The notes beneath the pieces were generated by a model. The model did no database searches, was not told the DNA's origin, and saw only the letters and a program-made list of their open reading frames with translations. DNA of 64,000 bases from Flavobacteriales bacterium (GTDB lineage Bacteria > Bacteroidota > Bacteroidia > Flavobacteriales > Flavobacteriaceae): assembly GCA_027061855.1 (NCBI GenBank), contig JAMOVT010000003.1, positions 1-64,000 on the forward strand, in the 5' to 3' direction. A program made the position numbers and the translations under genes. Numbering within the stretch: the stretch's first letter is position 1; each line of letters opens with the position of its first letter. Below are positions 1-64,000 of the stretch, one piece after another.

Positions 1-141
1 AATATGCCTTCGCAATTGGCTTCCAACAGTATTCCCACTACTTTTATCATCAATAAAGAAGGTGAAATCATTGTGCGTAAAACAGGTGCTGCGGATTGGA
101 ATAGCGGCCAAATCCATAAAATAATCGATAAAAATCTCTAA
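1..141 (+). CDS. thioredoxin-like protein, C-terminal end (partial)
   Basis: The first 47 codons are an open frame cut by the window edge and ending in TAA. They encode a cis-proline segment (SIPTTFIINKEG) followed by a short strand, GAADWNS and a terminal helix. This is how thioredoxin-fold TlpA/ResA-like proteins end: the proline after Ser-Ile lies against the active-site disulfide. The CxxC motif would be upstream, outside the window, so redox activity cannot be confirmed. The stop is three bases before kdsB, so the two genes are probably co-transcribed. A family-level call only. Confidence 0.75.
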   Translation, partial: NMPSQLASNSIPTTFIINKEGEIIVRKTGAADWNSGQIHKIIDKNL

Positions 142-144
142 GCC

Positions 145-882
145 ATGAAAGTAGTGGCCCTTATCCCCGCCCGTTATGATTCTCAACGTTTTCCGGGAAA
201 ACTGCTTGCTAAATTAGGAGAAAATTCCGTGATTTTTCAAACCTATCTCGGAGCTGTAAATACCGGGTTGTTTGAAGAGGTATTTGTGGTCACCGACAGC
301 GATGCGATTTATGAAGAAATTATTACTCACAAAGGAAAAGCTGTCAAAAGCAAAAAAGAGCACCAAAGCGGCACCGATCGTATTGCCGAAGCGGCCGAAG
401 AAATGGAGGCCGATATTATTATCAATATCCAGGGGGACGAACCTTTTGTCAAGAAGGAGCAAATGGCGGCGCTTATCGATGTTTTTGCCCGAGACCAAAA
501 GCGGGAAGTCGATATCGCTTCTTTGATGACCAAAATAGAAAATAAGGAAGATTTCCTCAATCCCAATAATGTCAAAGTGGTAGTGGATAAACGCAATTTT
601 GCGCTGTATTTCTCACGTGCTCCCATTCCTTTTCCGCGGGAGGGTGAATTTGAATTTGCTTATAAACATATCGGAATTTATGCTTTCAGGAAATCCGTCT
701 TGCGGGAAGTGACGCAGCTGCCTGTTTCACGCTTGGAAGAAATTGAGAAATTGGAAAATTTGCGCTTTTTGGAAAACGGATACAAGATTAAAATGGTTGA
801 AACCGGCCAGGCCAATATCGGAATTGACACTCCCGAAGATTTGGAACGTGCCATCGAATTCTATAAAAGAAAGAATATATGA
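145..882 (+). CDS. kdsB: 3-deoxy-manno-octulosonate cytidylyltransferase (CMP-KDO synthetase)
   Basis: The enzyme activates KDO with CTP to CMP-KDO, the donor for the inner core of lipopolysaccharide, in the cytoplasm. The 245-residue product has the family length. It opens with the nucleotide-binding signature IPARYDSQRFPGK (about residues 7-19) and carries the QGDEPFV metal/CTP motif near residue 95, and SRLEEIEKLENLRFLENG toward the C-terminus, typical of KdsB. The start follows the upstream thioredoxin-like gene by three bases, and the stop overlaps the menA start as ATGA, suggesting a translationally coupled operon. The gene shows that the organism is Gram-negative with KDO-containing LPS. 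Confidence 0.96.
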   Translation: MKVVALIPARYDSQRFPGKLLAKLGENSVIFQTYLGAVNTGLFEEVFVVTDSDAIYEEIITHKGKAVKSKKEHQSGTDRIAEAAEEMEADIIINIQGDEPFVKKEQMAALIDVFARDQKREVDIASLMTKIENKEDFLNPNNVKVVVDKRNFALYFSRAPIPFPREGEFEFAYKHIGIYAFRKSVLREVTQLPVSRLEEIEKLENLRFLENGYKIKMVETGQANIGIDTPEDLERAIEFYKRKNI

Positions 883-1772
883 AAAAATGGATAAAAGCGG
901 CAAGACTCCGCACTTTGCCTTTGTCTTTGGCGGGGATTGTATTAGCGGCTTTTTTGGCGGCTGCGCAAGGGAAATTTGATTGGGTGATTTTTATTCTTTC
1001 CGTTCTCACCGCATCCCTCTTTCAAATCCTTTCTAATTTTGCCAATGATTACGGAGACGGCGTGAAAGGAACGGATAATAAAAACCGCGTGGGTCCGGCT
1101 CGCGCCATCCAAACGGGAGAGATTACCCGAAAGGAAATGAAAAAAGCCATTATAATCACGGCTGTATTATCTTTTATTTCCGCCTTACTATTGGTTTTAT
1201 ATGCTTTTGGTTTTTCTCACTGGCCGATGATTCTTTTTTATCTGGTTTTGGGAATAGCCTCTATTGCAGCAGCCATAAAATATACGGTAGGAAAAAATGC
1301 CTACGGCTATTTTGGAATGGGCGATTTATTTGTGTTGATTTTCTTTGGCTTTGTATCGGTAGCGGGCGCTTATTATCTCTATACCAAAGAATGGGATTGG
1401 ACATTGATTTTTCCTTCTTTGGCAATTGGATTTTTGAGTATGGGCGTGTTGAATCTCAACAATATGCGTGATATCAAAAACGATGCGGTATCCGGAAAAA
1501 ATACTATTCCCGTTAAAGTCGGGATAGAAAAGGCAAAAAAATACCATTTTCTATTAATGTTGTTGCCCTTGTTTTTTGCCCAAGCTTATAATTTTCATCA
1601 TCTGCACTCGGCCTGGCAATGGTTGTTTGTCTTTCCTTATATTTTAATCCTTGTTCATGCCATGAAAGTAATGATGACCGATAATCCCGAAAACCTGGAT
1701 CCCGAATTAAAAAAACTGGCCATTGCTACTTTTCTCTTTGCCTTTTTCTTCGGTTTGGGGCAAATATTATAG
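879..1772 (+). CDS. menA: 1,4-dihydroxy-2-naphthoate polyprenyltransferase
   Basis: MenA attaches the polyprenyl tail to DHNA in the inner membrane during menaquinone synthesis. The 297-residue product has about eight to nine hydrophobic segments and both prenyltransferase motifs: NDYGDGVKGTD (about residues 56-66) for binding the diphosphate-Mg complex, and NNMRDIKNDAVSGKNT (about residues 193-208) as the second aspartate-rich motif. The conserved GPARAIQTGEIT follows the first motif, as in the UbiA superfamily branch that contains MenA. It overlaps kdsB by four bases (ATGA). No other men genes are in the window. Confidence 0.95.
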   Translation: MKKWIKAARLRTLPLSLAGIVLAAFLAAAQGKFDWVIFILSVLTASLFQILSNFANDYGDGVKGTDNKNRVGPARAIQTGEITRKEMKKAIIITAVLSFISALLLVLYAFGFSHWPMILFYLVLGIASIAAAIKYTVGKNAYGYFGMGDLFVLIFFGFVSVAGAYYLYTKEWDWTLIFPSLAIGFLSMGVLNLNNMRDIKNDAVSGKNTIPVKVGIEKAKKYHFLLMLLPLFFAQAYNFHHLHSAWQWLFVFPYILILVHAMKVMMTDNPENLDPELKKLAIATFLFAFFFGLGQIL

Positions 1773-1810
1773 GTTTTTATAATTGCTGGTGATGGAATAA
1801 TGCAAATACC

Positions 1811-1851
1811 TGTCTTTGCGAGGAGAGATGAACGAACGACGTGGCAATCTC
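1811..1851 (-). repeat. REP-like repeat unit, copy 1
   Basis: Read on the minus strand the unit starts GAGATTGCCACG and ends CTCGCAAAGACA, with a short self-complementary middle. The plus-strand copy at 2202-2247 starts GAGATCACCACG and ends CTCGTGATGACA, so the outer 12-base ends match at 10/12 and 9/12 positions while the middles differ. Similar GAGATTGCC...CTCGCAATGACA units are widely dispersed in Bacteroidota genomes (general knowledge). The two copies bracket the GIY-YIG remnant in inverted orientation. Confidence 0.6.
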
Positions 1852-1858
1852 TAAAACA

Positions 1859-2149
1859 CTATAAAAAATCAAACAGCCATCCTTCGGATAAATCTTTCCA
1901 TTCAGGATTTGCACCATTGACCCATAAAATTTTTCTTTTCCTATTGGTCTTTTTCAATTGCTTTTCTCTTGCAATGGCTTTATTAATAGTATTGAAAACT
2001 TCAAAATAGACAAGTTTATCTATATTATATTTACTTGTAAACCTTTGTATATTTTGGCTTTATGCTGATAAACTCTTTTAGTTAAATTTGAAGTTATACC
2101 AATATATAAAACGATATTGTTTTTATTTGCTAATAGTATACTTTTTCAT
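1859..2149 (-). pseudogene. GIY-YIG endonuclease-like gene, frameshifted remnant
   Basis: On the minus strand two reading frames together give a small GIY-YIG domain protein of the UPF0213/YhbQ-like type. From about 2130 to 2045 one frame reads ANKNNIVLYIGITSNLTKR then VYQHKAKIYKG and runs into TAG. From about 2036 to the TAG at 1859-1861 another frame reads SKYNIDKLVYFEVFNTIN and continues through REKQLKK and NPEWKDLSEGW. The family normally joins these as KGFTSKYNIDKL, so a single missing base near 2038 explains the break. The N-terminal YVYIL motif is also lost: after ATG at 2147-2149 the frame is wrong and several codons are missing. Two lesions mean the gene is inactive unless one is a sequencing error. 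Confidence 0.78.
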
Positions 2150-2201
2150 ATATACAATATAATATTTTTTTTTAAGAATTAGGACCAGTCATATCCATGT
2201 A

Positions 2202-2247
2202 GAGATCACCACGACTCCCCAACATTGTTGGGAGTCTCGTGATGACA
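2202..2247 (+). repeat. REP-like repeat unit, copy 2, with strong hairpin
   Basis: This unit is related to the one at 1811-1851 but inverted relative to it. Its middle (2210-2241) folds into a long hairpin with a perfect core CCCAACA-T-TGTTGGG, extended by GACT/AGTC and CAC/GTG. It lies about 50 bases past the carbonic anhydrase stop and could also act as that operon's terminator, although no run of T directly follows on the minus strand. Confidence 0.6.
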
Positions 2248-2293
2248 TTTTTGAATAATATTACATTATGACTGTAAAAAATTAAAAAATTTT

Positions 2294-3121
2294 TTATTTC
2301 TCTTCAAACTTATAAATCTTGCGGCCGTTTAGCGGTTGAACCGGTCTGTAATTATTATGGAGTATTTCCGAGAATTTTTCAATTTGTTCTTTGGAAGCCT
2401 CAATAGGTTCTTTCATTACATACCAACTCACAATTTCCGAACAAGGAGGAGTAGTCAGAGATCCTTTATAGTGATAATAGCTTTTATCTGCCGGAAGCAA
2501 TTGGTTTAGATCAAAACTTTCGTCTGCTTTATAAGTGCCTTTTTTCTTGGGAAATTTATCGAGGTATTTTTTTAATAAAGCATTTTCTTTTCCTTCTTTA
2601 AAAAACACTCCGATTACGGCATAATCCTTATCGTTGTTTTTTTGAACCAAATGTACTTCCATAGGATAATGTTTTCCGTCTACCGTATGTTCACTCAATG
2701 TATGGTAATGGAATTGCAAGAGCTTGTAATTTTTGTTTTTTATTTTGGCAGTATTCTCTCCGGATACATTGAACTGAACGGTATGTCCGTTATTGATAAT
2801 ATCCACTCCTGATTTTCCGTAATGAAATTCAATGGGTTTTAATTCATCCGTAGCAACAGCGATATCGGTGCGGATGTCAATGGGAGATTGGGCTTTTCCT
2901 CCACAAGCCGAAAATCCGTCACAAAGGTTTTTCCAATTTTCGGGCCCTTCTTCATTGTCACCATATCCCCAATGTACGTCTTTGCAATCTTTGTGTTCTT
3001 TTTTTACCTCTTTTTGAGTGGTTTCGGGAGCTTTTTCGAGAGTTTGTTCTTTCTTTTTTTCTTGGTTGCATGAGATACCGATTATCAGTAACAAAGCAAG
3101 TAAGCTGATTGTTTTTTTCAT
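2294..3121 (-). CDS. alpha-type carbonic anhydrase, lipoprotein
   Basis: The protein should hydrate CO2 to bicarbonate in the periplasm or at the outer membrane. A lipoprotein signal ends at Cys18 (IGISC). The mature domain has the alpha-class signatures: HWGYGDNEEGPENW (about 50-63), the proton-shuttle context NNGHTVQF (His113), zinc ligands His138 and His140 in LLQFHYHTLSEH with the gate Glu near 144, His157 in MEVHLVQ, and GSLTTPPCSE near the C-terminus. A Lys/Glu-rich linker of about 25 residues follows the lipid anchor. The start overlaps the end of the upstream TetR gene by four bases, so the two are one operon read from the promoter at 3809-3840. Confidence 0.95.
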   Translation of the reverse strand: MKKTISLLALLLIIGISCNQEKKKEQTLEKAPETTQKEVKKEHKDCKDVHWGYGDNEEGPENWKNLCDGFSACGGKAQSPIDIRTDIAVATDELKPIEFHYGKSGVDIINNGHTVQFNVSGENTAKIKNKNYKLLQFHYHTLSEHTVDGKHYPMEVHLVQKNNDKDYAVIGVFFKEGKENALLKKYLDKFPKKKGTYKADESFDLNQLLPADKSYYHYKGSLTTPPCSEIVSWYVMKEPIEASKEQIEKFSEILHNNYRPVQPLNGRKIYKFEEK

Positions 3122-3792
3122 TTTGTTTGTTTTAGACTGTTAAAAATTAAGTGTTTATAGAAATCAATTAATGGTTGGTCGGTGGTTTTATCGATTAAGG
3201 ACGGAAGATGTTCATCATAATATCTTTCACGGTTGATGCCTTCCAAAATAGTAGTAGAGAGAAGTTGAGGAAAAGGATAAGCGGGGTTAATTTCCAGAAT
3301 TACTCCGGATATTCTTTTGATGAGACTTTTATAACCTTCAAAAAATCCCTGTTTCTTCTCTTCTTCGATTTGTTTATTGTAAAATACTTTGACAGATTCC
3401 GAAGGTATGATTTTGCTCAATGCTTTTTCATTGATATGAGAAAATACCCGGTCTTCGTCTATATCCCCCAAAACAAGATTGAGAATATTCTCCAATTTTT
3501 TATCGGGGTTTTCAATATTGATAGTAGATAAATAGACTTTGTAATCAAGCCAATTCCAATACCAATTGATCAAGTAAAAAAGTAATAAATGTTTATTTTT
3601 GAAATACCGGTAAATCGAACTTTCGGGAACTTTGATATATTCTCCCAATTTTTTAAAAGTGAAATTTTCAAAACCCAGTCGGTCTATTAATTCAATCGCT
3701 CCTTTAATAATTTTCCTTCCCAATGCAGAGGTGTCCGGATTTTTAATATATAAAGCCGGAGGTACTTGAATGGTAATGTGGAGATTCCCCAT
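3118..3792 (-). CDS. TetR/AcrR family regulator, first gene of the carbonic anhydrase operon
   Basis: The 224-residue protein has an N-terminal helix-turn-helix of TetR type (about residues 25-75: GRKIIKGAIELIDRLGFENF, then FKKLGEYIKVPESSIYRYFKN) and a divergent all-helical ligand domain. Its last codons overlap the start of the carbonic anhydrase gene, so regulator and enzyme are translated together. A short inverted repeat lies between the promoter boxes, which would suit autoregulation, but the ligand is unknown. The N-terminal extension before the HTH (HITIQVPPALYIKNP) is longer than in most TetR proteins. Confidence 0.88.
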   Translation of the reverse strand: MGNLHITIQVPPALYIKNPDTSALGRKIIKGAIELIDRLGFENFTFKKLGEYIKVPESSIYRYFKNKHLLLFYLINWYWNWLDYKVYLSTINIENPDKKLENILNLVLGDIDEDRVFSHINEKALSKIIPSESVKVFYNKQIEEEKKQGFFEGYKSLIKRISGVILEINPAYPFPQLLSTTILEGINRERYYDEHLPSLIDKTTDQPLIDFYKHLIFNSLKQTK

Positions 3793-3808
3793 TTAATAGT
3801 TTTGCTTA

Positions 3809-3840
3809 CAAATATAATAGTAATACTCCTATTTACCAAA
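3809..3840 (-). promoter_or_regulatory. Bacteroidota-type promoter of the tetR-carbonic anhydrase operon
   Basis: On the minus strand TTTG (3837-3840) is followed after 20 bases by TATATTTG (3809-3816), an exact match to the phylum consensus TTTG/TAnnTTTG. Between the boxes AATAG (3816-3820) and CTATT (3829-3833) form a short inverted repeat that may be the TetR operator. Confidence 0.75.
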
Positions 3841-3858
3841 TTTACAAGGAATTCTTAT

Positions 3859-5730
3859 TTACTTCCGAATTACTAAAACCGGTATTTTTACTTGATGCCT
3901 TACCGAGCCGATGGTAGTTCCAAAGAGGATGTCTTTCAGTATTTTATGTCCGTGAGAACCGAGAATCAGTATATCCGGTTGGTAAGCTTCGGTAATTTTC
4001 GGGATTGCATTTTTGGGGGAGCCGTATCCCAGTTTTGTTTCTACTTGATATCCCAATTTGCGCAATCGTTCGGCATATTTTTCGAGCACTTCCTTGTCTT
4101 TGACACTTTCCAAATCTCTGGATTTATGTTGGTGATAAATAGCCGGAATACTTTCTACAATATGGGTGAGGATATAAATGGAATCGGGTTTTCCTATGGC
4201 CAGTGCATGGCGTAATACTTCACGGTCTACATCCGAAAAATCAAGGGCTACCAATATCTTTTTATATTCCGGCAGACTGAAAGCCAAGTCCACATCTTCC
4301 TGTGTATGCAATTGCAATTGTTTTTCTTTTAATCCGCGGATAAACGGCATAAAGGTGATATACAATAACAATAAGAAAATGGCAGTGAGTACAATTAATA
4401 TCAAAATAATCCACAACGGATTGTCTATTTTGGCAAACCAATTTATCAATTCGTCTATCACCAGTAAGCCGTTCAAAGCAATGATGATGGAAGCAATCAC
4501 CCAAGCGAGTATTTTAACCGGCAATCCGATGGCAAAATCCCCCATTGTTTTGCGATTGCTGACAAAATGAATCAAAGGGATAACGGCAAATCCGAGTTGA
4601 AGACTTAACACCACTTGACTGAAAATCAAAAGTTTACCGGTATAGGAGACGCCGAAAATCAAAATTACGGCGATTGCGGGAATTATGGCCAGTAAACGGG
4701 TAATCATACGGCGCACCCAAGGTTGGATACGGAAATTGATAAATCCTTCCATAATGATTTGTCCCGCTAGTGTTCCTGTAATGGTAGAACTCTGCCCGGC
4801 GGCAATCAAGGCTACGGCAAATAAAACGGGTGCCAATTTTGATCCCAAAAGCGGTTCGAGAAGTTTATAAGCATCTTGAATTTCTGCAACTTGATATAAG
4901 CCGGCTTTGTAGAAGGTAGCGGCTGCCAAAATTAAAATGGCGGCATTGACAAAAAAGGCTAGGTTCAGAGCAATGGCGCTATCGATGAAATTGAATTTTA
5001 AAGCTTCTTTAATTCCTTTTTTATTCCATTTGAATTTGCGTGTTTGAACAAGCGAGGAGTGCAAATACAGATTATGAGGCATCACGGTAGCTCCGATGAT
5101 TCCCAAGGCAATATACAAAGCATCACGATTGGGAATGGAGGGAATAAACCCTTTCATAATTTCCCCGATTTGCGGTTTGGCCAAAAACATTTCGACCAAA
5201 AAAGAAAGGCCGATAATAAAAACCAATGCCAAGATGAAAGCTTCCATCTTTCGCATCCCTTTGTTGATGAGAAAAAGCAGAACAAAAGTGTCTAGAAAAG
5301 TAATAAGTATCCCCCAGATTAGCGGTATGTCAAACAATAAATTCAATCCGATTGCCATACCTACCACTTCTGCCAAGTCGGTAGCGATGATAGCAATTTC
5401 AGCGAGAAAATATAAGGCATAATTGACTATCGGCGGATAGGATTCACGGCAAGCTTGTGCCAAGTCCAGTCCGCGGACAATCCCCAAGCGTGCACTGAGA
5501 CTCTGCAATAAAACCGCCATGATATTGGACATCAATAATACCCATAATAAAGTATAACCGAATTGGCTTCCTCCGGCTAAATCGGTTGCCCAGTTTCCCG
5601 GGTCCATATATCCCACACTGATGAGATAGGCAGGCCCCATAAATGCCAAAAGCTTTCTAAAAAAACCTTTTTTTTGGGTCGTATCCACACTGGAATGAAC
5701 CTCTTCAAGCGATTTATTGTTTTGAGCCAT
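3859..5730 (-). CDS. Nramp-family divalent metal transporter fused to a UspA domain
   Basis: The protein probably takes up Mn2+/Fe2+ by proton symport across the inner membrane. Residues about 25-470 form an Nramp core with about eleven membrane segments, the metal-site motif DPGNW (43-47) in TM1 and MPHNLYLH (217-224) in TM6. Residues about 486-623 are a universal stress protein domain starting KKILVALDFSD and carrying the nucleotide-binding pattern GSHGHKILKDILFG with GS following. An ATG 38 codons upstream (5844) is open, but a promoter lies inside that segment, so I start at 5730 with MAQNNK. The UspA tail suggests control by ATP/AMP binding; this is inference. Confidence 0.93.
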   Translation of the reverse strand: MAQNNKSLEEVHSSVDTTQKKGFFRKLLAFMGPAYLISVGYMDPGNWATDLAGGSQFGYTLLWVLLMSNIMAVLLQSLSARLGIVRGLDLAQACRESYPPIVNYALYFLAEIAIIATDLAEVVGMAIGLNLLFDIPLIWGILITFLDTFVLLFLINKGMRKMEAFILALVFIIGLSFLVEMFLAKPQIGEIMKGFIPSIPNRDALYIALGIIGATVMPHNLYLHSSLVQTRKFKWNKKGIKEALKFNFIDSAIALNLAFFVNAAILILAAATFYKAGLYQVAEIQDAYKLLEPLLGSKLAPVLFAVALIAAGQSSTITGTLAGQIIMEGFINFRIQPWVRRMITRLLAIIPAIAVILIFGVSYTGKLLIFSQVVLSLQLGFAVIPLIHFVSNRKTMGDFAIGLPVKILAWVIASIIIALNGLLVIDELINWFAKIDNPLWIILILIVLTAIFLLLLYITFMPFIRGLKEKQLQLHTQEDVDLAFSLPEYKKILVALDFSDVDREVLRHALAIGKPDSIYILTHIVESIPAIYHQHKSRDLESVKDKEVLEKYAERLRKLGYQVETKLGYGSPKNAIPKITEAYQPDILILGSHGHKILKDILFGTTIGSVRHQVKIPVLVIRK

Positions 5731-5754
5731 AGCTTGTTTGATGGAATTTATTGA

Positions 5755-5786
5755 CAAAGATACAAGAAAGCAAAGAAAACCGTCAA
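5755..5786 (-). promoter_or_regulatory. promoter of the Nramp-UspA gene
   Basis: On the minus strand TTGAC (5782-5786) precedes TATCTTTG (5755-5762) by 19 bases, matching the Bacteroidota -33/-7 consensus. Transcription would begin just upstream of 5750, so the ATG at 5844 cannot be used and the start at 5730 is favoured. Confidence 0.7.
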
Positions 5787-5864
5787 GCTTTTTTACTATT
5801 TCATAAGTAGTCATAGAATACCGGACAAAGAGATTCATCTCCAATGAATTGGGGACAGAGTTCT

Positions 5865-5962
5865 CCCGGTAGTCGTCAGAAGGATACAGGCCTTCGCTGG
5901 CATTGATAGGTTATTATAAATATCCTTCCGGCAGAGGGACCATAGGAGCGACGAGGAATCTC
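5865..5962 (-). repeat. possible REP-like element with inverted repeat
   Basis: The 373-base gap between the Nramp gene and tpx holds a stretch that on the minus strand begins GAGATTCCTCGTCGCTCC, like the left end of the repeats at 1811 and 2202. It also contains an 8-base perfect inverted repeat, GAAGGATA (5879-5886) and TATCCTTC (5921-5928). No matching right end was recognised, so the element may be truncated or a different family. The rest of the gap, to about 6060, shows nothing beyond AT-rich sequence. Confidence 0.4.
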
Positions 5963-6065
5963 TTTTTCTTTTTTAGAAATTTCCAATCATAACTTTATCT
6001 TATATGTCAATTTTTAACTATAATAACATATGATAAAAATATGCCTCTGAACTTGTTGAAAAGAG

Positions 6066-6073
6066 TAATTTTG
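6066..6073 (+). promoter_or_regulatory. -7 box of tpx
   Basis: TAATTTTG matches the Bacteroidota TAnnTTTG box and ends 30 bases before the tpx ATG. A clear -33 TTTG at the usual distance is not seen, so only this half is supported. Confidence 0.5.
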
Positions 6074-6103
6074 TAATCGAAAAATTAATTTAAAAAAGAA
6101 AAA

Positions 6104-6607
6104 ATGGCAACAATTACATTAAAAGGAAACCCCATTCATACCATAGGAGATTTGCCCGCAGCAGGCACCCAAGCTCCCGACTTTAAACTTACAGCCACCG
6201 ATTTAAGTGAAAAAACCTTGGCAGATTTCAAAGGAAGTAAATTGGTTTTAAATATCTTTCCCAGTTTGGATACACCCACTTGTGCGGCATCCGTTAGAAG
6301 GTTTAATCAATTAGCCACCGATTTGGAAAATACGAAAGTATTGGCCATCTCAAAAGATTTACCTTTTGCTCATGCTCGTTTTTGTAGCAGTGAAGGCATT
6401 GAAAACGTGATTGATCTTTCAGGATTTAAATGTTCCGGAAGTTTCGGTAAGGACTATGGTGTGGAAATAGTGGACGGCCCTTTGGCTGAACTTTATTCAA
6501 GAGCTGTGGTAGTAATCGACGAAAACGGAAAAGTAATTTATACACAACAGGTTCCCGAAATAGTGGACGAACCCAATTATGAAGAAGTTTTGGAAGCTTT
6601 AAAATAA
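6104..6607 (+). CDS. tpx: thiol peroxidase (atypical 2-Cys peroxiredoxin)
   Basis: Tpx reduces hydrogen peroxide and alkyl hydroperoxides with thioredoxin as electron donor. The 167-residue product has the family length. The peroxidatic cysteine is Cys60 in PSLDTPTCAASVRRFN and the resolving cysteine is Cys94 in LPFAHARFCSSEG, matching the Cys61/Cys95 pair of the E. coli enzyme. It stands alone with its own promoter box and a strong terminator directly downstream. Confidence 0.97.
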   Translation: MATITLKGNPIHTIGDLPAAGTQAPDFKLTATDLSEKTLADFKGSKLVLNIFPSLDTPTCAASVRRFNQLATDLENTKVLAISKDLPFAHARFCSSEGIENVIDLSGFKCSGSFGKDYGVEIVDGPLAELYSRAVVVIDENGKVIYTQQVPEIVDEPNYEEVLEALK

Positions 6608-6628
6608 TTAAGCACTTCATTAGGCTAA

Positions 6629-6662
6629 CAAAAACCATCCGAAAAGATGGTTTTTTCTTTTT
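6629..6662 (+). terminator. rho-independent terminator of tpx
   Basis: AAAACCATC (6631-6639) pairs perfectly with GATGGTTTT (6646-6654), followed by a T-rich tail to 6662. It lies about 20 bases past the tpx stop. Confidence 0.85.
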
Positions 6663-6725
6663 TATAGAATTTAAAACTTTACACTATTTTAATGCTCGGA
6701 ATGATTTTTATAGAAGGTCTTTGAT

Positions 6726-6733
6726 TAATTTTG
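6726..6733 (+). promoter_or_regulatory. -7 box upstream of the ThrE pair
   Basis: TAATTTTG fits TAnnTTTG and lies 19 bases before the ATG at 6753. The -33 element is degenerate. Confidence 0.45.
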
Positions 6734-6752
6734 GAAGGTAATAACTTATCTT

Positions 6753-7538
6753 ATGTCATCTCAAATTGATCAACAAGAATTACTCGAAAAGAAATTCGGT
6801 GTTCTTTCAGAATTAGCGGTATTGCTTATGCAGTCGGGGGCTAACACAAAACGGGTGATTGATAATATGAATCGTTTTGCAGAAGCCTTGGATTTAAAAT
6901 CCTATGCCTTAATCAGTCATAAATCGGTTATTATCACCATAAAAACAGTTACAAAACCTCATTATAGTTATACCAATGTACGTCAAATACCTTCCTACAA
7001 AATCAATTTTTATCTCATCTCGGAAATTAGCCGGTTGAGTTGGATAGCACGGGAAGAAAAATGGACATGTGATCAAATCGAAAGGAAACTGTCTTATTTT
7101 AAGCTTCAAAAATCTTATCCTTTTCTGCCTACGGCATTATTGGTAAGTCTTTCAGGAGCTGCTTTTGCCAAATTATTCGGAGGGGATATGCAAAGTATGA
7201 TCATTGCTTTTGCGGCCACTTTTTCGGGTATGATTATGGCCTATTTGGCTACGAAAAAACATTTAAATCCCTATTTTAAAACTTATTTGGCCTCTTTGAC
7301 AGCTTCAATAATCGCCTCATTGGGTATTCTAATGGAAATGGGAGATAAACCGCATATTGCATTGGCGACTTCTGTTTTGTTTTTGGTTCCGGGAGTACCT
7401 TTGATTAATTCATTTAACGATTTATATAACAATCATATTCTCAATGGAAGTGTTCGTTTTATCAGCGGTTTAATGACCGTTTTATTTATAGGCTTAGGCT
7501 TGATTACCGCGATGGTTCTTTTTCACACAAAATTATAG
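6753..7538 (+). CDS. threonine/serine exporter ThrE, N-terminal half (DUF1212)
   Basis: The protein is expected to export threonine or serine across the inner membrane. Residues about 15-125 form the soluble DUF1212 domain (SELAVLLMQSGANTKRVIDNM and a following VIITI strand), and about five membrane segments follow from residue 125, including PFLPTALLVSLSGAAFAKLFGG and LFLVPGVPLINSFNDL. In Corynebacterium ThrE both halves are in one chain; here they are two adjacent genes separated by three bases, as in many bacteria. The substrate is inferred from the family only. Confidence 0.88.
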   Translation: MSSQIDQQELLEKKFGVLSELAVLLMQSGANTKRVIDNMNRFAEALDLKSYALISHKSVIITIKTVTKPHYSYTNVRQIPSYKINFYLISEISRLSWIAREEKWTCDQIERKLSYFKLQKSYPFLPTALLVSLSGAAFAKLFGGDMQSMIIAFAATFSGMIMAYLATKKHLNPYFKTYLASLTASIIASLGILMEMGDKPHIALATSVLFLVPGVPLINSFNDLYNNHILNGSVRFISGLMTVLFIGLGLITAMVLFHTKL

Positions 7539-7541
7539 CTT

Positions 7542-8033
7542 ATGTTTCGCTTGGATGATTATATATTTTTACTCAATCAGGCCATATGGTCCGGGATTGC
7601 CGCATTGGGTTTCGGTATTCTTTTTAAAATTCCAAAAAGATTGATCTTGACCGTTTTCTTTTTGGGTTTTATGGGAGGACTTGTCAAATTCTTTGTATTG
7701 TTTTATCAAAAAAACATTTCTATTGCTACTTTATTAGCCTCTTTAACCATCGGTTTTATAGCTATATTATTAGCCAAAAGGGTAGCCAAACCTACCGTTG
7801 TATTTATCATTCCCGCCATTATTCCCATGATTCCCGGATATTTTGCTTATCAAGTAGTATTAAATATTCATAAATTTATTTTTTTACGGGATAAATCTTT
7901 GCCTTCCGAGGTGCTTAACCTCATTTTTTATAATGGGTTTATGACCTTGATTATCTTATTTGCCATCAGTATCGGTGTTTCTTTACCGATGTTAATCGTA
8001 GGAAAAGATATGAGCCGGCGTTTAAAAGACTAA
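7542..8033 (+). CDS. threonine/serine exporter ThrE, C-terminal half (DUF3815)
   Basis: The 163-residue protein is almost entirely membrane-embedded, with about five hydrophobic segments and the conserved FIIPAIIPMIPGYFAYQ loop that mirrors the PGVPLINS loop of the partner. It begins three bases after the DUF1212 gene and almost certainly forms one transporter with it. The aldehyde dehydrogenase gene follows after 33 bases and may be in the same transcript. Confidence 0.87.
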   Translation: MFRLDDYIFLLNQAIWSGIAALGFGILFKIPKRLILTVFFLGFMGGLVKFFVLFYQKNISIATLLASLTIGFIAILLAKRVAKPTVVFIIPAIIPMIPGYFAYQVVLNIHKFIFLRDKSLPSEVLNLIFYNGFMTLIILFAISIGVSLPMLIVGKDMSRRLKD

Positions 8034-8066
8034 GAAGAATTTTTGTATCTTCCAAAGGAAATTTTG

Positions 8067-9440
8067 ATGGCAATGAAAAACCTACTAAAAAAACAGCAAG
8101 CTTTTTTTGAATCCGGGCAAACCAAACCGGTTTCTTTTCGTATTGAAAAATTAAAAAAATTAAAAGAAGTTATTCTTAAATACAAGGAAGAAATTATTGA
8201 AGCTTTATATAAAGATTTTAAAAAGCCTGCTTTTGAAACTTTGACTTCCGAAATAGGGGTGGTCATGGAAGAGCTCGATTTACATATTAAAAAACTTAAA
8301 AAATGGAGCAAACCCCAAGCTGTACGTCCTCACCTAAGCAATTTCTACTCAAAAGATAAAATTTACCGTGACCCTTATGGAAAAGTGCTGATTATCTCTC
8401 CTTGGAATTATCCTTTTAACCTGGCTATGATACCGTTAATAGGAGCTATATCGGGCGGGAATATAGTAGTATTAAAACCTTCTGAGTATAGTCCGCATAC
8501 TTCTCAAATTTTACAAACTATTTTATCGGAAGTTTTTGAAGAAGAATATGTGGCCGTGATACAAGGAGATGCAAAAACCGCACAAGCTTTGCTGAAAGAA
8601 AAATGGGATTATATATTTTTTACCGGTAGTCCGGCTGTGGGGAAATATGTATACAGAGCTGCGGCAGAACACCTCACTCCCGTTACCTTGGAACTGGGAG
8701 GAAAAAGCCCGGTGGTGATAGATGAAACCGCCAATCTTTCTCTGGCCGCCCGACGAATAGTATGGGGAAAATTTTACAATGCGGGTCAAACCTGTATCGC
8801 TCCGGATTATGTATTGATTCCCGAAAATAAAAAAGAACTTTTTCTTTCTTTTTTTCAAGAAGAAATTACAAAAATGTATGGAGAGAAACCTGAAACTTCA
8901 CCTGATTATGCGCGTATTATTAACCTGAAAAATTGGCAACGGCTTGTAAATATGCTCAATGATAACGAAGTGGTAATAGGGGGAGAATATAATTCTGACG
9001 ATAACTACATTTCTCCAACGCTTGTTCTTAATCCGGATATGGAAAGCGAGCTGATGCAATATGAAATTTTCGGTCCTGTATTGCCTGTGATTACTTATAA
9101 AAATAAAGCCGAAATGGAAAGTGTTTTGCAAGTGCACCCCAATCCATTGGCCTTTTATATTTTCTCAAATGATAAAAAATTTAGTCAAGGCTTAATTAAA
9201 AAATATGCTTTTGGCGGGGGAATGGTCAACGATGTCTTGGGTCATTTTGTCAATCCGCGTTTACCGTTCGGCGGAGTGGGTGAGAGTGGAATGGGAAATT
9301 ATCACGGAAAATATTCTTTTCTCACTTTTACGCGACCAAAATCTATGGTATTCCGCAGCAACCGTCCCGATATTTTTGTCCGTTATCCACCTGTGACAAA
9401 ACTAAAAGAAAAAATCATCAGATTTCTTTTTGGGATTTAG
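8067..9440 (+). CDS. aldehyde dehydrogenase, class 3-like
   Basis: This NAD(P)-dependent enzyme oxidises aldehydes to acids, probably medium or long chain given the class. The 457-residue product shows ISPWNYPFNLAMIPL and NIVVLKPSE (cofactor binding), FFTGSPAVGKYV, the catalytic glutamate region ELGGKSPVV, and the catalytic cysteine in NAGQTCIAPDYV. The C-terminal GGVGESGMGNYHGKYSF is typical of class 3 enzymes. I start at ATG 8067, behind an AAAGGA ribosome-binding site; an upstream TTG (8043) is also in frame. Its end overlaps the end of the convergent GMC oxidoreductase gene by 23 bases, and the two may act in sequence on alcohols. Confidence 0.93.
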   Translation: MAMKNLLKKQQAFFESGQTKPVSFRIEKLKKLKEVILKYKEEIIEALYKDFKKPAFETLTSEIGVVMEELDLHIKKLKKWSKPQAVRPHLSNFYSKDKIYRDPYGKVLIISPWNYPFNLAMIPLIGAISGGNIVVLKPSEYSPHTSQILQTILSEVFEEEYVAVIQGDAKTAQALLKEKWDYIFFTGSPAVGKYVYRAAAEHLTPVTLELGGKSPVVIDETANLSLAARRIVWGKFYNAGQTCIAPDYVLIPENKKELFLSFFQEEITKMYGEKPETSPDYARIINLKNWQRLVNMLNDNEVVIGGEYNSDDNYISPTLVLNPDMESELMQYEIFGPVLPVITYKNKAEMESVLQVHPNPLAFYIFSNDKKFSQGLIKKYAFGGGMVNDVLGHFVNPRLPFGGVGESGMGNYHGKYSFLTFTRPKSMVFRSNRPDIFVRYPPVTKLKEKIIRFLFGI

Positions 9441-10992
9441 CAGGGATTTTGCTCATTCCGTATTCCGTAATGGCTGTGATAGTCAAAGAAGGATTGACTC
9501 CCGGATTAGCTGAAATCATAGAGCCGTCAAAAATATACATATTTTTATAATTAAAAACCCTGTTGTCTTTATCAATTACTCCTTCGGAGACATCTTTTCC
9601 CATACAAGCTCCCCCCAGAATATGGGCCGTAGATGGTATTCCGGTGAGTGATTCCGTTAGCATTACCTGTGGAATAGCTTTGATTTGTTTGGCATAATCC
9701 AAGGCAAACCGCAAAGCCTCGGGGATAAAAGCCGTAGGATTTTTTTGTTTTTTTTGAATCATACTTTTCATTCCCCAAAAACTTTTTTTAAATTGGATGG
9801 TGGAATCCAAATGTTGCATAAAGAGCAAAATAGAGGTGTTTGAAGCAAAATCTCCGGTGAGAATGATTTTTAGTCGTTTTGGTAAATAGACAAAACTTTT
9901 ATAGATCAATTTCATCAATCGCTTGATAAAATCCGGCTCATTGATTACCGGGACCATTACCAAACTCCAAAAACCGCTTCCTTTGCCATAACGCACCGGT
10001 TCGATATGACTGTTTTCATCGACTTCCATAATAGAACCGATAGCTATTCCTTTGGACATTTGGTTTTTGTATTTACCGGAATAAACGGTGTTGAGAATAA
10101 GCGATTCATTGTTTGTACGCACCATTTTTCCTACTTGATTGCTGAGTAGAGGCAAGCTATTTTCTTTGAGTTTTAATAAAAGAGGAACAGTTCCCAATAC
10201 ACCTCCGGCAAGAATCACTCCTTTTGCACCGATCTCTTTCTTTTTAGAAAAATAGGAAGTGGATGGTTTATAAAATATTTTATAGCCTTTTTCTCCTTTG
10301 CTTCCTATGGGTTGAATGTCAATTACTTCATTTTCAGGCAGGATATTTGCACCCAATTTTTCGGCTAGATAAAGGTAATTTTTATCCAATGTATTTTTGG
10401 CATTATAGCGGCAACCGGTCATACAAGCTCCACAGAATTCGCATCCTGTTCTATCGGGTCCTTTTCCATTGAAATAAGGGTCCTTTACCTTTTGTCCTTT
10501 TTTTCCGAAATATATACTGACTTTGGCAGGTTCAAATTTTTTTCCTTCTCGATCGGCTATTTCTTTCAGAGAAAGATCGGCGGGGGCTAAGTAGGGATTT
10601 ACTTCGGCCCCAAGCATTTTCCAAGCTTTTTCATAATAAGGGGCGAGTTTGTTTTCCCAATCATCGAGTTTTTTCCAAGAGCCTTGATTAAAAAAAGGGA
10701 TTTTGGGTTTTGGTAGTGTATTTGCATAGACCAAAGAACCTCCGCCAACACCCACACTACTCAATACAGAAATATGACGAAAAAATGATATTTTCTGTAT
10801 TCCGAAAAGCTTTAAGGCGGGAAACCATAGCCATTTTCGTAAATGCCAATTGGTTTTGGGGAAATCTTTGGCTTCAAATCGTTTCCCTTTTTCGATAACC
10901 AATACTTTATATCCTTTTTCGGTTAAACGTAATGCCGAAACAGAACCGCCGAATCCGGAACCAATGATAATAAAGTCATATTCTTTTTTCAT
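9418..10992 (-). CDS. GMC-family FAD oxidoreductase, cholesterol-oxidase-like
   Basis: The enzyme should oxidise an alcohol group with FAD. The dinucleotide-binding motif FIIIGSGFGGSVSALRL is at residues 7-23 and the GMC flavin loop SSVGVGGGSLVYANTLP at 78-94. The C-terminal segment has the expected HILGGACMGKD and NPGVNPSLTITA, where the catalytic His/Asn pair lies. Residues 184-194 are CEFCGACMTGC, a CxxCxxCxxxC pattern like that of ferredoxins; the same cysteines recur in this subfamily, but whether they bind iron-sulfur is unknown. It converges on the aldehyde dehydrogenase gene with a 23-base overlap, suggesting an alcohol to aldehyde to acid module. The substrate is not deducible. Confidence 0.88.
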   Translation of the reverse strand: MKKEYDFIIIGSGFGGSVSALRLTEKGYKVLVIEKGKRFEAKDFPKTNWHLRKWLWFPALKLFGIQKISFFRHISVLSSVGVGGGSLVYANTLPKPKIPFFNQGSWKKLDDWENKLAPYYEKAWKMLGAEVNPYLAPADLSLKEIADREGKKFEPAKVSIYFGKKGQKVKDPYFNGKGPDRTGCEFCGACMTGCRYNAKNTLDKNYLYLAEKLGANILPENEVIDIQPIGSKGEKGYKIFYKPSTSYFSKKKEIGAKGVILAGGVLGTVPLLLKLKENSLPLLSNQVGKMVRTNNESLILNTVYSGKYKNQMSKGIAIGSIMEVDENSHIEPVRYGKGSGFWSLVMVPVINEPDFIKRLMKLIYKSFVYLPKRLKIILTGDFASNTSILLFMQHLDSTIQFKKSFWGMKSMIQKKQKNPTAFIPEALRFALDYAKQIKAIPQVMLTESLTGIPSTAHILGGACMGKDVSEGVIDKDNRVFNYKNMYIFDGSMISANPGVNPSLTITAITEYGMSKIPAKSQKEI

Positions 10993-11111
10993 ATATAAAG
11001 GATATTGAATCTTAAAATTACTATTTTTTGGGATTCGGACACTATATCTAATGCTTATAGGTTTATAAAATAATATAATTGATTTTTATAGCTTATGCGT
11101 TTATATTGAAG

Positions 11112-11119
11112 TATTTTTG
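11112..11119 (+). promoter_or_regulatory. -7 box of the dps gene
   Basis: TATTTTTG matches TAnnTTTG and lies 27 bases before the dps ATG. No good -33 TTTG is seen at 19-20 bases, and no OxyR- or Fur-like site was recognised. Confidence 0.5.
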
Positions 11120-11146
11120 TAATAGAAACAATAAAAAGTATCAGAT

Positions 11147-11620
11147 ATGAAAAAAGTAAACACCATCGGATTGGATCCGAAAGCCAGTAAAAAATTAGCC
11201 GTAAAATTAAATGATTTATTGGCCAATTATTCCGTATTTTATCAAAATGTACGGGGAATGCACTGGAATATCAAAGGAGATAAATTTTTTGAATTACATG
11301 TGAAGTTCGAAGAACTTTATGATGATTTGATTTTGAAAATAGACGAATTGGCAGAGCGTATTCTTACTCTGGGATTTTCACCGGAGCACCGTTATTCCGC
11401 TTATTTAAAAAAATCGGAGATTAAAGAATTGAAAGAGACCTGTAACGGAAAAAAGGATGTGGAAGAGATACTGAAATCATTGCAAATTATCATTGCCAAA
11501 CAAAGGGACATATTGGATTTGGCAGATGAAATAGGAGATGAAGGTACCAATGCTTTGATGAGTGACTATATCCGAGAACAAGAAAAATTGGCCTGGATGT
11601 ATCGTGCATTTTTAGGTTAA
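11147..11620 (+). CDS. dps: Dps-family DNA-binding ferritin-like protein
   Basis: Dps forms dodecamers that oxidise Fe2+ with H2O2, store iron and protect DNA. The 157-residue product has the inter-subunit ferroxidase pattern: His39 in GMHWNIKG, His51, Glu55 (Asp in E. coli), Asp66 and Glu70 in KIDELAERI, with E. coli spacing. The N-terminus has lysines (KKVNTIGLDPKASKKLAVK) that may contact DNA. It is a single-gene unit with its own promoter box and a bidirectional terminator. Confidence 0.95.
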   Translation: MKKVNTIGLDPKASKKLAVKLNDLLANYSVFYQNVRGMHWNIKGDKFFELHVKFEELYDDLILKIDELAERILTLGFSPEHRYSAYLKKSEIKELKETCNGKKDVEEILKSLQIIIAKQRDILDLADEIGDEGTNALMSDYIREQEKLAWMYRAFLG

Positions 11621-11640
11621 GTTTGGTTAATTTAGAACAA

Positions 11641-11670
11641 AAAAGCCCTGTTTTCAGGGCTTTTTTTATA
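11641..11670. terminator. bidirectional terminator between dps and the sphingolipid run
   Basis: AAAAGCCCTG-TTTT-CAGGGCTTTT is a perfect hairpin (11641-11664) with T tracts on both strands. It serves dps on the plus strand and the PAP2 gene, the last of the 16-gene minus-strand run, two bases away. Confidence 0.9.
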
Positions 11671-12595
11671 TGGAATGAGCAAAGGCTTGAATAAAGCGGT
11701 TGATTTTTTTGTTTTTATAGATGATTTTGTCAAACACTATTAAAACTACCACTGCAAGTAATATACCGGCCAATACATCGATTAAATAATGGTGGTTGGA
11801 ATAAACGGCTGCAAACCATATTCCAAGCATAAATATTGCGAAAATCGCAATGATACTTTTGGGCATTTTGGCTTTTATACTGTAATAGAATACGATTAAC
11901 GGATAGGTAGCGTGAAGGGAGGGCATAGCTGCCAATACATTGGCATTTTTATTATAAATATTTTTAAATAACGGATAATGAATCAATTGGTCAAAACGTT
12001 CCAATCCGGCTCTGCTTCCGGGGACTCCTATTTGTAAATCAAAACCATATTTGGAAATATACCAAGGAGGCGCAGCAGGATATAAATAGTAAATTATAAA
12101 CCCGATAATATTGACCAAAAGAAAAGCTAAAGCAAATTCCACAAATATTTTTTTATTTTTCAAAAAAAGATAGAAACCGAATCCTAGTGGAATAGGCATC
12201 CAATTGATGTAAAAAAAACCGGAAAGGAAATCTAGAATTTTGCGTGAGTGATGAGAAAAATATTCATTAGGGGTTAAAATCTTTCCCCCGTCGTTTATGC
12301 CGAAAAGATATTTTTCTATATCATAAGGTTCTTTAATGTGCGCCGTATTAACCGTATAATTAGGGACGGCACGCATGGCATCATAAAGTATCCAAAAAAT
12401 AATAAAAACAGAATAGGCAAGGGCAAAACGCCGTGTTTTGTCGGACAGATAAAATAAAATCCACCAAAGAACAACCAGAAAAATATGCTCTTTTCGTAAA
12501 TCTCCTATAGAAATATTAAATCCCAAATACAGCCCTGACAAAAGGATATTAATCAGTATATTTTTTTTGGTAAACCTCTTAAAATCATTCTCCAT
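11666..12595 (-). CDS. PAP2-superfamily membrane protein, Aur1-like; candidate inositol phosphorylceramide synthase
   Basis: The 309-residue protein has about six to eight membrane segments and the lipid-phosphatase-type active site: PSLHATYP (about residue 225) and SNHHYLIDVLAG (about residue 265). The long loop before the first motif (PPWYISKYG through VPGSRAGLERFDQLIHYPL) resembles Aur1/PAP2_3 proteins rather than plain phosphatases. Aur1-like enzymes move the inositol-phosphate head group from phosphatidylinositol to ceramide. Its place at the end of a run with serine palmitoyltransferase, inositol-phosphate synthase and a PI-type synthase supports this role; a Bacteroides homologue in a comparable inositol-lipid locus has been assigned it. 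A simple lipid phosphatase remains possible. Confidence 0.75.
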   Translation of the reverse strand: MENDFKRFTKKNILINILLSGLYLGFNISIGDLRKEHIFLVVLWWILFYLSDKTRRFALAYSVFIIFWILYDAMRAVPNYTVNTAHIKEPYDIEKYLFGINDGGKILTPNEYFSHHSRKILDFLSGFFYINWMPIPLGFGFYLFLKNKKIFVEFALAFLLVNIIGFIIYYLYPAAPPWYISKYGFDLQIGVPGSRAGLERFDQLIHYPLFKNIYNKNANVLAAMPSLHATYPLIVFYYSIKAKMPKSIIAIFAIFMLGIWFAAVYSNHHYLIDVLAGILLAVVVLIVFDKIIYKNKKINRFIQAFAHSI

Positions 12596-12606
12596 TTGTA
12601 TTGTTT

Positions 12607-13140
12607 TTATTTAATATCTTTAGGAAATACTTTTTGATATGCCTTTTTTCCCGTTGCAAGATCATAGCCGAAGAATTCTCCGTATTTCACTTTGGGAATC
12701 CAACCGGATTCATCTAAAGTAGCAAACATACGTTCGAGTTTAGCCGGTTTTCCGTCAATAATAGTAATTACTTCTGCTTGATAAGGGCCGGTTTGTTTTA
12801 ACCATAATTTCACTTTGCTACTTGCCGAAAGATATAAGCGGTAATCATAAGGACTCTTTTCTTCTTTTTTTGCTTTGATACCGTAAGCCATCCATCGTTC
12901 ATAGCTTCTCAAAGGCATTTTCTGCCCTTTTTCCGCAAAACGAATCCAATAGGCTTTTACGGGATTTTCTGTGTCCAATATACCGTTTTCATCAAAATTT
13001 GCATCATAAACAATAGTATTGGCATTATGTGTTCGTTGGATATAAAATAAAAGATGTTTGGTTTTTGGGGTTGGGTAATGGGCTTCTTGTGAAGAGAAAC
13101 TCATTAATAATATGGATATTAAACTAAGTACTGTTTTCAT
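12607..13140 (-). CDS. DUF4833 protein, exported, of the sphingolipid cluster
   Basis: The 177-residue product begins with a signal peptide (MKTVLSLISILLMSFSS). The mature part starts with PTPKTKHLLFYIQRTHNANT and VYDANF, then WIRFAEKG, which I recognise as DUF4833, and ends with a strand-rich segment. No catalytic motif is visible and no function is known to me. It lies 11 bases before the Aur1-like gene and directly after the SDR gene, so it belongs to the lipid operon and may handle or sense the product at the envelope. ATG 13140 is preferred; ATG 13146 two codons earlier is equally open, and a TTG at 13179 would overlap the upstream gene. Confidence 0.75.
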   Translation of the reverse strand: MKTVLSLISILLMSFSSQEAHYPTPKTKHLLFYIQRTHNANTIVYDANFDENGILDTENPVKAYWIRFAEKGQKMPLRSYERWMAYGIKAKKEEKSPYDYRLYLSASSKVKLWLKQTGPYQAEVITIIDGKPAKLERMFATLDESGWIPKVKYGEFFGYDLATGKKAYQKVFPKDIK

Positions 13141-13151
13141 GATCATTTCAA

Positions 13152-14147
13152 TTAAATAAGATTGTTTTCTTTGTACCAATTTAAAGTTTCTTCGATTCCT
13201 TCTTCCAGTGAATATTCCGGTGTAAAATTGAAATCATAAACCAAGCCGGAGCTGTCGCAGAGCCAATTTTGTTGAGAAATTTCTTTAAATTTTTCCGTAT
13301 TTAAAGTAGGGATTTTTCCAAAGAGTTTACAAGAAAGTTTTTCATTGAGCCAAGTGAGATATTTAACCATTTTTGCCGGAAAAACGAGTTGTACTGTTTT
13401 TGCATTGAGGGCTTTTTTAATCCGGTTGTTAAATTCTTCAGCAGTATAAGTATGTAAGTCGGAAGCAAAATAGGATTTATGAACCACTTCCGATTCCAAA
13501 GCATCCATTAACAAGCGACTGAGGTCTTTTACATAGATCAAAGATATGTATTGTTTTTTAGTGCCTATATAGGTTTCGAGTCCTTTCTTTATACTTTTAA
13601 ACATTATATAGAAATCTTGCTCACGCGGACCGTATACACCGGTTGGCCGAAAAATTAAATAAGGAAAATCTTTGATTGATTTTATATATTTTTCTGTTTT
13701 TAATTTACTTTCTCCATAAAGAGAAATCGGTTGCGGAGCATCGGTGTCTTTTACCGGTTTCAAACTTATTGGATCTCCGGGTCCATAGGCAGCCAAACTG
13801 CTTATCTGTATATATTTTTGAGGAATTTTTCCGGTTTCTCTAAGAGCTTCAATAAGATTTTTTGTATACTGATAATTTACCGTATCAAAAACTTCTTTTT
13901 TACAGGTCTTGGTCACTCCCGCATTATGTATGATATAATCAAAAGTTTCATTGGAATCAAAAAACTCTTTTAGTTTGTTTTTGTCGGATAAATCAGGGTG
14001 AACCAATTGGATTTTATCCAAGGGGAGATGAGAAAAATTGCTTGTTTTTCGTACGGAGGCAAATACTTTATAATTTCTGTTTAAGGCTTCTACTACTAAG
14101 TGGCTTCCAACAAACCCATTGGCTCCTGTGATCAATATCTTCTTCAT
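13152..14147 (-). CDS. extended SDR (NAD-dependent epimerase-like); candidate ceramide/3-ketosphinganine reductase
   Basis: The 331-residue protein has an extended short-chain dehydrogenase fold: GANGFVGSHL (residues 8-17) for the dinucleotide, HNAGVTKT (about 95), the Ser in QISSLAAYGPGD and the catalytic YxxxK as YGESKLK (about 149-155). A sugar-epimerase role is possible, but no other sugar genes are nearby. It sits one base after the GNAT gene and two genes after serine palmitoyltransferase. In Caulobacter an epimerase-like protein, CerR, performs the keto reduction in ceramide synthesis, and this is the most economical reading here. The C-terminal half is less conserved and presumably binds the lipid. 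Confidence 0.72.
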   Translation of the reverse strand: MKKILITGANGFVGSHLVVEALNRNYKVFASVRKTSNFSHLPLDKIQLVHPDLSDKNKLKEFFDSNETFDYIIHNAGVTKTCKKEVFDTVNYQYTKNLIEALRETGKIPQKYIQISSLAAYGPGDPISLKPVKDTDAPQPISLYGESKLKTEKYIKSIKDFPYLIFRPTGVYGPREQDFYIMFKSIKKGLETYIGTKKQYISLIYVKDLSRLLMDALESEVVHKSYFASDLHTYTAEEFNNRIKKALNAKTVQLVFPAKMVKYLTWLNEKLSCKLFGKIPTLNTEKFKEISQQNWLCDSSGLVYDFNFTPEYSLEEGIEETLNWYKENNLI

Positions 14148-14148
14148 T

Positions 14149-15282
14149 TTAAATATCTTCTTTGATATAAATTCTGCGTCTTAAATGTTGGCGGGTTTTA
14201 TAAGGATTAAACATTTGTAAGGAAGGTTTATTGTCTTCCAAAATATGACTGGTAATAGCTTTTTTTATACCCGCATTGATGCTGTTTTGGGTCATGCTTT
14301 CATAAAAAATAGCGGGAACTCCTTTTCCGTGGTATTCGGGTTTTACTGCATGAAGTAAAAGATCGAGAGTTTTTTCTGTTTTCATTGCCCATAAAATATA
14401 GATAAAACCAAAAGGAAATAATTTGCCTTTTGCCTTTATCAATGCATTGGTTAAGGAACGTGATGCCAATCCGAATCCTACCAACTGGTCATTTTCATCT
14501 ACTACAAGGTTGACGAATTTCGGATCAACCATTGAAAAATATTGTTCGGTATAATATTTAATTTGTTTTTCGGTAAAGGGAACGAAACCATATAAATCTT
14601 TATAGGATTCATTGATAAGAGCAAAAATCTGATCGGCATATTTCAATATATCCTTTGATTTTTTTGCATCGACTAATTTCAGGTTATATTTTTTTTGTAC
14701 CAATTTGGATATACGTGTAATTTTTTCGGGAACTTTATCATCCGGGATGGTTACTTCGAGCTGTACCCAATCGGTATCTTTTTTATATCCCAATTTTTCC
14801 ATATGTTCGGGATAATAAGGATAGTTATAAATCACTGCTTGGGTTCCGGGCTCCTCAAAACCTTCCACCAGCATTCCTTCAAGGTCAAAATCAGAAAATC
14901 CGAGTGGTCCGTGTACGGCATTCATTCCTTTTTCCTTGGCCCAATTTTCTACGGTTTCAATCAAAGCTTTTGATACTTCGGGATCATCGATAAAATCTAT
15001 CCAACCGAAACGCATATTTTTTTCGTTCCAGATTTCATTGGATTTATGATTGAGAATGGCGGCTATGCGCCCTACAACTTTTCCTTCTTTGTATGCCAGC
15101 CAATATTTGGCTTCACAAAATTCAAAAGCCGGATTCTTTTTGGGATCCAGGTGTGCTTTCTCAAAAGTATGTAATTGAGGGGCTCGATAGGGATTCCCTT
15201 TGTATAATTCATCGGGGAATTTTATAAATTTCTTTAAATCCGATTTTGTTGTTACTTCTTTGATTTGTACTGAATTTGCCAT
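14149..15282 (-). CDS. GNAT-superfamily acyltransferase; candidate bacterial ceramide synthase
   Basis: The 377-residue protein belongs to a family often mislabelled 'GTP cyclohydrolase'. It opens with KKFIKFPDELYKGNPYRAP, followed by WLAYKEGKVVGRIAAILN, which matches the central strands of a GNAT fold, then GPLGFSDFDLEGMLVEGF and a second, C-terminal GNAT-like half (about residues 200-377) with HAVKPEYHGKGVPAIFYE resembling the acyl-CoA pyrophosphate loop. Bacterial ceramide synthase (bCerS) of Caulobacter is a GNAT-type protein beside serine palmitoyltransferase. Lying 22 bases downstream of the SPT gene, this protein is the best candidate for N-acylation of the sphingoid base. The assignment is by family and context, not by specific residues. 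Confidence 0.7.
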   Translation of the reverse strand: MANSVQIKEVTTKSDLKKFIKFPDELYKGNPYRAPQLHTFEKAHLDPKKNPAFEFCEAKYWLAYKEGKVVGRIAAILNHKSNEIWNEKNMRFGWIDFIDDPEVSKALIETVENWAKEKGMNAVHGPLGFSDFDLEGMLVEGFEEPGTQAVIYNYPYYPEHMEKLGYKKDTDWVQLEVTIPDDKVPEKITRISKLVQKKYNLKLVDAKKSKDILKYADQIFALINESYKDLYGFVPFTEKQIKYYTEQYFSMVDPKFVNLVVDENDQLVGFGLASRSLTNALIKAKGKLFPFGFIYILWAMKTEKTLDLLLHAVKPEYHGKGVPAIFYESMTQNSINAGIKKAITSHILEDNKPSLQMFNPYKTRQHLRRRIYIKEDI

Positions 15283-15304
15283 GGTCTTATCATTTAAATC
15301 TAGG

Positions 15305-16480
15305 CTATATCATTTTCCTTACTTCTACTAATGTATCCACTGCTTGATCAATTTGTTCTTTTGTATGGGTAGCCATCAATGAAAATCTCAATATTCCCTT
15401 GCCTTTTTCTACTGCCGGATGTACTACCGGATTTACATAAATTCCTTTTTCCAACAATATGGCGCCATATTTATAGGTACTGATATTATCTCCTACAAAT
15501 ATAGGAATAATAGGGGATTGTGTATGTCCGGTATCAAAGCCGTTTTCTTTTAATAATTTTAGCGCATAATCTGTGTTTTGATGGAGTCTTTCTATTCGTT
15601 CGGGCTCTCGTTGAATGATTTCCAATGCTTTGAGTACCGTTGCAGCTGAAGCCGGAGGAATCCCGGCACTGAATAAGAGTGAACGGGAGTTATGTTTGAT
15701 ATAATTAATCACTTCTTCGTCTCCGGCTATAAATCCACCGAGTGAAGCCAGTGATTTACTGAAAGTTCCCATAATCAGATCCGTTTTATCGGTAAGACCG
15801 AAATGAGAGGCCGTACCGGCTCCTTTTTCACCGATTACTCCCAATGCATGTGCATCATCCACCATAATGGAGGCTCCGTATTTTTCTGCCAACTCTACGA
15901 TTTTATCTAAATGGGCAATGTCTCCTTCCATACTAAAAATTCCGTCTGTTACAATTAGATTTGTTTGGTCGGGACCTATTCGCTGTAATATTTTTTCCAA
16001 TCCGGCCATATCATTATGCCTGTATTTCAATGTTTTGGCAAAAGCAAGGCGGGTTCCTTCTATAATGGAAGCATGATTTTTATCATCTATAATTATATAG
16101 TCGTTTCGTCCTACAATACTGGGGATTACTCCCATATTGACCTGGAAACCGGTACTGAAAACAGTAGCTGCCGGTTTTTTTACATAATCGGCCAAAGCTT
16201 TTTCCAATTTTTCATGGAGATCGAGATTGCCATTCATCAAACGGGAACCTGAGGCGCCTGTTCCGTAAAGATCAAGTGCTTCTTTTGCGGCTTGTACCAC
16301 TTCCGGATGCCGGGTAAGTCCCAAATAGCTATTTGATCCAAACATCAAAACTTTTTTTCCTTTATATAATACCTCAGTGTCTTGTCCTGATTCCAATGGA
16401 TGGTAAAAAGGATAGAAGCCCATTTTCATAGCCATTTGGGGTTCATTATAACTTGCGAATTTCTTTTGTAATCTTTTCAT
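15305..16480 (-). CDS. spt: serine palmitoyltransferase (alpha-oxoamine synthase)
   Basis: SPT condenses serine with an acyl-CoA or acyl-ACP to a 3-keto sphingoid base, the first step of sphingolipid synthesis, using PLP. The 391-residue product shows the fold type I features: FGSNSYLGLTRHPEV (47-61), GTGASGSRLMNGN (73-85), His136 in DDKNHASII stacking on PLP, Asp208 and His211 in MVDDAHALG, and the PLP lysine Lys242 in GTFSKSLASLGGF. Related enzymes (KBL, AONS) are alternatives, but the surrounding sphingolipid genes and overall sequence favour SPT. ATG 16480 is chosen; the upstream TTG at 16501 would overlap the preceding gene. Confidence 0.9.
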   Translation of the reverse strand: MKRLQKKFASYNEPQMAMKMGFYPFYHPLESGQDTEVLYKGKKVLMFGSNSYLGLTRHPEVVQAAKEALDLYGTGASGSRLMNGNLDLHEKLEKALADYVKKPAATVFSTGFQVNMGVIPSIVGRNDYIIIDDKNHASIIEGTRLAFAKTLKYRHNDMAGLEKILQRIGPDQTNLIVTDGIFSMEGDIAHLDKIVELAEKYGASIMVDDAHALGVIGEKGAGTASHFGLTDKTDLIMGTFSKSLASLGGFIAGDEEVINYIKHNSRSLLFSAGIPPASAATVLKALEIIQREPERIERLHQNTDYALKLLKENGFDTGHTQSPIIPIFVGDNISTYKYGAILLEKGIYVNPVVHPAVEKGKGILRFSLMATHTKEQIDQAVDTLVEVRKMI

Positions 16481-16490
16481 AATTTCACTA

Positions 16491-19022
16491 TTAAAAATCA
16501 AACTTAAATCTTGCTCTTATCCCGTACTCACTTACATTGGGTAAGTTCAGATAATTGATTCTTTTGATTAAATCTACTCTAAAAAATTTGAATATATTTT
16601 CAACTCCTATACTGGTTTCTATATAGGGTTCCTTGTCAAATGTATATGTATAACTTACACCGTTTATATCTTGAGGGAATTGCATTAATTCCGGATGAAT
16701 TTGCGGGTCGTTTTTTTCGGTCAAAGTTCCATAGATTGTTTTGACGGACGTGACCGCTCTCCATTTCAATTTTTTTATCAGTGGAATCCGGTTTAGCAAG
16801 AAACCGTAAAAATGATGTTCGGCAGATCCCGCCACATATTCATCACTTACAAATTCCATAAAATTCATAAGATTGTAGGAATATAATTGATAGGAGTAGG
16901 TTTGGTTGGCGCGAGGAATAAATAAATTGGTATAAGGGATGCCGCTTCCATATACTTTTCCGGCTTCCACATCAAAATTAGTAAAACCTACGGGCCCGAA
17001 ATAAAACCTTTTGAAAAAGTTGAATTTTAGTTTCGAATATTCATAATCAGAGCCCAAAAAGCCTTTTACGGATTGCAGATAGGTTAACTGAAAAATGGGA
17101 TATTTATTAATAATCGGAACCGTATAATCCATTCCTTCATAGTATTTTTCATTGGGAGCAAATCGCAAAGTAGTAATGATCTGTGAAGAGGTAATATCCG
17201 GTTTGATATAATCTGTAAAATCAAATTGCCAATTTCCGCCGGGAGACTGTTTTAAATATTTTAAGGCTATATCGGTTGAAAAACCACTTCCCCAATCTTT
17301 TTTATGGTTGATTTTAAACATATCATAATAAAGAATTTTATCTGCTACGCCACGTTTGAAAGAAAGTAAAAAATTATCCTCATTGATGAATTGCATTTCC
17401 ATTCCGGGAAAATTGGTTTCTCTTTGATACATAATACCCAGGTAATGTTTTGGGAATTTTCTCAAAGATCTGTGATTCAGTGAAAAATTGGCTTTGATGG
17501 AATATTTAAACTGTTTGTCTTTGTTTGCATAGACAAAATATCCTTCCAAGCGTCTTGTTTTACTAAGTTTTTCACTGGTTTTTCCTCCGAAACGCAATCG
17601 GAAACCTTCGATATCATTAAAACTGTAAAAGGAATTTATAGGACCGACATCCACTTTATTAAAATTCCAATAACCGACTGTGAGAAGCATAATGGTATTG
17701 ATGGTTCTTTTAAAAGCGGGAATGGTTTTAATGGTATCGACCATCTTATAAATATTCTCTTCTTCTTTGGTCAAAGGATCCAAACGTTGTTTTTGCCAAA
17801 AAGTTTCGTCTTTGTCCATGGCATCTACTAACTCCTCTTGTTTCTCAATTCCGTCAAATATTTTGTCATCAATAGGTTGATTTAATTTAAAATTGCTGTA
17901 AGTGACTTTCTTCTTTCCAAAAAAACCTGTCTTCCGTTTCAAAAAACTGAAATCAACAAAAATTTCATCATGAGTTTTCATCCATATTTTATTATCGATG
18001 AATTTGAATTCCTGAATCACCTGGAGATCATTCACAAAATTGAGATTGATATCTTTGGTAACATTCATGATTACTTTTGTTACGGCATATCGCTCATCGT
18101 TTGTGATATATAAATTTCCTTTGAAAGCGAAGTCCTGTTTATTCCGTGGTCTGAATGCCAATTGAATACAATTTTGTCCGTTTACATCGAGGGTGTCAAT
18201 GATATGGAATTTATATACCATCGGAGCAATTTTTGAGATAGGACTGACAAATTGATTGGTCATTAACATCACGGTACCGTCATAAATATCAATATCGCTA
18301 TAAATATAATCTGTCAAAACACCCACCCCTTGATCATTGATATAGTCATGAAAACCGGTGAGCTTACGAGCTTTTATTATTTCTTTTTGATCTTTGGGAT
18401 TTTTTCTAAAATATTCCGTAGAAAGTGTTTCTTCCAAAAATACAGGCAAAAAAGGCTTGCCGTTTACCTTTGATGTATCAACATATTTGAATAGAATTTG
18501 AAGTTTTTTAAATATTTTTTTCTTTTTAAAATCTTCGGTAATATTACTGATGTCAAATTCCACTTTTTTATGCTTGTCATATTGGTAATAATCCAAAGCT
18601 TCTTTTCTGTTTAAATTTTTGTTTTTTAATACTTTTTTGATCAACTCTACTGCGGGATTGTTTTTATTTCTATATCTCACCTTTGTTTTAATTACCACTT
18701 CATCCAATCTTTGAGCATCCGGTTCAAGATAAAAATCCACTCGTTGTGAAGTACCTGTCTTAATATTTTTTATTTGGTTTTTGTAGCCTACATAACTGAC
18801 ACCTATTTTATTGGAAGCCCATTGTGAATCCAATTTATATTCACCGTTAAAATCGGTAGTGGTTCCAATATTTTTGCCTACAAAATAGACAGTTACAAAA
18901 GGCAGAGGCTCCTTTGTTTGTGCATCTTTGATGACGCCGTAAACTTTTGTTACCTCCTGACTTAATACATCAAAATAGGAAAGAGATAATAAAATTAATA
19001 TGATAATTTTATATTTGCTCAT
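16491..19022 (-). CDS. outer-membrane protein with CarboxypepD_reg-like plug and DUF5686 barrel
   Basis: The 843-residue protein has a signal peptide (about 1-21), then a carboxypeptidase-regulatory-like domain (about 25-110: KVYGVIKDAQTKEPLPFVTV, then GTTTDFNGEYKL) and a long DUF5686 region. Its second half is rich in alternating aromatic strands, and it ends in a terminal phenylalanine (RARFKFDF), as outer-membrane beta barrels do. It looks like a TonB-independent relative of SusC-type proteins; no TonB box is evident. It overlaps the GtrA gene by 14 bases and precedes serine palmitoyltransferase by 10, so it is embedded in the sphingolipid operon. A role in moving or anchoring lipid at the outer membrane is inference. 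Confidence 0.82.
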   Translation of the reverse strand: MSKYKIIILILLSLSYFDVLSQEVTKVYGVIKDAQTKEPLPFVTVYFVGKNIGTTTDFNGEYKLDSQWASNKIGVSYVGYKNQIKNIKTGTSQRVDFYLEPDAQRLDEVVIKTKVRYRNKNNPAVELIKKVLKNKNLNRKEALDYYQYDKHKKVEFDISNITEDFKKKKIFKKLQILFKYVDTSKVNGKPFLPVFLEETLSTEYFRKNPKDQKEIIKARKLTGFHDYINDQGVGVLTDYIYSDIDIYDGTVMLMTNQFVSPISKIAPMVYKFHIIDTLDVNGQNCIQLAFRPRNKQDFAFKGNLYITNDERYAVTKVIMNVTKDINLNFVNDLQVIQEFKFIDNKIWMKTHDEIFVDFSFLKRKTGFFGKKKVTYSNFKLNQPIDDKIFDGIEKQEELVDAMDKDETFWQKQRLDPLTKEEENIYKMVDTIKTIPAFKRTINTIMLLTVGYWNFNKVDVGPINSFYSFNDIEGFRLRFGGKTSEKLSKTRRLEGYFVYANKDKQFKYSIKANFSLNHRSLRKFPKHYLGIMYQRETNFPGMEMQFINEDNFLLSFKRGVADKILYYDMFKINHKKDWGSGFSTDIALKYLKQSPGGNWQFDFTDYIKPDITSSQIITTLRFAPNEKYYEGMDYTVPIINKYPIFQLTYLQSVKGFLGSDYEYSKLKFNFFKRFYFGPVGFTNFDVEAGKVYGSGIPYTNLFIPRANQTYSYQLYSYNLMNFMEFVSDEYVAGSAEHHFYGFLLNRIPLIKKLKWRAVTSVKTIYGTLTEKNDPQIHPELMQFPQDINGVSYTYTFDKEPYIETSIGVENIFKFFRVDLIKRINYLNLPNVSEYGIRARFKFDF

Positions 19023-19392
19023 TACTGAAAATAAAATATTTATTCATTAAAAAATTAAACCCGATGCCAACTATTGCAGAGGTGATAATCTTACCCGCTA
19101 TGGGACTTGTTTTAAGGTATTCTACTAAGATATATATACCTATGGTATTCAAAATAATGCTTCCTATCCATACCATAAAATATTTAAAACTTTGTTTTTT
19201 AATAGAGCCGTTTTTGGCTTTAAAAACCCAATTTCTATTCAAAATGAAAGCTGTTATACCACCTGACACTGCACCTATTATTGTGGCAGCAATATACCAT
19301 ATGCCCAATCCTTTTGATAACAATACAAAAACCGAAAAATCAACCAAAGTAGCTAAAAGAGAAACAAAATTATATTTAAAAAATGCTATCAA
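19009..19392 (-). CDS. GtrA-family small membrane protein
   Basis: The 127-residue protein has four membrane helices and the GtrA pattern: FFKYNFVSLLATLVDFSVF at the start, GAVSGGITAFILNRNWVF in the middle and GFNFLMNKYFIF near the end. GtrA proteins are thought to flip polyprenyl-linked sugars across the inner membrane or to support such transfer. Here it lies between the PgpA-like phosphatase and the DUF5686 gene in the inositol-lipid part of the run, which suggests handling of an inositol lipid or intermediate. This is inference. The end overlaps the start of the DUF5686 gene by 14 bases. Confidence 0.85.
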   Translation of the reverse strand: MIAFFKYNFVSLLATLVDFSVFVLLSKGLGIWYIAATIIGAVSGGITAFILNRNWVFKAKNGSIKKQSFKYFMVWIGSIILNTIGIYILVEYLKTSPIAGKIITSAIVGIGFNFLMNKYFIFSNEQI

Positions 19393-19404
19393 TGACTGAT
19401 GGTT

Positions 19405-19875
19405 TTATAATAATTTAATAATGATTTGCATTACAATTAATGCGTAAATTCCAGCTAAAATATCATCCCACATCACTCCCCAATCGGTATGTTTCTCATC
19501 TATTTTTTTTATGCCGAAAGGTTTTGCAATGTCAAAAACCCTGAAAACTGCAAAAGCCAATAAATAGTAATAGAAATTTAAGGGGAGGAATAGAAGGCTT
19601 ATCCATACCCCCACCACTTCGTCTATGACAATTTTATTATCGTCATGTGGCCAAATTTCATGTACTTTTTTAATTGCTTTTACTCCAATCAAAGTAATAA
19701 GAACAATAGCAAGCAAGTCTAAAAACAGAATTATACCTGAGGAAAAATCAAACAAAGTCAATAATTTGTTTAGGAAAAACATTATTAACATCCCTAATAA
19801 AGCCCCGGCTGTTCCGGGAGCTTTCGGAAAATATCCCATTCCCAGACTTGTTGCTATTGCTATATATTTTTTCAC
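19405..19875 (-). CDS. PgpA-family phosphatase; candidate phosphatidylinositol-phosphate phosphatase
   Basis: The 156-residue protein has the PgpA signatures: GMGYFPKAPGTAGALLG near the N-terminus, DEVVGVWISLLFLP in the middle (metal-binding Asp-Glu) and DWGVMWDDILAGIYA toward the end, with about four membrane segments. PgpA normally dephosphorylates phosphatidylglycerophosphate. Placed between inositol-phosphate synthase and GtrA, and without an inositol monophosphatase gene nearby, it more likely converts phosphatidylinositol phosphate to phosphatidylinositol, as assigned to a PgpA-like protein in the Bacteroides inositol-lipid locus. It starts nine bases after the MIPS stop. Confidence 0.82.
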   Translation of the reverse strand: MKKYIAIATSLGMGYFPKAPGTAGALLGMLIMFFLNKLLTLFDFSSGIILFLDLLAIVLITLIGVKAIKKVHEIWPHDDNKIVIDEVVGVWISLLFLPLNFYYYLLAFAVFRVFDIAKPFGIKKIDEKHTDWGVMWDDILAGIYALIVMQIIIKLL

Positions 19876-19884
19876 TTCTTCAAT

Positions 19885-21204
19885 TTAGTCTTCTTCATAA
19901 TAATCTAACCCCAAGTAGTTGATCAAATCTTCGCCCATCATATGACGCAACGTATTTTCCAATTTGATTTTTTGTTGGAAAATATCATGAATAGGAGTTA
20001 ATCCCGGTTTGGTTTGAGGAGATTTATAGTAGAATGATAACCATTCCTGAATACCTTTCATACCGGCACGTTGAGCCAAGTCCATAAATAAAGCCAAATC
20101 CAATACCACAGGAGCAGCAAGTATAGAATCTTTACACAAGAAATTTACTTTGATTTGCATTTTATAGCCTAACCAGCCGAATATGTCGATATTGTCCCAA
20201 CTTTCTTTATCATCCCCACGAGGAGGATAATAATTGATCCTTACTTTATGGTACATATCACCATATAACTCCGGATATTCTTCGGGTTCCAATACACTGT
20301 CCAGTACGCTTAATTTTGAAACTTCTTTGGTTTTAAAAGAATCGGGGTTATCCAAAACATATCCGTCTCTGTTTCCAAGAATATTGGTAGAGAACCAACC
20401 TTCAATACCTAGCAATCTCGTTTTAAAGCCGGGACCTAAAATGGTTTTCATCAAAGTTTGCCCTGTTTTAAAATCTTTTCCGGAGATAGCTACTCCTTCT
20501 TTTTTTGCCAATTCGACCAATGCAGGGATATCAACCGTTAAATTGGGAGCGCCGTTTCCAAAAGGAACACCGCTTTTAATGGCTGCATAAGCATAAATCA
20601 TACTAGGTGCAATAGCCGGATGATTTTCTTCCAAAGCTTTTTCAAATTTGTCAATACTTAAATGTACTTCATCCAACTCGGTATAAACTTCGGTAGAAGC
20701 ACACCAAATCATAACCGCTCTGTCGAGATCATTTTCTTTTTTAAAATTCTCGATATCTTTCATCAAGGCTTTGGCCTCATCCATTTTTGTTTTTTCTTTT
20801 TTTACGTTTTCTCCGTTGATATTTTTTACAAAATCGGGGTTGAAAACCGCTTTCATGGGCTTGATTGCAGAAAGTTCCTCTTTCATTTCGTTTAATAACC
20901 GGTCATCCAGCACTTTTGCTTTCATGGCCGCTTCGTATACATTATCCGTATAAATGTCCCAACCACCGAATACTATATTTTCCAGCGGAGCCAGAGGAAC
21001 AAAATCCTTTATGTCTACATTTCTATTTTCCGTTCTTTTTCCCAGACGGATTTTTCCCATTTGCGTATAAGAACCGATGGGTTTTCCCAAACCTTTATTT
21101 GCAGCTATTACTCCTGCCATAAAAGTAGTGGAAACAGCCCCCATACCGGGAGTTAAAATACCAAGTTTACCGTCTGCTTTTTTGATGTTTTCTTTTGTTT
21201 TCAT
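19885..21204 (-). CDS. myo-inositol-1-phosphate synthase
   Basis: The enzyme isomerises glucose 6-phosphate to inositol 1-phosphate with NAD+. The 439-residue product carries the NAD-binding motif LTPGMGAVSTTFMAGVIA (about 17-34), VFGGWDIYTDNVYEAA, CASTEVY, FGNGAPNLTVDIPALVELA and the active-site region ISGKDFKTGQT, then GWLGYKMQIKVNFLCKDSILAAPV near the C-terminus. I start at ATG 21204; a TTG at 21225 is in frame but less likely. It lies 30 bases after the CDP-alcohol phosphatidyltransferase gene, its probable user. Inositol synthesis is uncommon in bacteria outside Actinobacteria and some Bacteroidota, so this gene anchors the cluster reading. Confidence 0.93.
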   Translation of the reverse strand: MKTKENIKKADGKLGILTPGMGAVSTTFMAGVIAANKGLGKPIGSYTQMGKIRLGKRTENRNVDIKDFVPLAPLENIVFGGWDIYTDNVYEAAMKAKVLDDRLLNEMKEELSAIKPMKAVFNPDFVKNINGENVKKEKTKMDEAKALMKDIENFKKENDLDRAVMIWCASTEVYTELDEVHLSIDKFEKALEENHPAIAPSMIYAYAAIKSGVPFGNGAPNLTVDIPALVELAKKEGVAISGKDFKTGQTLMKTILGPGFKTRLLGIEGWFSTNILGNRDGYVLDNPDSFKTKEVSKLSVLDSVLEPEEYPELYGDMYHKVRINYYPPRGDDKESWDNIDIFGWLGYKMQIKVNFLCKDSILAAPVVLDLALFMDLAQRAGMKGIQEWLSFYYKSPQTKPGLTPIHDIFQQKIKLENTLRHMMGEDLINYLGLDYYEED

Positions 21205-21234
21205 TTTGATATGTTTTTGAAACAATTTATTGAG

Positions 21235-21921
21235 TTAATTAGTCATTATTTTTTTGCAATATTTAATTCTTTGATATGCTGTATAATTGGTCAAAACAGC
21301 CAATATAAATAAGGGTATGGTAAAGACCGAAATATTTTCAAATAAAGGAAAATTCCCCACTTGATATTTAAAATCTCCGGCAATGGAATAAACCACTCCA
21401 TATAAAATAGCCGAGATCCCGATTAATAAAATTCGTTCCGGTCTTTGCATCATTCCTACTTTGCATTCATATCCCAGTCCTTCGGCTCTTGCTCTGGCAT
21501 AGCTTACCATTATAGATCCGATCATGGCTATAAATGCAAAAATTCCACTGAGAAAATAATCAAAAGAAACCAAATAATAGGCGATTCCGAAAAACATAAT
21601 CATTTCACTGTAACGATCAATGATAGAATCGAAAAACGCTCCGAATGTACTCATTTGTCCTGTTTTGCGTGCCAGTTGTCCGTCAAGCATATCAAATACT
21701 CCGGCCAGCAGTAAAACTATGCCAAACAGAGTAATATATCTAGGATCATTTCTTTCTCCTTTTTCGGCTCCATAAATCAAAATTGCCGTAGATAAAATGG
21801 TAATCATAAACCCGATAAGGGTTATTTTGTTAGGGGTAAGTCCTGTTTTAATCAGCAAATTCAAGACAGGGTCGAGCAGACCATAGGCTTTCTTTTTGAT
21901 ATTTTCCCATTTATTATTCAT
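21235..21921 (-). CDS. CDP-alcohol phosphatidyltransferase; candidate phosphatidylinositol-phosphate synthase
   Basis: The 228-residue membrane enzyme has the complete CDP-alcohol signature: Asp77-x2-Asp80-Gly-x2-Ala-Arg-x8-Gly94-x3-Asp98-x3-Asp102 (DMLDGQLARKTGQ, then GAFFDSIIDR). Such enzymes couple CDP-diacylglycerol to an alcohol. The neighbouring inositol-1-phosphate synthase points to inositol phosphate as the acceptor, giving phosphatidylinositol phosphate. A separate phosphatidylserine synthase exists at 48298, so this one is not needed for PS. Its ATG overlaps the stop of the RND pump gene by one base (TAATG), tying the lipid genes to the efflux operon. Confidence 0.87.
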   Translation of the reverse strand: MNNKWENIKKKAYGLLDPVLNLLIKTGLTPNKITLIGFMITILSTAILIYGAEKGERNDPRYITLFGIVLLLAGVFDMLDGQLARKTGQMSTFGAFFDSIIDRYSEMIMFFGIAYYLVSFDYFLSGIFAFIAMIGSIMVSYARARAEGLGYECKVGMMQRPERILLIGISAILYGVVYSIAGDFKYQVGNFPLFENISVFTIPLFILAVLTNYTAYQRIKYCKKIMTN

Positions 21922-24900
21922 TATATTTTTTTTAATATTTTACTTTTAGAAAAAATTCTTTGGAATTTTGCTTTTGCTTGATCTACCAATTCATAAGCTA
22001 CCGGAACCAAATAGACTGTAATTAAGAAAGACGAGGTTAATCCACCGATGATTACCCATGCCAATCCGTTTTTCCATTCACTGGCAGATCCTTTTGCCAA
22101 AGCAATAGGCAACATTCCGATAGCCATGGCTATGGTGGTCATCATAATGGCTCTCATTCGAGTCTTTCCGGCTTTAATCAAAGCTTCTTTGGTTGAAAGT
22201 CCTTCTTTTTTATAATGGTTGGCAAAATCTACAATCAGGATGGAGTTTTTGGTTACCAATCCCATAAGCATAATCAACCCCAACAAAGTAAATACACTTA
22301 GATTGCTCATTGACAGGTTCAAGGCGAGTAAAGCACCTATAATTGCACCCGGAATTGCCAATAGGGTGACCAAAGGATAAATGAAATCATCATAAAGAGC
22401 TACTAACAAGAGATAGATGAGAAGCAGTGAAATGATAAGTACCTTTCCCAGAGCTGAGAAACTGTCCTTTTGTTTTGCGACATCCGATCCCCAACGCATC
22501 TCCACTCCTTCGGGTAAAGGATGTTTGGCCAGATATTCTTCTACTTTTGCAGCGAGGGTACCCGAAGGAATTCCTAATGCTTCGGAAGTTAAAGTAACTG
22601 CCGGTTGACGGTTTAGTCGTTCAAGCATAGAAGGTGTTTTGTCCCGAATGATGTCGGCAATTTGCGATAATTGAATAGGGGCACCTTTTTGGTTTACCAC
22701 ATTGAGTTGGCTCAAACTTGAATAATCTCTTCTGTCAATATCATCATACCAAATTCTAACGGGATATTCCACCCCTTTTTGTGTGATACTGGCGTCATCA
22801 TTTCCTGTGAGTGCCGTACGTATAGCCATTCCCATATAAGCTGTATTTAAGCCCAATTTTTGCATTTTGTCTGCATCGGGAATAATACGGTATTCAGGAC
22901 TTCCTTCTTTAACGGATAATTGTACATTATCAGCACCCGGAATCTGTTTAATGGCTTCTTGCAATTTTTGTGCTTCCTTCATTACTTGCTCCAAGTCACT
23001 TCCGCTTAAAGTAATTTCAATGGGAGCGGAACGAGCCACCAGGCCGATTTCGGCAATCGAATATTTAGCCAATGGATATTTGTCTTGCAAGACTTTTCTC
23101 AATTGAATCATATAAGTCTGGGTAGGCTGCCCGTTTCTTTCTTCAATAGGTTTTAATTGTATGGTTAATTCACTTTCATTTGGCATTCCCACTCCCAAAC
23201 TACCAATTCCGGAGCTAGGACCTCCAATATTGGAAAAAACACTTTCTACATCGGGTTGTTGTTGAATGAAACTTTCTATTTTATGGGTATAAATATTGTT
23301 TTGTTTTACGGAAAATGATTTGTCATATTCCAGGTTGATACGGAATTTTCCTTGGTCGCCCGTTGCAATCAATTCTTGTCCGATAATCTGTTGTTTCATT
23401 AACACTCCCGTTAGGACAATTAATAATAATATAAACCCTCCAAAAATCAATTTATGATCCAAAACCCATTCCAATTGACGTCCGTACCAATCGATAAATT
23501 GATCTAATTTTTTCTCAAACCAAATTAAGAATTTATTGAAGAAGTTTGTAGGACGGATGTCTTCTTTTTTTCCAATTCGTGAAGCCAGCCATGGAGTAAG
23601 GGTGAAACCTACCAATAAACTGGTTAGAGTAGAGGTAATTACCACTACCGAGAATTCTTTTAGCATGTCGGCTACAAAAATTTGCAAGAATAAGATAGGA
23701 AGGAATACAATTACGTCTACCAAGGTAATGGAAATAGCCGAATAACCGATTTCCATCCGTCCTTCATAGGCAGCTGTCCGGCGGTCTTTTCCGCTGTCAA
23801 GGTGACGCTGGATATTTTCTAAAACCACCGTTGCATCATCTACCAGAATCCCAATGATTAAGGACATGGCCAAAAGGGTCATTAAGTTTAATGTGTAACC
23901 CAATAGCCACATGACGGCAAAAGCCGTTACCAATGAGGTGGGAATTGCAACCAATACAATGAGAGCATTACGAAAACTTCTCAAAAACAACAACATAATT
24001 ATCGAAACCAATATAACGGCGATAATTAAATCGTGTATTACAGAATCAACCGCTGCTATTGTATTATCAGTAGTATCATCGGCAATGATAAATTTAACTT
24101 TATATTTTTTATTTTTTTCTTCGATTTTTTTAATTTGTTCCCGTACCCGTTTAGATACATCTACGGCATTGGCATCTCCTTGTTTTTTTATTAAAAGTCC
24201 TATTCCTTCTTCTCCGTTATACCGGCTAACATCGGTAATTTCTTGTATGCCGTCTTTTACTACTGCCAAGTTTTTTACATAAATAGGTACACCTGAGGGC
24301 TTCATTCCGACTTGGACATTTTTTATATCTTCAAGCGTTTGGAATTTCCCGAGAATACGCACCAAATTTCTTTCGGAGTCGGTCTTCACTTCTCCTGCCG
24401 GAATATCTTTTCCCGACATAATAATGGCTTGTGTCACTCTTTCAAGAGGAATTTGATAGAGTTTTAATTTATCCGGGTCGATTTTTACTTGAATTTCTCT
24501 TTGTTGTTTCCCTAAGACAGTGATCTCCGCCACCCCTTTCAATTGTTTGATTTGAGGTAGGTAATCATCTTTCATTTTTTGATAAAATTCGGTCCCGGGC
24601 ATTTCGGCAGTAGCACTGATTGACATAATAGGCAAATCAGCCGGAGATACTTTACTGAATTCCGGACTTAATGCTTCTTTGGGTAATTCGTTTTTAATAT
24701 TATCTATATAACGGGTAGCGTCCTGGATGGTTTTATCTACATCAACACCAGCATTTAAATTCACAATGACAATGGATGCATTGGGTAAGGATTTAGTGAC
24801 CAAATAGTCCAAGCCTTCCAAATTGGATAAAGCATCTTCAATTTTTTTGGATACCGAATTTTCCACTTCTTCGGGAGTGGCTCCCGGGTAAAGTGTTTTT

Positions 24901-25040
24901 ACGGTCATTACAGGCTGGTCGAAATCGGGCATGAGTTCATAACTCAAGTTTTTATAGCCCACATATCCAAACAGAATAAGGACACTAAACAATACGATGA
25001 TAAGTGAAGGTCTGTTTATTGCGGTTTTTGTTAAATTCAT
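21921..25040 (-). CDS. RND-family efflux pump, inner-membrane subunit (AcrB-like)
   Basis: The 1039-residue protein is a full-length HAE/RND transporter that drives export by proton flux through the MFP and TolC partners. It starts with the N-terminal membrane helix (NRPSLIIVLFSVLILFGYVGY) and has two large periplasmic loops and a second helix bundle after residue 530. The proton-relay aspartates are Asp401-Asp402 in IIGILVDDATVVLENI. The C-terminal bundle carries LLGLIMLMGLVTKNSILIVDF. Family members export drugs, metabolites, or in some branches lipids; the substrate cannot be read from sequence. The 47-base gap to the MFP gene is the largest in the 16-gene run. Confidence 0.95.
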   Translation of the reverse strand: MNLTKTAINRPSLIIVLFSVLILFGYVGYKNLSYELMPDFDQPVMTVKTLYPGATPEEVENSVSKKIEDALSNLEGLDYLVTKSLPNASIVIVNLNAGVDVDKTIQDATRYIDNIKNELPKEALSPEFSKVSPADLPIMSISATAEMPGTEFYQKMKDDYLPQIKQLKGVAEITVLGKQQREIQVKIDPDKLKLYQIPLERVTQAIIMSGKDIPAGEVKTDSERNLVRILGKFQTLEDIKNVQVGMKPSGVPIYVKNLAVVKDGIQEITDVSRYNGEEGIGLLIKKQGDANAVDVSKRVREQIKKIEEKNKKYKVKFIIADDTTDNTIAAVDSVIHDLIIAVILVSIIMLLFLRSFRNALIVLVAIPTSLVTAFAVMWLLGYTLNLMTLLAMSLIIGILVDDATVVLENIQRHLDSGKDRRTAAYEGRMEIGYSAISITLVDVIVFLPILFLQIFVADMLKEFSVVVITSTLTSLLVGFTLTPWLASRIGKKEDIRPTNFFNKFLIWFEKKLDQFIDWYGRQLEWVLDHKLIFGGFILLLIVLTGVLMKQQIIGQELIATGDQGKFRINLEYDKSFSVKQNNIYTHKIESFIQQQPDVESVFSNIGGPSSGIGSLGVGMPNESELTIQLKPIEERNGQPTQTYMIQLRKVLQDKYPLAKYSIAEIGLVARSAPIEITLSGSDLEQVMKEAQKLQEAIKQIPGADNVQLSVKEGSPEYRIIPDADKMQKLGLNTAYMGMAIRTALTGNDDASITQKGVEYPVRIWYDDIDRRDYSSLSQLNVVNQKGAPIQLSQIADIIRDKTPSMLERLNRQPAVTLTSEALGIPSGTLAAKVEEYLAKHPLPEGVEMRWGSDVAKQKDSFSALGKVLIISLLLIYLLLVALYDDFIYPLVTLLAIPGAIIGALLALNLSMSNLSVFTLLGLIMLMGLVTKNSILIVDFANHYKKEGLSTKEALIKAGKTRMRAIMMTTIAMAIGMLPIALAKGSASEWKNGLAWVIIGGLTSSFLITVYLVPVAYELVDQAKAKFQRIFSKSKILKKI

Positions 25041-25087
25041 AATCTTACATTTTTTTAGGATCTTTCTTAGATCGATTCACTTATTTA

Positions 25088-26146
25088 TTAGTTATTCTTT
25101 ATCAACGGAATGACATTGGCTCCGTCAAATAAATTAATAAAACCTGCTGTGACAATGGTATCTCCGGGTTTCAATCCTTTTTTAACCACCAAAATATTAT
25201 TGAAGCGTTGACCGGTTACAATGGGAGTCAAATGCGCTTTGTTATTTTTTATCAAATATACTTTTGGATCCAAATCAGAACCGGCAATGGCTTTTTCGGG
25301 GATAGCCAATACTTTTTTCTCTTTTAACTCCACTTTAATTTTACCGAACATATTGGCTTTTATTTTTTGGTCTTTGGTATTTTTTACTTGAAATTCTACC
25401 GGAAATTTATTACTCATATTTCCTTTTTCTCCGATACTTACCACTTTCCCCATTAATTTTAACCCGGGATAAGCATCTACGATTATCGGATAAGTTTTGC
25501 CAATTTGAAAGTAATCCAGCTCTCCGGAAGGCACATTAATGGTAAATTTAAGTTTATTTGTATCGGTCAAGGCTACGATAGGCACACCCGGAGCTGCAAA
25601 AGCCCCTGCTTCTACAAATTTTTTGGTAATATAGCCTTCGAAAGGAGCTTTGATTAAAGTATTGTTGATTTTTATCAAAATACTCTTTTTTTGTGCCTGG
25701 GCAGTTTTCAAGCCTTCTTGTATTTTTTCAAATTTTACTCCGGGAACCGCATCATTCTCGACCAATATTTTGTAACGTTTGTAATCCTTTTCGAGATTGG
25801 CTATTTTAATATTAATTTGGGATAACTGTGTTTTTAACTCCCTGTCATCCAATTTTGCCAAGGCTTGTCCTTTCTTTACTTTTTGTCCTTCATTCACATA
25901 TACTTTCAATACTTTTCCGGGGACTTCGCTATTTACACGTACTTCTTTTTCCGGAAAGAATTTCCCGCTAAGCACTTGGTTATAATTCAATGTTTTTTCT
26001 TTTACAATTTCTGCAAAAACTTTGATAGGAGCTTCTTTGTCATAAACATAGATTCTGTTTTTTGTAATTTCTTTATTGACTCTGAGTTTCAATACAATAA
26101 TAACAATCAATCCGATGATAATAACTAAACTTATTATTTTTTTCAT
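25088..26146 (-). CDS. RND efflux membrane-fusion protein (AcrA/MexA-like)
   Basis: The 352-residue periplasmic adaptor has one N-terminal membrane anchor (ISLVIIIGLIVIIVLKL) rather than a lipobox. It then has a biotinyl-lipoyl half-motif (SEVPGKVLKVYVNEGQKVKKGQALAKLDD, about 78-106), a short coiled-coil hairpin, the second half-motif (APFEGYITKKFVEAGAFAAPG) and beta-barrel and membrane-proximal domains. The short hairpin is typical of RND-type adaptors. It lies between TolC and the pump in the transcription order and should link them. Confidence 0.92.
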   Translation of the reverse strand: MKKIISLVIIIGLIVIIVLKLRVNKEITKNRIYVYDKEAPIKVFAEIVKEKTLNYNQVLSGKFFPEKEVRVNSEVPGKVLKVYVNEGQKVKKGQALAKLDDRELKTQLSQINIKIANLEKDYKRYKILVENDAVPGVKFEKIQEGLKTAQAQKKSILIKINNTLIKAPFEGYITKKFVEAGAFAAPGVPIVALTDTNKLKFTINVPSGELDYFQIGKTYPIIVDAYPGLKLMGKVVSIGEKGNMSNKFPVEFQVKNTKDQKIKANMFGKIKVELKEKKVLAIPEKAIAGSDLDPKVYLIKNNKAHLTPIVTGQRFNNILVVKKGLKPGDTIVTAGFINLFDGANVIPLIKNN

Positions 26147-26168
26147 TTTTTTCGATTTTTAAGATTAT

Positions 26169-27485
26169 TTAATTTTCCGGAATAAGATTCCCTGTTAATT
26201 TTTTTAATTCGAGTTCTGTTTTAAGATATTCTATTACACTGGACAAATAGTCTTGCTGTGCTTTTATTACTTCATTTTCGGCAGTAATCACATCATTGAG
26301 TGAAGCCACTTCTTGTTTATATTGCAAGAGGGTTTTTTCATAGACAGATTGTGCCAATTTCAATTGTTCCTTCTGATTTTCAGCTACTTTCAAATTCAAT
26401 TTAAGCCTTTCTTCGGCATTTTTGATATCCGTAGTATTTTTATCTACTACCAATTCCAATTGTAGCTTAGCATTTTCGGCATCCAATTTTTTTTGTTTGA
26501 TTTTTTTACTTCTACTAAAATCAAAAAGAGGGATTTCTATTTTTAATCCTACCAAAGATACGTCATAGAAATCAAGAAAATCGTGAGGTTTTTCATCATA
26601 ACCATACCCGATTGTTCCGTAACTTCCAAATAAGGATAAGGATGGCAAACGACCTTTTTTTAGTTTCTTCACTTCGGTGTTGGCCAACTCGTATTTTTTG
26701 GTCAAAAGAAGTTCTTCCGTGGAAGGTAACAAATTATATTTTTTTAATTGCGGTGTGATAATATCTGGAGAAACGTCAAAATCTTTATTGGTTCCCATAT
26801 TCAGTTTTAGCGCATTTATTATTTCATTGTATTTATTTTGTAATAATTTCAAATTTATATCCAACTTATTTACTTGTAAACGCACCTTATCCACATCATT
26901 TTTTGTGGCCAGTTTTTGTTGATAAAAAAGCTCTAAATCCTTAAGAACTTTTTGTAAATTTTCTTTGTTTTTAGAAGTAAAAACCATTTGGTTTTTGATC
27001 AGTTGTGCATTATAATACAAATTGGATATTAATACATATGTATCTTCTTTGCTTTTTTTGTAATTGAGTTTCTGCATTTCTTCAGCGATTTTGCTTATTT
27101 TCAATCCGCTGAATAATTCTGCATTATACAAAGGCATTCCCACTTGTACATTGGCATTGATATTATGTGGAACGCCAAATTGCGCCGGTTTAAATTCCCA
27201 GTCGGGAGCCATGGGATTGAAGGCTTTGGCCGGCATTAATTGAGTGGGTAAATCAAAATAGTATTTGTAATCAAAATTCCCATTAATTTTAGGCCAGAAA
27301 TTGGCTGCTATTTCTTTTCTTTTGTATTCGCTTTTCAATACTTCATTTTCGGCGATTTTGATTTGTCTGCTGTTATGGATAGCTTGATTCACACATTCGT
27401 CCAAACTCAGTATTTGCTGAGAAAAAACGGGTGTAATCCATATTGAGAGTAGTAACAAAAGGCTTGTTGTATATAACTTTTTCAT
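26169..27485 (-). CDS. TolC-family outer-membrane efflux protein
   Basis: The 438-residue protein has a signal peptide ending near SFSQ-type cleavage (TPVFSQ, about residue 23) and two OEP repeats built of long amphipathic helices: LSLDECVNQAIHNSRQIKIAENE opens the first. Coiled-coil-forming stretches dominate about residues 130-220 and 330-430, with beta strands between. It provides the exit duct for the pump encoded downstream. It begins five bases after the preceding small membrane-protein gene. Confidence 0.92.
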   Translation of the reverse strand: MKKLYTTSLLLLLSIWITPVFSQQILSLDECVNQAIHNSRQIKIAENEVLKSEYKRKEIAANFWPKINGNFDYKYYFDLPTQLMPAKAFNPMAPDWEFKPAQFGVPHNINANVQVGMPLYNAELFSGLKISKIAEEMQKLNYKKSKEDTYVLISNLYYNAQLIKNQMVFTSKNKENLQKVLKDLELFYQQKLATKNDVDKVRLQVNKLDINLKLLQNKYNEIINALKLNMGTNKDFDVSPDIITPQLKKYNLLPSTEELLLTKKYELANTEVKKLKKGRLPSLSLFGSYGTIGYGYDEKPHDFLDFYDVSLVGLKIEIPLFDFSRSKKIKQKKLDAENAKLQLELVVDKNTTDIKNAEERLKLNLKVAENQKEQLKLAQSVYEKTLLQYKQEVASLNDVITAENEVIKAQQDYLSSVIEYLKTELELKKLTGNLIPEN

Positions 27486-27490
27486 ACTTC

Positions 27491-27874
27491 TTATTTTTTA
27501 TTTAATGTATAAACCGATGTAAAATAGGCAATCAACGTGAGTCCCGTGCGGACACTTAGGGCTTTAAACGTATCCGTTTTATGAACACCTCCCATATAAA
27601 CATAAATGGTAAAAGCGAGAAAAGTGATAAACAGGATTGCCAGTGCAAAGCGAAACAGTTTTATCGCTTTTTTTTCTTTTTTAAGTAGGGCATAACTTCC
27701 TGCGAGATAGAGGAATCCGCAAATAAAATTAGCCCAAATTACAAAGAGCACATAATTCCCTTGTTTAGCTCTCATATCAAACAAGTCGAAAATCACTGAG
27801 CCACTTAAGTAAATGGTAAGTAGTCCGAATAAGCCTATGCCCAGGGCCACTAAAATTCTTAGAGGGGTCTTCAT
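27491..27874 (-). CDS. small four-helix membrane protein of the efflux operon, unknown
   Basis: I do not recognise this 127-residue protein. It has four predicted membrane helices (about 8-28, 42-64, 75-95, 104-122), a conserved-looking WANFICGFLYLAGSYALLKKEKK between helices two and three, and positively charged loops. Its start overlaps the preceding gene's stop by one base and its end lies five bases before tolC, so it is part of the efflux transcript. It could be an accessory to the pump or a sensor. It might share ancestry with the 135-residue protein next to it, but no clear similarity is visible. Confidence 0.7.
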   Translation of the reverse strand: MKTPLRILVALGIGLFGLLTIYLSGSVIFDLFDMRAKQGNYVLFVIWANFICGFLYLAGSYALLKKEKKAIKLFRFALAILFITFLAFTIYVYMGGVHKTDTFKALSVRTGLTLIAYFTSVYTLNKK

Positions 27875-28281
27875 TATTCCGGATTTTTTAGTTTAAAAAA
27901 GGCGATGCCTAATAAAAATACCGAAGCAATCATAGAAATGGCTCCCAATAAAACAAAAATCGGAGGAGCTCCCAAATAGACTTCTGCAAGGATCCCCAAA
28001 GGCATTAGTATCCCGATGATTGCCAACCAAGATACTGCTTTCTCATAATCCAATTGATTTTTAAAACTGATTAATAAAAACCCGATTACAATATTTAAAA
28101 AAGCAAATAAATTTCCATGCACATGTGCCAAACGCATTTCAAAATGCTTTCCATCGGCATAATGAGCGATCCATTCGGCTTTGTCGGGAGCAAAATCCCT
28201 GAGATAAATCAATAAAAAACCATAGGCCATAAACAGTCCCATGATAATCAGTCCGATTGCAATATTATATTTTCCTTTCAT
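27874..28281 (-). CDS. small four-helix membrane protein with His-rich loop, unknown
   Basis: I do not recognise this 135-residue protein. It has four membrane helices (about 5-25, 50-72, 80-100, 105-127). Just before or within helix two is RLAHVHGNLFAFLNIVIGFL, a HxH arrangement facing a helix, seen in several small heme- or metal-related membrane families, but nothing confirms metal binding here. It is the first gene after tetR in the efflux run (22-base gap to the TetR stop) and is coupled to the 127-residue gene by a one-base overlap. Confidence 0.7.
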   Translation of the reverse strand: MKGKYNIAIGLIIMGLFMAYGFLLIYLRDFAPDKAEWIAHYADGKHFEMRLAHVHGNLFAFLNIVIGFLLISFKNQLDYEKAVSWLAIIGILMPLGILAEVYLGAPPIFVLLGAISMIASVFLLGIAFFKLKNPE

Positions 28282-28302
28282 GATATAGTAGTTTTATATA
28301 GT

Positions 28303-28908
28303 TTATTTTTTGATGGCCGAAATAATAAAATCGGCAATAAAAGTTTTTCGTTCTTCCAGTAATTGACGGTATTCGTTTTTGTCTTTTTGTAAAATAGTCC
28401 GTAAAGAAGTTTGTGCCATTATTGGAAAAATACTCATAGAAAGCACGTTGAGAAAAAGTTGCTCCGGATTAATGGGTTTGATTTCTCCTTTTTGAATCAT
28501 TTCATTGATTTGTTTATTTAGTTTTTCCCTTACTCCGTTGTTTATATTCGTTTGAATAATGGAGTGGATAATATCAGGATGTTTTTCCAACTCATTAATC
28601 ACAAAAAGAGGAATGTAAGGATGTTCCAAAATAAAGGACACATATTGATCCGTAAATTGACGTATTTTATCAAACAAAGGTTTGTCCGAACTGATAATCT
28701 GTACCATTTTTGGGATAATCATCTGTATAGTTCTTTTAAATACCGCTTGAAATAATTTTTCTTTGCCTCTGTAATAATAATGAAGCATGGCTTTATTTAT
28801 AGAAGCTTTTTGTGCAATCTCTTGCATTCTGGCGCCATCTAATCCCTTTGCCTGGAATATTTCAGTAGCGGCATCCAATATTTTGTCTTCGGTTTCGTAA
28901 TTTTTCAT
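28303..28908 (-). CDS. TetR/AcrR family regulator heading the efflux-sphingolipid run
   Basis: The 201-residue protein has a canonical TetR DNA-binding domain (about residues 5-52: DKILDAATEIFQAKGLDGAR, MQEIAQKASINKAMLHYYY) and a helical C-terminal ligand domain. It is the first gene of a 16-gene minus-strand run. Its own promoter carries two 12-base direct repeats and a 7-base inverted repeat right after the start of transcription, so autoregulation of the entire transcript is likely. The ligand could be a pump substrate or a lipid precursor; neither can be seen from sequence. Confidence 0.92.
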   Translation of the reverse strand: MKNYETEDKILDAATEIFQAKGLDGARMQEIAQKASINKAMLHYYYRGKEKLFQAVFKRTIQMIIPKMVQIISSDKPLFDKIRQFTDQYVSFILEHPYIPLFVINELEKHPDIIHSIIQTNINNGVREKLNKQINEMIQKGEIKPINPEQLFLNVLSMSIFPIMAQTSLRTILQKDKNEYRQLLEERKTFIADFIISAIKK

Positions 28909-28918
28909 TTTATATTTT

Positions 28919-28949
28919 TTTAACTAAACGATTTAACCAAACGGTTAAA
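28919..28949 (-). promoter_or_regulatory. putative TetR operator in the efflux-sphingolipid leader
   Basis: Two direct repeats, CGTTTGGTTAAA (28932-28943) and CGTTTAGTTAAA (28919-28930) on the minus strand, match at 11 of 12 bases and are spaced 13 bases apart. The first also forms a perfect 7-base inverted repeat TTTAACC-AAAC-GGTTAAA (28932-28949). They lie about 20-50 bases downstream of the -7 box, between it and the TetR start codon: a classic position for repression. Confidence 0.7.
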
Positions 28950-28960
28950 CTGTATGGTTG

Positions 28961-28991
28961 CAAAGATAAGAGGTTTTTTTATATCTCCAAA
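28961..28991 (-). promoter_or_regulatory. promoter of the efflux-sphingolipid run
   Basis: On the minus strand TTTG (28988-28991) and TATCTTTG (28961-28968) are separated by 19 bases, an exact Bacteroidota promoter. It is the only clear promoter match I found for the 16 genes down to 11666. Confidence 0.82.
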
Positions 28992-29095
28992 TTTTTTTAT
29001 AGAAAGTATATTCGAGCTTTTTTTACGGAAATTTTATCGTTGATTCTCGGTGATCTCATTTTTATAATACGCAATACAGAGGACCTTTTTTTGTC

Positions 29096-29128
29096 AACTG
29101 AACGTCAGTTTATTTTTTTATACCTTTG
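29096..29128 (+). promoter_or_regulatory. promoter region of pdxA with short inverted repeat
   Basis: TACCTTTG (29121-29128) matches the -7 box and overlaps an in-frame TTG, which argues for the ATG at 29156 as the pdxA start. Upstream, AACTGA-ACG-TCAGTT (29096-29110) is a perfect 6-base inverted repeat where the -33 element should be, so it may be an operator. Confidence 0.55.
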
Positions 29129-29155
29129 TATATTCTTATAAATAAACTGTTCAAT

Positions 29156-30202
29156 ATGAAGAACAAGCAAAACAAAATCAAAGTTGGAATAAGCATAGGA
29201 GATCTCAATGGAATCGGACCTGAAATAATACTCAAAACCTTTATGCATCCAGGAATGTTTGAGTTATGTACGCCTATTGTTTTTGCTTCCACAAAAGCGA
29301 TGTCTTACCATAAAAAATTATTAAAACTAGACATGCCCGTACACGGCATTATGAATATTTCTCAAGCCTTTCCCAATAAATTGAATGTGTTAAACCTCTG
29401 GAAAGAACCGGTGCCTATTCATATTGGCAAACCCGAATCGGAAATAGGGAGATATGCGGTAGACTCTTTTAAAAAAGCAGTCGAAGCTTTGAAAAAAGGT
29501 GAAATTGATGTGCTTGTGACCGCTCCCTTCGATAAAAAAAGCATTCAGTCGGATGAATTTGATTTTCCCGGGCATACCGATTATTTGGCACAAGAACTCG
29601 AAGGAAACGCTTTGATGTTTATGATAACCGATGATTTGAAGGTGGGACTGGTAACCGATCATGTCCCTTTAAAGTATGTTGCAGGACAAATTACCGAAGA
29701 AAAAATAAAGGACAAGTTTTTAACTATGGAAGAAAGCTTGAAAAGAGATTTTGGTATTGAAAAACCCAAGATTGCTCTTTTGGGTTTGAATCCGCATTGT
29801 GGCGATGGAGGAATCATAGGAAAAGAAGAGATAGAAACCATTCTTCCGGCTATAGAAAGTTTAAGAGAAGACGATCACTTGGCTTTCGGGCCTTATCCTG
29901 CCGATAGTTTTTTCGGTTCGGATAATTATAAGAAATTCGATGCCGTTTTAGCAATGTATCACGATCAAGGATTAATACCCTTTAAAACCCTCAGTTTCGG
30001 TAAAGGAGTGAATTTTACAGCCGGGTTGGAAAAAATTCGTACTTCTCCGGATCATGGAACCGCTTATGATATCGCCGGAAAGAATCAGGCTAATCCGGAC
30101 TCATTTCGTGAAGCGATTTATAAAGCGATTGATATATTTCGTAAACGAAAGGAATACAAGGAGTTGACTGAAAATGTTTTACAATCACAATCTAAAAAAT
30201 AA
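29156..30202 (+). CDS. pdxA: 4-hydroxythreonine-4-phosphate dehydrogenase
   Basis: PdxA oxidises 4-phosphohydroxy-L-threonine in the DXP-independent end of pyridoxal phosphate synthesis; PLP is the cofactor of the serine palmitoyltransferase encoded nearby. The 348-residue product shows GISIGDLNGIGPEIILK, the metal ligands in PGHTDYLAQ, DHVPLKYV, LNPHCGDGG and YHDQGLIPFK, and the closing SPDHGTAYDIAGK. It is a monocistronic gene between the divergent TetR promoter and the DUF177-rpmF pair. Confidence 0.96.
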   Translation: MKNKQNKIKVGISIGDLNGIGPEIILKTFMHPGMFELCTPIVFASTKAMSYHKKLLKLDMPVHGIMNISQAFPNKLNVLNLWKEPVPIHIGKPESEIGRYAVDSFKKAVEALKKGEIDVLVTAPFDKKSIQSDEFDFPGHTDYLAQELEGNALMFMITDDLKVGLVTDHVPLKYVAGQITEEKIKDKFLTMEESLKRDFGIEKPKIALLGLNPHCGDGGIIGKEEIETILPAIESLREDDHLAFGPYPADSFFGSDNYKKFDAVLAMYHDQGLIPFKTLSFGKGVNFTAGLEKIRTSPDHGTAYDIAGKNQANPDSFREAIYKAIDIFRKRKEYKELTENVLQSQSKK

Positions 30203-30239
30203 TTTCTCCAAATTATTTTATTTTGTAATAAAAAAAAAC

Positions 30240-30247
30240 TAAATTTG
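30240..30247 (+). promoter_or_regulatory. -7 box of the DUF177-rpmF operon
   Basis: TAAATTTG fits TAnnTTTG and ends 13 bases before the DUF177 start codon. A TTTG lies at 30222-30225, closer than the usual 19-20 bases. Confidence 0.5.
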
Positions 30248-30260
30248 CAGGCTGAAAATA

Positions 30261-30809
30261 ATGAAGATGAAAGAATTAAGGCCGTATGACATAAAATTTA
30301 CGGGTTTAAAAAACGGTAAGCATCAATTTACATATGAAATTGATAAAAGTTTTTTAGATCGTTTTCCTTATAATGAAGTGGATGATTGTAAGGTCGATGT
30401 GGAGGTGGATATGAATAAGAGTGATACCATGCTTGAATTTAGTGTAAAAACAAAAGGCACGGTAAATGTTCCTTGTGATGTCAGTAATGAGATGTATGAT
30501 CAGCAAATTGAAGGAGATTTTGATTTTATTGTTAAATTCGGGAATGAATATAATGATGAGCGAGAAGATTTGATCATTATCCCTTATGGAGAGCATACAT
30601 ATAATGTAGCACAACAGATTTATGAGAATATTGTATTAAATATTCCTTTGAAAAAAGTTCACCCGGATATTTTATCCGGCAAAATAAAAACAAAAAATCG
30701 TGAGTATATCATCAATGATGATGAAAACGAAAGAATTGAAGAAAATAACGAAGAGATAGACCCGAGATGGGAAGCATTAAAAAAATTATTAACAGATAAA
30801 AAGAAATAA
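30261..30809 (+). CDS. DUF177/YceD family protein
   Basis: The 182-residue acidic protein belongs to the YceD/DUF177 family, whose gene almost always precedes rpmF and which is linked to ribosome/23S rRNA processing in several bacteria and chloroplasts. The conserved core is [20 protein letters not shown] followed by DFDFIVKFG and the HxY-like acidic C-terminal tail ([11 protein letters not shown]). The gene ends two bases before rpmF. The exact role is unproven in this phylum. Confidence 0.88.
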
Positions 30810-30811
30810 AA

Positions 30812-31006
30812 ATGGCACATCCTAAGAGAAAACAGTCAAAAACCAGAGGAAGAAAAAGAAGAACTCACTACAAGATCGATATGCCTCAAATCGCCATTGA
30901 TCCTACAACCGGACAACCGCATTTGTATCACAGAGCGCATTGGCATGAAGGCAAATTATATTATAGAGGAAAAGTATTGATAGACAGCGAACAAGAAGAA
31001 GCGTAG
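30812..31006 (+). CDS. rpmF: 50S ribosomal protein bL32
   Basis: The 64-residue basic protein starts [20 protein letters not shown] and ends with [17 protein letters not shown], the bL32 pattern. The zinc-binding cysteines of many bL32 proteins are absent; this Cys-free form is normal for Bacteroidota. It follows DUF177 by two bases and is closed by a very strong terminator. Confidence 0.96.
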
Positions 31007-31023
31007 TCTGTAAAAAATAATTG

Positions 31024-31061
31024 AAAATCCCGTTTTTCGAGTCGAAAAACGGGATTTTTGT
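31024..31061. terminator. strong terminator after rpmF
   Basis: AAAATCCCGTTTTTCGA (31024-31040) and its exact complement (31042-31058) form a 17-base-arm hairpin followed by TTTTTG. It separates rpmF from accB. Confidence 0.92.
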
Positions 31062-31154
31062 GTTAAAAAAGATATAGATAACTTGTTTTTTGAAACTTTT
31101 TTTATACTTTGCAAGACAATTGAAAACACATTAAACCAAAATAAATACGAGATT

Positions 31155-31640
31155 ATGGACATTAAAGAAATTCAAAATTTAATAAAATTTGTTGCCAAGT
31201 CCGGCGTAAGTGAAGTCAAAATCGAGGATAACGATTTCAAAATCACAATAAAAAACAAGCCTGAGTACGTAACAGCTGTTCCAGCCGAAATACAAGCGGT
31301 TTCCGTACAAGCTGCTGCCGCCCCGGTAGCTGCTCCCGTACCCGCAGCTGCTCCGGCGCAAACCGAGACTACCGGCGGCAATGAAATAGATGAATCCAAA
31401 TACGTAACCATTAAGGCCCCTATTATCGGTACTTTTTATAGACGTCCTGCTCCCGATAAACCCCCTTTCGTAGAAGTGGGAGATACTATCAAAGAAGGTG
31501 ATGTGGTTTGTATCATAGAAGCCATGAAGTTGTTTAATGAAATCGAGTCGGAAGTATCCGGAAAAATCGTAAAAATATTGGTAGATGACGCTACTCCCGT
31601 AGAGTTTGATCAACCCTTGTTTTTAGTAGAGCCGGTATAA
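31155..31640 (+). CDS. accB: biotin carboxyl carrier protein of acetyl-CoA carboxylase
   Basis: AccB carries the biotin that shuttles CO2 between the carboxylase and transferase parts of acetyl-CoA carboxylase. The 161-residue product has an N-terminal domain ([21 protein letters not shown]), an Ala/Pro linker (about 50-85) and the biotinyl domain with the modified lysine in [15 protein letters not shown] 31155 is chosen; the frame is open upstream, but the sequence there (31104-31111, ATACTTTG) looks like the promoter. accC follows after 16 bases. Confidence 0.96.
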
Positions 31641-31656
31641 CCAAAAAAGTACAACT

Positions 31657-33030
31657 ATGTTTAAAAAAATATTAATTGCCAATCGGGGTGAAATAGCACT
31701 TCGAATTATAAGAACATGCAAGGAAATGGGGATTAAAACAGTAGCGGTTTACTCCTCTGCCGATGAAGATAGTTTGCATGTGCGGTTTGCCGATGAAGCG
31801 GTAAAAATAGGGCCGCCTCCCGGAAATGAATCTTATCTGAATATTCCTTCCATTATAGCAGCAGCCGAAATTACCAATGCAGATGCGATACATCCCGGAT
31901 ACGGATTTTTGGCCGAAAATGCCAAGTTTGCCAAACTTTGCGGAGATCATAACATTAAATTTATAGGGCCTACACCCGAGATGATTAACCAAATGGGAGA
32001 TAAGGCTACTGCCAAAGCTACAATGATCAAAGCAGGAGTACCCACAGTACCCGGCTCGGAAGGTTTATTGAAAGATTTTGAAGAAGCCAAAAAAGTGGCT
32101 GAAAAAATCGGATATCCCGTTATGCTTAAAGCTACTGCCGGAGGAGGTGGGAAAGGAATGCGTGCCGTTTGGAAACCCGAAGATTTACAAAAAGCTTGGG
32201 AAGATGCACGACAAGAGTCAAAAGCCGCTTTTGGAAATGACGGTATGTACCTTGAAAAACTCATTGAAGAACCCAGACATATTGAGATTCAAATAATAGG
32301 AGATCAATACGGAAAGGCCGCTCATCTTTCAGAACGTGACTGCTCTATTCAACGTCGCCATCAAAAACTGATTGAAGAAACTCCTTCGCCCTTTATGACT
32401 CCTGAACTACGGGATAAAATGGGTGAAGCAGCTGTTAAAGCAGCCGAAAGTATTAAATATGAAGGAGTGGGGACAATAGAATTTCTTGTGGATAAACACA
32501 GGAATTTTTATTTTATGGAAATGAATACCCGTATTCAGGTAGAGCATCCCATTACCGAGCAAGTTATCGATTATGATTTGATTCGCGAGCAAATTAAAGT
32601 AGCAGCAGGTGTACCCATTAAAGGAATAAATTATTATCCTAAACTTCATTCCATTGAATGTCGAATCAATGCCGAGGATCCGTATAGTGATTTCAGACCC
32701 TCACCGGGGATAATAAAGACCTTCCATGCTCCCGGAGGACATGGAGTACGATTGGATACACATGCCTATCAAGGATATGTAATCCCTCCTTATTATGACT
32801 CGATGATTGCCAAACTTATTACCACGGCTCAAACCCGGGAAGAAGCCATTGCAAAAATGAAAAGAGCTTTGGATGAGTTTGTTATTGAAGGAGTAAAAAC
32901 CACCATTCCTTTTCATCGTCAGCTGATGGATGATCCGGAGTTTTTGGCCGGTAATTACACCACAAAGTTTATGGAAGACTTTGAACTGGACCCTAAATAT
33001 CAACAGGAATACGAAGATAGAATAGATTAA
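31657..33030 (+). CDS. accC: biotin carboxylase subunit of acetyl-CoA carboxylase
   Basis: AccC carboxylates biotin on AccB using ATP and bicarbonate, the committed step of fatty acid synthesis. The 457-residue product begins [19 protein letters not shown], has the ATP-grasp loop [15 protein letters not shown], the [16 protein letters not shown] motif and the catalytic region [16 protein letters not shown]. It is co-transcribed with accB and terminated at 33029-33056. Confidence 0.97.
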
Positions 33031-33056
33031 AAAAGGAGGCTTTTGCCTCCTTTTTT
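33029..33056. terminator. bidirectional terminator between accC and the acylphosphatase gene
   Basis: AAAAAAGGAGGC-TTTT-GCCTCCTTTTTT is a perfect hairpin with A and T tracts on both sides. It overlaps the last codon of the acylphosphatase gene on the minus strand by two bases. Confidence 0.9.
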
Positions 33057-33333
33057 ATCGAATAATTTGAAAATCCTTAAAACCGGAGCACTCTTTTTCT
33101 TCAATAACTTCTACTTTTTCCACTTTGGATAGGGGCGAACATTCATATAACCATTCAATAAAAGCCTGGGCTTTTTTCGGATCATTTGTTTCAATTTCCG
33201 TCAAAACACTTCCGTCCTCATTATTTTTTACATATCCATTGATTTTCCATTCGGAAGCTTTGTCAAAAATATATTTACGACACCATACTCCTTGTACTTT
33301 TCCGGTTATTTTTAATTTATAATGTATACACAT
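33055..33333 (-). CDS. acyP: acylphosphatase
   Basis: The 92-residue enzyme hydrolyses carboxyl-phosphate bonds such as acetyl phosphate. The family signature is present: GKVQGVWCRKYIFDKA with the phosphate-binding arginine, and GYVKNNEDGSV with the catalytic asparagine. The fold length fits. It is a single-gene unit facing accC. Confidence 0.93.
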   Translation of the reverse strand: MCIHYKLKITGKVQGVWCRKYIFDKASEWKINGYVKNNEDGSVLTEIETNDPKKAQAFIEWLYECSPLSKVEKVEVIEEKECSGFKDFQIIR

Positions 33334-33359
33334 ATTTTTTTTCTACAAAAATAAAAAGT

Positions 33360-34112
33360 TTATTTATTTAATATTTTTAAAAAATCTTTTACGCGTTCCC
33401 GGGCAACAATCATTTCATTCTCAGGACAGCTTTTCATTCGGATTTTTAAACGGCTATTGGAAAATTTAAGCATTTCTTTGATGTCATCCAAAGCGATAAT
33501 ATATTTCCGATTTATCCTGAAAAAAAGGGCAGGATTTAAAAGATTTTGAATTTTTTCCAAGCTTTCGTCAAGATAATAATTTTGTCTATTGCGGGTAATC
33601 AGATGAGTCATTTTATCTTCGCTATAAAAACAGGAGATTTCATTAATAGGAATCAAATGAATATAATTTCCTCTTTTAACCAAGAAACGCTCTTTGTAAG
33701 ATTGGGTTTGGTCTTGAAGTTGTTTATAAGTTTGAATCAGATTTTTCCAATTAATTTTGCCGACTCTTTGTTTGAATTTAGATAAAGCTTGGTGTAAATC
33801 TTCTTGTTTTACAGGTTTTAGAAGGTAATCGATACTATTTTGCTTGAAAGCTTGTAGAGCATAACGGTCAAAAGCGGTGGTGAAAATAATGGGAATGTCA
33901 TGAATCGACTCATTAATTATTTCAAATCCCAAACCGTCCGATAAATGGATATCCATAAAAATAAGGTCGGGCGGGTTGTTTTTTTTAAACCATTCTTTTC
34001 CTTCTTTGACACTGTGTATGGTGTCCAGTATTTGCACGTTTTCTTTTTCCAACATTCTTTGCAAACGTCGTGCAGTAGGGGTTTCATCTTCAACAATAAT
34101 CGCATAAATCAT
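33360..34112 (-). CDS. LytTR-family response regulator
   Basis: The 250-residue protein has a receiver domain with phospho-acceptor Asp54 (DLIFMDIHLSDGLGFE), Thr/Lys switch residues (IIFTTAFDRYALQAFKQ, LLKPVKQED) and a C-terminal LytTR DNA-binding domain (about 140-250: RFLVKRGNYIHLIPINEI and RINRKYIIALDDI). It overlaps the histidine kinase gene by four bases and is the cognate regulator. Targets are unknown; no LytTR-type direct repeat was seen upstream of the operon. Confidence 0.94.
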   Translation of the reverse strand: MIYAIIVEDETPTARRLQRMLEKENVQILDTIHSVKEGKEWFKKNNPPDLIFMDIHLSDGLGFEIINESIHDIPIIFTTAFDRYALQAFKQNSIDYLLKPVKQEDLHQALSKFKQRVGKINWKNLIQTYKQLQDQTQSYKERFLVKRGNYIHLIPINEISCFYSEDKMTHLITRNRQNYYLDESLEKIQNLLNPALFFRINRKYIIALDDIKEMLKFSNSRLKIRMKSCPENEMIVARERVKDFLKILNK

Positions 34113-35104
34113 AAGAGGGGAATTTTAACGGTAAAAAGTTCATCTTTTTCAGAGATAAGAACAGGCCTTTTTGTTAACAGCCGATAGCGCTCCATCAAAT
34201 TATTCAATCCTTTTTGTGAAGAGGAGGTACTTTGTCTTTTTCTCAAATTATTCCGTATAATTAAATAATCATTTTCTATATGTATATGAAGGGAAAGCGG
34301 ACTGTCTTCTGAAAAAATATTGTGTTTCAAAGCGTTTTCCAATAGTAATTGAAGGGAAAGAGGAGGGATTTTTTTATTTGGAGGAATTTTTTTAGGGAAT
34401 TTGAATTCAATTTTATTTTCAAATCGTATTTTTAAAAGATTGAGATACTTATGAGCAAAATTCAATTCTTCTTCAAGTGAAATAAGTTCTTTTTCTTCTG
34501 TGGTTAAAACATAACGATATATATCCGATAATTCGATTGTAAACTGCTCTGCTTTTTCCGGACTCTCATGGATCAAAGCAGTCAATACATTGAGATTGTT
34601 AAATAGAAAATGCGGATTTAGTTGGGCTTTTAAACTATCGAATTTGCTTTTTTCGGTTTCGGTTTTTAGTTTTTCATTTTTCAATTTTTCATCGGTAACC
34701 ATTTTAAAGAAGACCAGCATAAGAATAAACAAAGCAATATTTAAAGAAAAAACGATTACAAAAATGTAAGAGAAATAAGAACCCGGTTTAATGGCTTCTT
34801 CCCAACTTTGGTGTGCCACAAAATAGGATGTAAGAAAATTTAGAATGTAAAAAATAACTATGTTGAGAGGAATCAATCCAGCAAGACTAATCCACAGGGT
34901 TTTACGGGGGTTATTTTTCCAGCCGATCCATTTATCCATTTTGATAAAGTAAAGCATATTAAGAGCAGCAAAAACAAGAGAATAAATGAATTTTATAAAA
35001 ATGTTTTGTAAATTTATTTCTCCTCCGAAAACAAAAACAACAATCACCGTAACCACTAAGCTTACGGTGATGAGTTTTTTAATAAAATCCAATTTCCTAT
35101 TCAT
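34109..35104 (-). CDS. LytS/YpdA-type sensor histidine kinase
   Basis: The 331-residue protein has an N-terminal module with four membrane helices (about 10-130), a coiled coil and a His_kinase domain with the phospho-acceptor His165 in QLNPHFLFNNLNVLTALIHE. The C-terminal ATPase half is short, with LSLQLLLENALKHNIF as the N box. The membrane module closely resembles the protein encoded just upstream. It overlaps both neighbours, by eight bases upstream and four downstream. Confidence 0.93.
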   Translation of the reverse strand: MNRKLDFIKKLITVSLVVTVIVVFVFGGEINLQNIFIKFIYSLVFAALNMLYFIKMDKWIGWKNNPRKTLWISLAGLIPLNIVIFYILNFLTSYFVAHQSWEEAIKPGSYFSYIFVIVFSLNIALFILMLVFFKMVTDEKLKNEKLKTETEKSKFDSLKAQLNPHFLFNNLNVLTALIHESPEKAEQFTIELSDIYRYVLTTEEKELISLEEELNFAHKYLNLLKIRFENKIEFKFPKKIPPNKKIPPLSLQLLLENALKHNIFSEDSPLSLHIHIENDYLIIRNNLRKRQSTSSSQKGLNNLMERYRLLTKRPVLISEKDELFTVKIPLL

Positions 35105-35519
35105 GGGATTGTTTTGATAATCTATTGATTAAATATAAATTTATAATAAATAATGCAATTACACAAGAAATCAATACTACGATAAAATAGGTGATGAGAT
35201 TTTGGGAATGAATAAATTCAGTCCAGCTTTGATGGAAAATAAAAACAGAGGTAATATAATTAAGCACAAAAAAGGTAACTATATTTAAAGGGATCAAGCC
35301 TAATAATGAAAGGGTCATTGTTTTTTTCGGATGTTTTTCCCAACTGTTTTTATTTCCGATCAAATGAAAATAGGTCATATTAACCAAAGTAAATACTGTG
35401 GTGTAGCCAAGCGTAATTATAAAACCGGTGATTGAGTTTCCGGAATGAAAGATAAAACTTATAATTATACTTAATAAGATAATTAATAATGAAGTGTTAA
35501 TAATTTTTTTTGTTTTCAT
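35097..35519 (-). CDS. stand-alone membrane sensor domain, paralogue of the adjacent kinase N-terminus
   Basis: The 140-residue protein consists of four membrane helices and nothing else. It aligns with residues about 5-135 of the kinase encoded next: both have a KHPKKT/NNPRKT loop, then SLLGLIPLNIVTF versus SLAGLIPLNIVIF, and FHQSWTEFI versus AHQSWEEAI. It therefore appears to be a duplicated sensor module without kinase, overlapping the kinase gene by eight bases. It may pair with the kinase in the membrane, or tune it. ATG 35519 is used; an in-frame TTG lies 17 codons upstream. Confidence 0.8.
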   Translation of the reverse strand: MKTKKIINTSLLIILLSIIISFIFHSGNSITGFIITLGYTTVFTLVNMTYFHLIGNKNSWEKHPKKTMTLSLLGLIPLNIVTFFVLNYITSVFIFHQSWTEFIHSQNLITYFIVVLISCVIALFIINLYLINRLSKQSHE

Positions 35520-35677
35520 AGTTATATATTTAAATATTAATTTACCCCAAAATTCGCCCGTAAAGTCCAAATTTTAAAATTTTATTTTCCGAAGTGTTAA
35601 TTTATTAGGATGAGCTGTTAAACCGGATGTTTTTATTGGGTTTTTTAATTATATTTACATACCAAAACTTAATAAAA

Positions 35678-36184
35678 ATGATCTCTAAAAAAATTGAAAA
35701 AGCACTAAATGAACAGATTAATGCCGAATTTTATTCGGCTTATTTGTACTTATCTATGGCCTCGTTCTTAAACGGAATGAATTTACTCGGCTTTTCAAAT
35801 TGGATGCGAGTACAATTTGAAGAAGAGCAATTTCACGCGATGAAATTTTATGATTATGTCTTGGAAAGAGGAGGTGAGGTAAAGTTAAAAGCCATTGATA
35901 AACCTCCACACAAATGGAAAGATATTATTGATGTTTTTGAAGCAACTTTGGAACATGAACAAGAGGTGACTAAGAGAATCAACGATTTGGTAAATTTAGC
36001 CATTGAAGAAAAAGACCATGCTACCGTAAACTTTTTACAATGGTTTGTAGATGAACAAGTTGAAGAGGAAGCAAGTGTGGAGGAAATTTTAGCTCAATTA
36101 AAATTAGTAGAAGGAAAAGGGAGTGGATTATTTATGCTTGACCGTGAGGCAAGACAACGTAGTTTTACACCGCCACAAGCTTAA
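35678..36184 (+). CDS. ferritin (non-heme iron storage protein)
   Basis: The 168-residue product is a bacterial ferritin of FtnA type: ferroxidase ligands lie in EQINAEFYSAYLYLSMA (Glu near 17) and FEEEQFHAMKFYDYV (Glu-x2-His near 50-53), with a third set in FEATLEHEQEVTKRIND and QWFVDEQVEEEA. It should store iron as a 24-mer. ATG 35678 is chosen because the upstream in-frame codons (from 35627) are hydrophobic and not family-like. It is a one-gene unit with a perfect terminator. Confidence 0.95.
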   Translation: MISKKIEKALNEQINAEFYSAYLYLSMASFLNGMNLLGFSNWMRVQFEEEQFHAMKFYDYVLERGGEVKLKAIDKPPHKWKDIIDVFEATLEHEQEVTKRINDLVNLAIEEKDHATVNFLQWFVDEQVEEEASVEEILAQLKLVEGKGSGLFMLDREARQRSFTPPQA

Positions 36185-36285
36185 TTAAAGCGTATTTTAA
36201 AGAAGTTTTTAATAGTTTAAATTTTAAATTTATATACTAATGTTTCTTATAAAATTTTAATTTTTGATGAAACAACATTTATAAC

Positions 36286-36315
36286 AAAAAAAGCGGCTGA
36301 TCAGCCGCTTTTTTT
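36286..36315. terminator. bidirectional terminator between ferritin and korB
   Basis: The 30-base sequence is a perfect palindrome, AAAAAAAGCGGCTGA followed by its complement, with A and T tracts on both sides. It lies 18 bases from the korB stop and ends both converging units. Confidence 0.9.
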
Positions 36316-36332
36316 GTTGTATAACAATTCTC

Positions 36333-37343
36333 TTATTCTTCGACTTCATAGGTTTGTCCGGAGAATAATAACTCTTCAAAGGATTGAATCGGATTGGTCT
36401 TCTTGGCCAATTCGGTTACCTTATTTTCTCTTTCAATCAAAGTTTCGTCTTCAACGGCACGAATGACTCCCATTACAACAGGCTCTTTAAGGTTAACCAA
36501 GGCAAGATGAAGGGTTGCATCCGGTTCTTTGGCATCATGTACAAGGATATCATCCTCGGTAATGCCATTTTCTCCGATTTTTACTACTTTTAGTTTCATT
36601 TCGTCCAACACCAAGCCTTTGTCTTTGTTTTTTCCAAAGATCATAGGCTTGCCGTGCTCTACAACGAGCTGTACATCATCTTTCACGCTTTTATCAGTAA
36701 TATCTTTATATGCACCATCATTAAAAATTACACAATTTTGCAGTACTTCAACAAGTGAAGTCCCTTTGTGTTTCTCGGCTTCGATATAGATTTTGGTTTG
36801 TAATTTGGCATCGTTTCCGGCTACACGAGCAAAAAATTTGGCTTGTGCTCCAATGGCAAGTTCTCCCGGATTAAAGGGAGCTTGTGTATTTCCATAAGGA
36901 GAAGACTTGGTTTTTTGTCCCAATAATGAAGTAGGTGAAAATTGGCCTTTTGTTAAACCGTAAATTTCATTATTAAATAGGATATAATTCATGTCAATAT
37001 TCCGGCGTAAAGTATGGATAAAATGGTTTCCACCAATAGCCATAGAATCTCCGTCCCCCGAGGCTACCCAAACACTCAAATGGGGATTGGCCAATTTGGT
37101 TCCGGTGGCAATAGCCGCTGCACGACCATGAATACCGTGGATTCCATAGTTATCCATATAATAGGGGAAACGCGATGAACAGCCGATTCCTGAGATAAAT
37201 ACAATGTCTTCTTTTTTCTTACCGATTTCGGGTAATGCCTTTTGGATGGAGCGCAAAATTACGTAGTCATCACAACCCGGACACCATCTCACGTCCTGGT
37301 CACTGGCAAAATCTTTGAATGTATATTTAATTTCGGTAGTCAT
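36333..37343 (-). CDS. korB: 2-oxoacid:ferredoxin oxidoreductase, beta subunit (KorB-type)
   Basis: With KorA this enzyme decarboxylates a 2-oxoacid, most likely 2-oxoglutarate, to the acyl-CoA and reduces ferredoxin. The 336-residue product has WCPGCDDYVILRSIQKAL at the start (cysteines of the iron-sulfur site) and the thiamine diphosphate motif GDGDSMAIGGNHFIH continuing to LFNNEIYGLTKGQFSPTS. It lies three bases after korA. The substrate is inferred from the fused alpha subunit and common use in this class in the TCA cycle. Confidence 0.92.
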   Translation of the reverse strand: MTTEIKYTFKDFASDQDVRWCPGCDDYVILRSIQKALPEIGKKKEDIVFISGIGCSSRFPYYMDNYGIHGIHGRAAAIATGTKLANPHLSVWVASGDGDSMAIGGNHFIHTLRRNIDMNYILFNNEIYGLTKGQFSPTSLLGQKTKSSPYGNTQAPFNPGELAIGAQAKFFARVAGNDAKLQTKIYIEAEKHKGTSLVEVLQNCVIFNDGAYKDITDKSVKDDVQLVVEHGKPMIFGKNKDKGLVLDEMKLKVVKIGENGITEDDILVHDAKEPDATLHLALVNLKEPVVMGVIRAVEDETLIERENKVTELAKKTNPIQSFEELLFSGQTYEVEE

Positions 37344-37345
37344 AA

Positions 37346-39208
37346 TTATTCGGATTTTAAAATTTCATTAAATTTTTTGATAAGCTCCGGTGAACCAAGA
37401 GGTAAACCTTGTACTTTATTGTATTTAGTATACTGGAATTGGGGATAATTCATGCGAAGGAAATCGGCAAATTGCCCCATATTAAGTTCTGCCACTAAAA
37501 TATTTTTGAACTTGGAAAAAGTATCGGCGACTCCGTGAGGAAGCGGATTGATATAAGAGAAATGAGCCAATCCCACTTTTTTATCGGGGTTTTCTTCCTT
37601 GTATTTTTTTACGGCGGTTTTCAAGCTTCCGTAGGTTCCTCCCCATCCAACAACCAATAAGTCGCCTTCTTGATCAAATTCTGTTTCTAAAGGAGGAATG
37701 AAATCTTTTACTTTACGTACTTTTTCAGCTCTCAATTTTACCATTTCCTCATGGTTTAAAGGATCTTGAGAGACAGTTCCTTCAATTTTGTCTTTTTCCA
37801 ATCCCCCGATTACATGTTCTAATCCGGGTGTTCCTGGAATAGCCCAAGGACGTGCAAGAGTTTTCGGGTCACGCTTATAAGGATGAAAATCTTCTTGATA
37901 TTCGGTAACCTGGTAATGTGAAATTTCGGGCATTTCGTCCAAGGTTTTGATTTTCCAAGGTTCTGATCCATTTCCTATATATCCGTCTGTTAATAAAACA
38001 ACCGGTGTCATATGTTCCAAAGTCAATTTTGCAGCTTCAAAAGCCTTGTCATAACTATCAGCAGGAGATTTGGCTGCGATAACGATAAGCGGACTTTCTC
38101 CGTTACGTCCATATAAGGCTTGCATCAAGTCGGATTGCTCCGTTTTGGTAGGCATCCCGGTGGAAGGCCCTCCACGTTGTACATCTACTACCACAAGAGG
38201 AATTTCTAACATTACCGCCAATCCCAAAGCTTCACTTTTTAAAGCCAAACCGGGTCCGGATGTGGTTGTAATGGCCAATTTTCCGGCAAAAGAGGCGCCA
38301 ATGGCAGAACTGATTCCTGCAATTTCATCCTCGGCTTGGAAAGCGGTCACATCCAGATGTCTCCATTTTGATAATTCATGTAAAATATCGGTTGCCGGTG
38401 TAATAGGGTATGAACCGAGGAATAATTCCAAGCTGGCTTTTTTGGCGGCAGCCATAAATCCCCAGGCTGTTGCTTGATTCCCCATAATAATACGGTAAGT
38501 ACCTTTTTCTTTTTTAGCAGGATCGACAATATAGTGGGTAGGCATCAATTCAAGTGTGTCGGCAAAATGGTATCCTGCTTTAAGCGCTTTGATGTTTGCC
38601 TCAACCACTTGTGGTTTATTTTTAAATTTCTTTTGGAGAAATTCAATGGTGTGTTTGGGATCTTTGCTGAACAACCAGTAAAGCATTCCCAAGGCAAACA
38701 TATTTTTACTTCGTGTAATGCTTTTGCTATCAAGTCCTGTGTCTTTTAATGCCTCACGAGTAAGGGAAGTCATTGGGACCGGTATCACATTGTATTCTGA
38801 TAGAGATCCGTCTGTAAGGGGGTTTGATTCGTATTTTGCTTTTTGCAAATTGGAACGGGTAAAAGCGTCTTCATCAACGATTACCATATGTCCGGGTTTA
38901 AGGTCTTTGATATTGGTTTTCAGTCCGGCGGGATTCATTGCCACCAATATGTCTAAGTCATCCCCCGGTGTACTGATTTCCGTAGCTCCGATATTTACTT
39001 GAAATCCGGATACTCCATATAAACTCCCTTGGGGAGCTCTGATTTCCGATGGATAATTCGGAAAAGTAGCTACATCATTACCAAGTAGTGCGGCGGAAGT
39101 TGAAAATTGCGTACCTGTTAATTGCATTCCATCACCCGAATCGCCTACAAAGCGAATCACGGCATGGTCCAGGTTTTTTGTTTCTTTATGAAAAGCTTCT
39201 GTGCTCAT
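37346..39208 (-). CDS. korA: 2-oxoacid:ferredoxin oxidoreductase, fused gamma-alpha subunit (KorA-type)
   Basis: The 620-residue chain joins the gamma domain (about 15-200: FVGDSGDGMQLTGTQFS, LVAMNPAGLKTNI) to the alpha pyrimidine-binding domain (from about 215: GSYPITPATDILHELSKW) and a C-terminal domain with VGWGGTYGSLKTA. RGGPSTGMPTKTEQSDLMQ is the CoA/substrate loop seen in KorA/PorA. ATG 39208 is chosen because a good -7 box lies at 39236-39243, overlapping the upstream TTG start. It is the first gene of korAB. Confidence 0.93.
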   Translation of the reverse strand: MSTEAFHKETKNLDHAVIRFVGDSGDGMQLTGTQFSTSAALLGNDVATFPNYPSEIRAPQGSLYGVSGFQVNIGATEISTPGDDLDILVAMNPAGLKTNIKDLKPGHMVIVDEDAFTRSNLQKAKYESNPLTDGSLSEYNVIPVPMTSLTREALKDTGLDSKSITRSKNMFALGMLYWLFSKDPKHTIEFLQKKFKNKPQVVEANIKALKAGYHFADTLELMPTHYIVDPAKKEKGTYRIIMGNQATAWGFMAAAKKASLELFLGSYPITPATDILHELSKWRHLDVTAFQAEDEIAGISSAIGASFAGKLAITTTSGPGLALKSEALGLAVMLEIPLVVVDVQRGGPSTGMPTKTEQSDLMQALYGRNGESPLIVIAAKSPADSYDKAFEAAKLTLEHMTPVVLLTDGYIGNGSEPWKIKTLDEMPEISHYQVTEYQEDFHPYKRDPKTLARPWAIPGTPGLEHVIGGLEKDKIEGTVSQDPLNHEEMVKLRAEKVRKVKDFIPPLETEFDQEGDLLVVGWGGTYGSLKTAVKKYKEENPDKKVGLAHFSYINPLPHGVADTFSKFKNILVAELNMGQFADFLRMNYPQFQYTKYNKVQGLPLGSPELIKKFNEILKSE

Positions 39209-39235
39209 GAAATAATTTATTTTTTCGATGTCTAG

Positions 39236-39243
39236 CAAAAGTA
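39236..39243 (-). promoter_or_regulatory. -7 box of korAB
   Basis: On the minus strand TACTTTTG fits TAnnTTTG and lies 27 bases before the korA ATG. The -33 element is a weaker TTTA about 17 bases further upstream. Confidence 0.55.
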
Positions 39244-39344
39244 AAAAAATATAGCTTTGATAAATTGATTTTTGTAACTTTTTATCGATTTTTTTTTGAC
39301 ATATTATAGATTTTTTATATGGGAGTAACTATACATATGTATTA

Positions 39345-39375
39345 ATACAAAAAAAGCCTGCAAAAAGCAGGCTTT
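39345..39375 (-). terminator. terminator of rpsF-rpsR-rplI
   Basis: AAAGCCTGC-AAAAA-GCAGGCTTT (39353-39375) is a perfect hairpin; on the minus strand it is followed by a run of seven T. It lies 24 bases past the rplI stop. Confidence 0.88.
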
Positions 39376-39398
39376 ATAGAGTTTAAAACAAAGTGTTT

Positions 39399-39968
39399 TT
39401 ATTCTTCGGTTTTTACTTCTTCCGTGGTTTCTTCGCTTGCTTCGGCAGCTTTGGCAGCGGCTTCGGCTCTTTTTGCTTCGGCAGCGGCTTTTGCTTTAGC
39501 CTCGGCAATGGCTTTTTCATCGCGAATAGGTGTTACTTCAAATTCCAAATCTACGATAACATCTCTGTGTAAACGTACTTTGGCATTATATTTTCCTATG
39601 CGTTTTACATTACCACCGATAACATTGATATATTTTTTATCAATCTCAAAACCTTTACCGGCTAAAAATTCAGCCAGATTTTGATTGTTAATCGAACCGA
39701 ATAATTTGTCTCCGGCACCTACTTTCGCAGGTATTTTAATTTGTAATGCTTTGAGTTGTTCAGCCAATTTTTGTGCTTCCTCTATGATATGCTTTTCTTT
39801 AAAAGCTCTTTGTTTGATTTTTTCAGCCAATACTTTTTTGGCCGAAGGAGTAGCTAATATGGCGTATCCTTGAGGGATAAGATAATTTCTTCCGTAACCG
39901 TTTTTAACAGTAACGATATCGTCTGCAAATCCTAGATTTTCAACGTCTTTTAATAATATAATTTCCAT
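39399..39968 (-). CDS. rplI: 50S ribosomal protein bL9 with long acidic/alanine tail
   Basis: The N-terminal domain (MEIILLKDVENLGFADDIVTVK, then GYGRNYLIPQGYA) is standard bL9 and binds 23S rRNA; the connecting helix and C-terminal domain follow to about residue 147. The product is 189 residues, about 40 more than usual. The extra tail is composed almost only of Ala, Glu, Lys and Thr (AEAKAKAAAEAKRAEAAAKA, then a Glu/Thr end) and is likely helical and exposed. It is the last gene of rpsF-rpsR-rplI, 13 bases after rpsR. Confidence 0.95.
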   Translation of the reverse strand: MEIILLKDVENLGFADDIVTVKNGYGRNYLIPQGYAILATPSAKKVLAEKIKQRAFKEKHIIEEAQKLAEQLKALQIKIPAKVGAGDKLFGSINNQNLAEFLAGKGFEIDKKYINVIGGNVKRIGKYNAKVRLHRDVIVDLEFEVTPIRDEKAIAEAKAKAAAEAKRAEAAAKAAEASEETTEEVKTEE

Positions 39969-39981
39969 CGTTTCCGTTTTT

Positions 39982-40275
39982 TTATTTTAACATATCTCCT
40001 ACATAAGGCATAAGTGCCAAATGACGTGCTCTCTTAATGGCTTTGGCTAATCTTCTTTGGTATTTTAAAGAAGTTCCTGTAATTCTTCTAGGAAGAATTT
40101 TCCCTTGTTCGTTGACAAATTTCATTAAGAAATCGGGATCTTTGTAATCGATGTATTTGATACCGTATTTTTTAAACCGGCAATATTTCTTCTGATTGGG
40201 TTTAACCTCAATTTCCAATTGGGTCAAATATCTGATATCGGATTGTTTTCCGCTAGCTTGATCTATTGATGCCAT
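39982..40275 (-). CDS. rpsR: 30S ribosomal protein bS18
   Basis: The 97-residue protein ends with the bS18 core: [20 protein letters not shown], then [20 protein letters not shown] and [14 protein letters not shown]. It lies five bases after rpsF and 13 before rplI in the usual operon order. The N-terminal extension (about 25 residues) is typical for Bacteroidota. Confidence 0.97.
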
Positions 40276-40280
40276 TTTAT

Positions 40281-40625
40281 TTAGGATTTTTTAGATTCTT
40301 TGATTTTTTCTCTTCTTTTTTCAGCCCATTCGGCGGCATATTTATCCAATTTCACTATCAAGTGACGGATAACTCTTTCGTCCCTTCTGAATGCAAGGTC
40401 CAAATCTTTAACGGCTTCCGGGTCTAATTTGAACTCAATCAAATGATAGAATCCGGTTTTCTTGTGTTGGATCGGGTAGGCTAATTTTTTAAGCCCCCAA
40501 TCTTCTTCCCAAATCACTTCACCTCCTTTGGCAGTAATCAAATCGCGAAATTTCTTTACTGCTTCCTTTACCTGATCATCAGATAAAACGGGAGTTAAAA
40601 TGAAAACAGTTTCATAATGGTTCAT
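40281..40625 (-). CDS. rpsF: 30S ribosomal protein bS6
   Basis: The 114-residue product has the bS6 fold sequence: [20 protein letters not shown] at the start, [20 protein letters not shown] and [15 protein letters not shown], then [17 protein letters not shown]. It is the first gene of the rpsF-rpsR-rplI operon, read from a strong promoter at 40657-40688. Confidence 0.97.
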
Positions 40626-40656
40626 AACTATTTTATGTTTTAATTTAAATTGGCTG

Positions 40657-40688
40657 CAAAAATAAACATTTTATTGGTAACCGGCAAA
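40657..40688 (-). promoter_or_regulatory. promoter of rpsF-rpsR-rplI
   Basis: On the minus strand TTTG (40685-40688) is followed after 20 bases by TATTTTTG (40657-40664), an exact Bacteroidota promoter, 31 bases upstream of the rpsF start. Confidence 0.8.
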
Positions 40689-40739
40689 TTATTAAGATTT
40701 TATTTTTGGTAGAATTCCGGTTTATAGCTTTCTGTTAAA

Positions 40740-40772
40740 AATAAAAAGCCTGCACAATTTGTACAGGCTAAA
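40740..40772 (-). terminator. terminator of rpmH
   Basis: AGCCTG (40747-40752) pairs with CAGGCT (40764-40769), with partial pairing of the inner CACAATTTGTA; on the minus strand a TTTTTAT tail follows. It lies about 25 bases past the rpmH stop. Confidence 0.75.
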
Positions 40773-40795
40773 AAAGCTTATTATAATGCAAGAAC

Positions 40796-40954
40796 TTATT
40801 TCTTGTGTCTGGGTTCTGAAGATACACTTAATCTTTTTCTTCCTTTAGCTCTTCTTCTGGCCAAGACTTTTCTTCCTTCACGTGTTTCCATACGCTCACG
40901 GAATCCGTGTTTGTTTCTTCTTTTTCTCTTGGAGGGTTGATAGGTCCTTTTCAT
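40796..40954 (-). CDS. rpmH: 50S ribosomal protein bL34
   Basis: This 52-residue gene starts with ATG at 40954 and stops with TAA at 40796. The product begins [20 protein letters not shown], followed by [20 protein letters not shown], the bL34 signature, and has a short C-terminal tail ([12 protein letters not shown]). In many bacteria rpmH precedes rnpA at the origin; here neither rnpA nor dnaA is adjacent. Confidence 0.97.
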
Positions 40955-40998
40955 CTTAATCTATTTTCTTAAATATGTTAGTTTCAAAAAATTTTCTG

Positions 40999-41006
40999 CA
41001 AATATA
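40999..41006 (-). promoter_or_regulatory. -7 box of rpmH
   Basis: On the minus strand TATATTTG matches TAnnTTTG and lies about 45 bases upstream of the rpmH start; a TTTA about 19 bases further upstream could be the -33 element. Confidence 0.6.
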
Positions 41007-41060
41007 TAAAATCTTTTTTTAAATAAACGAAATACGCATTATTTTTTTATCCCTTGAAAA

Positions 41061-41885
41061 TCAATAATTTTTTCCCGTCCAAAAATTTCGCTTTTTATGA
41101 TTTTCTTCATCTTTTTTGATTTCATCCACGCTGACTACTTTTAACATATCCGGATGTTGCTCAATGGCATAAGCGATATTTTCCACAATTTCGTCTATTG
41201 TATCATTTTCATAATCAATGATTAATGGGGGCTTAATGGTAAAAGATTGTAATATTCCTCTCTTTTTTATTTGAAGACCTTTTTTGTCAAAAGAACGCCT
41301 AAATCCGTCTATCACAATGGGAATTACTACCGGTTTATTTTTCTTGATGATGTGTGCCGTTCCTCTTCGTATCGGTTTAAACGGAGTGGTTGTTCCTTGC
41401 GGAAAAGTAATCACCCAACCGTCTTGTATCGCTTTACTGATATTGGCAATATCTTCAAATTTTACAGGTCTTTTTACTTCTTTTCCTTTGGCGCGCCAGG
41501 TACGTTCAATCGGAATGGCGCCGATATAAGAAAAAATCTTCGGTAAAATTCCCGAAGTCATGGTTTCTTTGGCCGCTACATAATATACATTGGTTTTGGG
41601 ATGAAATAAATACTTGAAGCCGTTGATATCATTTTGTCCGTTCAAAGCAGCAAAAAACACATGATACATTGCCGCCGCATCTGCAAAATAGGTTTGATGG
41701 TTCGAGACAAACAATACTTGATTGTCAGGAAGATTACGCAAAATTTCCATGCCTTCTATTTTGAGCTCGTTAAAGCCTTTGTATCTTCTTTTTGAAATCA
41801 AACCGAAGATAAACAACAGAATTTTTTTTAAAAAAATCAGATTGCCGAAAATATCTCTCTTAAACAACTTTTTAAATATATTCAT
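41061..41885 (-). CDS. 1-acylglycerol-3-phosphate acyltransferase family protein
   Basis: The 274-residue protein is a PlsC-like acyltransferase that should acylate a lysophospholipid or another glycerol/amino lipid at the inner membrane. It has one membrane segment (IFLKKILLFIFGLI), the His/Asp motif VSNHQTYFADAAAM (His and Asp separated by five residues, as is normal in this Bacteroidota branch), an IGAIPIERTWR block and the FPQGTTTPFKP substrate loop. ATG 41885 is used; behind it sits AAAGGGACT as ribosome-binding site. Substrate unknown. Confidence 0.85.
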   Translation of the reverse strand: MNIFKKLFKRDIFGNLIFLKKILLFIFGLISKRRYKGFNELKIEGMEILRNLPDNQVLFVSNHQTYFADAAAMYHVFFAALNGQNDINGFKYLFHPKTNVYYVAAKETMTSGILPKIFSYIGAIPIERTWRAKGKEVKRPVKFEDIANISKAIQDGWVITFPQGTTTPFKPIRRGTAHIIKKNKPVVIPIVIDGFRRSFDKKGLQIKKRGILQSFTIKPPLIIDYENDTIDEIVENIAYAIEQHPDMLKVVSVDEIKKDEENHKKRNFWTGKNY

Positions 41886-41996
41886 AGTCCCTTTCAATCT
41901 TTTCTATTTTCAAAAGTAGTAATTTTTATTCTTATGGGGTCTATTTTAACATTTGAAACTATTTCCAAGACTCTTTACAAGTTGTCCGGGAATTTT

Positions 41997-42004
41997 TATC
42001 TTTG
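41997..42004 (+). promoter_or_regulatory. -7 box of the small acidic protein gene
   Basis: TATCTTTG, an exact TAnnTTTG match, ends 13 bases before the ATG at 42018, giving a very short leader. A TTTA (41974-41977) lies 19 bases upstream. Confidence 0.65.
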
Positions 42005-42017
42005 TATAAAAAAGAAC

Positions 42018-42242
42018 ATGAAAATTCCCCCCTATTTAATTGCAGACAATTCTTCATTGGAAGAAGATGTTTTTGTTATTCATACCGATTTTCCCCGTTT
42101 TATTTTGAATGTTGCAACAGACGAAATCGAATGGTTAGACAGCTTTTCACAACAAGAAGCTGAGGAAAATGCAGATGCTATCGAAGAAGCTGTAAAAAAA
42201 GCTTATGAATTCTTTGATGAGGAGATGAAAAATTACGAATAA
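42018..42242 (+). CDS. conserved small acidic protein, unknown
   Basis: This 74-residue protein starts MKIPPYLIADNSSLEEDVFV, continues with IHTDFPRFILNVATDEIEWL and ends in a strongly acidic helix (EAEENADAIEEAVKKAYEFFDEEM). I have the impression that near-identical short proteins are common in Flavobacteriia, but no function is known to me. It is preceded by a good promoter box and followed 44 bases later by the HU/CCDC81-SPOR gene. An upstream in-frame extension to 41934 would pass through the promoter and is rejected. Confidence 0.75.
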   Translation: MKIPPYLIADNSSLEEDVFVIHTDFPRFILNVATDEIEWLDSFSQQEAEENADAIEEAVKKAYEFFDEEMKNYE

Positions 42243-42269
42243 TTCAATGGGATTTTGCAAAAAAAATCG

Positions 42270-42277
42270 TAGCTTTG
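42270..42277 (+). promoter_or_regulatory. -7 box of the HU/CCDC81-SPOR gene; possible leaderless start
   Basis: TAGCTTTG fits TAnnTTTG and ends only nine bases before the ATG at 42287, so transcription would start at or next to the start codon. No ribosome-binding site is visible. Confidence 0.55.
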
Positions 42278-42286
42278 TTTTTATCT

Positions 42287-43288
42287 ATGAAAAGAGAAAA
42301 AACATTCCGTCTTCAAGACATTGTTCAACATCTGTTATACCGGTATGATTTGATAATTATCCCGGGCTTCGGTGCGATTATCGGCCGCAAAAAGCCGGCG
42401 CGATATAATGAGCAAACTCACCTTTTCTCGCCGCCCTATAAGGATCTTTCCTTTAATTCGGCGTTGAAGGAAAGTGACGGCTTATTGGTCAATCATGTTG
42501 CAAAAATCCTAAATATTTCTCATGAACAGGCGTTGGAAAATATTAAAAATGAAGTAGAGAAATGGAACCGTCAATTACATGCTCATAAACGCTTGATACT
42601 GGAAAATATAGGTATTTTTACCCAAGTAAATGATAAGTTAATCTTTCAGGCTTTGCTCACAAAAAACTTCTTGCCTGATGCTTATGGCTTGACTTCTTTT
42701 ATTAAGACTAAATCTCCACAAATAAAACATATGGATCAAGAACAAAAAAATCCCGATCAAAAATTTGAAGAATTGATTAATCAAAATCAAGGAAATAGCC
42801 ATGGCGGTTACTTGAAATACGCTGCTGTTTTTATAGTAGGTTTGGCTTTGCTTGGAAGCGGTTTATATTTTTATAAGCATTCACAAGATACCGGTCAGTT
42901 CCAGAAGGCTACTTTTGTAGTGGAAAAAGAAATGCCTGCCGTAAAAGTAACGGATACTTCTTCATTGCCTACGGATTCGGCTGAACAAATTAACGAAGAG
43001 ACTCTTCAGACTGAAAATAAAACTGAAACTGAAACTGCCGAAACAAAAGATCTGTCTGAATATAAATATCAAATTATTGTAGGAGGTTTTTTATATAAAA
43101 AGAATGCAGAAAACAAAGTTCGTTCTTTGATTGATCAAGGATATCAGGCACAAATTACGGGTAAGAACAAAAAGGGTCTTTATATGGTAGCGGTAGACGG
43201 AGGAAATACGCTTGAAGATGCACTTGAAAAAATGAACTCTGTTTATGATATTGAACCGAATGCTTGGATTCATAAAAAAAGACAATAA
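42287..43288 (+). CDS. HU-CCDC81 and SPOR domain protein
   Basis: The 333-residue protein joins a cytoplasmic Bacteroidetes HU-CCDC81 module (about 10-130: QHLLYRYDLIIIPGFGAIIG, LSFNSALKESDGLLVNHVA, RLILENIGIF) to one membrane helix (about 175-195: YAAVFIVGLALLGSGLYF), an acidic linker and a periplasmic SPOR domain (about 255-333: YQIIVGGFLYKKNAENKVRS) that binds denuded septal peptidoglycan. It may link the nucleoid to the division site; that function is inferred from domains. The ATG follows the -7 box closely. Confidence 0.88.
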   Translation: MKREKTFRLQDIVQHLLYRYDLIIIPGFGAIIGRKKPARYNEQTHLFSPPYKDLSFNSALKESDGLLVNHVAKILNISHEQALENIKNEVEKWNRQLHAHKRLILENIGIFTQVNDKLIFQALLTKNFLPDAYGLTSFIKTKSPQIKHMDQEQKNPDQKFEELINQNQGNSHGGYLKYAAVFIVGLALLGSGLYFYKHSQDTGQFQKATFVVEKEMPAVKVTDTSSLPTDSAEQINEETLQTENKTETETAETKDLSEYKYQIIVGGFLYKKNAENKVRSLIDQGYQAQITGKNKKGLYMVAVDGGNTLEDALEKMNSVYDIEPNAWIHKKRQ

Positions 43289-43307
43289 AATAAAGGGTAA
43301 TAAAATG

Positions 43308-43341
43308 AAAAACGGGAGGTCTTTTGAGCTCCCGTTTTTTT
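43308..43341 (+). terminator. terminator after the SPOR protein gene
   Basis: AAAAACGGGAG (43308-43318) pairs with CTCCCGTTTTT (43329-43339) and is followed by further T. It lies 20 bases past the stop. Confidence 0.85.
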
Positions 43342-43346
43342 ATAAC

Positions 43347-43387
43347 ATTGTTTTAACAATCTGGCATGCATTTATATAGTAAATTTG
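43347..43387 (+). promoter_or_regulatory. promoter region of the M13 peptidase gene
   Basis: TAAATTTG (43380-43387) fits the -7 box, 26 bases before ATG 43414. Upstream, ATTGTT-TT-AACAAT (43347-43360) is a perfect 6-base inverted repeat near the -33 position and may be a regulator site. Confidence 0.5.
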
Positions 43388-43413
43388 TAGGGAAACACAA
43401 AATAAAAATCAGT

Positions 43414-45477
43414 ATGAAAACCAAATTTGCAATAATAGGAATGGGTGCTCTTTTTCTGTTTTCTTGTTCAGGTGATAAAGAAGAAAAGTCTCAACAAAAA
43501 GAACAAACTCAACACGGTATAAATCTTGAATTTATGGATAAAAGTGTCAGACCACAAGATGATTTCTATTCTTATGTAAACGGAGAATGGATGAAGAAAA
43601 CCGAAATTCCTGCCGATCGTTCACGATGGGGAAGTTTTAATGAATTACGAAAAAAGACAGATATCAATACCATAAAAGTATTGGATGAAGCCATTGCTTC
43701 CAAAACCTATAAAAAAGGTACGGACCAATGGAAAGCTCTTTCTTATTACCAAAGTATTTTGGATACCGCTACACGTAATAAACAAGGAATCGAGCCTTTG
43801 AAACCTTATTTGAACAGGGTGAATAAAATACAAAACAAAAAAGAAGTTACGGATTATATGATTGAAACCGAGCCTTATTTGGCTTCAAATTTTTTCGGTT
43901 TCTATGTGAATTCGGATATGAAAGACAGTAATAATAATGCCTTGTATCTCTATGCGGCCGGAAACGGTTTACCCGAAAGAGATTACTATGTAAACGATAG
44001 TGAAGATGCCCAAAAAATTCGTCAGCAATACCTCGCACATTTAGCGCGTATGGCAAAATTTATTGGAAAAGTTGAGGAAGAAGCTCAAAAATTTGCCAAC
44101 AATGTTTTGGAATTGGAAACAAAATTGGCCAAAGCAAAACTAACCAAAGAAGAACGTAGAAAACCCGAGAATCGTTATAACCCAAAAAAACCTGATGAAG
44201 TAGCTGAAATGCTTCCTTCTTTTGATACCGGAAAATATTTTCAAGACTTGGGAATAAATACGGATAAGGTAATTCTCACGGACCTAAATTATTTCAATCA
44301 ATTAAACGATATTTATAATCAAGCTGACTTGGACCAAATTAAAGACCTGCTTACATGGAATTTATTGCGTACCAAAGCCGGAACACTCAGTGAAGATATC
44401 AGCCAAGCCAATTGGGAATTTTACAGTAAAACCCTTGAAGGACAACCCGAGCGAAGACCGATTAAAGAAAGAGCATTGAGTACGGTAAACGGAAGCATAG
44501 GCGAAGCCGTAGGGAAAGTATATGTGGATAAAATGTGTCCTCCTGAGGCAAAGAAAAAAGCCAAGGAAATGGTTACTTATTTGCAAAAAGCTTATGTGGA
44601 AAGAATCAAAAATTTGCCTTGGATGAGTGAGGATACAAAGAAAAAAGCCATTGAGAAAGTAAATAGCCTAACCGTGAAAATAGGCTATCCGGAAAAATGG
44701 AAAGATTACAGTAAGATGGAAATCAAATCTCCCGAAGAAGAAGGAAATTTCTTTACAAATAGTTTGGCCGTATCCAAATGGAATTTTGACCGGCAAGTGA
44801 ATAAATTAAATAAGCCGGTTGATAAAACCGAATGGGGAATGGCACCGCAAATTGTCAATGCATATTACAATCCTTTATATAACGAAATCGTTTTCCCTGC
44901 GGCAATTTTACAGCCTCCTTTTTATGATTACAAAGCTGATGAAGCGGTAAACTATGGAGGAATGGGAGCAGTAATCGGGCATGAAATTTCACATGGATTT
45001 GATGACCAAGGAGCCAAGTTTAATGCCGAAGGAAACTTTGAAAATTGGTGGACTGAAAAAGATTTCGAATCTTTTAATGAATTGGTAGAGAAATTAGCAG
45101 ACCAATATTCAAAAATAGAGGTCCTTCCCGGAGTTTTTGTAAACGGTAAATTTACATCGGGCGAAAATATAGGAGATTTGGGAGGAGTGAATGCGGCCCT
45201 AACCGCTTTGAATCTTTATTATAAAGATCATGAAAAACCCGGAAAAATTCAAGGTTTTACTCCCGAACAACGCTTTTTTATGTCATGGGCAACCGTTTGG
45301 AGAACAAAAACACGTCCAGAAGCCTTAAAAAAACAAGTGAAAACAGATCCGCACAGTCCGGGGCAAGTGAGAGCGGTTCAACCTTTAAGAAATATTGATG
45401 CTTTTTATCAAGCTTTTGATATTAAAGAAGGAGATAAAATGTATATGGAACCGCAAGAACGTGTAAAAATTTGGTAA
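43414..45477 (+). CDS. M13-family metallopeptidase (neprilysin/PepO-like), lipoprotein
   Basis: The 687-residue zinc peptidase should cleave peptides outside the cytoplasm. A lipoprotein signal ends at LFLFSCSG. The N-terminal M13 domain starts at PQDDFYSYVNGEWMKKTEIP. The catalytic domain has NAYYNPLYNEIVFPAAILQP, the zinc motif VIGHEISHGFDDQG (HExxH, about residue 523) and the third ligand in ENIGDLGGVNAA, with a family-type VRAVQPLRNIDAFYQAF end. ATG 43414 is chosen since the upstream extension lacks a signal peptide. It is followed 27 bases later by a retropepsin/PDZ gene. Confidence 0.95.
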   Translation: MKTKFAIIGMGALFLFSCSGDKEEKSQQKEQTQHGINLEFMDKSVRPQDDFYSYVNGEWMKKTEIPADRSRWGSFNELRKKTDINTIKVLDEAIASKTYKKGTDQWKALSYYQSILDTATRNKQGIEPLKPYLNRVNKIQNKKEVTDYMIETEPYLASNFFGFYVNSDMKDSNNNALYLYAAGNGLPERDYYVNDSEDAQKIRQQYLAHLARMAKFIGKVEEEAQKFANNVLELETKLAKAKLTKEERRKPENRYNPKKPDEVAEMLPSFDTGKYFQDLGINTDKVILTDLNYFNQLNDIYNQADLDQIKDLLTWNLLRTKAGTLSEDISQANWEFYSKTLEGQPERRPIKERALSTVNGSIGEAVGKVYVDKMCPPEAKKKAKEMVTYLQKAYVERIKNLPWMSEDTKKKAIEKVNSLTVKIGYPEKWKDYSKMEIKSPEEEGNFFTNSLAVSKWNFDRQVNKLNKPVDKTEWGMAPQIVNAYYNPLYNEIVFPAAILQPPFYDYKADEAVNYGGMGAVIGHEISHGFDDQGAKFNAEGNFENWWTEKDFESFNELVEKLADQYSKIEVLPGVFVNGKFTSGENIGDLGGVNAALTALNLYYKDHEKPGKIQGFTPEQRFFMSWATVWRTKTRPEALKKQVKTDPHSPGQVRAVQPLRNIDAFYQAFDIKEGDKMYMEPQERVKIW

Positions 45478-45504
45478 CTTTACGGAAAAGGTAGAGCACA
45501 AAAA

Positions 45505-46851
45505 ATGAAGAAATTTTTCTTATTGGTACTGATAATTATTCTGCCTGTGCAAATGCACGGGCAGAATAATTATGGCTTATCCGGAAATACTTTTTGTTCG
45601 GAAGTGCCTTTTGAATTAATCGGAAATCTTATTATTGTCAAAGTAAATATTAATGGAAGTGACTTAAATTTAATATTTGATACAGGTGTAAAGCAAACCA
45701 TACTTTTAAATTTAGCCAATAAGGATTCTTTACATTTCAATAAATTAAAAAAGAAACTTTTTGTCGGGGTTGGAAATGAAAAAAAAGACATTGAAGCGGT
45801 TAAAACAATTGAAAATAAAATCAAACTTGGAAAAGATATACAAGCTGATGATGCCGTAGTATATCTCATAACTAATGCTGAATTTACTTTTTCAGAACGT
45901 ATGGGTACCCCTATTTTCGGTTTTATAGGAGGAGAATTGATTAAGGATTTTATCGTTCATATTGATTATCGAAAAAAGAAATTGATTTTTTATGATCCCC
46001 TTCATTTCGATTATAAAAAACTCAGACGCTATACCAAAATTCCTTTATCCATTCACAGGGATAAACCTTATTTAAAGGCCAAAATTAAATTTAACAAAAA
46101 AGATTCTTTACATAATATATATTTGTTAATAGACACGGGGAACAGTGATCCTTTATGGCTTTTTCAACATGATTCCTTTCGTGTTCCCGAGGGACAATCC
46201 CGTATCAAAGATTATTTTGGGGTGGGATTGAACGGTGATATTAAAGGGGAACGGGTCAAATCTCACCTTTTACAAATACCTTCGAAGATTACTTTTAAAA
46301 AAGTATTCACCGGTTTGCCCGATTCGATTTATTATGAAAAATTAATTCAAAGCCATCCTTTTGACGGAATTATCGGTGGAGAAATTCTACATCGTTTCAA
46401 AATTTATTTTGATTACAAAAACAAAGCGATGTATGTGAAAAAAAGATTTTTTGAATACCATAAAAAATTCCCTTTTAACGAAAGTGGTCTGTACTTATCT
46501 TATCAAGGAAAAATTCCTGTACGTGTCAAAAAAATGTTTACCACTTTTGATACGCGTGAACTGTCTTCCGGCAGTAATGATATTTTTATTGACCGGTCGG
46601 ATTTTGTTTATGAATACAAGTTTTTTGATAAAATAATGGTGCATTATATTCGCCCCGGCTCTCCTGCTGAAAAAGCCGGTTTTGCAGTGGGTGACGTCAT
46701 TCTGGAAATCAACGGAGAAAGTGTTTATAAATACAAGCTCAATGATTTGGAAAAAAGATTTTTATACAAAAGCGGAAAAAATCTTCGTTTTCTCATTGAA
46801 AGAAATGGCATTATTCTCCCCTTGAAAATGAATACGGAAGAGCAACTTTAA
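45505..46851 (+). CDS. exported protein with two retropepsin-like domains and a PDZ domain
   Basis: The 448-residue protein has a signal peptide (MKKFFLLVLIIILPVQMHG), then two aspartic-protease-like domains: DTG in LIFDTGVKQTILLN (about residue 60) and DTG in LLIDTGNSDPLWLF (about residue 213), each followed by the GFIGGELI/GIIGGEILH closing motif. A PDZ domain is at the C-terminus (YIRPGSPAEKAGFAVGDVIL). Two half-sites in one chain could form an active pseudodimer like pepsin. It follows the M13 peptidase closely and may be in the same transcript. Proteolysis is inferred. Confidence 0.85.
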   Translation: MKKFFLLVLIIILPVQMHGQNNYGLSGNTFCSEVPFELIGNLIIVKVNINGSDLNLIFDTGVKQTILLNLANKDSLHFNKLKKKLFVGVGNEKKDIEAVKTIENKIKLGKDIQADDAVVYLITNAEFTFSERMGTPIFGFIGGELIKDFIVHIDYRKKKLIFYDPLHFDYKKLRRYTKIPLSIHRDKPYLKAKIKFNKKDSLHNIYLLIDTGNSDPLWLFQHDSFRVPEGQSRIKDYFGVGLNGDIKGERVKSHLLQIPSKITFKKVFTGLPDSIYYEKLIQSHPFDGIIGGEILHRFKIYFDYKNKAMYVKKRFFEYHKKFPFNESGLYLSYQGKIPVRVKKMFTTFDTRELSSGSNDIFIDRSDFVYEYKFFDKIMVHYIRPGSPAEKAGFAVGDVILEINGESVYKYKLNDLEKRFLYKSGKNLRFLIERNGIILPLKMNTEEQL

Positions 46852-47489
46852 TCTTTGCCTATTTGCCGGAATATTTCAACGATTTCCGATAAAATCATGG
46901 CTGTTGCCCCCCATATTACCCATTGCCCCGATTGAAAAGCATGCAAAGTGTATTCCCTGTCAAAATACTTTTTTTTAATTTGGATTACGGGAAGTTTTAA
47001 GAAATCTTCCAAATTCAATTCCAGTATTTCTTCCACTTCTTCCTCTTGCTTTATGAAATCGGGTTTGGAGGAGGTAAAAGCAAGAAAAGCGGTCACACTG
47101 TAATTGCTGATAGGAATAAACACCTGACTCAATTCTTTAATAAGTTTTACCCTGCCGGGTTCAATCCCTACTTCTTCCTTTGCTTCACGAAGAGCGGTAT
47201 CATAATTGTCTTTATCCGTCTCTTCTTTTTTTCCACCGGGGAAAGCGATTTGTCCCGAGTGAGTGCTGTTATTTTTTTTTCGAAGAATGAAAGCGATTTT
47301 GCTATGTCCTTTTTCATCGGGATATATCAGGCAAAGTACTGCCGATTTTTTGGGAGGAGTCCGGTGTTTTACGTCTTTAAATATTTGTGCTCTTACTTGA
47401 AGATCCATCATTTTATTATGCGCTTTTTTCCCGGGAAGTTCGGCATTTTTTATACGGTTGATTTTGGCATGTAATTCTGCAAATTTCAT
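46848..47489 (-). CDS. CoA diphosphatase-type Nudix hydrolase
   Basis: The 213-residue enzyme has the CoA pyrophosphatase version of the Nudix box: THSGQIAFPGGKKEETDKDN, then TALREAKEEVGIEPG. The standard box glutamate position is Lys here, as the family's own spacing (GG..D..D) differs from the general consensus. The N-terminal KIAFILRKKNNSTHSGQ is the CoA-binding signature. It should cleave CoA or acyl-CoA to phosphopantetheine and 3',5'-ADP. Its last four bases overlap the convergent retropepsin gene. Confidence 0.88.
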   Translation of the reverse strand: MKFAELHAKINRIKNAELPGKKAHNKMMDLQVRAQIFKDVKHRTPPKKSAVLCLIYPDEKGHSKIAFILRKKNNSTHSGQIAFPGGKKEETDKDNYDTALREAKEEVGIEPGRVKLIKELSQVFIPISNYSVTAFLAFTSSKPDFIKQEEEVEEILELNLEDFLKLPVIQIKKKYFDREYTLHAFQSGQWVIWGATAMILSEIVEIFRQIGKD

Positions 47490-47492
47490 CTT

Positions 47493-48221
47493 CTAATTTC
47501 TTTTATGTAAGCTATAATAATTATAATCTTTAATGACGGTTTCTATAAACTTACTATCCGACCAATCAACCGGTTTTTTTATATGCAGAATTTCTTCTAA
47601 ACGCTTTCGTAAATTGGATAATACTTTTCCCTTTTTGTTTTGCGGAGTAGTAGTATATACTTCCTTAATCAGCCGTATATCTTCTTCTTTCAAAAGATTA
47701 GTCTCCGGAAAAAAGGCTTTATAGGCTTCATCGATTTCTTCAAAAATTGTATAGGAGAGCTTGACTTTATTTTTTTCGGAGATAACCGTAGTTCCGGCTA
47801 CGATGTCCCCCAGACGTTGTTTCTTTTTGTTCATCAAAATCAATAAAAGAGCCAAGCCCGGAATCATACTTATTTCTATGGTTCTAAAAAGCCAACGAAT
47901 AACAAAATCCAAAAGACGGGGATGGGTATTGTCTGTTTTTACCACCCGTAATTTCATGATTTTTTTTCCGAAACTTTGTCCGTTATTATAATATTGTATT
48001 ACCGGGAAATATAAAAAATGCGGCAATGTCAGGATCATGATAAAAGCCCAACCCGACATCATATCTTTCCAAACGGTTTTAGAATAGATATAGATGAGAG
48101 TGAAAAGAAAACTGTATAAAATAACCAAGTCCAAAATATAAGCCGATATTCGCTCAAAAGTACCGGCTAGATTTTGCTCGATTGTAATGTTTTGAGCGGT
48201 TTGGATTTTTACTTTGGACAT
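47493..48221 (-). CDS. RDD-family membrane protein
   Basis: The 242-residue protein has an RDD domain (about 15-145) with three membrane helices: GTFERISAYILDLVILYSFLF with the Arg and Asp, and RWLFRTIEISMIPGLALLL. After it comes a soluble tail of about 90 residues (LSYTIFEEIDEAYKAFFPE, then RLIKEVYTT) with no recognised domain. RDD proteins are suspected transporters or envelope factors; nothing specific can be said. It ends three bases before the Nudix gene. Confidence 0.82.
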   Translation of the reverse strand: MSKVKIQTAQNITIEQNLAGTFERISAYILDLVILYSFLFTLIYIYSKTVWKDMMSGWAFIMILTLPHFLYFPVIQYYNNGQSFGKKIMKLRVVKTDNTHPRLLDFVIRWLFRTIEISMIPGLALLLILMNKKKQRLGDIVAGTTVISEKNKVKLSYTIFEEIDEAYKAFFPETNLLKEEDIRLIKEVYTTTPQNKKGKVLSNLRKRLEEILHIKKPVDWSDSKFIETVIKDYNYYSLHKRN

Positions 48222-48242
48222 GAAATGAAATTAAATATCCAA

Positions 48243-48268
48243 CAAAAATAATAAAATACTTACATTTG
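48243..48268. promoter_or_regulatory. divergent -7 boxes of the RDD gene and pssA
   Basis: TACATTTG (48261-48268, plus) is the -7 box of pssA and TATTTTTG (48243-48250, minus) that of the RDD gene. The two promoters overlap each other's -33 region, so the genes could compete for RNA polymerase. Confidence 0.5.
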
Positions 48269-48297
48269 CAGGAAATAATCTTTTAGTCAATCCTCTG

Positions 48298-49020
48298 ATG
48301 AAAAAAAACATTCCCAATTTTATTACTCTTTTGAACTTAACCTACGGGTTGGTTGCTTTGTATTTTGTATTTAATCAAGAATGGGAAAAAGCTTTTCTTT
48401 TCTTGTTTTTGGGAATCTTTTTTGATTTTATCGATGGTTTTGTAGCTCGCAAATTACAGGTGTCTAGTGATATGGGTTTGCAATTGGATTCTTTGGCGGA
48501 TATGGTCACCAGTGGTGTGGTTCCTACTTTTGTATTGTTTTTTATGATTCAAAACAGTTTGGGTTTGGATAAATCTTTTGATTTTACTTCCCTTCAATCT
48601 TTTTTACCTGCCATTAGTTTTGCTGTGGCAATGGGATCTGCTTGGCGTTTGGCTGTTTTTAATACAGATGAACGGCAAGCACATGATTTTGTCGGGCTGC
48701 CTACCCCCGCCAATGCCCTTTTTATCGCCTCTTTGCCTTTGGTTATGCAACAAACCGATGTTGAATGGATAAAAAATATTTTGTCAAATCCGTGGGTATT
48801 GTCTGCGATTGCTTTGATTTCGGCCTATTTGCTCAATATGAATTTGAAATTATTCAGTTTGAAATTCAAAGATTTTTCTTGGAGTTATAACAAAGAAAAA
48901 TACATTCTGCTTTTGATTTCCGTAGTTTTATTGATCGCCTTAAAAATAATTGCGGTTCCTCTGATTATTTTTATTTATATTTTGATGTCTTTCATTAAAG
49001 ATAAAACTTCAAAAAATTGA
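48298..49020 (+). CDS. pssA: phosphatidylserine synthase (CDP-alcohol phosphatidyltransferase)
   Basis: The enzyme couples CDP-diacylglycerol with serine in the inner membrane, the first step to phosphatidylethanolamine. The 240-residue product has the signature DFIDGFVARKLQ, continuing MGLQLDSLADMVTSG (D-x2-DG-x2-AR-x8-G-x3-D-x3-D) and about seven helices. KKNIPNFITLLNLTYG is the typical PssA opening. It contrasts with the second CDP-alcohol transferase at 21235. The VTT gene starts at its stop. Confidence 0.9.
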   Translation: MKKNIPNFITLLNLTYGLVALYFVFNQEWEKAFLFLFLGIFFDFIDGFVARKLQVSSDMGLQLDSLADMVTSGVVPTFVLFFMIQNSLGLDKSFDFTSLQSFLPAISFAVAMGSAWRLAVFNTDERQAHDFVGLPTPANALFIASLPLVMQQTDVEWIKNILSNPWVLSAIALISAYLLNMNLKLFSLKFKDFSWSYNKEKYILLLISVVLLIALKIIAVPLIIFIYILMSFIKDKTSKN

Positions 49021-49667
49021 AATCACTGGTCAAACTTTATCTAATTATCATCGGCATTTTTGCTTTGATTTTTGCCTTTGTAAATCTCACGGGAATATTA
49101 ACGGTGGAAGATGTAAAAAACTATCTTACCGAAATACAATCGGCCTCAAAACTCACCATATTTATTGTAGTATTTGCTCTTTTGGCAGTAGATGTTTTTT
49201 TGTCTGTACCCACCATTTTCATCGTTACTTATTCGGGCCATATATTGGGTTTTAAATTAGGTCTTTTGGCTTCACTGGGAGGAATGTTGACATCCGGTTT
49301 GATTGCTTACCTTTTATGTAGATTTTTTGGAAAGCGGGCATTACGATTATTGATAAAAAAAGAGTCTGAAATAGACGAAGTAAATTCGCTTTTTCATAAA
49401 TTGGGTTTTTCAATGCTCTTGATTGCACGAGCTTTACCCATGTTACCCGAAGCTACTTGCTGCTTATCGGGTTTGATGCGACTTCCTTTTATAAAATTTA
49501 TTTTTTACTATCTTTTGGGAACTTTACCTTATGCTGTTGTATTGACCTATTTGGGTTCTATCAGTGATATTGACAATCCTAAACCTGCCATTATAGGAAT
49601 CATTTCCGTATATGTACTTCTTTACTCACTTTGGTTTTTTAAACTGAGAAAAATACAAAATACATAA
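49017..49667 (+). CDS. VTT/DedA-like membrane protein
   Basis: The 216-residue protein has a VTT (SNARE-associated) domain: GGMLTSGLIAYLLCRFFGKRA and the conserved ARALPMLPEATCCLSGLMRL, with about five membrane helices. DedA/VTT proteins help recycle polyprenyl phosphate or scramble phospholipids. The start must be TTG, overlapping the pssA stop as TTGA; no ATG fits. Coupling to pssA supports a phospholipid role. Confidence 0.82.
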   Translation: MKSLVKLYLIIIGIFALIFAFVNLTGILTVEDVKNYLTEIQSASKLTIFIVVFALLAVDVFLSVPTIFIVTYSGHILGFKLGLLASLGGMLTSGLIAYLLCRFFGKRALRLLIKKESEIDEVNSLFHKLGFSMLLIARALPMLPEATCCLSGLMRLPFIKFIFYYLLGTLPYAVVLTYLGSISDIDNPKPAIIGIISVYVLLYSLWFFKLRKIQNT

Positions 49668-49722
49668 GCCGTTAAGATCAGGTATTTTTTCGTAAATTAG
49701 CCATTTAAAAAGCATATCCAAA

Positions 49723-52326
49723 TTGGCCAAGAAAGTAACTCCTTTAATGAAGCAATATAATAGCATCAAGGCAAAGTATCCCGATGCTTTATTGCTGTTT
49801 AGAGTAGGTGATTTTTATGAAACTTTTGGTGAAGATGCCATAAAAGCCTCAAAAATTTTAGGGATTGTTCAAACCAAAAGAGGGAATGGAAGTGAATCCG
49901 AGACTGCCCTTGCGGGTTTTCCGCATCATTCACTTAATACATACCTCCCCAAATTGGTGCGTGCCGGATTGCGCGTGGCTATTTGTGATCAATTGGAAGA
50001 TCCCAAATTAACCAAAAAAATTGTCAAACGGGGAGTCACGGAAGTCGTAACTCCGGGAGTCGCTCTCAATGACGATGTGCTCGATGCAAAATCAAATAAC
50101 TTTCTGGCCTCTGTTTATTTCGGAAAAAAGAAGACGGGAATTGCCTTTGTGGATGTTTCTACGGGGGAATTTCTTGTGAGTGAGGGAAACGATGAATACA
50201 TCGATAAACTTTTGAGAAATTTTAATCCGAGTGAAGTGCTTTTTTCTTATTCGGATAAAAATAAATTCATAGAAAAATTCGGTTCCGATTTCCATACTTT
50301 CAAAATGGACGAATGGATTTTTCAGGAAGATTATGCCAACGAACTTTTGTTAAATCATTTTCAAACGGTAAATCTCAAAGGTTTTGGAGTGGAGGATTTG
50401 GAAAATGCACGGATTGCCGCCGGAGCCATTTTACATTATTTGTCAGATGTGAAACAAGACCGGTTGAAACATATCAATCGGATTAATCGCATTCAAGAAG
50501 ACGAATTTGTATGGATGGACCGTTTTACGATACGAAATTTGGAGCTTTACGGTTCCTACCATCAAGATGCAGTTACCCTTCTTGATATCCTTGATCATAC
50601 CGTTACCCCAATGGGTGGAAGAACCTTGAAACGTTGGCTGGCTCTTCCTTTAAAAGATATTAATAAAATAAAAGAAAGACATCAAATCGTCTCGGGTTTT
50701 GTACACTCTCAAAATTTGATTTCGGATATTGAAGCCGAATTGAAACAAATTGGCGATTTGGAACGATTGGTCTCCAAAATATCCACCGGAAAAGTGAATC
50801 CGAGAGAAGTGATTCAATTGATGCGATCCCTAAAAGCCATACGTCCGGTGAAAGATTTTTTGATGCTTGAAAAGAATGAAGCCTTTCAAAAAATTACCGA
50901 ACAAATTCATGATTTGGATTTATTGCAGGAAAAAATAGAGCAAACGATAAATGAAGATGTGCCCGCAAATATTCTCAAAGGTAATGTAATAAGAGAAGGT
51001 GTATCGGAAGAACTTGACGAATTGCGAAATCTTAAAACTTCTGCCAAAGAAATATTGGAACAAATCGTGCAGCGGGAAATGCTGCGCACCGGAATAAGTT
51101 CTTTAAAAATCGGATTTAACAATGTTTTCGGATATTATCTCGAAGTGAGAAATACGCATAAGGATAAAGTTCCGGAAGAATGGATACGCAAGCAAACTCT
51201 CACGGCTGCCGAACGTTATATCACCGAAGAATTAAAAGAGCTGGAAACCAAAATCCTCGGAGCCGAAGAAAAAATAAAGGAGCTGGAACAGCAATTATTT
51301 GGAGCTTTAATCTCTTGGATGCATACTTATATCGAGCCTATTCAGCATAATGCAAAAATGATCGGGCAGATTGATACCTATTTGTCTTTTGCAAAATTGG
51401 CCATACAACAAAATTATACGCTCCCGGAAATGGATATGAGTTTTGAAATCAATATCAAAGACGGAAGACATCCCGTAATAGAGCAACAATTGCCCGAGGA
51501 CGAGGCTTATGTCCCCAATGATATCTTTCTCGACAGGGAACAACAGCAAATCATTATGATTACCGGCCCCAATATGTCGGGGAAATCGGCATTGTTACGT
51601 CAAACCGCTTTGATAGTTCTGATGGCACAAATAGGGAGTTTTGTACCGGCAAAAAATGCCCGTTTGGGAATAGTGGATAAAATTTTCACGCGTGTTGGTG
51701 CCAGTGATAATATTTCACTCGGAGAATCGACTTTTATGATGGAGATGAATGAAACGGCAAGTATTTTAAATAATCTTTCGGAAAGAAGTTTAATATTGCT
51801 GGATGAAATAGGGAGAGGAACCAGTACTTATGACGGAATTTCCATTGCTTGGGCAATAGCCGAATATCTTCATGAACACCCGGCACGTCCCAAAACACTG
51901 TTTGCCACTCATTATCATGAGTTGAATGAAATGACCAAAAGTTTCGAGCGGATTAAAAATTATAATGTTTCCATCCGGGAGGTAGACCAGAATATTATTT
52001 TTATTCGTAAACTGGTGCCGGGAGGAAGCGAACACAGTTTCGGGATACATGTGGCAAAGTTGGCGGGAATGCCTGCCAAGGTAATTCATTCCGCCAATAG
52101 TATTTTAAAGGAATTGGAGAAAACACACCAGAAGGAAAACGCAAAGGAGAAACTTACCGGCAAGCAAAACCCCGAGGGAGTTCAATTGAGCTTTTTTCAA
52201 TTGGATGATCCTTTATTGGAAGAAATACGCGAAGAAATCCTCAAAACCGATATCAACAATCTTACCCCGGTAGAGGCATTGATGAAATTAAATGAAATTA
52301 AAAGAATGTTAACTGGAAAAAAATAA
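49723..52326 (+). CDS. mutS: DNA mismatch repair protein MutS
   Basis: MutS recognises mismatches and small loops in DNA and starts repair. The 867-residue product has all domains: the mismatch-binding VGDFYETFGEDA (Phe-x-Glu, about 28-39), core and clamp, Walker A ITGPNMSGKSALLRQ (about 611-625), Walker B LILLDEIGRGTST (about 689-701) and FATHYHELNE. The start is TTG (49723): the family-typical MAKKVTPLMKQYNSIKAKYP begins there, and the next ATG is eight codons later. The adjacent VTT gene also uses TTG. Confidence 0.97.
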   Translation: MAKKVTPLMKQYNSIKAKYPDALLLFRVGDFYETFGEDAIKASKILGIVQTKRGNGSESETALAGFPHHSLNTYLPKLVRAGLRVAICDQLEDPKLTKKIVKRGVTEVVTPGVALNDDVLDAKSNNFLASVYFGKKKTGIAFVDVSTGEFLVSEGNDEYIDKLLRNFNPSEVLFSYSDKNKFIEKFGSDFHTFKMDEWIFQEDYANELLLNHFQTVNLKGFGVEDLENARIAAGAILHYLSDVKQDRLKHINRINRIQEDEFVWMDRFTIRNLELYGSYHQDAVTLLDILDHTVTPMGGRTLKRWLALPLKDINKIKERHQIVSGFVHSQNLISDIEAELKQIGDLERLVSKISTGKVNPREVIQLMRSLKAIRPVKDFLMLEKNEAFQKITEQIHDLDLLQEKIEQTINEDVPANILKGNVIREGVSEELDELRNLKTSAKEILEQIVQREMLRTGISSLKIGFNNVFGYYLEVRNTHKDKVPEEWIRKQTLTAAERYITEELKELETKILGAEEKIKELEQQLFGALISWMHTYIEPIQHNAKMIGQIDTYLSFAKLAIQQNYTLPEMDMSFEINIKDGRHPVIEQQLPEDEAYVPNDIFLDREQQQIIMITGPNMSGKSALLRQTALIVLMAQIGSFVPAKNARLGIVDKIFTRVGASDNISLGESTFMMEMNETASILNNLSERSLILLDEIGRGTSTYDGISIAWAIAEYLHEHPARPKTLFATHYHELNEMTKSFERIKNYNVSIREVDQNIIFIRKLVPGGSEHSFGIHVAKLAGMPAKVIHSANSILKELEKTHQKENAKEKLTGKQNPEGVQLSFFQLDDPLLEEIREEILKTDINNLTPVEALMKLNEIKRMLTGKK

Positions 52327-52332
52327 TAAATT

Positions 52333-52908
52333 ATGAAAAAAATAAGTCTGATAATCCTATTGATGTTAAGCATAGCCGCTTGCCAAAACCCAAAAAAGGA
52401 AGTAAAAGAGCAAGCCAAACAGGAAGAAAAGGAGATTAAACCCGAAGCGCAATCGGTTGAAAGAAAAGGAGATGAATCGGGGACGGAATTTGTATTGATT
52501 AAAAGTGATTACAGTCCTAAAAAAACCTATTTCCAATTAAAAAGTTATTTGGAAGAACAAGGCATGTACTATCCGCGTTTGATCGATCATCAAACCGCGT
52601 CAAAAAATGCCAATGTAGAAGTGCCCGAAGTTTATTTGGTTGTTTTCGGGAACCCCAAAGAATCGGGAAAATTAATCAAAGAAAATCCCGAAGTAGCACT
52701 TGAATTACCTCAAAAAGCCTTGATTTATCAAGATGAGGAAGGCAGAACTTGGGTATTATATAAAAAAATGGACTACCTCAAAGATCTTTACTCGATTAAA
52801 GATAAAGAAGGAATGTTACAAAAAATGAATCAAACCATGGAAGGTTTTAAACAAGCCGTAGTAAATCCTATTCATACGACACAAATCAAAGACGAAGAGC
52901 TGGAATAA
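52333..52908 (+). CDS. DUF302 domain lipoprotein
   Basis: The 191-residue protein has a lipoprotein signal ending at Cys (LSIAACQN), a charged Lys/Glu linker and a DUF302 domain (about 60-165: TYFQLKSYLEEQGMYYPRL, LVVFGNPKESGKLIKENPEV, ALELPQKALIYQDEEGRTWV). DUF302 is a small alpha/beta fold of unknown function, sometimes linked to metals. It starts seven bases after mutS and ends overlapping the next gene by one base. Confidence 0.82.
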   Translation: MKKISLIILLMLSIAACQNPKKEVKEQAKQEEKEIKPEAQSVERKGDESGTEFVLIKSDYSPKKTYFQLKSYLEEQGMYYPRLIDHQTASKNANVEVPEVYLVVFGNPKESGKLIKENPEVALELPQKALIYQDEEGRTWVLYKKMDYLKDLYSIKDKEGMLQKMNQTMEGFKQAVVNPIHTTQIKDEELE

Positions 52909-53348
52909 TGAATTTAAAAAAGATATTAAAAGACAAAGGCTATCAGGTCGTAAAATTAAAGACCATTCCCTCGGGACATCATTTAATTAAAGCCAAAATC
53001 AATGGAAAAAAAGGGAAATTCATATTGGATACAGGTGCTTCCAATACGGTAATAGCTCAATCCAAAGCCAAGAAATTCCAATTGAAATTAAAGGATACCG
53101 AGCACAAAGCGGCAGGAGCAGGAACGACAGAAATCGATATAAATACCACCGGAAAAAACAGCTTGGAAATAGGCCGTTGGAAAATTAAAAAAATACGTTT
53201 TGTAACGATGGATTTGCAGCATATCAATCAGGCAATGGCTTTATTTGATACAAAAGTGGATGGAATAATCGGTGCCGATGTATTACATGCTGGAAAAGGA
53301 ATTATCCAATACGATAAAGACTTACTTTTTTTAAAATTAGAAGATTAA
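52908..53348 (+). CDS. retropepsin-like aspartic peptidase, single domain
   Basis: The 146-residue protein has one retropepsin half: KFILDTGASNTVIAQSKAKK (about 39-58) with the DTG active site and VDGIIGADVLHAGKGIIQYD as the flap-closing motif. It has no signal peptide, unlike the double-domain protein at 45505, so it may act as a cytoplasmic homodimer. It overlaps the DUF302 gene by one base (TAATG) and precedes thiL by three. Confidence 0.85.
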   Translation: MNLKKILKDKGYQVVKLKTIPSGHHLIKAKINGKKGKFILDTGASNTVIAQSKAKKFQLKLKDTEHKAAGAGTTEIDINTTGKNSLEIGRWKIKKIRFVTMDLQHINQAMALFDTKVDGIIGADVLHAGKGIIQYDKDLLFLKLED

Positions 53349-53351
53349 ACT

Positions 53352-54398
53352 ATGTTGGAAAATAACAAACAACCCAAAACAGACTTGGGTAAATTAGGCG
53401 AATTCGGATTAATAGAAAAATTAACCCGGGATATTAAAATTGTAAATCCGCAGACCATAAAGGGAGTGGGAGATGATGCCGCCGTGATGAATTTTAAAGA
53501 CAAAAATGTCTTGGCATCAACGGATTTATTGGTGGAAGGAGTGCATTTTAACTTAGCCTATCATCCGTTAAAACATTTGGGTTATAAGGCAGCGGTGGTA
53601 AATTTTTCGGACATCTATGCCATGAATGGTTTTGCCAGCCAATTATTAGTGGGATTGGCGGTTTCCAACCGTTTTCCCGTTGAAGCCATTGAGCAGGTGT
53701 TTGAAGGCATCAAATTGGCTTGTCAAATCTACGGTGTGGATTTGGTGGGAGGAGACACTACTTCATCGACATCGGGATTGGTTTTGGCGCCTACGGCAAC
53801 CGGATGGGTGGAGCCGGGTAAAACCGTATATAGAGACGGTGCCGAAAAGAACGATTTAATTGTGGTAACAGGTGATTTAGGTGCCGCTTATATGGGATTA
53901 TTGGTCTTGCAAAGAGAAAATGAAGTATTTAAAGTAAACCCCAAGCATCAACCGGATTTATCTAAATATTCCTATGTAATTGAACGCCAATTAAAACCGG
54001 AGGCAAGGAAAGATATTCCCGTTTTATTGAGAAAACTCGATGTACAGCCCACCTCCATGATTGATATCTCGGATGGATTGTCTTCCGAAATATTACATAT
54101 TACCAAGCAATCCGGCGTAGGAGCGGTAATATATGAAAACAAAATACCCATTGACCCCCAAACTATTTTAACCGCAGAAGAATTTCATATCAGTGAAATT
54201 ACGGCCGCCTTAAATGGAGGGGAAGATTATGAACTTCTTTTTACCATCAAGCAAAAAGATTATGATAAAATCAAAGGCAATCCTAATCTAACTGTAATCG
54301 GCCATATTACAGAAGAGCCGGGGGCTTATTTGATAACCAATGATAACCAAAAATTAGAATTAAAAGCCCAAGGTTGGAATGCTTTGGAAAACGAATAA
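53352..54398 (+). CDS. thiL: thiamine-monophosphate kinase
   Basis: ThiL phosphorylates thiamine phosphate to thiamine diphosphate, the cofactor of KorB. The 348-residue product opens with KLGEFGLIEKLT, has GVGDDAAVM and STDLLVEGVHFN, then VVNFSDIYAMNG and GGDTTSSTSGLVLAPTATGW, and SMIDISDGLSSEILH and NGGEDYELLFT. These are the AIR-synthetase/ThiL motifs for metal and ATP. It continues the compact mutS-DUF302-retropepsin unit. Confidence 0.95.
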   Translation: MLENNKQPKTDLGKLGEFGLIEKLTRDIKIVNPQTIKGVGDDAAVMNFKDKNVLASTDLLVEGVHFNLAYHPLKHLGYKAAVVNFSDIYAMNGFASQLLVGLAVSNRFPVEAIEQVFEGIKLACQIYGVDLVGGDTTSSTSGLVLAPTATGWVEPGKTVYRDGAEKNDLIVVTGDLGAAYMGLLVLQRENEVFKVNPKHQPDLSKYSYVIERQLKPEARKDIPVLLRKLDVQPTSMIDISDGLSSEILHITKQSGVGAVIYENKIPIDPQTILTAEEFHISEITAALNGGEDYELLFTIKQKDYDKIKGNPNLTVIGHITEEPGAYLITNDNQKLELKAQGWNALENE

Positions 54399-54431
54399 AA
54401 ACAAACAAAATCATGATATTCAGGGTTTTGT

Positions 54432-54439
54432 TATCTTTG
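54432..54439 (+). promoter_or_regulatory. -7 box of the polyprenyl synthetase-dnaG unit
   Basis: TATCTTTG, an exact TAnnTTTG match, ends 18 bases before the ATG at 54458. No clear TTTG lies 19-20 bases upstream. Confidence 0.55.
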
Positions 54440-54457
54440 TTTTGAAACCTGAAACCA

Positions 54458-55432
54458 ATGAAAATAACCGAACAGATCAAAGCCCCGGTTTATAAAGAAA
54501 TGGAACGTTTCGAGGATAAATTCCGCGAATCGATGAAAACCAATGTGGTATTGCTCAACCGGATTACCGCCTTTATCGTTTCCCGCAAAGGAAAGCAAAT
54601 GAGGCCTTTGTTTATTTTTTTAACGGCTAAAATGCTATCGGATGCGATTACAGATCGCACCTACCGAGGAGCAAGTGTGGTGGAATTGATTCATACGGCA
54701 ACCTTGGTACATGACGATGTGGTGGATGAAAGCAATTATCGCAGAGGTTTTTTTTCTCTCAATGCCTTATGGAAAAATAAAATTGCGGTTTTAGTAGGTG
54801 ATTTTTTGCTTTCCCGGGGACTTCTTTTGTCCATAGACAATGGTGATTTTGATTTATTGCGTATTATATCCGTTGCGGTAAAAGAAATGAGTGAGGGAGA
54901 ACTCCTACAAATAGAGAAAGCCAGAAAACTCGATATTACCGAAGAAGTTTATTATGAAATTATTCGTCAAAAAACAGCCACTTTGATTGCCGCTTGTACT
55001 GCCATTGGAGCCGCTTCGGTAGGAAGTGACGAACAAACGGTAAAAGATATGCACCGTTTTGGAGAGCTTACGGGAATGGCATTCCAAATGAAAGACGATT
55101 TATTTGACTATTCCGAAGGAGGTATCGGGAAACCCACTGGAATAGATATCAAAGAACAAAAAATGACATTGCCTTTGATTTATACATTGAATAATGTCGG
55201 TCAAAAGGATAAAAAATGGATTATTAATGTGGTGAAAAAGCATCATAAAAACAAGAAAAAAGTACGCGAATTGATTGAGTTTGTCAAGGCACACGGAGGA
55301 ATAGAATATACGATAAACAAAATGAATGAATATAAAAATGAAGCTTTACAAATTCTTGATAAATATCCCGATAATGAAGCCAAAGAGAGTTTAAAATTGA
55401 TGGTAAATTATGTAGTGGAAAGAAAAAAATAA
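54458..55432 (+). CDS. polyprenyl diphosphate synthase (IspB-like)
   Basis: The enzyme makes a long all-trans prenyl diphosphate, likely the menaquinone side chain used by MenA. The 324-residue product has GKQMRPLFIFLTAKM, the first aspartate motif HDDVVDESNYRRG (Asp86, Asp87, Asp90) and the second MKDDLFDYSEG (about 214-223). Chain length cannot be predicted. dnaG follows after nine bases. Confidence 0.92.
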   Translation: MKITEQIKAPVYKEMERFEDKFRESMKTNVVLLNRITAFIVSRKGKQMRPLFIFLTAKMLSDAITDRTYRGASVVELIHTATLVHDDVVDESNYRRGFFSLNALWKNKIAVLVGDFLLSRGLLLSIDNGDFDLLRIISVAVKEMSEGELLQIEKARKLDITEEVYYEIIRQKTATLIAACTAIGAASVGSDEQTVKDMHRFGELTGMAFQMKDDLFDYSEGGIGKPTGIDIKEQKMTLPLIYTLNNVGQKDKKWIINVVKKHHKNKKKVRELIEFVKAHGGIEYTINKMNEYKNEALQILDKYPDNEAKESLKLMVNYVVERKK

Positions 55433-55441
55433 GTTTGCCTG

Positions 55442-57415
55442 ATGATTAAAAGAGAAACTATAGACAAAATCTTTGAAACCGCCCGGGTAGAGGAGGTAAT
55501 CGGTGATTTTGTCAATCTTAAAAGAGCGGGAAGCAATCTGAAAGGTTACAGTCCTTTTAATGAAGAAAAAAGTCCGTCTTTTATGGTTTCTCCGGTCAAG
55601 CAAATTTGGAAGGATTTCAGTTCCGGAAAAGGTGGAAATGTAGTGAGTTTTTTGATGGAACACGAGCATATGACTTATCCAGAAGCTTTGCGTTGGCTGG
55701 CAAAAAAATACAATATAGAAATCGAGGAAACCGAGGAGAATGCCGAAGAGAAGCAGCGCAGGACGGAGCGGGAAAGTTTATTTATCGTTTTGGAATATGC
55801 CAAGGAATGGTATAAAAAACAATTATTTGAGTCGGAAGAAGGAAAATCCATCGGTCTGGGTTATTTTAAGGAACGGGGCTTTCGCCAGGAAACTCTCAAA
55901 ACCTTTGAAACGGGTTTTGCTCCCGACAAAAAGGATGCTTTTACCAAAGAAGCCTTGGCCAAAGGATATAAATTAGACTACCTTATAAAGACCGGAATGA
56001 CCATCGATAGAAACGGTCAACAAATAGACCGTTTTCGCGGGCGTGTAATGTTCCCCATACATAGTTTAAGTGGAAGAGTATTGGGATTTGGCGGTCGTAT
56101 TCTCAATTCTCAAATAAAAACGGCAAAATATATCAATTCCCCCGAATCGGAAGTCTATCATAAAAGCAAGGTGCTTTATGGGATTTTTCAAGCCAAACAA
56201 GAGATTGTGAAAAACGATCAATGTATTTTGGTTGAAGGTTATACCGATGTAATGGCTTTCCATCAATCGGGAATTAAAAATACGGTTGCATCGTCTGGAA
56301 CGGCATTGACTTCCGATCAAATTCACTTGATAAAACGTTTGACAAAAAATATTTTGGTGATTTTTGACGGTGATCCTGCCGGAATACGTGCCGCCTTGCG
56401 GGGAATCGATATGATACTGGAACAAGGAATGAACGTAAAAGTCTTGTTATTGCCGGATGGTGAGGATCCCGATAGTTTTAGTAAAAAAGTTTCATCTGAC
56501 GAACTGCTGTTGTATATTGAAGAAAATGCCCGGGATTTTATCAAATTTAAAGCCGGTTTGTTTAAAGAAGAAGCTTCGGAAGACCCGATTAAAAAAGCAG
56601 AATTAATCAAGAATATCATAGAAAGCATTGCTAAAATTCCCAATCCCATTCAACACGAGATTTATATCAAAGAAGTTTCCGCTTTACTGGGAATATCGGA
56701 AGCAGTATTATTTAAGGAGTTGGCCATCGTGCAGAGAAATCAACAACGTCAAATCGAACGTGATTATCAGCGTAAAAAACAAACGGAAAGTCTAAAACCT
56801 GTTGAGAAAGCTGAAAAAAAGACCGAAATAATCGATAAACGGAGTGTTTTGGAACGTGGCATTATTAAGTTGCTTTTATTGCACGGCACCAAGGAAGTGG
56901 AGATTGAAGATTGGGAAATCAAAGAAATACCCGAGGATAATTCAGAACCTTTGATTGAGAAGTTTAACAAAAAAACCACCGTTGCACAAGAAATCTATTT
57001 GCAATTGCAGGAAGACGAATTGGAATTTTCCAATCCGGTTTTTGCCCGTATCTATGATTTAATTATGCCTAAATTATTGAGTGGAGAAGAAATAGACATA
57101 AGTAAATTACAAGTGAATTTTGATGAAGAAACCGCTAAGGTGATTAGTGATATAATGATGGAAGGAGAGAAATACAAACTGGATGATTGGGAAAAATACG
57201 AGATAGAAGTAAAAAGCGAAGATCAAACTCTTTTTTGGAGTGTGTCCGATTTGGTGTTGAATTTAAGAAGGTTATTGATACAAGATTTAATCAATCAAAC
57301 CAAAGAAGAATTAAAAAAAGAAGACATCAATGCCAGAGAAATTTTGGAGGAAATCAAAGATTATTTGTTTTTATTTAAGGTAGTATCTATGCGGCTTCGT
57401 CGTTTAAGTGCATAA
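55442..57415 (+). CDS. dnaG: DNA primase, with degenerate zinc-binding domain
   Basis: DnaG synthesises RNA primers at the replication fork. The 657-residue product has an N-terminal domain that matches the zinc-binding domain in length and framework (GYSPFNEEKSPSFMVSP, IWKDFSSGKGGN), but the ligands are replaced: Ser37, Asn40, Asp58 and Ser61 sit where Cys, His, Cys, Cys belong. The TOPRIM catalytic core is intact (VEGYTDVMAFHQSG, VIFDGDPAGIRAAL). The C-terminal helicase-binding region follows from about 430. It is expected to be functional, because the same loss seems common in Flavobacteriia (from memory). Confidence 0.95.
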   Translation: MIKRETIDKIFETARVEEVIGDFVNLKRAGSNLKGYSPFNEEKSPSFMVSPVKQIWKDFSSGKGGNVVSFLMEHEHMTYPEALRWLAKKYNIEIEETEENAEEKQRRTERESLFIVLEYAKEWYKKQLFESEEGKSIGLGYFKERGFRQETLKTFETGFAPDKKDAFTKEALAKGYKLDYLIKTGMTIDRNGQQIDRFRGRVMFPIHSLSGRVLGFGGRILNSQIKTAKYINSPESEVYHKSKVLYGIFQAKQEIVKNDQCILVEGYTDVMAFHQSGIKNTVASSGTALTSDQIHLIKRLTKNILVIFDGDPAGIRAALRGIDMILEQGMNVKVLLLPDGEDPDSFSKKVSSDELLLYIEENARDFIKFKAGLFKEEASEDPIKKAELIKNIIESIAKIPNPIQHEIYIKEVSALLGISEAVLFKELAIVQRNQQRQIERDYQRKKQTESLKPVEKAEKKTEIIDKRSVLERGIIKLLLLHGTKEVEIEDWEIKEIPEDNSEPLIEKFNKKTTVAQEIYLQLQEDELEFSNPVFARIYDLIMPKLLSGEEIDISKLQVNFDEETAKVISDIMMEGEKYKLDDWEKYEIEVKSEDQTLFWSVSDLVLNLRRLLIQDLINQTKEELKKEDINAREILEEIKDYLFLFKVVSMRLRRLSA

Positions 57416-57420
57416 GAATT

Positions 57421-58464
57421 ATGAAAAAGATGAAGAAAAAAATAATGGTTTTTCGCTTCTCTGCAATGGGAGATGTGGCAATGACAGTTCCTGTTATAAA
57501 GGCCTTGACGGAACAGAACTCCGAAGTAAAAGTGCAAGTGGTTTCCCGGCCCTTTTTTGCTCCCTTTTTTACTTCTTTGGAAAATGTGGAATTTATTCCC
57601 GCTGATTTTAAAACGGAATATAAAGGATTTCTTGGGCTGATAAAACTATTTGGAAAATTAAAAAATTATTATCCCGATGCCATTGCAGATTTACACGATG
57701 TTTTACGTACTAAAGTTTTGCGGAATTTATTTGGAATCAGCGGAAAACAAGTGGTGTCGATTAATAAAGGACGGAAAGAGAAAAAGGCTTTAACCCGTAA
57801 AAAAAATAAGATATTCAAAACTTTAAAATCAACGCATGAGCGGTATGCGGATGTATTTAGAAAATTAGGATATAAAGTGGATCTGCAAAACACACAGCCT
57901 TTGTCACAACCGGAAATGTCTTCGCAACTTGCTCTTTTTATGCAAACTTTTGAAGGAAATAAAATCATTGGTATTGCCCCATTTGCCGCTCATCGAGGAA
58001 AACAATATCCTTTGGAAAAAATAAAAAAAACAATCGAAATTTTATTGGAAAAAGATCCCGGTTTAAATATTGTTTTAATTGGAGGAGGGAAAGAAGAAAA
58101 AAAGAAGTTGGATGAATTGGAAAAAATCAATCGCAATCGTATCGTCAATATTACGGGAATATTTTCATTTGAAGAAGAATTACAGCTCATTTCACGTTTG
58201 GATAAATTATTGAGTATGGACTCGGGGAATGCACATATTGCCGCATTATTTGGCGTGCCGGTAATCACAATTTGGGGAGCGACTCATCCTTATGCGGGAT
58301 TTGCTCCTTTTGGGCAACCGGAAGAAAACCATATCTTACCCGACAGGAAAAAATATCCCCAATTGCCCACTTCCATTTATGGGAACAAAACTTTTGAAGA
58401 TTTTGAAAAAATTTGGGAGGATATCCATGAGGAAGAAATTGCCGCAAAACTACTAATGAAATAA
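57421..58464 (+). CDS. glycosyltransferase family 9 (heptosyltransferase-like)
   Basis: The 347-residue protein is a GT-B transferase of the ADP-heptose:LPS heptosyltransferase family. It opens FRFSAMGDVAMTVPVIKAL, has APFAAHRGKQYPLEK and ends with SMDSGNAHIAALFGVPVITI and WGATHPYAGFAPFG, the donor-site motifs. It probably extends the LPS core, but the sugar is unknown. It begins six bases after dnaG and may be read with it. Confidence 0.88.
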   Translation: MKKMKKKIMVFRFSAMGDVAMTVPVIKALTEQNSEVKVQVVSRPFFAPFFTSLENVEFIPADFKTEYKGFLGLIKLFGKLKNYYPDAIADLHDVLRTKVLRNLFGISGKQVVSINKGRKEKKALTRKKNKIFKTLKSTHERYADVFRKLGYKVDLQNTQPLSQPEMSSQLALFMQTFEGNKIIGIAPFAAHRGKQYPLEKIKKTIEILLEKDPGLNIVLIGGGKEEKKKLDELEKINRNRIVNITGIFSFEEELQLISRLDKLLSMDSGNAHIAALFGVPVITIWGATHPYAGFAPFGQPEENHILPDRKKYPQLPTSIYGNKTFEDFEKIWEDIHEEEIAAKLLMK

Positions 58465-58537
58465 AACAATGTTAATAATTATAAATTTTTCTTTTTTATT
58501 ATAATTAATTATATATTCGCTATATAAATTCTTTTTT

Positions 58538-60463
58538 ATGAAAACTTTTTATTTATTTTTTAGTTTCTTTATATTGGTTAATTTGGAAGCTCAACAAAGC
58601 CCTTTTCCTCCGGCATTTGTTAAAACGGAAAGGGAGCAAGCCCGTAAAAAAATGCAAAAAAAGCAAATGGCAAATTCCTCTAATTATGACGTGAAATACC
58701 AGAGGCTGTTTTTAAAACCTAATATGTCGTCGGATTATATTACCGGTGAAGTAACCACTTATTTTAAAGCGGTGACTTCTATGGACTTCATTGAATTTGA
58801 TATGGCTGACCAATTGGAAATTGAAGCTGTTGTCAAAGATGGCAATAATTTAAATTTTACCCATTCGTCCAATATCTTACATATAGAATTTCCTTCCGCT
58901 ATTAATGCGGGGGTAATAGATTCCCTTCAAATTAAATACCACGGAGTTCCTCCGGATTCAGGATTTGATTCATATGTTACCGGAACGCATGGAGCTGACA
59001 ATGTTCCCGTGGTTTGGACCTTATCTGAGCCCTATGGCGCGAGAGATTGGTGGCCATGCAAACAAGATTTATCCGACAAAATAGATTCGGTGGATGTGGT
59101 TTTAAAATATCCGCAATTTCAAAATAACCAATTGATGAAAGGAGTTTCAAACGGTATATTGACTGATGAATATGTAAGTAATGATAGTATTGTCAGTGTA
59201 TGGAAACACCGTTATCCCATAGCCGCTTATTTGGTGGCTTTTGCTGTTACCAATTACGAAAAATATTCTTTTAACGGAGGTATTTCGGAAACTTTTCCTA
59301 TTGACAACTTTTTTTATCCCGAGAATGCCTCGACCTATAAACCTCAATCGGAAGCGGTTTTACCAGTGATGAATTTTTTTGAAGAAACCTATGGGTTATA
59401 CCCTTTTAGAAATGAAAAATATGGTCAAGCCCAATTCGGATGGGGTGGAGGAATGGAACATCAAACCATCACCTTTTTAGTGAATTACGGCAGGGATCTA
59501 ATGGCACATGAGTTGGGACACCAGTGGTTTGGAGATGCCATTACATGCGGTTCCTGGCATGATATCTGGCTAAATGAAGGTTTCGCTACTTATAGTGAAG
59601 GACTTATTCATGAAGCGCTCGATGGAGAAGCTGATTTTGTAAATTGGAAGAAAAATAAAGTGGATTATATTACTCGCCTAAGCGGCGGTTCCGTATATGT
59701 GCAAGATACGACCAATGTGAATCGGATTTTTGATTACCGTTTGAGTTATTCCAAAGGAGCGATGGTATTGAATATGCTTCGATTAACAGTGGGAAATCAA
59801 GACTTTTTTCAAGGTTTAAAAAACTATGTAAACCAAAAAGAATATAGTTTTGCCCTTACACCTGATTTTAAAGAAGTTATGCAAAATACTTCCGGAAAAA
59901 ATCTTGATGAATTTTTTAATGATTGGATTTATGGAGCCGGTTATCCCGTATATACATTTGACATAGAAAAAACCGCGGCTCAAACATATAAAGTGACAGT
60001 ACACCAAACAACGACCGATGCTTCTGTGGACTTTTTTGAAATGCCTTTGCCGTTAGTATTTAAGGATGAAAACGGTCAAGAATTTAAAGTGATATTGGAG
60101 AATACACAAAACGATCAGGTATTTACGGTAAATGCCGGTATAGAAGTTGATCAAGTGGAATTTGATCCCGGTTATGATATTATCACACGAAACACCACTA
60201 TCAATTTGGATTTATCCGGCATTCAGGAAACTATAAATGATCTCTCTTTTTATCCCAACCCCGCAAAAGACAGTTTGCATATTTATCAGCAAAATAATAC
60301 GATATATAATTTAAAAGCTTATGATATGCGAGGACGTTTAATAAAAAAATGGGATAATCCGGATGAATATATAAGCTTGACAGATTTTGCAAAAGGAGTA
60401 TATATCTTTTATGCCGATACGGAAAAAGGTATATACATCACCAAAATAGTGATAGAAAATTAA
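58538..60463 (+). CDS. secreted M1-family aminopeptidase with type IX secretion signal
   Basis: The 641-residue zinc peptidase has a signal peptide (MKTFYLFFSFFILVNLEAQ), the M1 N-terminal beta domain, the exopeptidase motif WGGGMEHQTITFL and zinc motif LMAHELGHQWFGDA (HExxH, about residue 324) with the third ligand in WLNEGFATYSEG. After the catalytic part (to about 460) a beta domain follows, and the last about 75 residues (LSFYPNPAKDSLHIYQ to YITKIVIEN) are a type A C-terminal domain for type IX secretion. It is thus exported to the surface or medium. recX overlaps its stop by one base. Confidence 0.94.
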   Translation: MKTFYLFFSFFILVNLEAQQSPFPPAFVKTEREQARKKMQKKQMANSSNYDVKYQRLFLKPNMSSDYITGEVTTYFKAVTSMDFIEFDMADQLEIEAVVKDGNNLNFTHSSNILHIEFPSAINAGVIDSLQIKYHGVPPDSGFDSYVTGTHGADNVPVVWTLSEPYGARDWWPCKQDLSDKIDSVDVVLKYPQFQNNQLMKGVSNGILTDEYVSNDSIVSVWKHRYPIAAYLVAFAVTNYEKYSFNGGISETFPIDNFFYPENASTYKPQSEAVLPVMNFFEETYGLYPFRNEKYGQAQFGWGGGMEHQTITFLVNYGRDLMAHELGHQWFGDAITCGSWHDIWLNEGFATYSEGLIHEALDGEADFVNWKKNKVDYITRLSGGSVYVQDTTNVNRIFDYRLSYSKGAMVLNMLRLTVGNQDFFQGLKNYVNQKEYSFALTPDFKEVMQNTSGKNLDEFFNDWIYGAGYPVYTFDIEKTAAQTYKVTVHQTTTDASVDFFEMPLPLVFKDENGQEFKVILENTQNDQVFTVNAGIEVDQVEFDPGYDIITRNTTINLDLSGIQETINDLSFYPNPAKDSLHIYQQNNTIYNLKAYDMRGRLIKKWDNPDEYISLTDFAKGVYIFYADTEKGIYITKIVIEN

Positions 60464-60948
60464 TGAATGACAAATCAAAAAGTTTTACGGTTGAAGAAGC
60501 AAAAAAAAAGTTGGAATATTTTTGTGCTTATCAGGATCGATCGCATAAAGAAGTGAAAAAAAAACTTGATGAATTACGGATGATTCCCGAGGCCCAAGAC
60601 CTGATTGTTTTACATCTTATACAAGAAGGTTTTCTCAATGAAGAACGATTTGCCAAATCTTTGGTCCGTGGAAAATTTTATTATAAGAAATGGGGAAAAA
60701 GAAAAATCATTCAGGCATTAAAAAAGCATGATATTCACTCAAAATTAATGGAAAAAGCTTTACAAGAAATCGATGATGAAGATTACCGGCAAACTATTTT
60801 AAAACTAATTATCCAAAAGAAAAAAGAGTATAAAGAAAAAAATTCATACAAATTAAAACAAAAAGTATTTCGATATCTTGTTCAAAAAGGATATGCTTTT
60901 GAGGAGTTTACAGACTTGTATTCTTCACTCGAAAACGATTCCATTTAA
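60463..60948 (+). CDS. recX: regulatory protein RecX
   Basis: RecX binds and modulates RecA filaments. The 161-residue product has three helical repeats: AKKKLEYFCAYQDRSHKEVKK, then LIQEGFLNEERFAKSLVRGKF with KWGKRKIIQAL, and KVFRYLVQKGYAFEEF. recA itself is not in the window. Its ATG overlaps the M1 peptidase stop by one base. Confidence 0.9.
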   Translation: MNDKSKSFTVEEAKKKLEYFCAYQDRSHKEVKKKLDELRMIPEAQDLIVLHLIQEGFLNEERFAKSLVRGKFYYKKWGKRKIIQALKKHDIHSKLMEKALQEIDDEDYRQTILKLIIQKKKEYKEKNSYKLKQKVFRYLVQKGYAFEEFTDLYSSLENDSI

Positions 60949-60959
60949 AATAAAGCCTG

Positions 60960-60967
60960 TATTTTTG
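60960..60967 (+). promoter_or_regulatory. -7 box of the DPM1-like transferase gene
   Basis: TATTTTTG fits TAnnTTTG and ends 17 bases before the ATG at 60985. It lies just after the recX stop. Confidence 0.5.
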
Positions 60968-60984
60968 CAAAAGAAGATTAATTT

Positions 60985-61713
60985 ATGGCCGACTCTCTGG
61001 TAATTATACCTACATATAACGAAAAAGAAAACATCGAAGATATTCTTCGCTATGTATTTGATATAAGTCCGGATTTTGATATTCTTGTGGTGGATGATAA
61101 TTCGCCGGATGGAACAGCCGAGATTGTAGAAAAAATGAAAAACGAGTTTCCTTCCCGGTTAAATTTATTGAATAGAGAAAAGAAAGAAGGTTTGGGAAAA
61201 GCTTACTTGGCCGGTTTTGATTGGGCATTGAAAAGGGATTATGCTTATATTTTTGAAATGGATGCCGATTTTTCGCATCCCCCCAAAAACTTAATAACAA
61301 TGCGCAAAATACTCCATGCAAATGAAGCCGATTTGGTGATTGGTTCCAGATATTTAAAAGGACAAATCGGGGTGGCCAATTGGGATTTGAAACGGATTTT
61401 GCTATCCTATTTTGCTTCCTTATATGTGCGGGTGATTACCCGGATTCCGGTACGGGATACAACAGCCGGTTTTGTTGGGTATAAGCGCGAGGTATTAGAA
61501 AAAATAGGTTTGGATAAAATAGAGTTTGTAGGCTATGCTTTTCAAATAGAAATGAAATTCAAAGCTTGGAAAAAAGGATATCGAATACAGGAAATTCCCA
61601 TTGTCTTTGTGGACAGGCAAAAAGGAAAATCCAAGATGCACGGTTCTATTATTTCGGAAGCGGCAATGGGGGTTATAAAAATGAAATGGAAAAGTCTCAC
61701 AGGTAAAATCTAA
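60985..61713 (+). CDS. polyprenol-phosphate glycosyltransferase (DPM1-like, GT2)
   Basis: The 242-residue protein resembles dolichol-phosphate mannose synthase: LVIIPTYNEKENIEDIL at the start, DILVVDDNSPDGTAEIVEK, EGLGKAYLAGF and the metal motif FEMDADFSHPPKNL (DxD) at about residue 90, then VVGSRYLKG-type LVIGSRYLKGQ. No C-terminal membrane helices are seen, so it is the soluble type. It transfers a sugar from a nucleotide sugar to a polyprenyl phosphate, probably for glycolipids or protein glycosylation. The donor is unknown. Confidence 0.88.
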   Translation: MADSLVIIPTYNEKENIEDILRYVFDISPDFDILVVDDNSPDGTAEIVEKMKNEFPSRLNLLNREKKEGLGKAYLAGFDWALKRDYAYIFEMDADFSHPPKNLITMRKILHANEADLVIGSRYLKGQIGVANWDLKRILLSYFASLYVRVITRIPVRDTTAGFVGYKREVLEKIGLDKIEFVGYAFQIEMKFKAWKKGYRIQEIPIVFVDRQKGKSKMHGSIISEAAMGVIKMKWKSLTGKI

Positions 61714-61716
61714 CTG

Positions 61717-62157
61717 ATGATGAAAAATTTTTTATTAATACTTGGGTTAATGTTGCTTTCTTGCCATAATAGCAAAAAAGAAGAGTCCCATTCAGCGGAA
61801 ATCAGTAAAAAAGAATACAAAGCGATTATGCGGGACTTGATATTGGCTCAAAAAGTGCAAGAAGTATTGGCTTCAAAAGACAGTTTGGAAATTGATCCTG
61901 TTGCTCTTGTATATCGTCAATACGGAGTAGATAGTATAAAGTTGAAAAAAGCAACTGATTATTATAGTCGTGATCCACAGTTTTTTGCCGATGTTTTTTC
62001 GGAGATAAAAAACGAATTAAAAATGAAGTTGGATAGTTTGGAAAAGAATATGGATTCTACTATAAAGAAAAAAAGAAGTACTGATTCTATCAAAGTAAAA
62101 AAAGGAGTTATTGATAAAATTTTTACACAAAAAAGAAAAACTCCCATACCTAAATAA
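61717..62157 (+). CDS. DUF4296 lipoprotein
   Basis: The 146-residue protein has a lipoprotein signal ending at Cys (LMLLSCHNS), then a DUF4296 domain (MRDLILAQKVQEVLASKDSL, FADVFSEIKNELKMKL) and a Lys-rich tail. DUF4296 is common in Bacteroidota and mostly helical; its function is unknown. It starts three bases after the DPM1-like gene and is likely in the same transcript. Confidence 0.82.
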   Translation: MMKNFLLILGLMLLSCHNSKKEESHSAEISKKEYKAIMRDLILAQKVQEVLASKDSLEIDPVALVYRQYGVDSIKLKKATDYYSRDPQFFADVFSEIKNELKMKLDSLEKNMDSTIKKKRSTDSIKVKKGVIDKIFTQKRKTPIPK

Positions 62158-62189
62158 ATCTGCATTATATCTGGTAACATTTTAAAAAA

Positions 62190-62220
62190 AAATAATCCCC
62201 AATTTTGTTGGGGATTATTT
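62190..62220. terminator. bidirectional terminator between DUF4296 and the DEAD-box gene
   Basis: AAATAATCCCCAA (62190-62202) pairs perfectly with TTGGGGATTATTT (62208-62220). A and T tracts flank both sides, so it can end both converging units. Confidence 0.88.
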
Positions 62221-62244
62221 GTAAAAATATAAATGAATTTCCAA

Positions 62245-63939
62245 TTAGAATCTTCTTCTTCCTCCTTTCCTTCGATTCCGGTCTTTACGTTCTCTTTTCT
62301 TGGAAGATTTGTTTTTCTTTCCTTCCTCGCCATCTTTTGGATTGGCAATTTCTACCGAAAGATTACGGCCTTCAAAAGTTTGCGATTTGATCTTGGTCAA
62401 TAGTTGTTGTGCCGCTTTGGGTTCGATTTCAAAAAAAGAGAAATTTTTTAATACTTCAATTTTTCCAATCTCTGCATTTCCATTGTCAAGAGCATTGTTT
62501 ATAATTCCGATTAATCGTAATGGAGTCAGATTTTCTTTCTTTCCTACATTAAGAAACATACGTGTAAGGTTTGAACCTCCTTTTTTATTTCGCTTACGAT
62601 CTTTATGGTCATCGACAATGTTGATGTCACGGGCATTTTTATAATAATCGAGAAAACGGTTAAATTCTGCCGAAACAAAACGTTTGATCAGTTCTTCCCG
62701 GTCTAAATTTTCAAATTTCTTATAAATAGCTTCGAGAAAAGGTTCGATTTGTGTTTCATCTACTTGTGTATTGACAATTTTGTCGCTTAAAGATAAAACC
62801 TGTCGTGAACAAATTTCTTCTCCGCTGGGTACTAATTGATAACGAAATTTAATTCCGGATTTTTTTTCTATTTCTTTCAATTTTCCCTTTTCGCGACTGT
62901 GAATGATAGCAATGGAAGTTCCTTTTTTCCCTGCACGTCCGGTTCTTCCGCTACGATGTGTATAATATTCACTTTGATCGGGGAGGTTATAGTTGATTAC
63001 ATGTGTCAAATTATTTACATCAATTCCACGTGCAGCAACATCGGTTGCTACCAATAGTTGCAATTGCTTGTTGCGAAAGCGTTTCATCACTTCATCACGC
63101 TGTGCCTGTGAGAGGTCACCGTGAATGGCATCGGCATTATAACCGTCTTGCATCAATTTGGCTGCCACATCTTTGGCTTCTCTTCGGGTTCGAGTAAAAA
63201 CGATTCCATAAATGTCGGGATTCATATCGGCAATCCGTTTCAGCACTTCATACCGGTCACGAGCATTTACCATATGATAAATATGTTCAACGGTATCTGC
63301 TCCTTTATTGATTTCCGCTACCGAAATCTTTTCGGCATTTTTCATATAATTTTTAGCAATACGTTCAATCTCTTTGGACATTGTGGCGGAGAAAAGCAAA
63401 ACTTGTTTGTCCTGGGGAGTGGCACTAAGAATAGCATCAAGATCATCTTTGAATCCCATGGTGAGCATCTCGTCGGCTTCGTCCAAAACGACAAATTTTA
63501 CTTGGTCCAGATGAAGTTTCCCACGATTGATCAAATCTTTTGCACGCCCGGGTGTGGCTACCACGATTTGAGCGCCTTTGCGTAGATCACGAATTTGGTT
63601 TTCAATACTCGAACCGCCATAAACCGTTACAATATTGATTCCGTCGATGTATTTTGAAAAATTTTTTAAATCCTCGGTAATTTGTAAAGCCAATTCTCGG
63701 GTAGGAGCAATAATCAAGGCTTGTGTTTTTTTGCTGGACGGATCAATTTTTTGAATGATCGGTAAGCCGAAAGCGGCTGTTTTTCCCGTTCCTGTTTGGG
63801 CTAAAGCCATCAAATCTTTGTCGGATTCCAATAATTGCGGAATGGCTTTTTCTTGAATAGGTGTGGGGTTTTTAAAGCCTAAGTCATCAAGGGCTTTAAG
63901 AATTTCGGGTTTTAAGCCCGTTTCTTTAAATGTACTCAT
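62245..63939 (-). CDS. DEAD-box ATP-dependent RNA helicase (DeaD/CsdA-like)
   Basis: The 564-residue helicase unwinds short RNA duplexes, typically in ribosome assembly and cold adaptation. Motifs: Q motif FKNPTPIQ (22-29), AQTGTGKT (47-54), PTRELALQ (79-86), DEAD (153-156), SAT, then ARGID and HRSGRTGRAG in the second RecA fold. The C-terminal part has a DbpA-type RNA-binding domain (NLTRMFLNVGKKENLTPLRL, FEGRNLSVEIA) and a Lys/Arg tail ending in GGRRRF. The upstream leader up to the window edge is at least 61 bases with an inverted repeat, suggestive of post-transcriptional control. Confidence 0.95.
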   Translation of the reverse strand: MSTFKETGLKPEILKALDDLGFKNPTPIQEKAIPQLLESDKDLMALAQTGTGKTAAFGLPIIQKIDPSSKKTQALIIAPTRELALQITEDLKNFSKYIDGINIVTVYGGSSIENQIRDLRKGAQIVVATPGRAKDLINRGKLHLDQVKFVVLDEADEMLTMGFKDDLDAILSATPQDKQVLLFSATMSKEIERIAKNYMKNAEKISVAEINKGADTVEHIYHMVNARDRYEVLKRIADMNPDIYGIVFTRTRREAKDVAAKLMQDGYNADAIHGDLSQAQRDEVMKRFRNKQLQLLVATDVAARGIDVNNLTHVINYNLPDQSEYYTHRSGRTGRAGKKGTSIAIIHSREKGKLKEIEKKSGIKFRYQLVPSGEEICSRQVLSLSDKIVNTQVDETQIEPFLEAIYKKFENLDREELIKRFVSAEFNRFLDYYKNARDINIVDDHKDRKRNKKGGSNLTRMFLNVGKKENLTPLRLIGIINNALDNGNAEIGKIEVLKNFSFFEIEPKAAQQLLTKIKSQTFEGRNLSVEIANPKDGEEGKKNKSSKKRERKDRNRRKGGRRRF

Positions 63940-63965
63940 AATAATGTTTGTTTGTTATAGGGACG

Positions 63966-64000
63966 AATTGACATTCGTGGTTGAGCATACTTTGTCAATT
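63966..64000 (-). promoter_or_regulatory. inverted repeat in the DEAD-box leader, at the window edge
   Basis: AATTGAC (63966-63972) and GTCAATT (63994-64000) are a perfect 7-base inverted repeat with a 21-base loop, upstream of the helicase start. It may be a stem in a long leader or a protein site. The window ends at its last base. Confidence 0.35.

Follow-up and report, generated by a model that had tools for sequence, protein, structure and literature searches.

Gene content of the operon

The window analysed here is a stretch of 64,000 nucleotides from a Flavobacteriales bacterium, on whose minus strand genes run without a break from ~28281 to 11666. Read 5' to 3', they encode TolC, AcrA and AcrB, a CDP-alcohol transferase, a myo-inositol-phosphate synthase (MIPS), a PgpA-like protein and a GtrA protein, followed by a DUF5686 protein, serine palmitoyltransferase (SPT), a GNAT-fold protein, an epimerase-type protein, a DUF4833 protein and a PAP2 protein. 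From the CDP-alcohol transferase through PAP2, intergenic gaps do not exceed ~23 bases. All coordinates of this run refer to the minus strand.

The inositol genes begin with a Pfam-supported CDP-alcohol phosphatidyltransferase of the PIP synthase type (21235..21921; counterpart BT_1523), whose best NCBIfam model is PIPSynBT1523 (294 bits, below the cut-off of 350). MIPS follows (19885..21225; Pfam; counterpart of BT_1526), with 563 bits to the solved inositol-3-phosphate synthase 7nwr, and then the PgpA-like protein (19405..19875), matched by Pfam and the literature to the PIP phosphatase BT_1525. At the other end of the operon, the PAP2_3 protein (11666..12595; Pfam; counterpart of BT_1522) is assigned as the inositol-phosphoceramide (IPC; phosphoinositol dihydroceramide) synthase, its sole NCBIfam match being PhinosDhcerSyn (336 bits, below the cut-off of 480). 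The ceramide genes comprise SPT (15305..16501, with a likely ATG start near 16480), which scores 485 bits to the solved Sphingobacterium-type SPT 3a2b and best matches NCBIfam SerpalmtaseCFB (619 bits, below the cut-off of 640); its fixed partner, a GNAT-fold protein (14149..15282; Pfam Acetyltransf_1) that is likely the bacterial ceramide synthase; and a fixed partner of both, an NAD-dependent epimerase-type protein (13152..14147; Pfam) that is likely the ceramide reductase. MIPS, PIP synthase, PIP phosphatase and IPC synthase all lie within this one operon, the gene content of the B. thetaiotaomicron-type inositol lipid cluster. Judged by its genes, the operon is predicted to encode the whole inositol-phosphoceramide pathway and to support production of both PI and IPC.

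Between the two sets lie the genes for a predicted four-helix inner-membrane protein of the GtrA family (19009..19392, 127 aa), the positional counterpart of BT_1524 (PMC8791184, PMC9246714), and a predicted outer-membrane protein of the DUF5686 family (16491..19022, 843 aa), assigned by Pfam, AlphaFold2, Foldseek and conservation. An earlier note on this DNA had described a 14-base overlap between the two and a position between the inositol genes and SPT. The overlap is exact (junction ...AGTAATGAGCAAATATAA..., ATG...TAA), and the placement holds, with MIPS, the PgpA-like gene and the CDP-alcohol transferase upstream and SPT onward downstream. The family names also stand, both Pfam matches being above cut-off: GtrA_DPMS_TM (PF04138) with 80 bits (cut-off 26.1) over the whole model, and DUF5686 (PF18939) with 198 bits (cut-off 39.2) over profile positions 2-655 of 669.

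The RND tripartite pump (TolC, AcrA, AcrB; 21921..27485) occupies the 5' end of the same run, and its membership in the lipid system is uncertain; it may be a further export component. The pump also occurs in the lipid operon of the congener G001 (L033), downstream there, adjoins the lipid operon in Arcicella (L086) and is divergent from SPT at several Mucilaginibacter loci. Downstream of the lipid operon is a convergent pair (8043-10992), named from sequence alone as an aldehyde dehydrogenase-like gene (+) and a GMC-type oxidoreductase-like gene (-).

Linkage of DUF5686 to lipid genes

Gene neighborhoods of 10 kb were compared around three anchors: SPT, DUF5686 and MIPS. A search of 395 genomes from the class detected SPT in 40, and at 12 of these 40 loci DUF5686 lies within 10 kb. 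In this set, each SPT locus that adjoins MIPS also carries DUF5686, and most have GtrA in between. Where inositol genes are missing from an SPT locus, DUF5686 is missing too, save at L055 and, with a divergent copy in a further genome, at L034. When the DUF5686 alignment alone served as query and the best 80 loci were taken, 64 had genes for inositol lipid, ceramide or both inside the 10-kb neighborhood (59 with two or more inositol genes, 5 more with ceramide genes), and GtrA was directly upstream of DUF5686 in 45 of the 80. The 16 with neither comprise two short contigs on which DUF4833/PAP2 (L088) or a CDP-alcohol gene (L147) is visible, eight loci whose genomes have SPT elsewhere, one with an inositol operon elsewhere (L111) and five that are unexplained. 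Around MIPS, DUF5686 lies within 10 kb at 18 of 32 loci, against a chance expectation of ~1-2%, a rough estimate from copy number and genome size.

The association persists through rearrangement. PgpA-GtrA-DUF5686 remains collinear while the CDP-alcohol and SPT blocks switch sides, the SPT block doing so even between the window and its congener G001. Minimal operons of Saprospiraceae (L098, L101) consist of SPT, GNAT, epimerase, DUF5686 and DUF4833, and DUF5686 is also found in the alternative inositol cluster (L055, L183, L185); no DUF5686 was seen near the BT-like clusters L180 and L181, the latter having none adjoining MIPS, nor near the L167 cluster. Loci from Spirosoma, Arcicella, Flectobacillus and Hymenobacter (L086, L092, L097, L107, L132, L144) carry DUF5686 and an IPC-synthase-like PAP2 gene alongside the inositol half, and no SPT was found in these genomes; the cargo of DUF5686 therefore cannot be defined as sphingolipid alone. 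DUF5686 thus accompanies ceramide genes, inositol genes, or both, so that the shared factor would be an envelope lipid of the phospho-headgroup or ceramide kind, not inositol alone. GtrA and DUF5686 do not form one unit.

Two loci carry other headgroup genes. At L055 (181-10606), ceramide genes and DUF5686 stand with an alternative headgroup set (NTP transferase, a 293-aa protein without assignment, CDP-alcohol transferase, LPG_synthase_TM and HAD), in which LPG_synthase_TM may stand in for GtrA. At L034 (7323-14944), a divergent DUF5686 gene precedes one for a 605-aa sulfatase-fold protein, after which come SPT, GNAT and epimerase genes; the sulfatase-fold protein is possibly a phosphoethanolamine transferase, and the locus perhaps an ethanolamine-headgroup version.

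The DUF5686 family is large, and its near-universal paralogues include some that lie next to tsf/pyrH/frr. We defined the close subtype as copies scoring at least 1000 bits on profile A2, where scores show a gap between 1024 and 912 bits. It is present in 26 of the 51 SPT- or MIPS-positive genomes and in none of the 19 negatives (Fisher p 4e-5), a value that is optimistic because kinship is uncorrected and negatives are few, and that is favored by a profile built mostly from sequences of lipid operons. MIPS is found in 21 of the 26 genomes and SPT only in the other 5; in five f48-family genomes the close subtype is unlinked from MIPS. SPT or MIPS lies beside 17 of 34 close copies versus 5 of 71 other copies (p 1e-6, likewise optimistic because kinship is ignored). 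G148 has no DUF5686 at E 1e-60.

GtrA and DUF5686 are both common families and might sit in the operon by chance or as hitch-hikers with no functional tie. The repetition of the linkage after rearrangement, together with co-occurrence where the genes are unlinked, argues against this, and co-occurrence in other families makes it very improbable.

Several candidate links were discarded. DUF5686 genes beside Kbl-type SPT homologues (L153, L155) had been considered as sphingolipid links; the neighbors at L153 are tsf and frr, marking a housekeeping paralogue, and there (9460-14163) the distant DUF5686 gene lies beside tsf and directly after frr, both ribosomal housekeeping genes. Unlinked DUF5686 copies were considered as neighbors of other lipid genes, and no lipid theme was evident around 14 such loci. 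In the small genome G031, which yielded no close SPT homologue, an in-frame TAG breaks a DUF5686 gene that scores fairly close (L156, 6477-9062; 910 bits) and is possibly a decaying copy.

Predicted fold of the DUF5686 protein

The DUF5686 protein has a signal peptide (1-22), a CarboxypepD_reg-like domain (~25-99; CarbopepD_reg_2 PF13715, 71 bits), a mixed periplasmic domain (~120-440) and a barrel (~450-843) ending in ...KFDF, as is typical of an outer-membrane beta-signal. Modeled with AlphaFold2 from 56 sequences (mean pLDDT 81.5, pTM 0.72), the protein has ~16 barrel strands, and its middle domain is mixed helix-strand with long antiparallel strands. The earlier note had pictured a plug-plus-barrel protein. 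Its barrel is borne out by the model, with ~16 strands and not the 22 of a TonB-dependent receptor; its plug is not, there being no match to Plug (PF07715), and what had been taken for one is the CarboxypepD_reg-like domain. That domain is all that the protein shares with TonB-dependent receptors, whose Plug and 22-stranded barrel are missing here. A LolA-like middle domain, suggested by secondary structure, was rejected, as hhalign probabilities for LolA (0.6%) and DUF4292 (0.2%) are at the level of reversed controls.

In a Foldseek search of the PDB, the top 50 matches to the model are all Omp85-type, the best being TamA 8us4 (E 6e-9, TM by target 0.66), BamA and Sam50. With moderate confidence, the modeled barrel has the 16-stranded Omp85 fold. 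Comparison of DUF5686 with an Omp85 profile gave an hhalign probability of 3.5% over 56 columns (reversed control 0.2%). No Pfam match to POTRA domains, whose count varies among members of the Omp85 superfamily, was obtained in the protein, where other domains precede the barrel; nor is there an RGF/RGY motif in loop L6, which reads ...RANQTYSYQLYSYNLMNFMEFVSD. With neither POTRA, RGF/RGY nor a clear profile match, DUF5686 is therefore best called an Omp85 look-alike and at most a putative member. The likeness appears to be one of fold only, sequence homology being unsupported.

Conservation peaks in loops L1, L3 and L6, which face outward on the assumption that both barrel ends are periplasmic, and the most conserved stretch is in L6, which joins strands 11 and 12 at the position that the functional loop takes in Omp85 proteins. 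The Omp85-like barrel would suit an outer-membrane assembly or stability factor of the TamA or BamA kind, specialized for membranes rich in anionic sphingolipid and hence co-expressed with the lipid genes; the near-universal paralogues, and unlinked close copies without lipid genes alongside, also favor such a role. We judge it unlikely, given a protein with neither POTRA domains nor RGF/RGY in L6 and a close subtype that follows the presence of SPT or MIPS. The conserved outward loops also carry invariant polar residues (N706, Q707, E723, D727), unusual for ordinary porin loops, which could point to a PagP- or PagL-like enzyme of the outer membrane, acting through polar residues of L3 and L6 to remodel the sphingolipid or PI once it has arrived. 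We hold this to be slightly less probable still, as no catalytic motif was recognized in DUF5686, the closest folds are Omp85 barrels rather than outer-membrane enzymes, and the gene goes with several different headgroup pathways.

GtrA and the inositol branch

GtrA shows four hydrophobic segments by hydropathy; its exact start is unsure because the open reading frame begins at TTG. GtrA tracks the inositol genes. It is absent from the Saprospiraceae ceramide-DUF5686 operons (L098, L101) and from L055, and several Mucilaginibacter operons have kept the IPC synthase and DUF5686 and lost GtrA, which is therefore helpful and not essential for IPC.

The active sites of PAP2-type enzymes face the periplasm in known bacterial phosphatases; for an IPC synthase so oriented, PI must therefore cross the inner membrane. 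In B. thetaiotaomicron, PI is made via MIPS, PIP synthase and PIP phosphatase, and IPC via the PAP2 enzyme (PMC9246714). In one study, deleting BT1524 lowered IPC and raised PI in total membranes, with no such shift in vesicles (PMC8791184), the outcome to be expected were GtrA to present PI to the IPC synthase; Heaver et al. detected no lipid change by TLC when BT_1524 was deleted (PMC9246714). The published data are compatible with a role for GtrA between PI and IPC.

The missing TLC phenotype, and the presence of inositol in the B. thetaiotaomicron capsule (Heaver et al., PMC9246714), would also agree with a GtrA that serves glycan transport, for instance by flipping a polyprenyl- or PI-linked precursor for an inositol-bearing capsule and affecting IPC only indirectly, and GtrA relatives do act in lipid-linked glycan modification (PMC7389260). 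Such a role has a low probability in our estimation: Pfam places no glycosyltransferase among the window's operon genes, the position beside the PIP phosphatase gene is conserved, and the BT1524 mutant has lower IPC and higher PI (PMC8791184).

A proposed export route

The DUF4833 protein (12607..13146; Pfam) has a signal peptide and a confident, beta-rich AlphaFold2 model (pLDDT 91), and is probably soluble and periplasmic. It recurs as a neighbor in lipid operons, belongs to the minimal Saprospiraceae operon, and is a possible periplasmic partner of DUF5686. A known lipid-carrier fold was considered for it and dropped, as its model has no significant PDB match.

That transport is encoded together with synthesis, as the earlier note suggested, is partly supported. 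It is the best-supported reading because both genes stay with lipid genes through rearrangement over many families, and the BT_1524 data agree with it; the transport itself is inferred, and the two genes proved separable. The account we prefer, held at a little under even confidence, is that the inositol-phosphoceramide operon carries its own envelope-handling proteins, GtrA for PI and DUF5686 for the finished lipid at the outer membrane. Ceramide would be made by SPT, the GNAT protein and the epimerase-type reductase, while MIPS, PIP synthase and the PgpA-like phosphatase would make PI at the cytoplasmic face. GtrA would help PI reach the periplasmic leaflet, where the PAP2-type IPC synthase may join phosphoinositol to ceramide. 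The periplasmic part of DUF5686 would then receive the finished lipid, perhaps from DUF4833, and its Omp85-like barrel, with the unusually conserved outward loops L1, L3 and L6, may help the lipid insert or move to the outer leaflet.

A broader proposal, which we regard as doubtful, places the lipid-linked DUF5686 branch at the outer-membrane end of a dedicated route exporting bacterial sphingolipids and inositol lipids. In it, an Omp85-like barrel with a periplasmic receiving domain of its own would be fed by DUF4833 as soluble periplasmic partner and, on the inositol branch, by GtrA as flippase, and the near-universal paralogues would act likewise on other lipids of the Bacteroidota outer membrane.

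Bacterial sphingolipids have to pass the inner membrane, periplasm and outer membrane. Caulobacter has its SPT and ceramide synthase in the cytoplasm and its reductase in the periplasm, and the authors of that work state that they have identified neither a flippase nor a transporter for sphingolipids (PMC11087976). More than half of B. thetaiotaomicron vesicle lipid is sphingolipid (PMC8791184), and because these lipids act on the host, their export route matters for microbiota-host signaling. DUF5686 is a concrete, testable candidate for machinery that carries them to the cell surface: its link to lipid genes offers a single deletable gene in genera with cultured strains (Pedobacter, Mucilaginibacter, Spirosoma), and that of DUF4833 a soluble partner for testing.

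Comparison with known systems

The inositol cluster with GtrA is already known, and the DUF5686 branch with lipid linkage appears new. In the literature searched, we found no paper naming DUF5686, and no report of the fused operon, the lipid-linked DUF5686 branch, the minimal ceramide-DUF5686-DUF4833 operon or the Omp85-like fold. Heaver et al. mention in passing a carboxypeptidase-regulatory-like neighbor, the BT_1527 homologue (PMC9246714). A DUF5686 identity for BT_1527 was considered and set aside; at the BT-like locus L181, DUF5686 does not adjoin MIPS.

With the Omp85 superfamily (TamA, BamA, Sam50), DUF5686 has in common a predicted 16-stranded barrel in which the loop joining strands 11 and 12 is strongly conserved, but has CarboxypepD_reg-like and mixed periplasmic domains in place of POTRA. 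TamL of the Bacteroidota TamL/TamB pair is likewise an outer-membrane barrel considered for lipid transport; it is a lipoprotein partner of TamB and a different protein from DUF5686, and in F. johnsoniae the main outer-membrane lipids were judged not to be its cargo (PMC12045153). GtcA and the GtrA-family putative flippases are, like the GtrA described here, small four-helix PF04138 membrane proteins, but GtcA-type glycan systems have a glycosyltransferase partner (PMC7389260) and none is seen in the present operon.

In the alternative inositol cluster, of the B. vulgatus/Prevotella-like kind (PMC9246714), DUF5686 is also found beside MIPS, HAD, NTP-transferase or CDP-alcohol genes (L183, L185, L055), whereas its headgroup chemistry differs and GtrA is missing, L055 having an LPG_synthase_TM gene. 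The closest parallel is BT_1522-BT_1526 of B. thetaiotaomicron (PMC9246714, PMC8791184), with its MIPS, PgpA-like PIP phosphatase, GtrA, PIP synthase and PAP2 IPC synthase. The order MIPS-PgpA-GtrA is common to both, and the present single operon adds SPT, ceramide synthase, reductase, DUF4833 and DUF5686.
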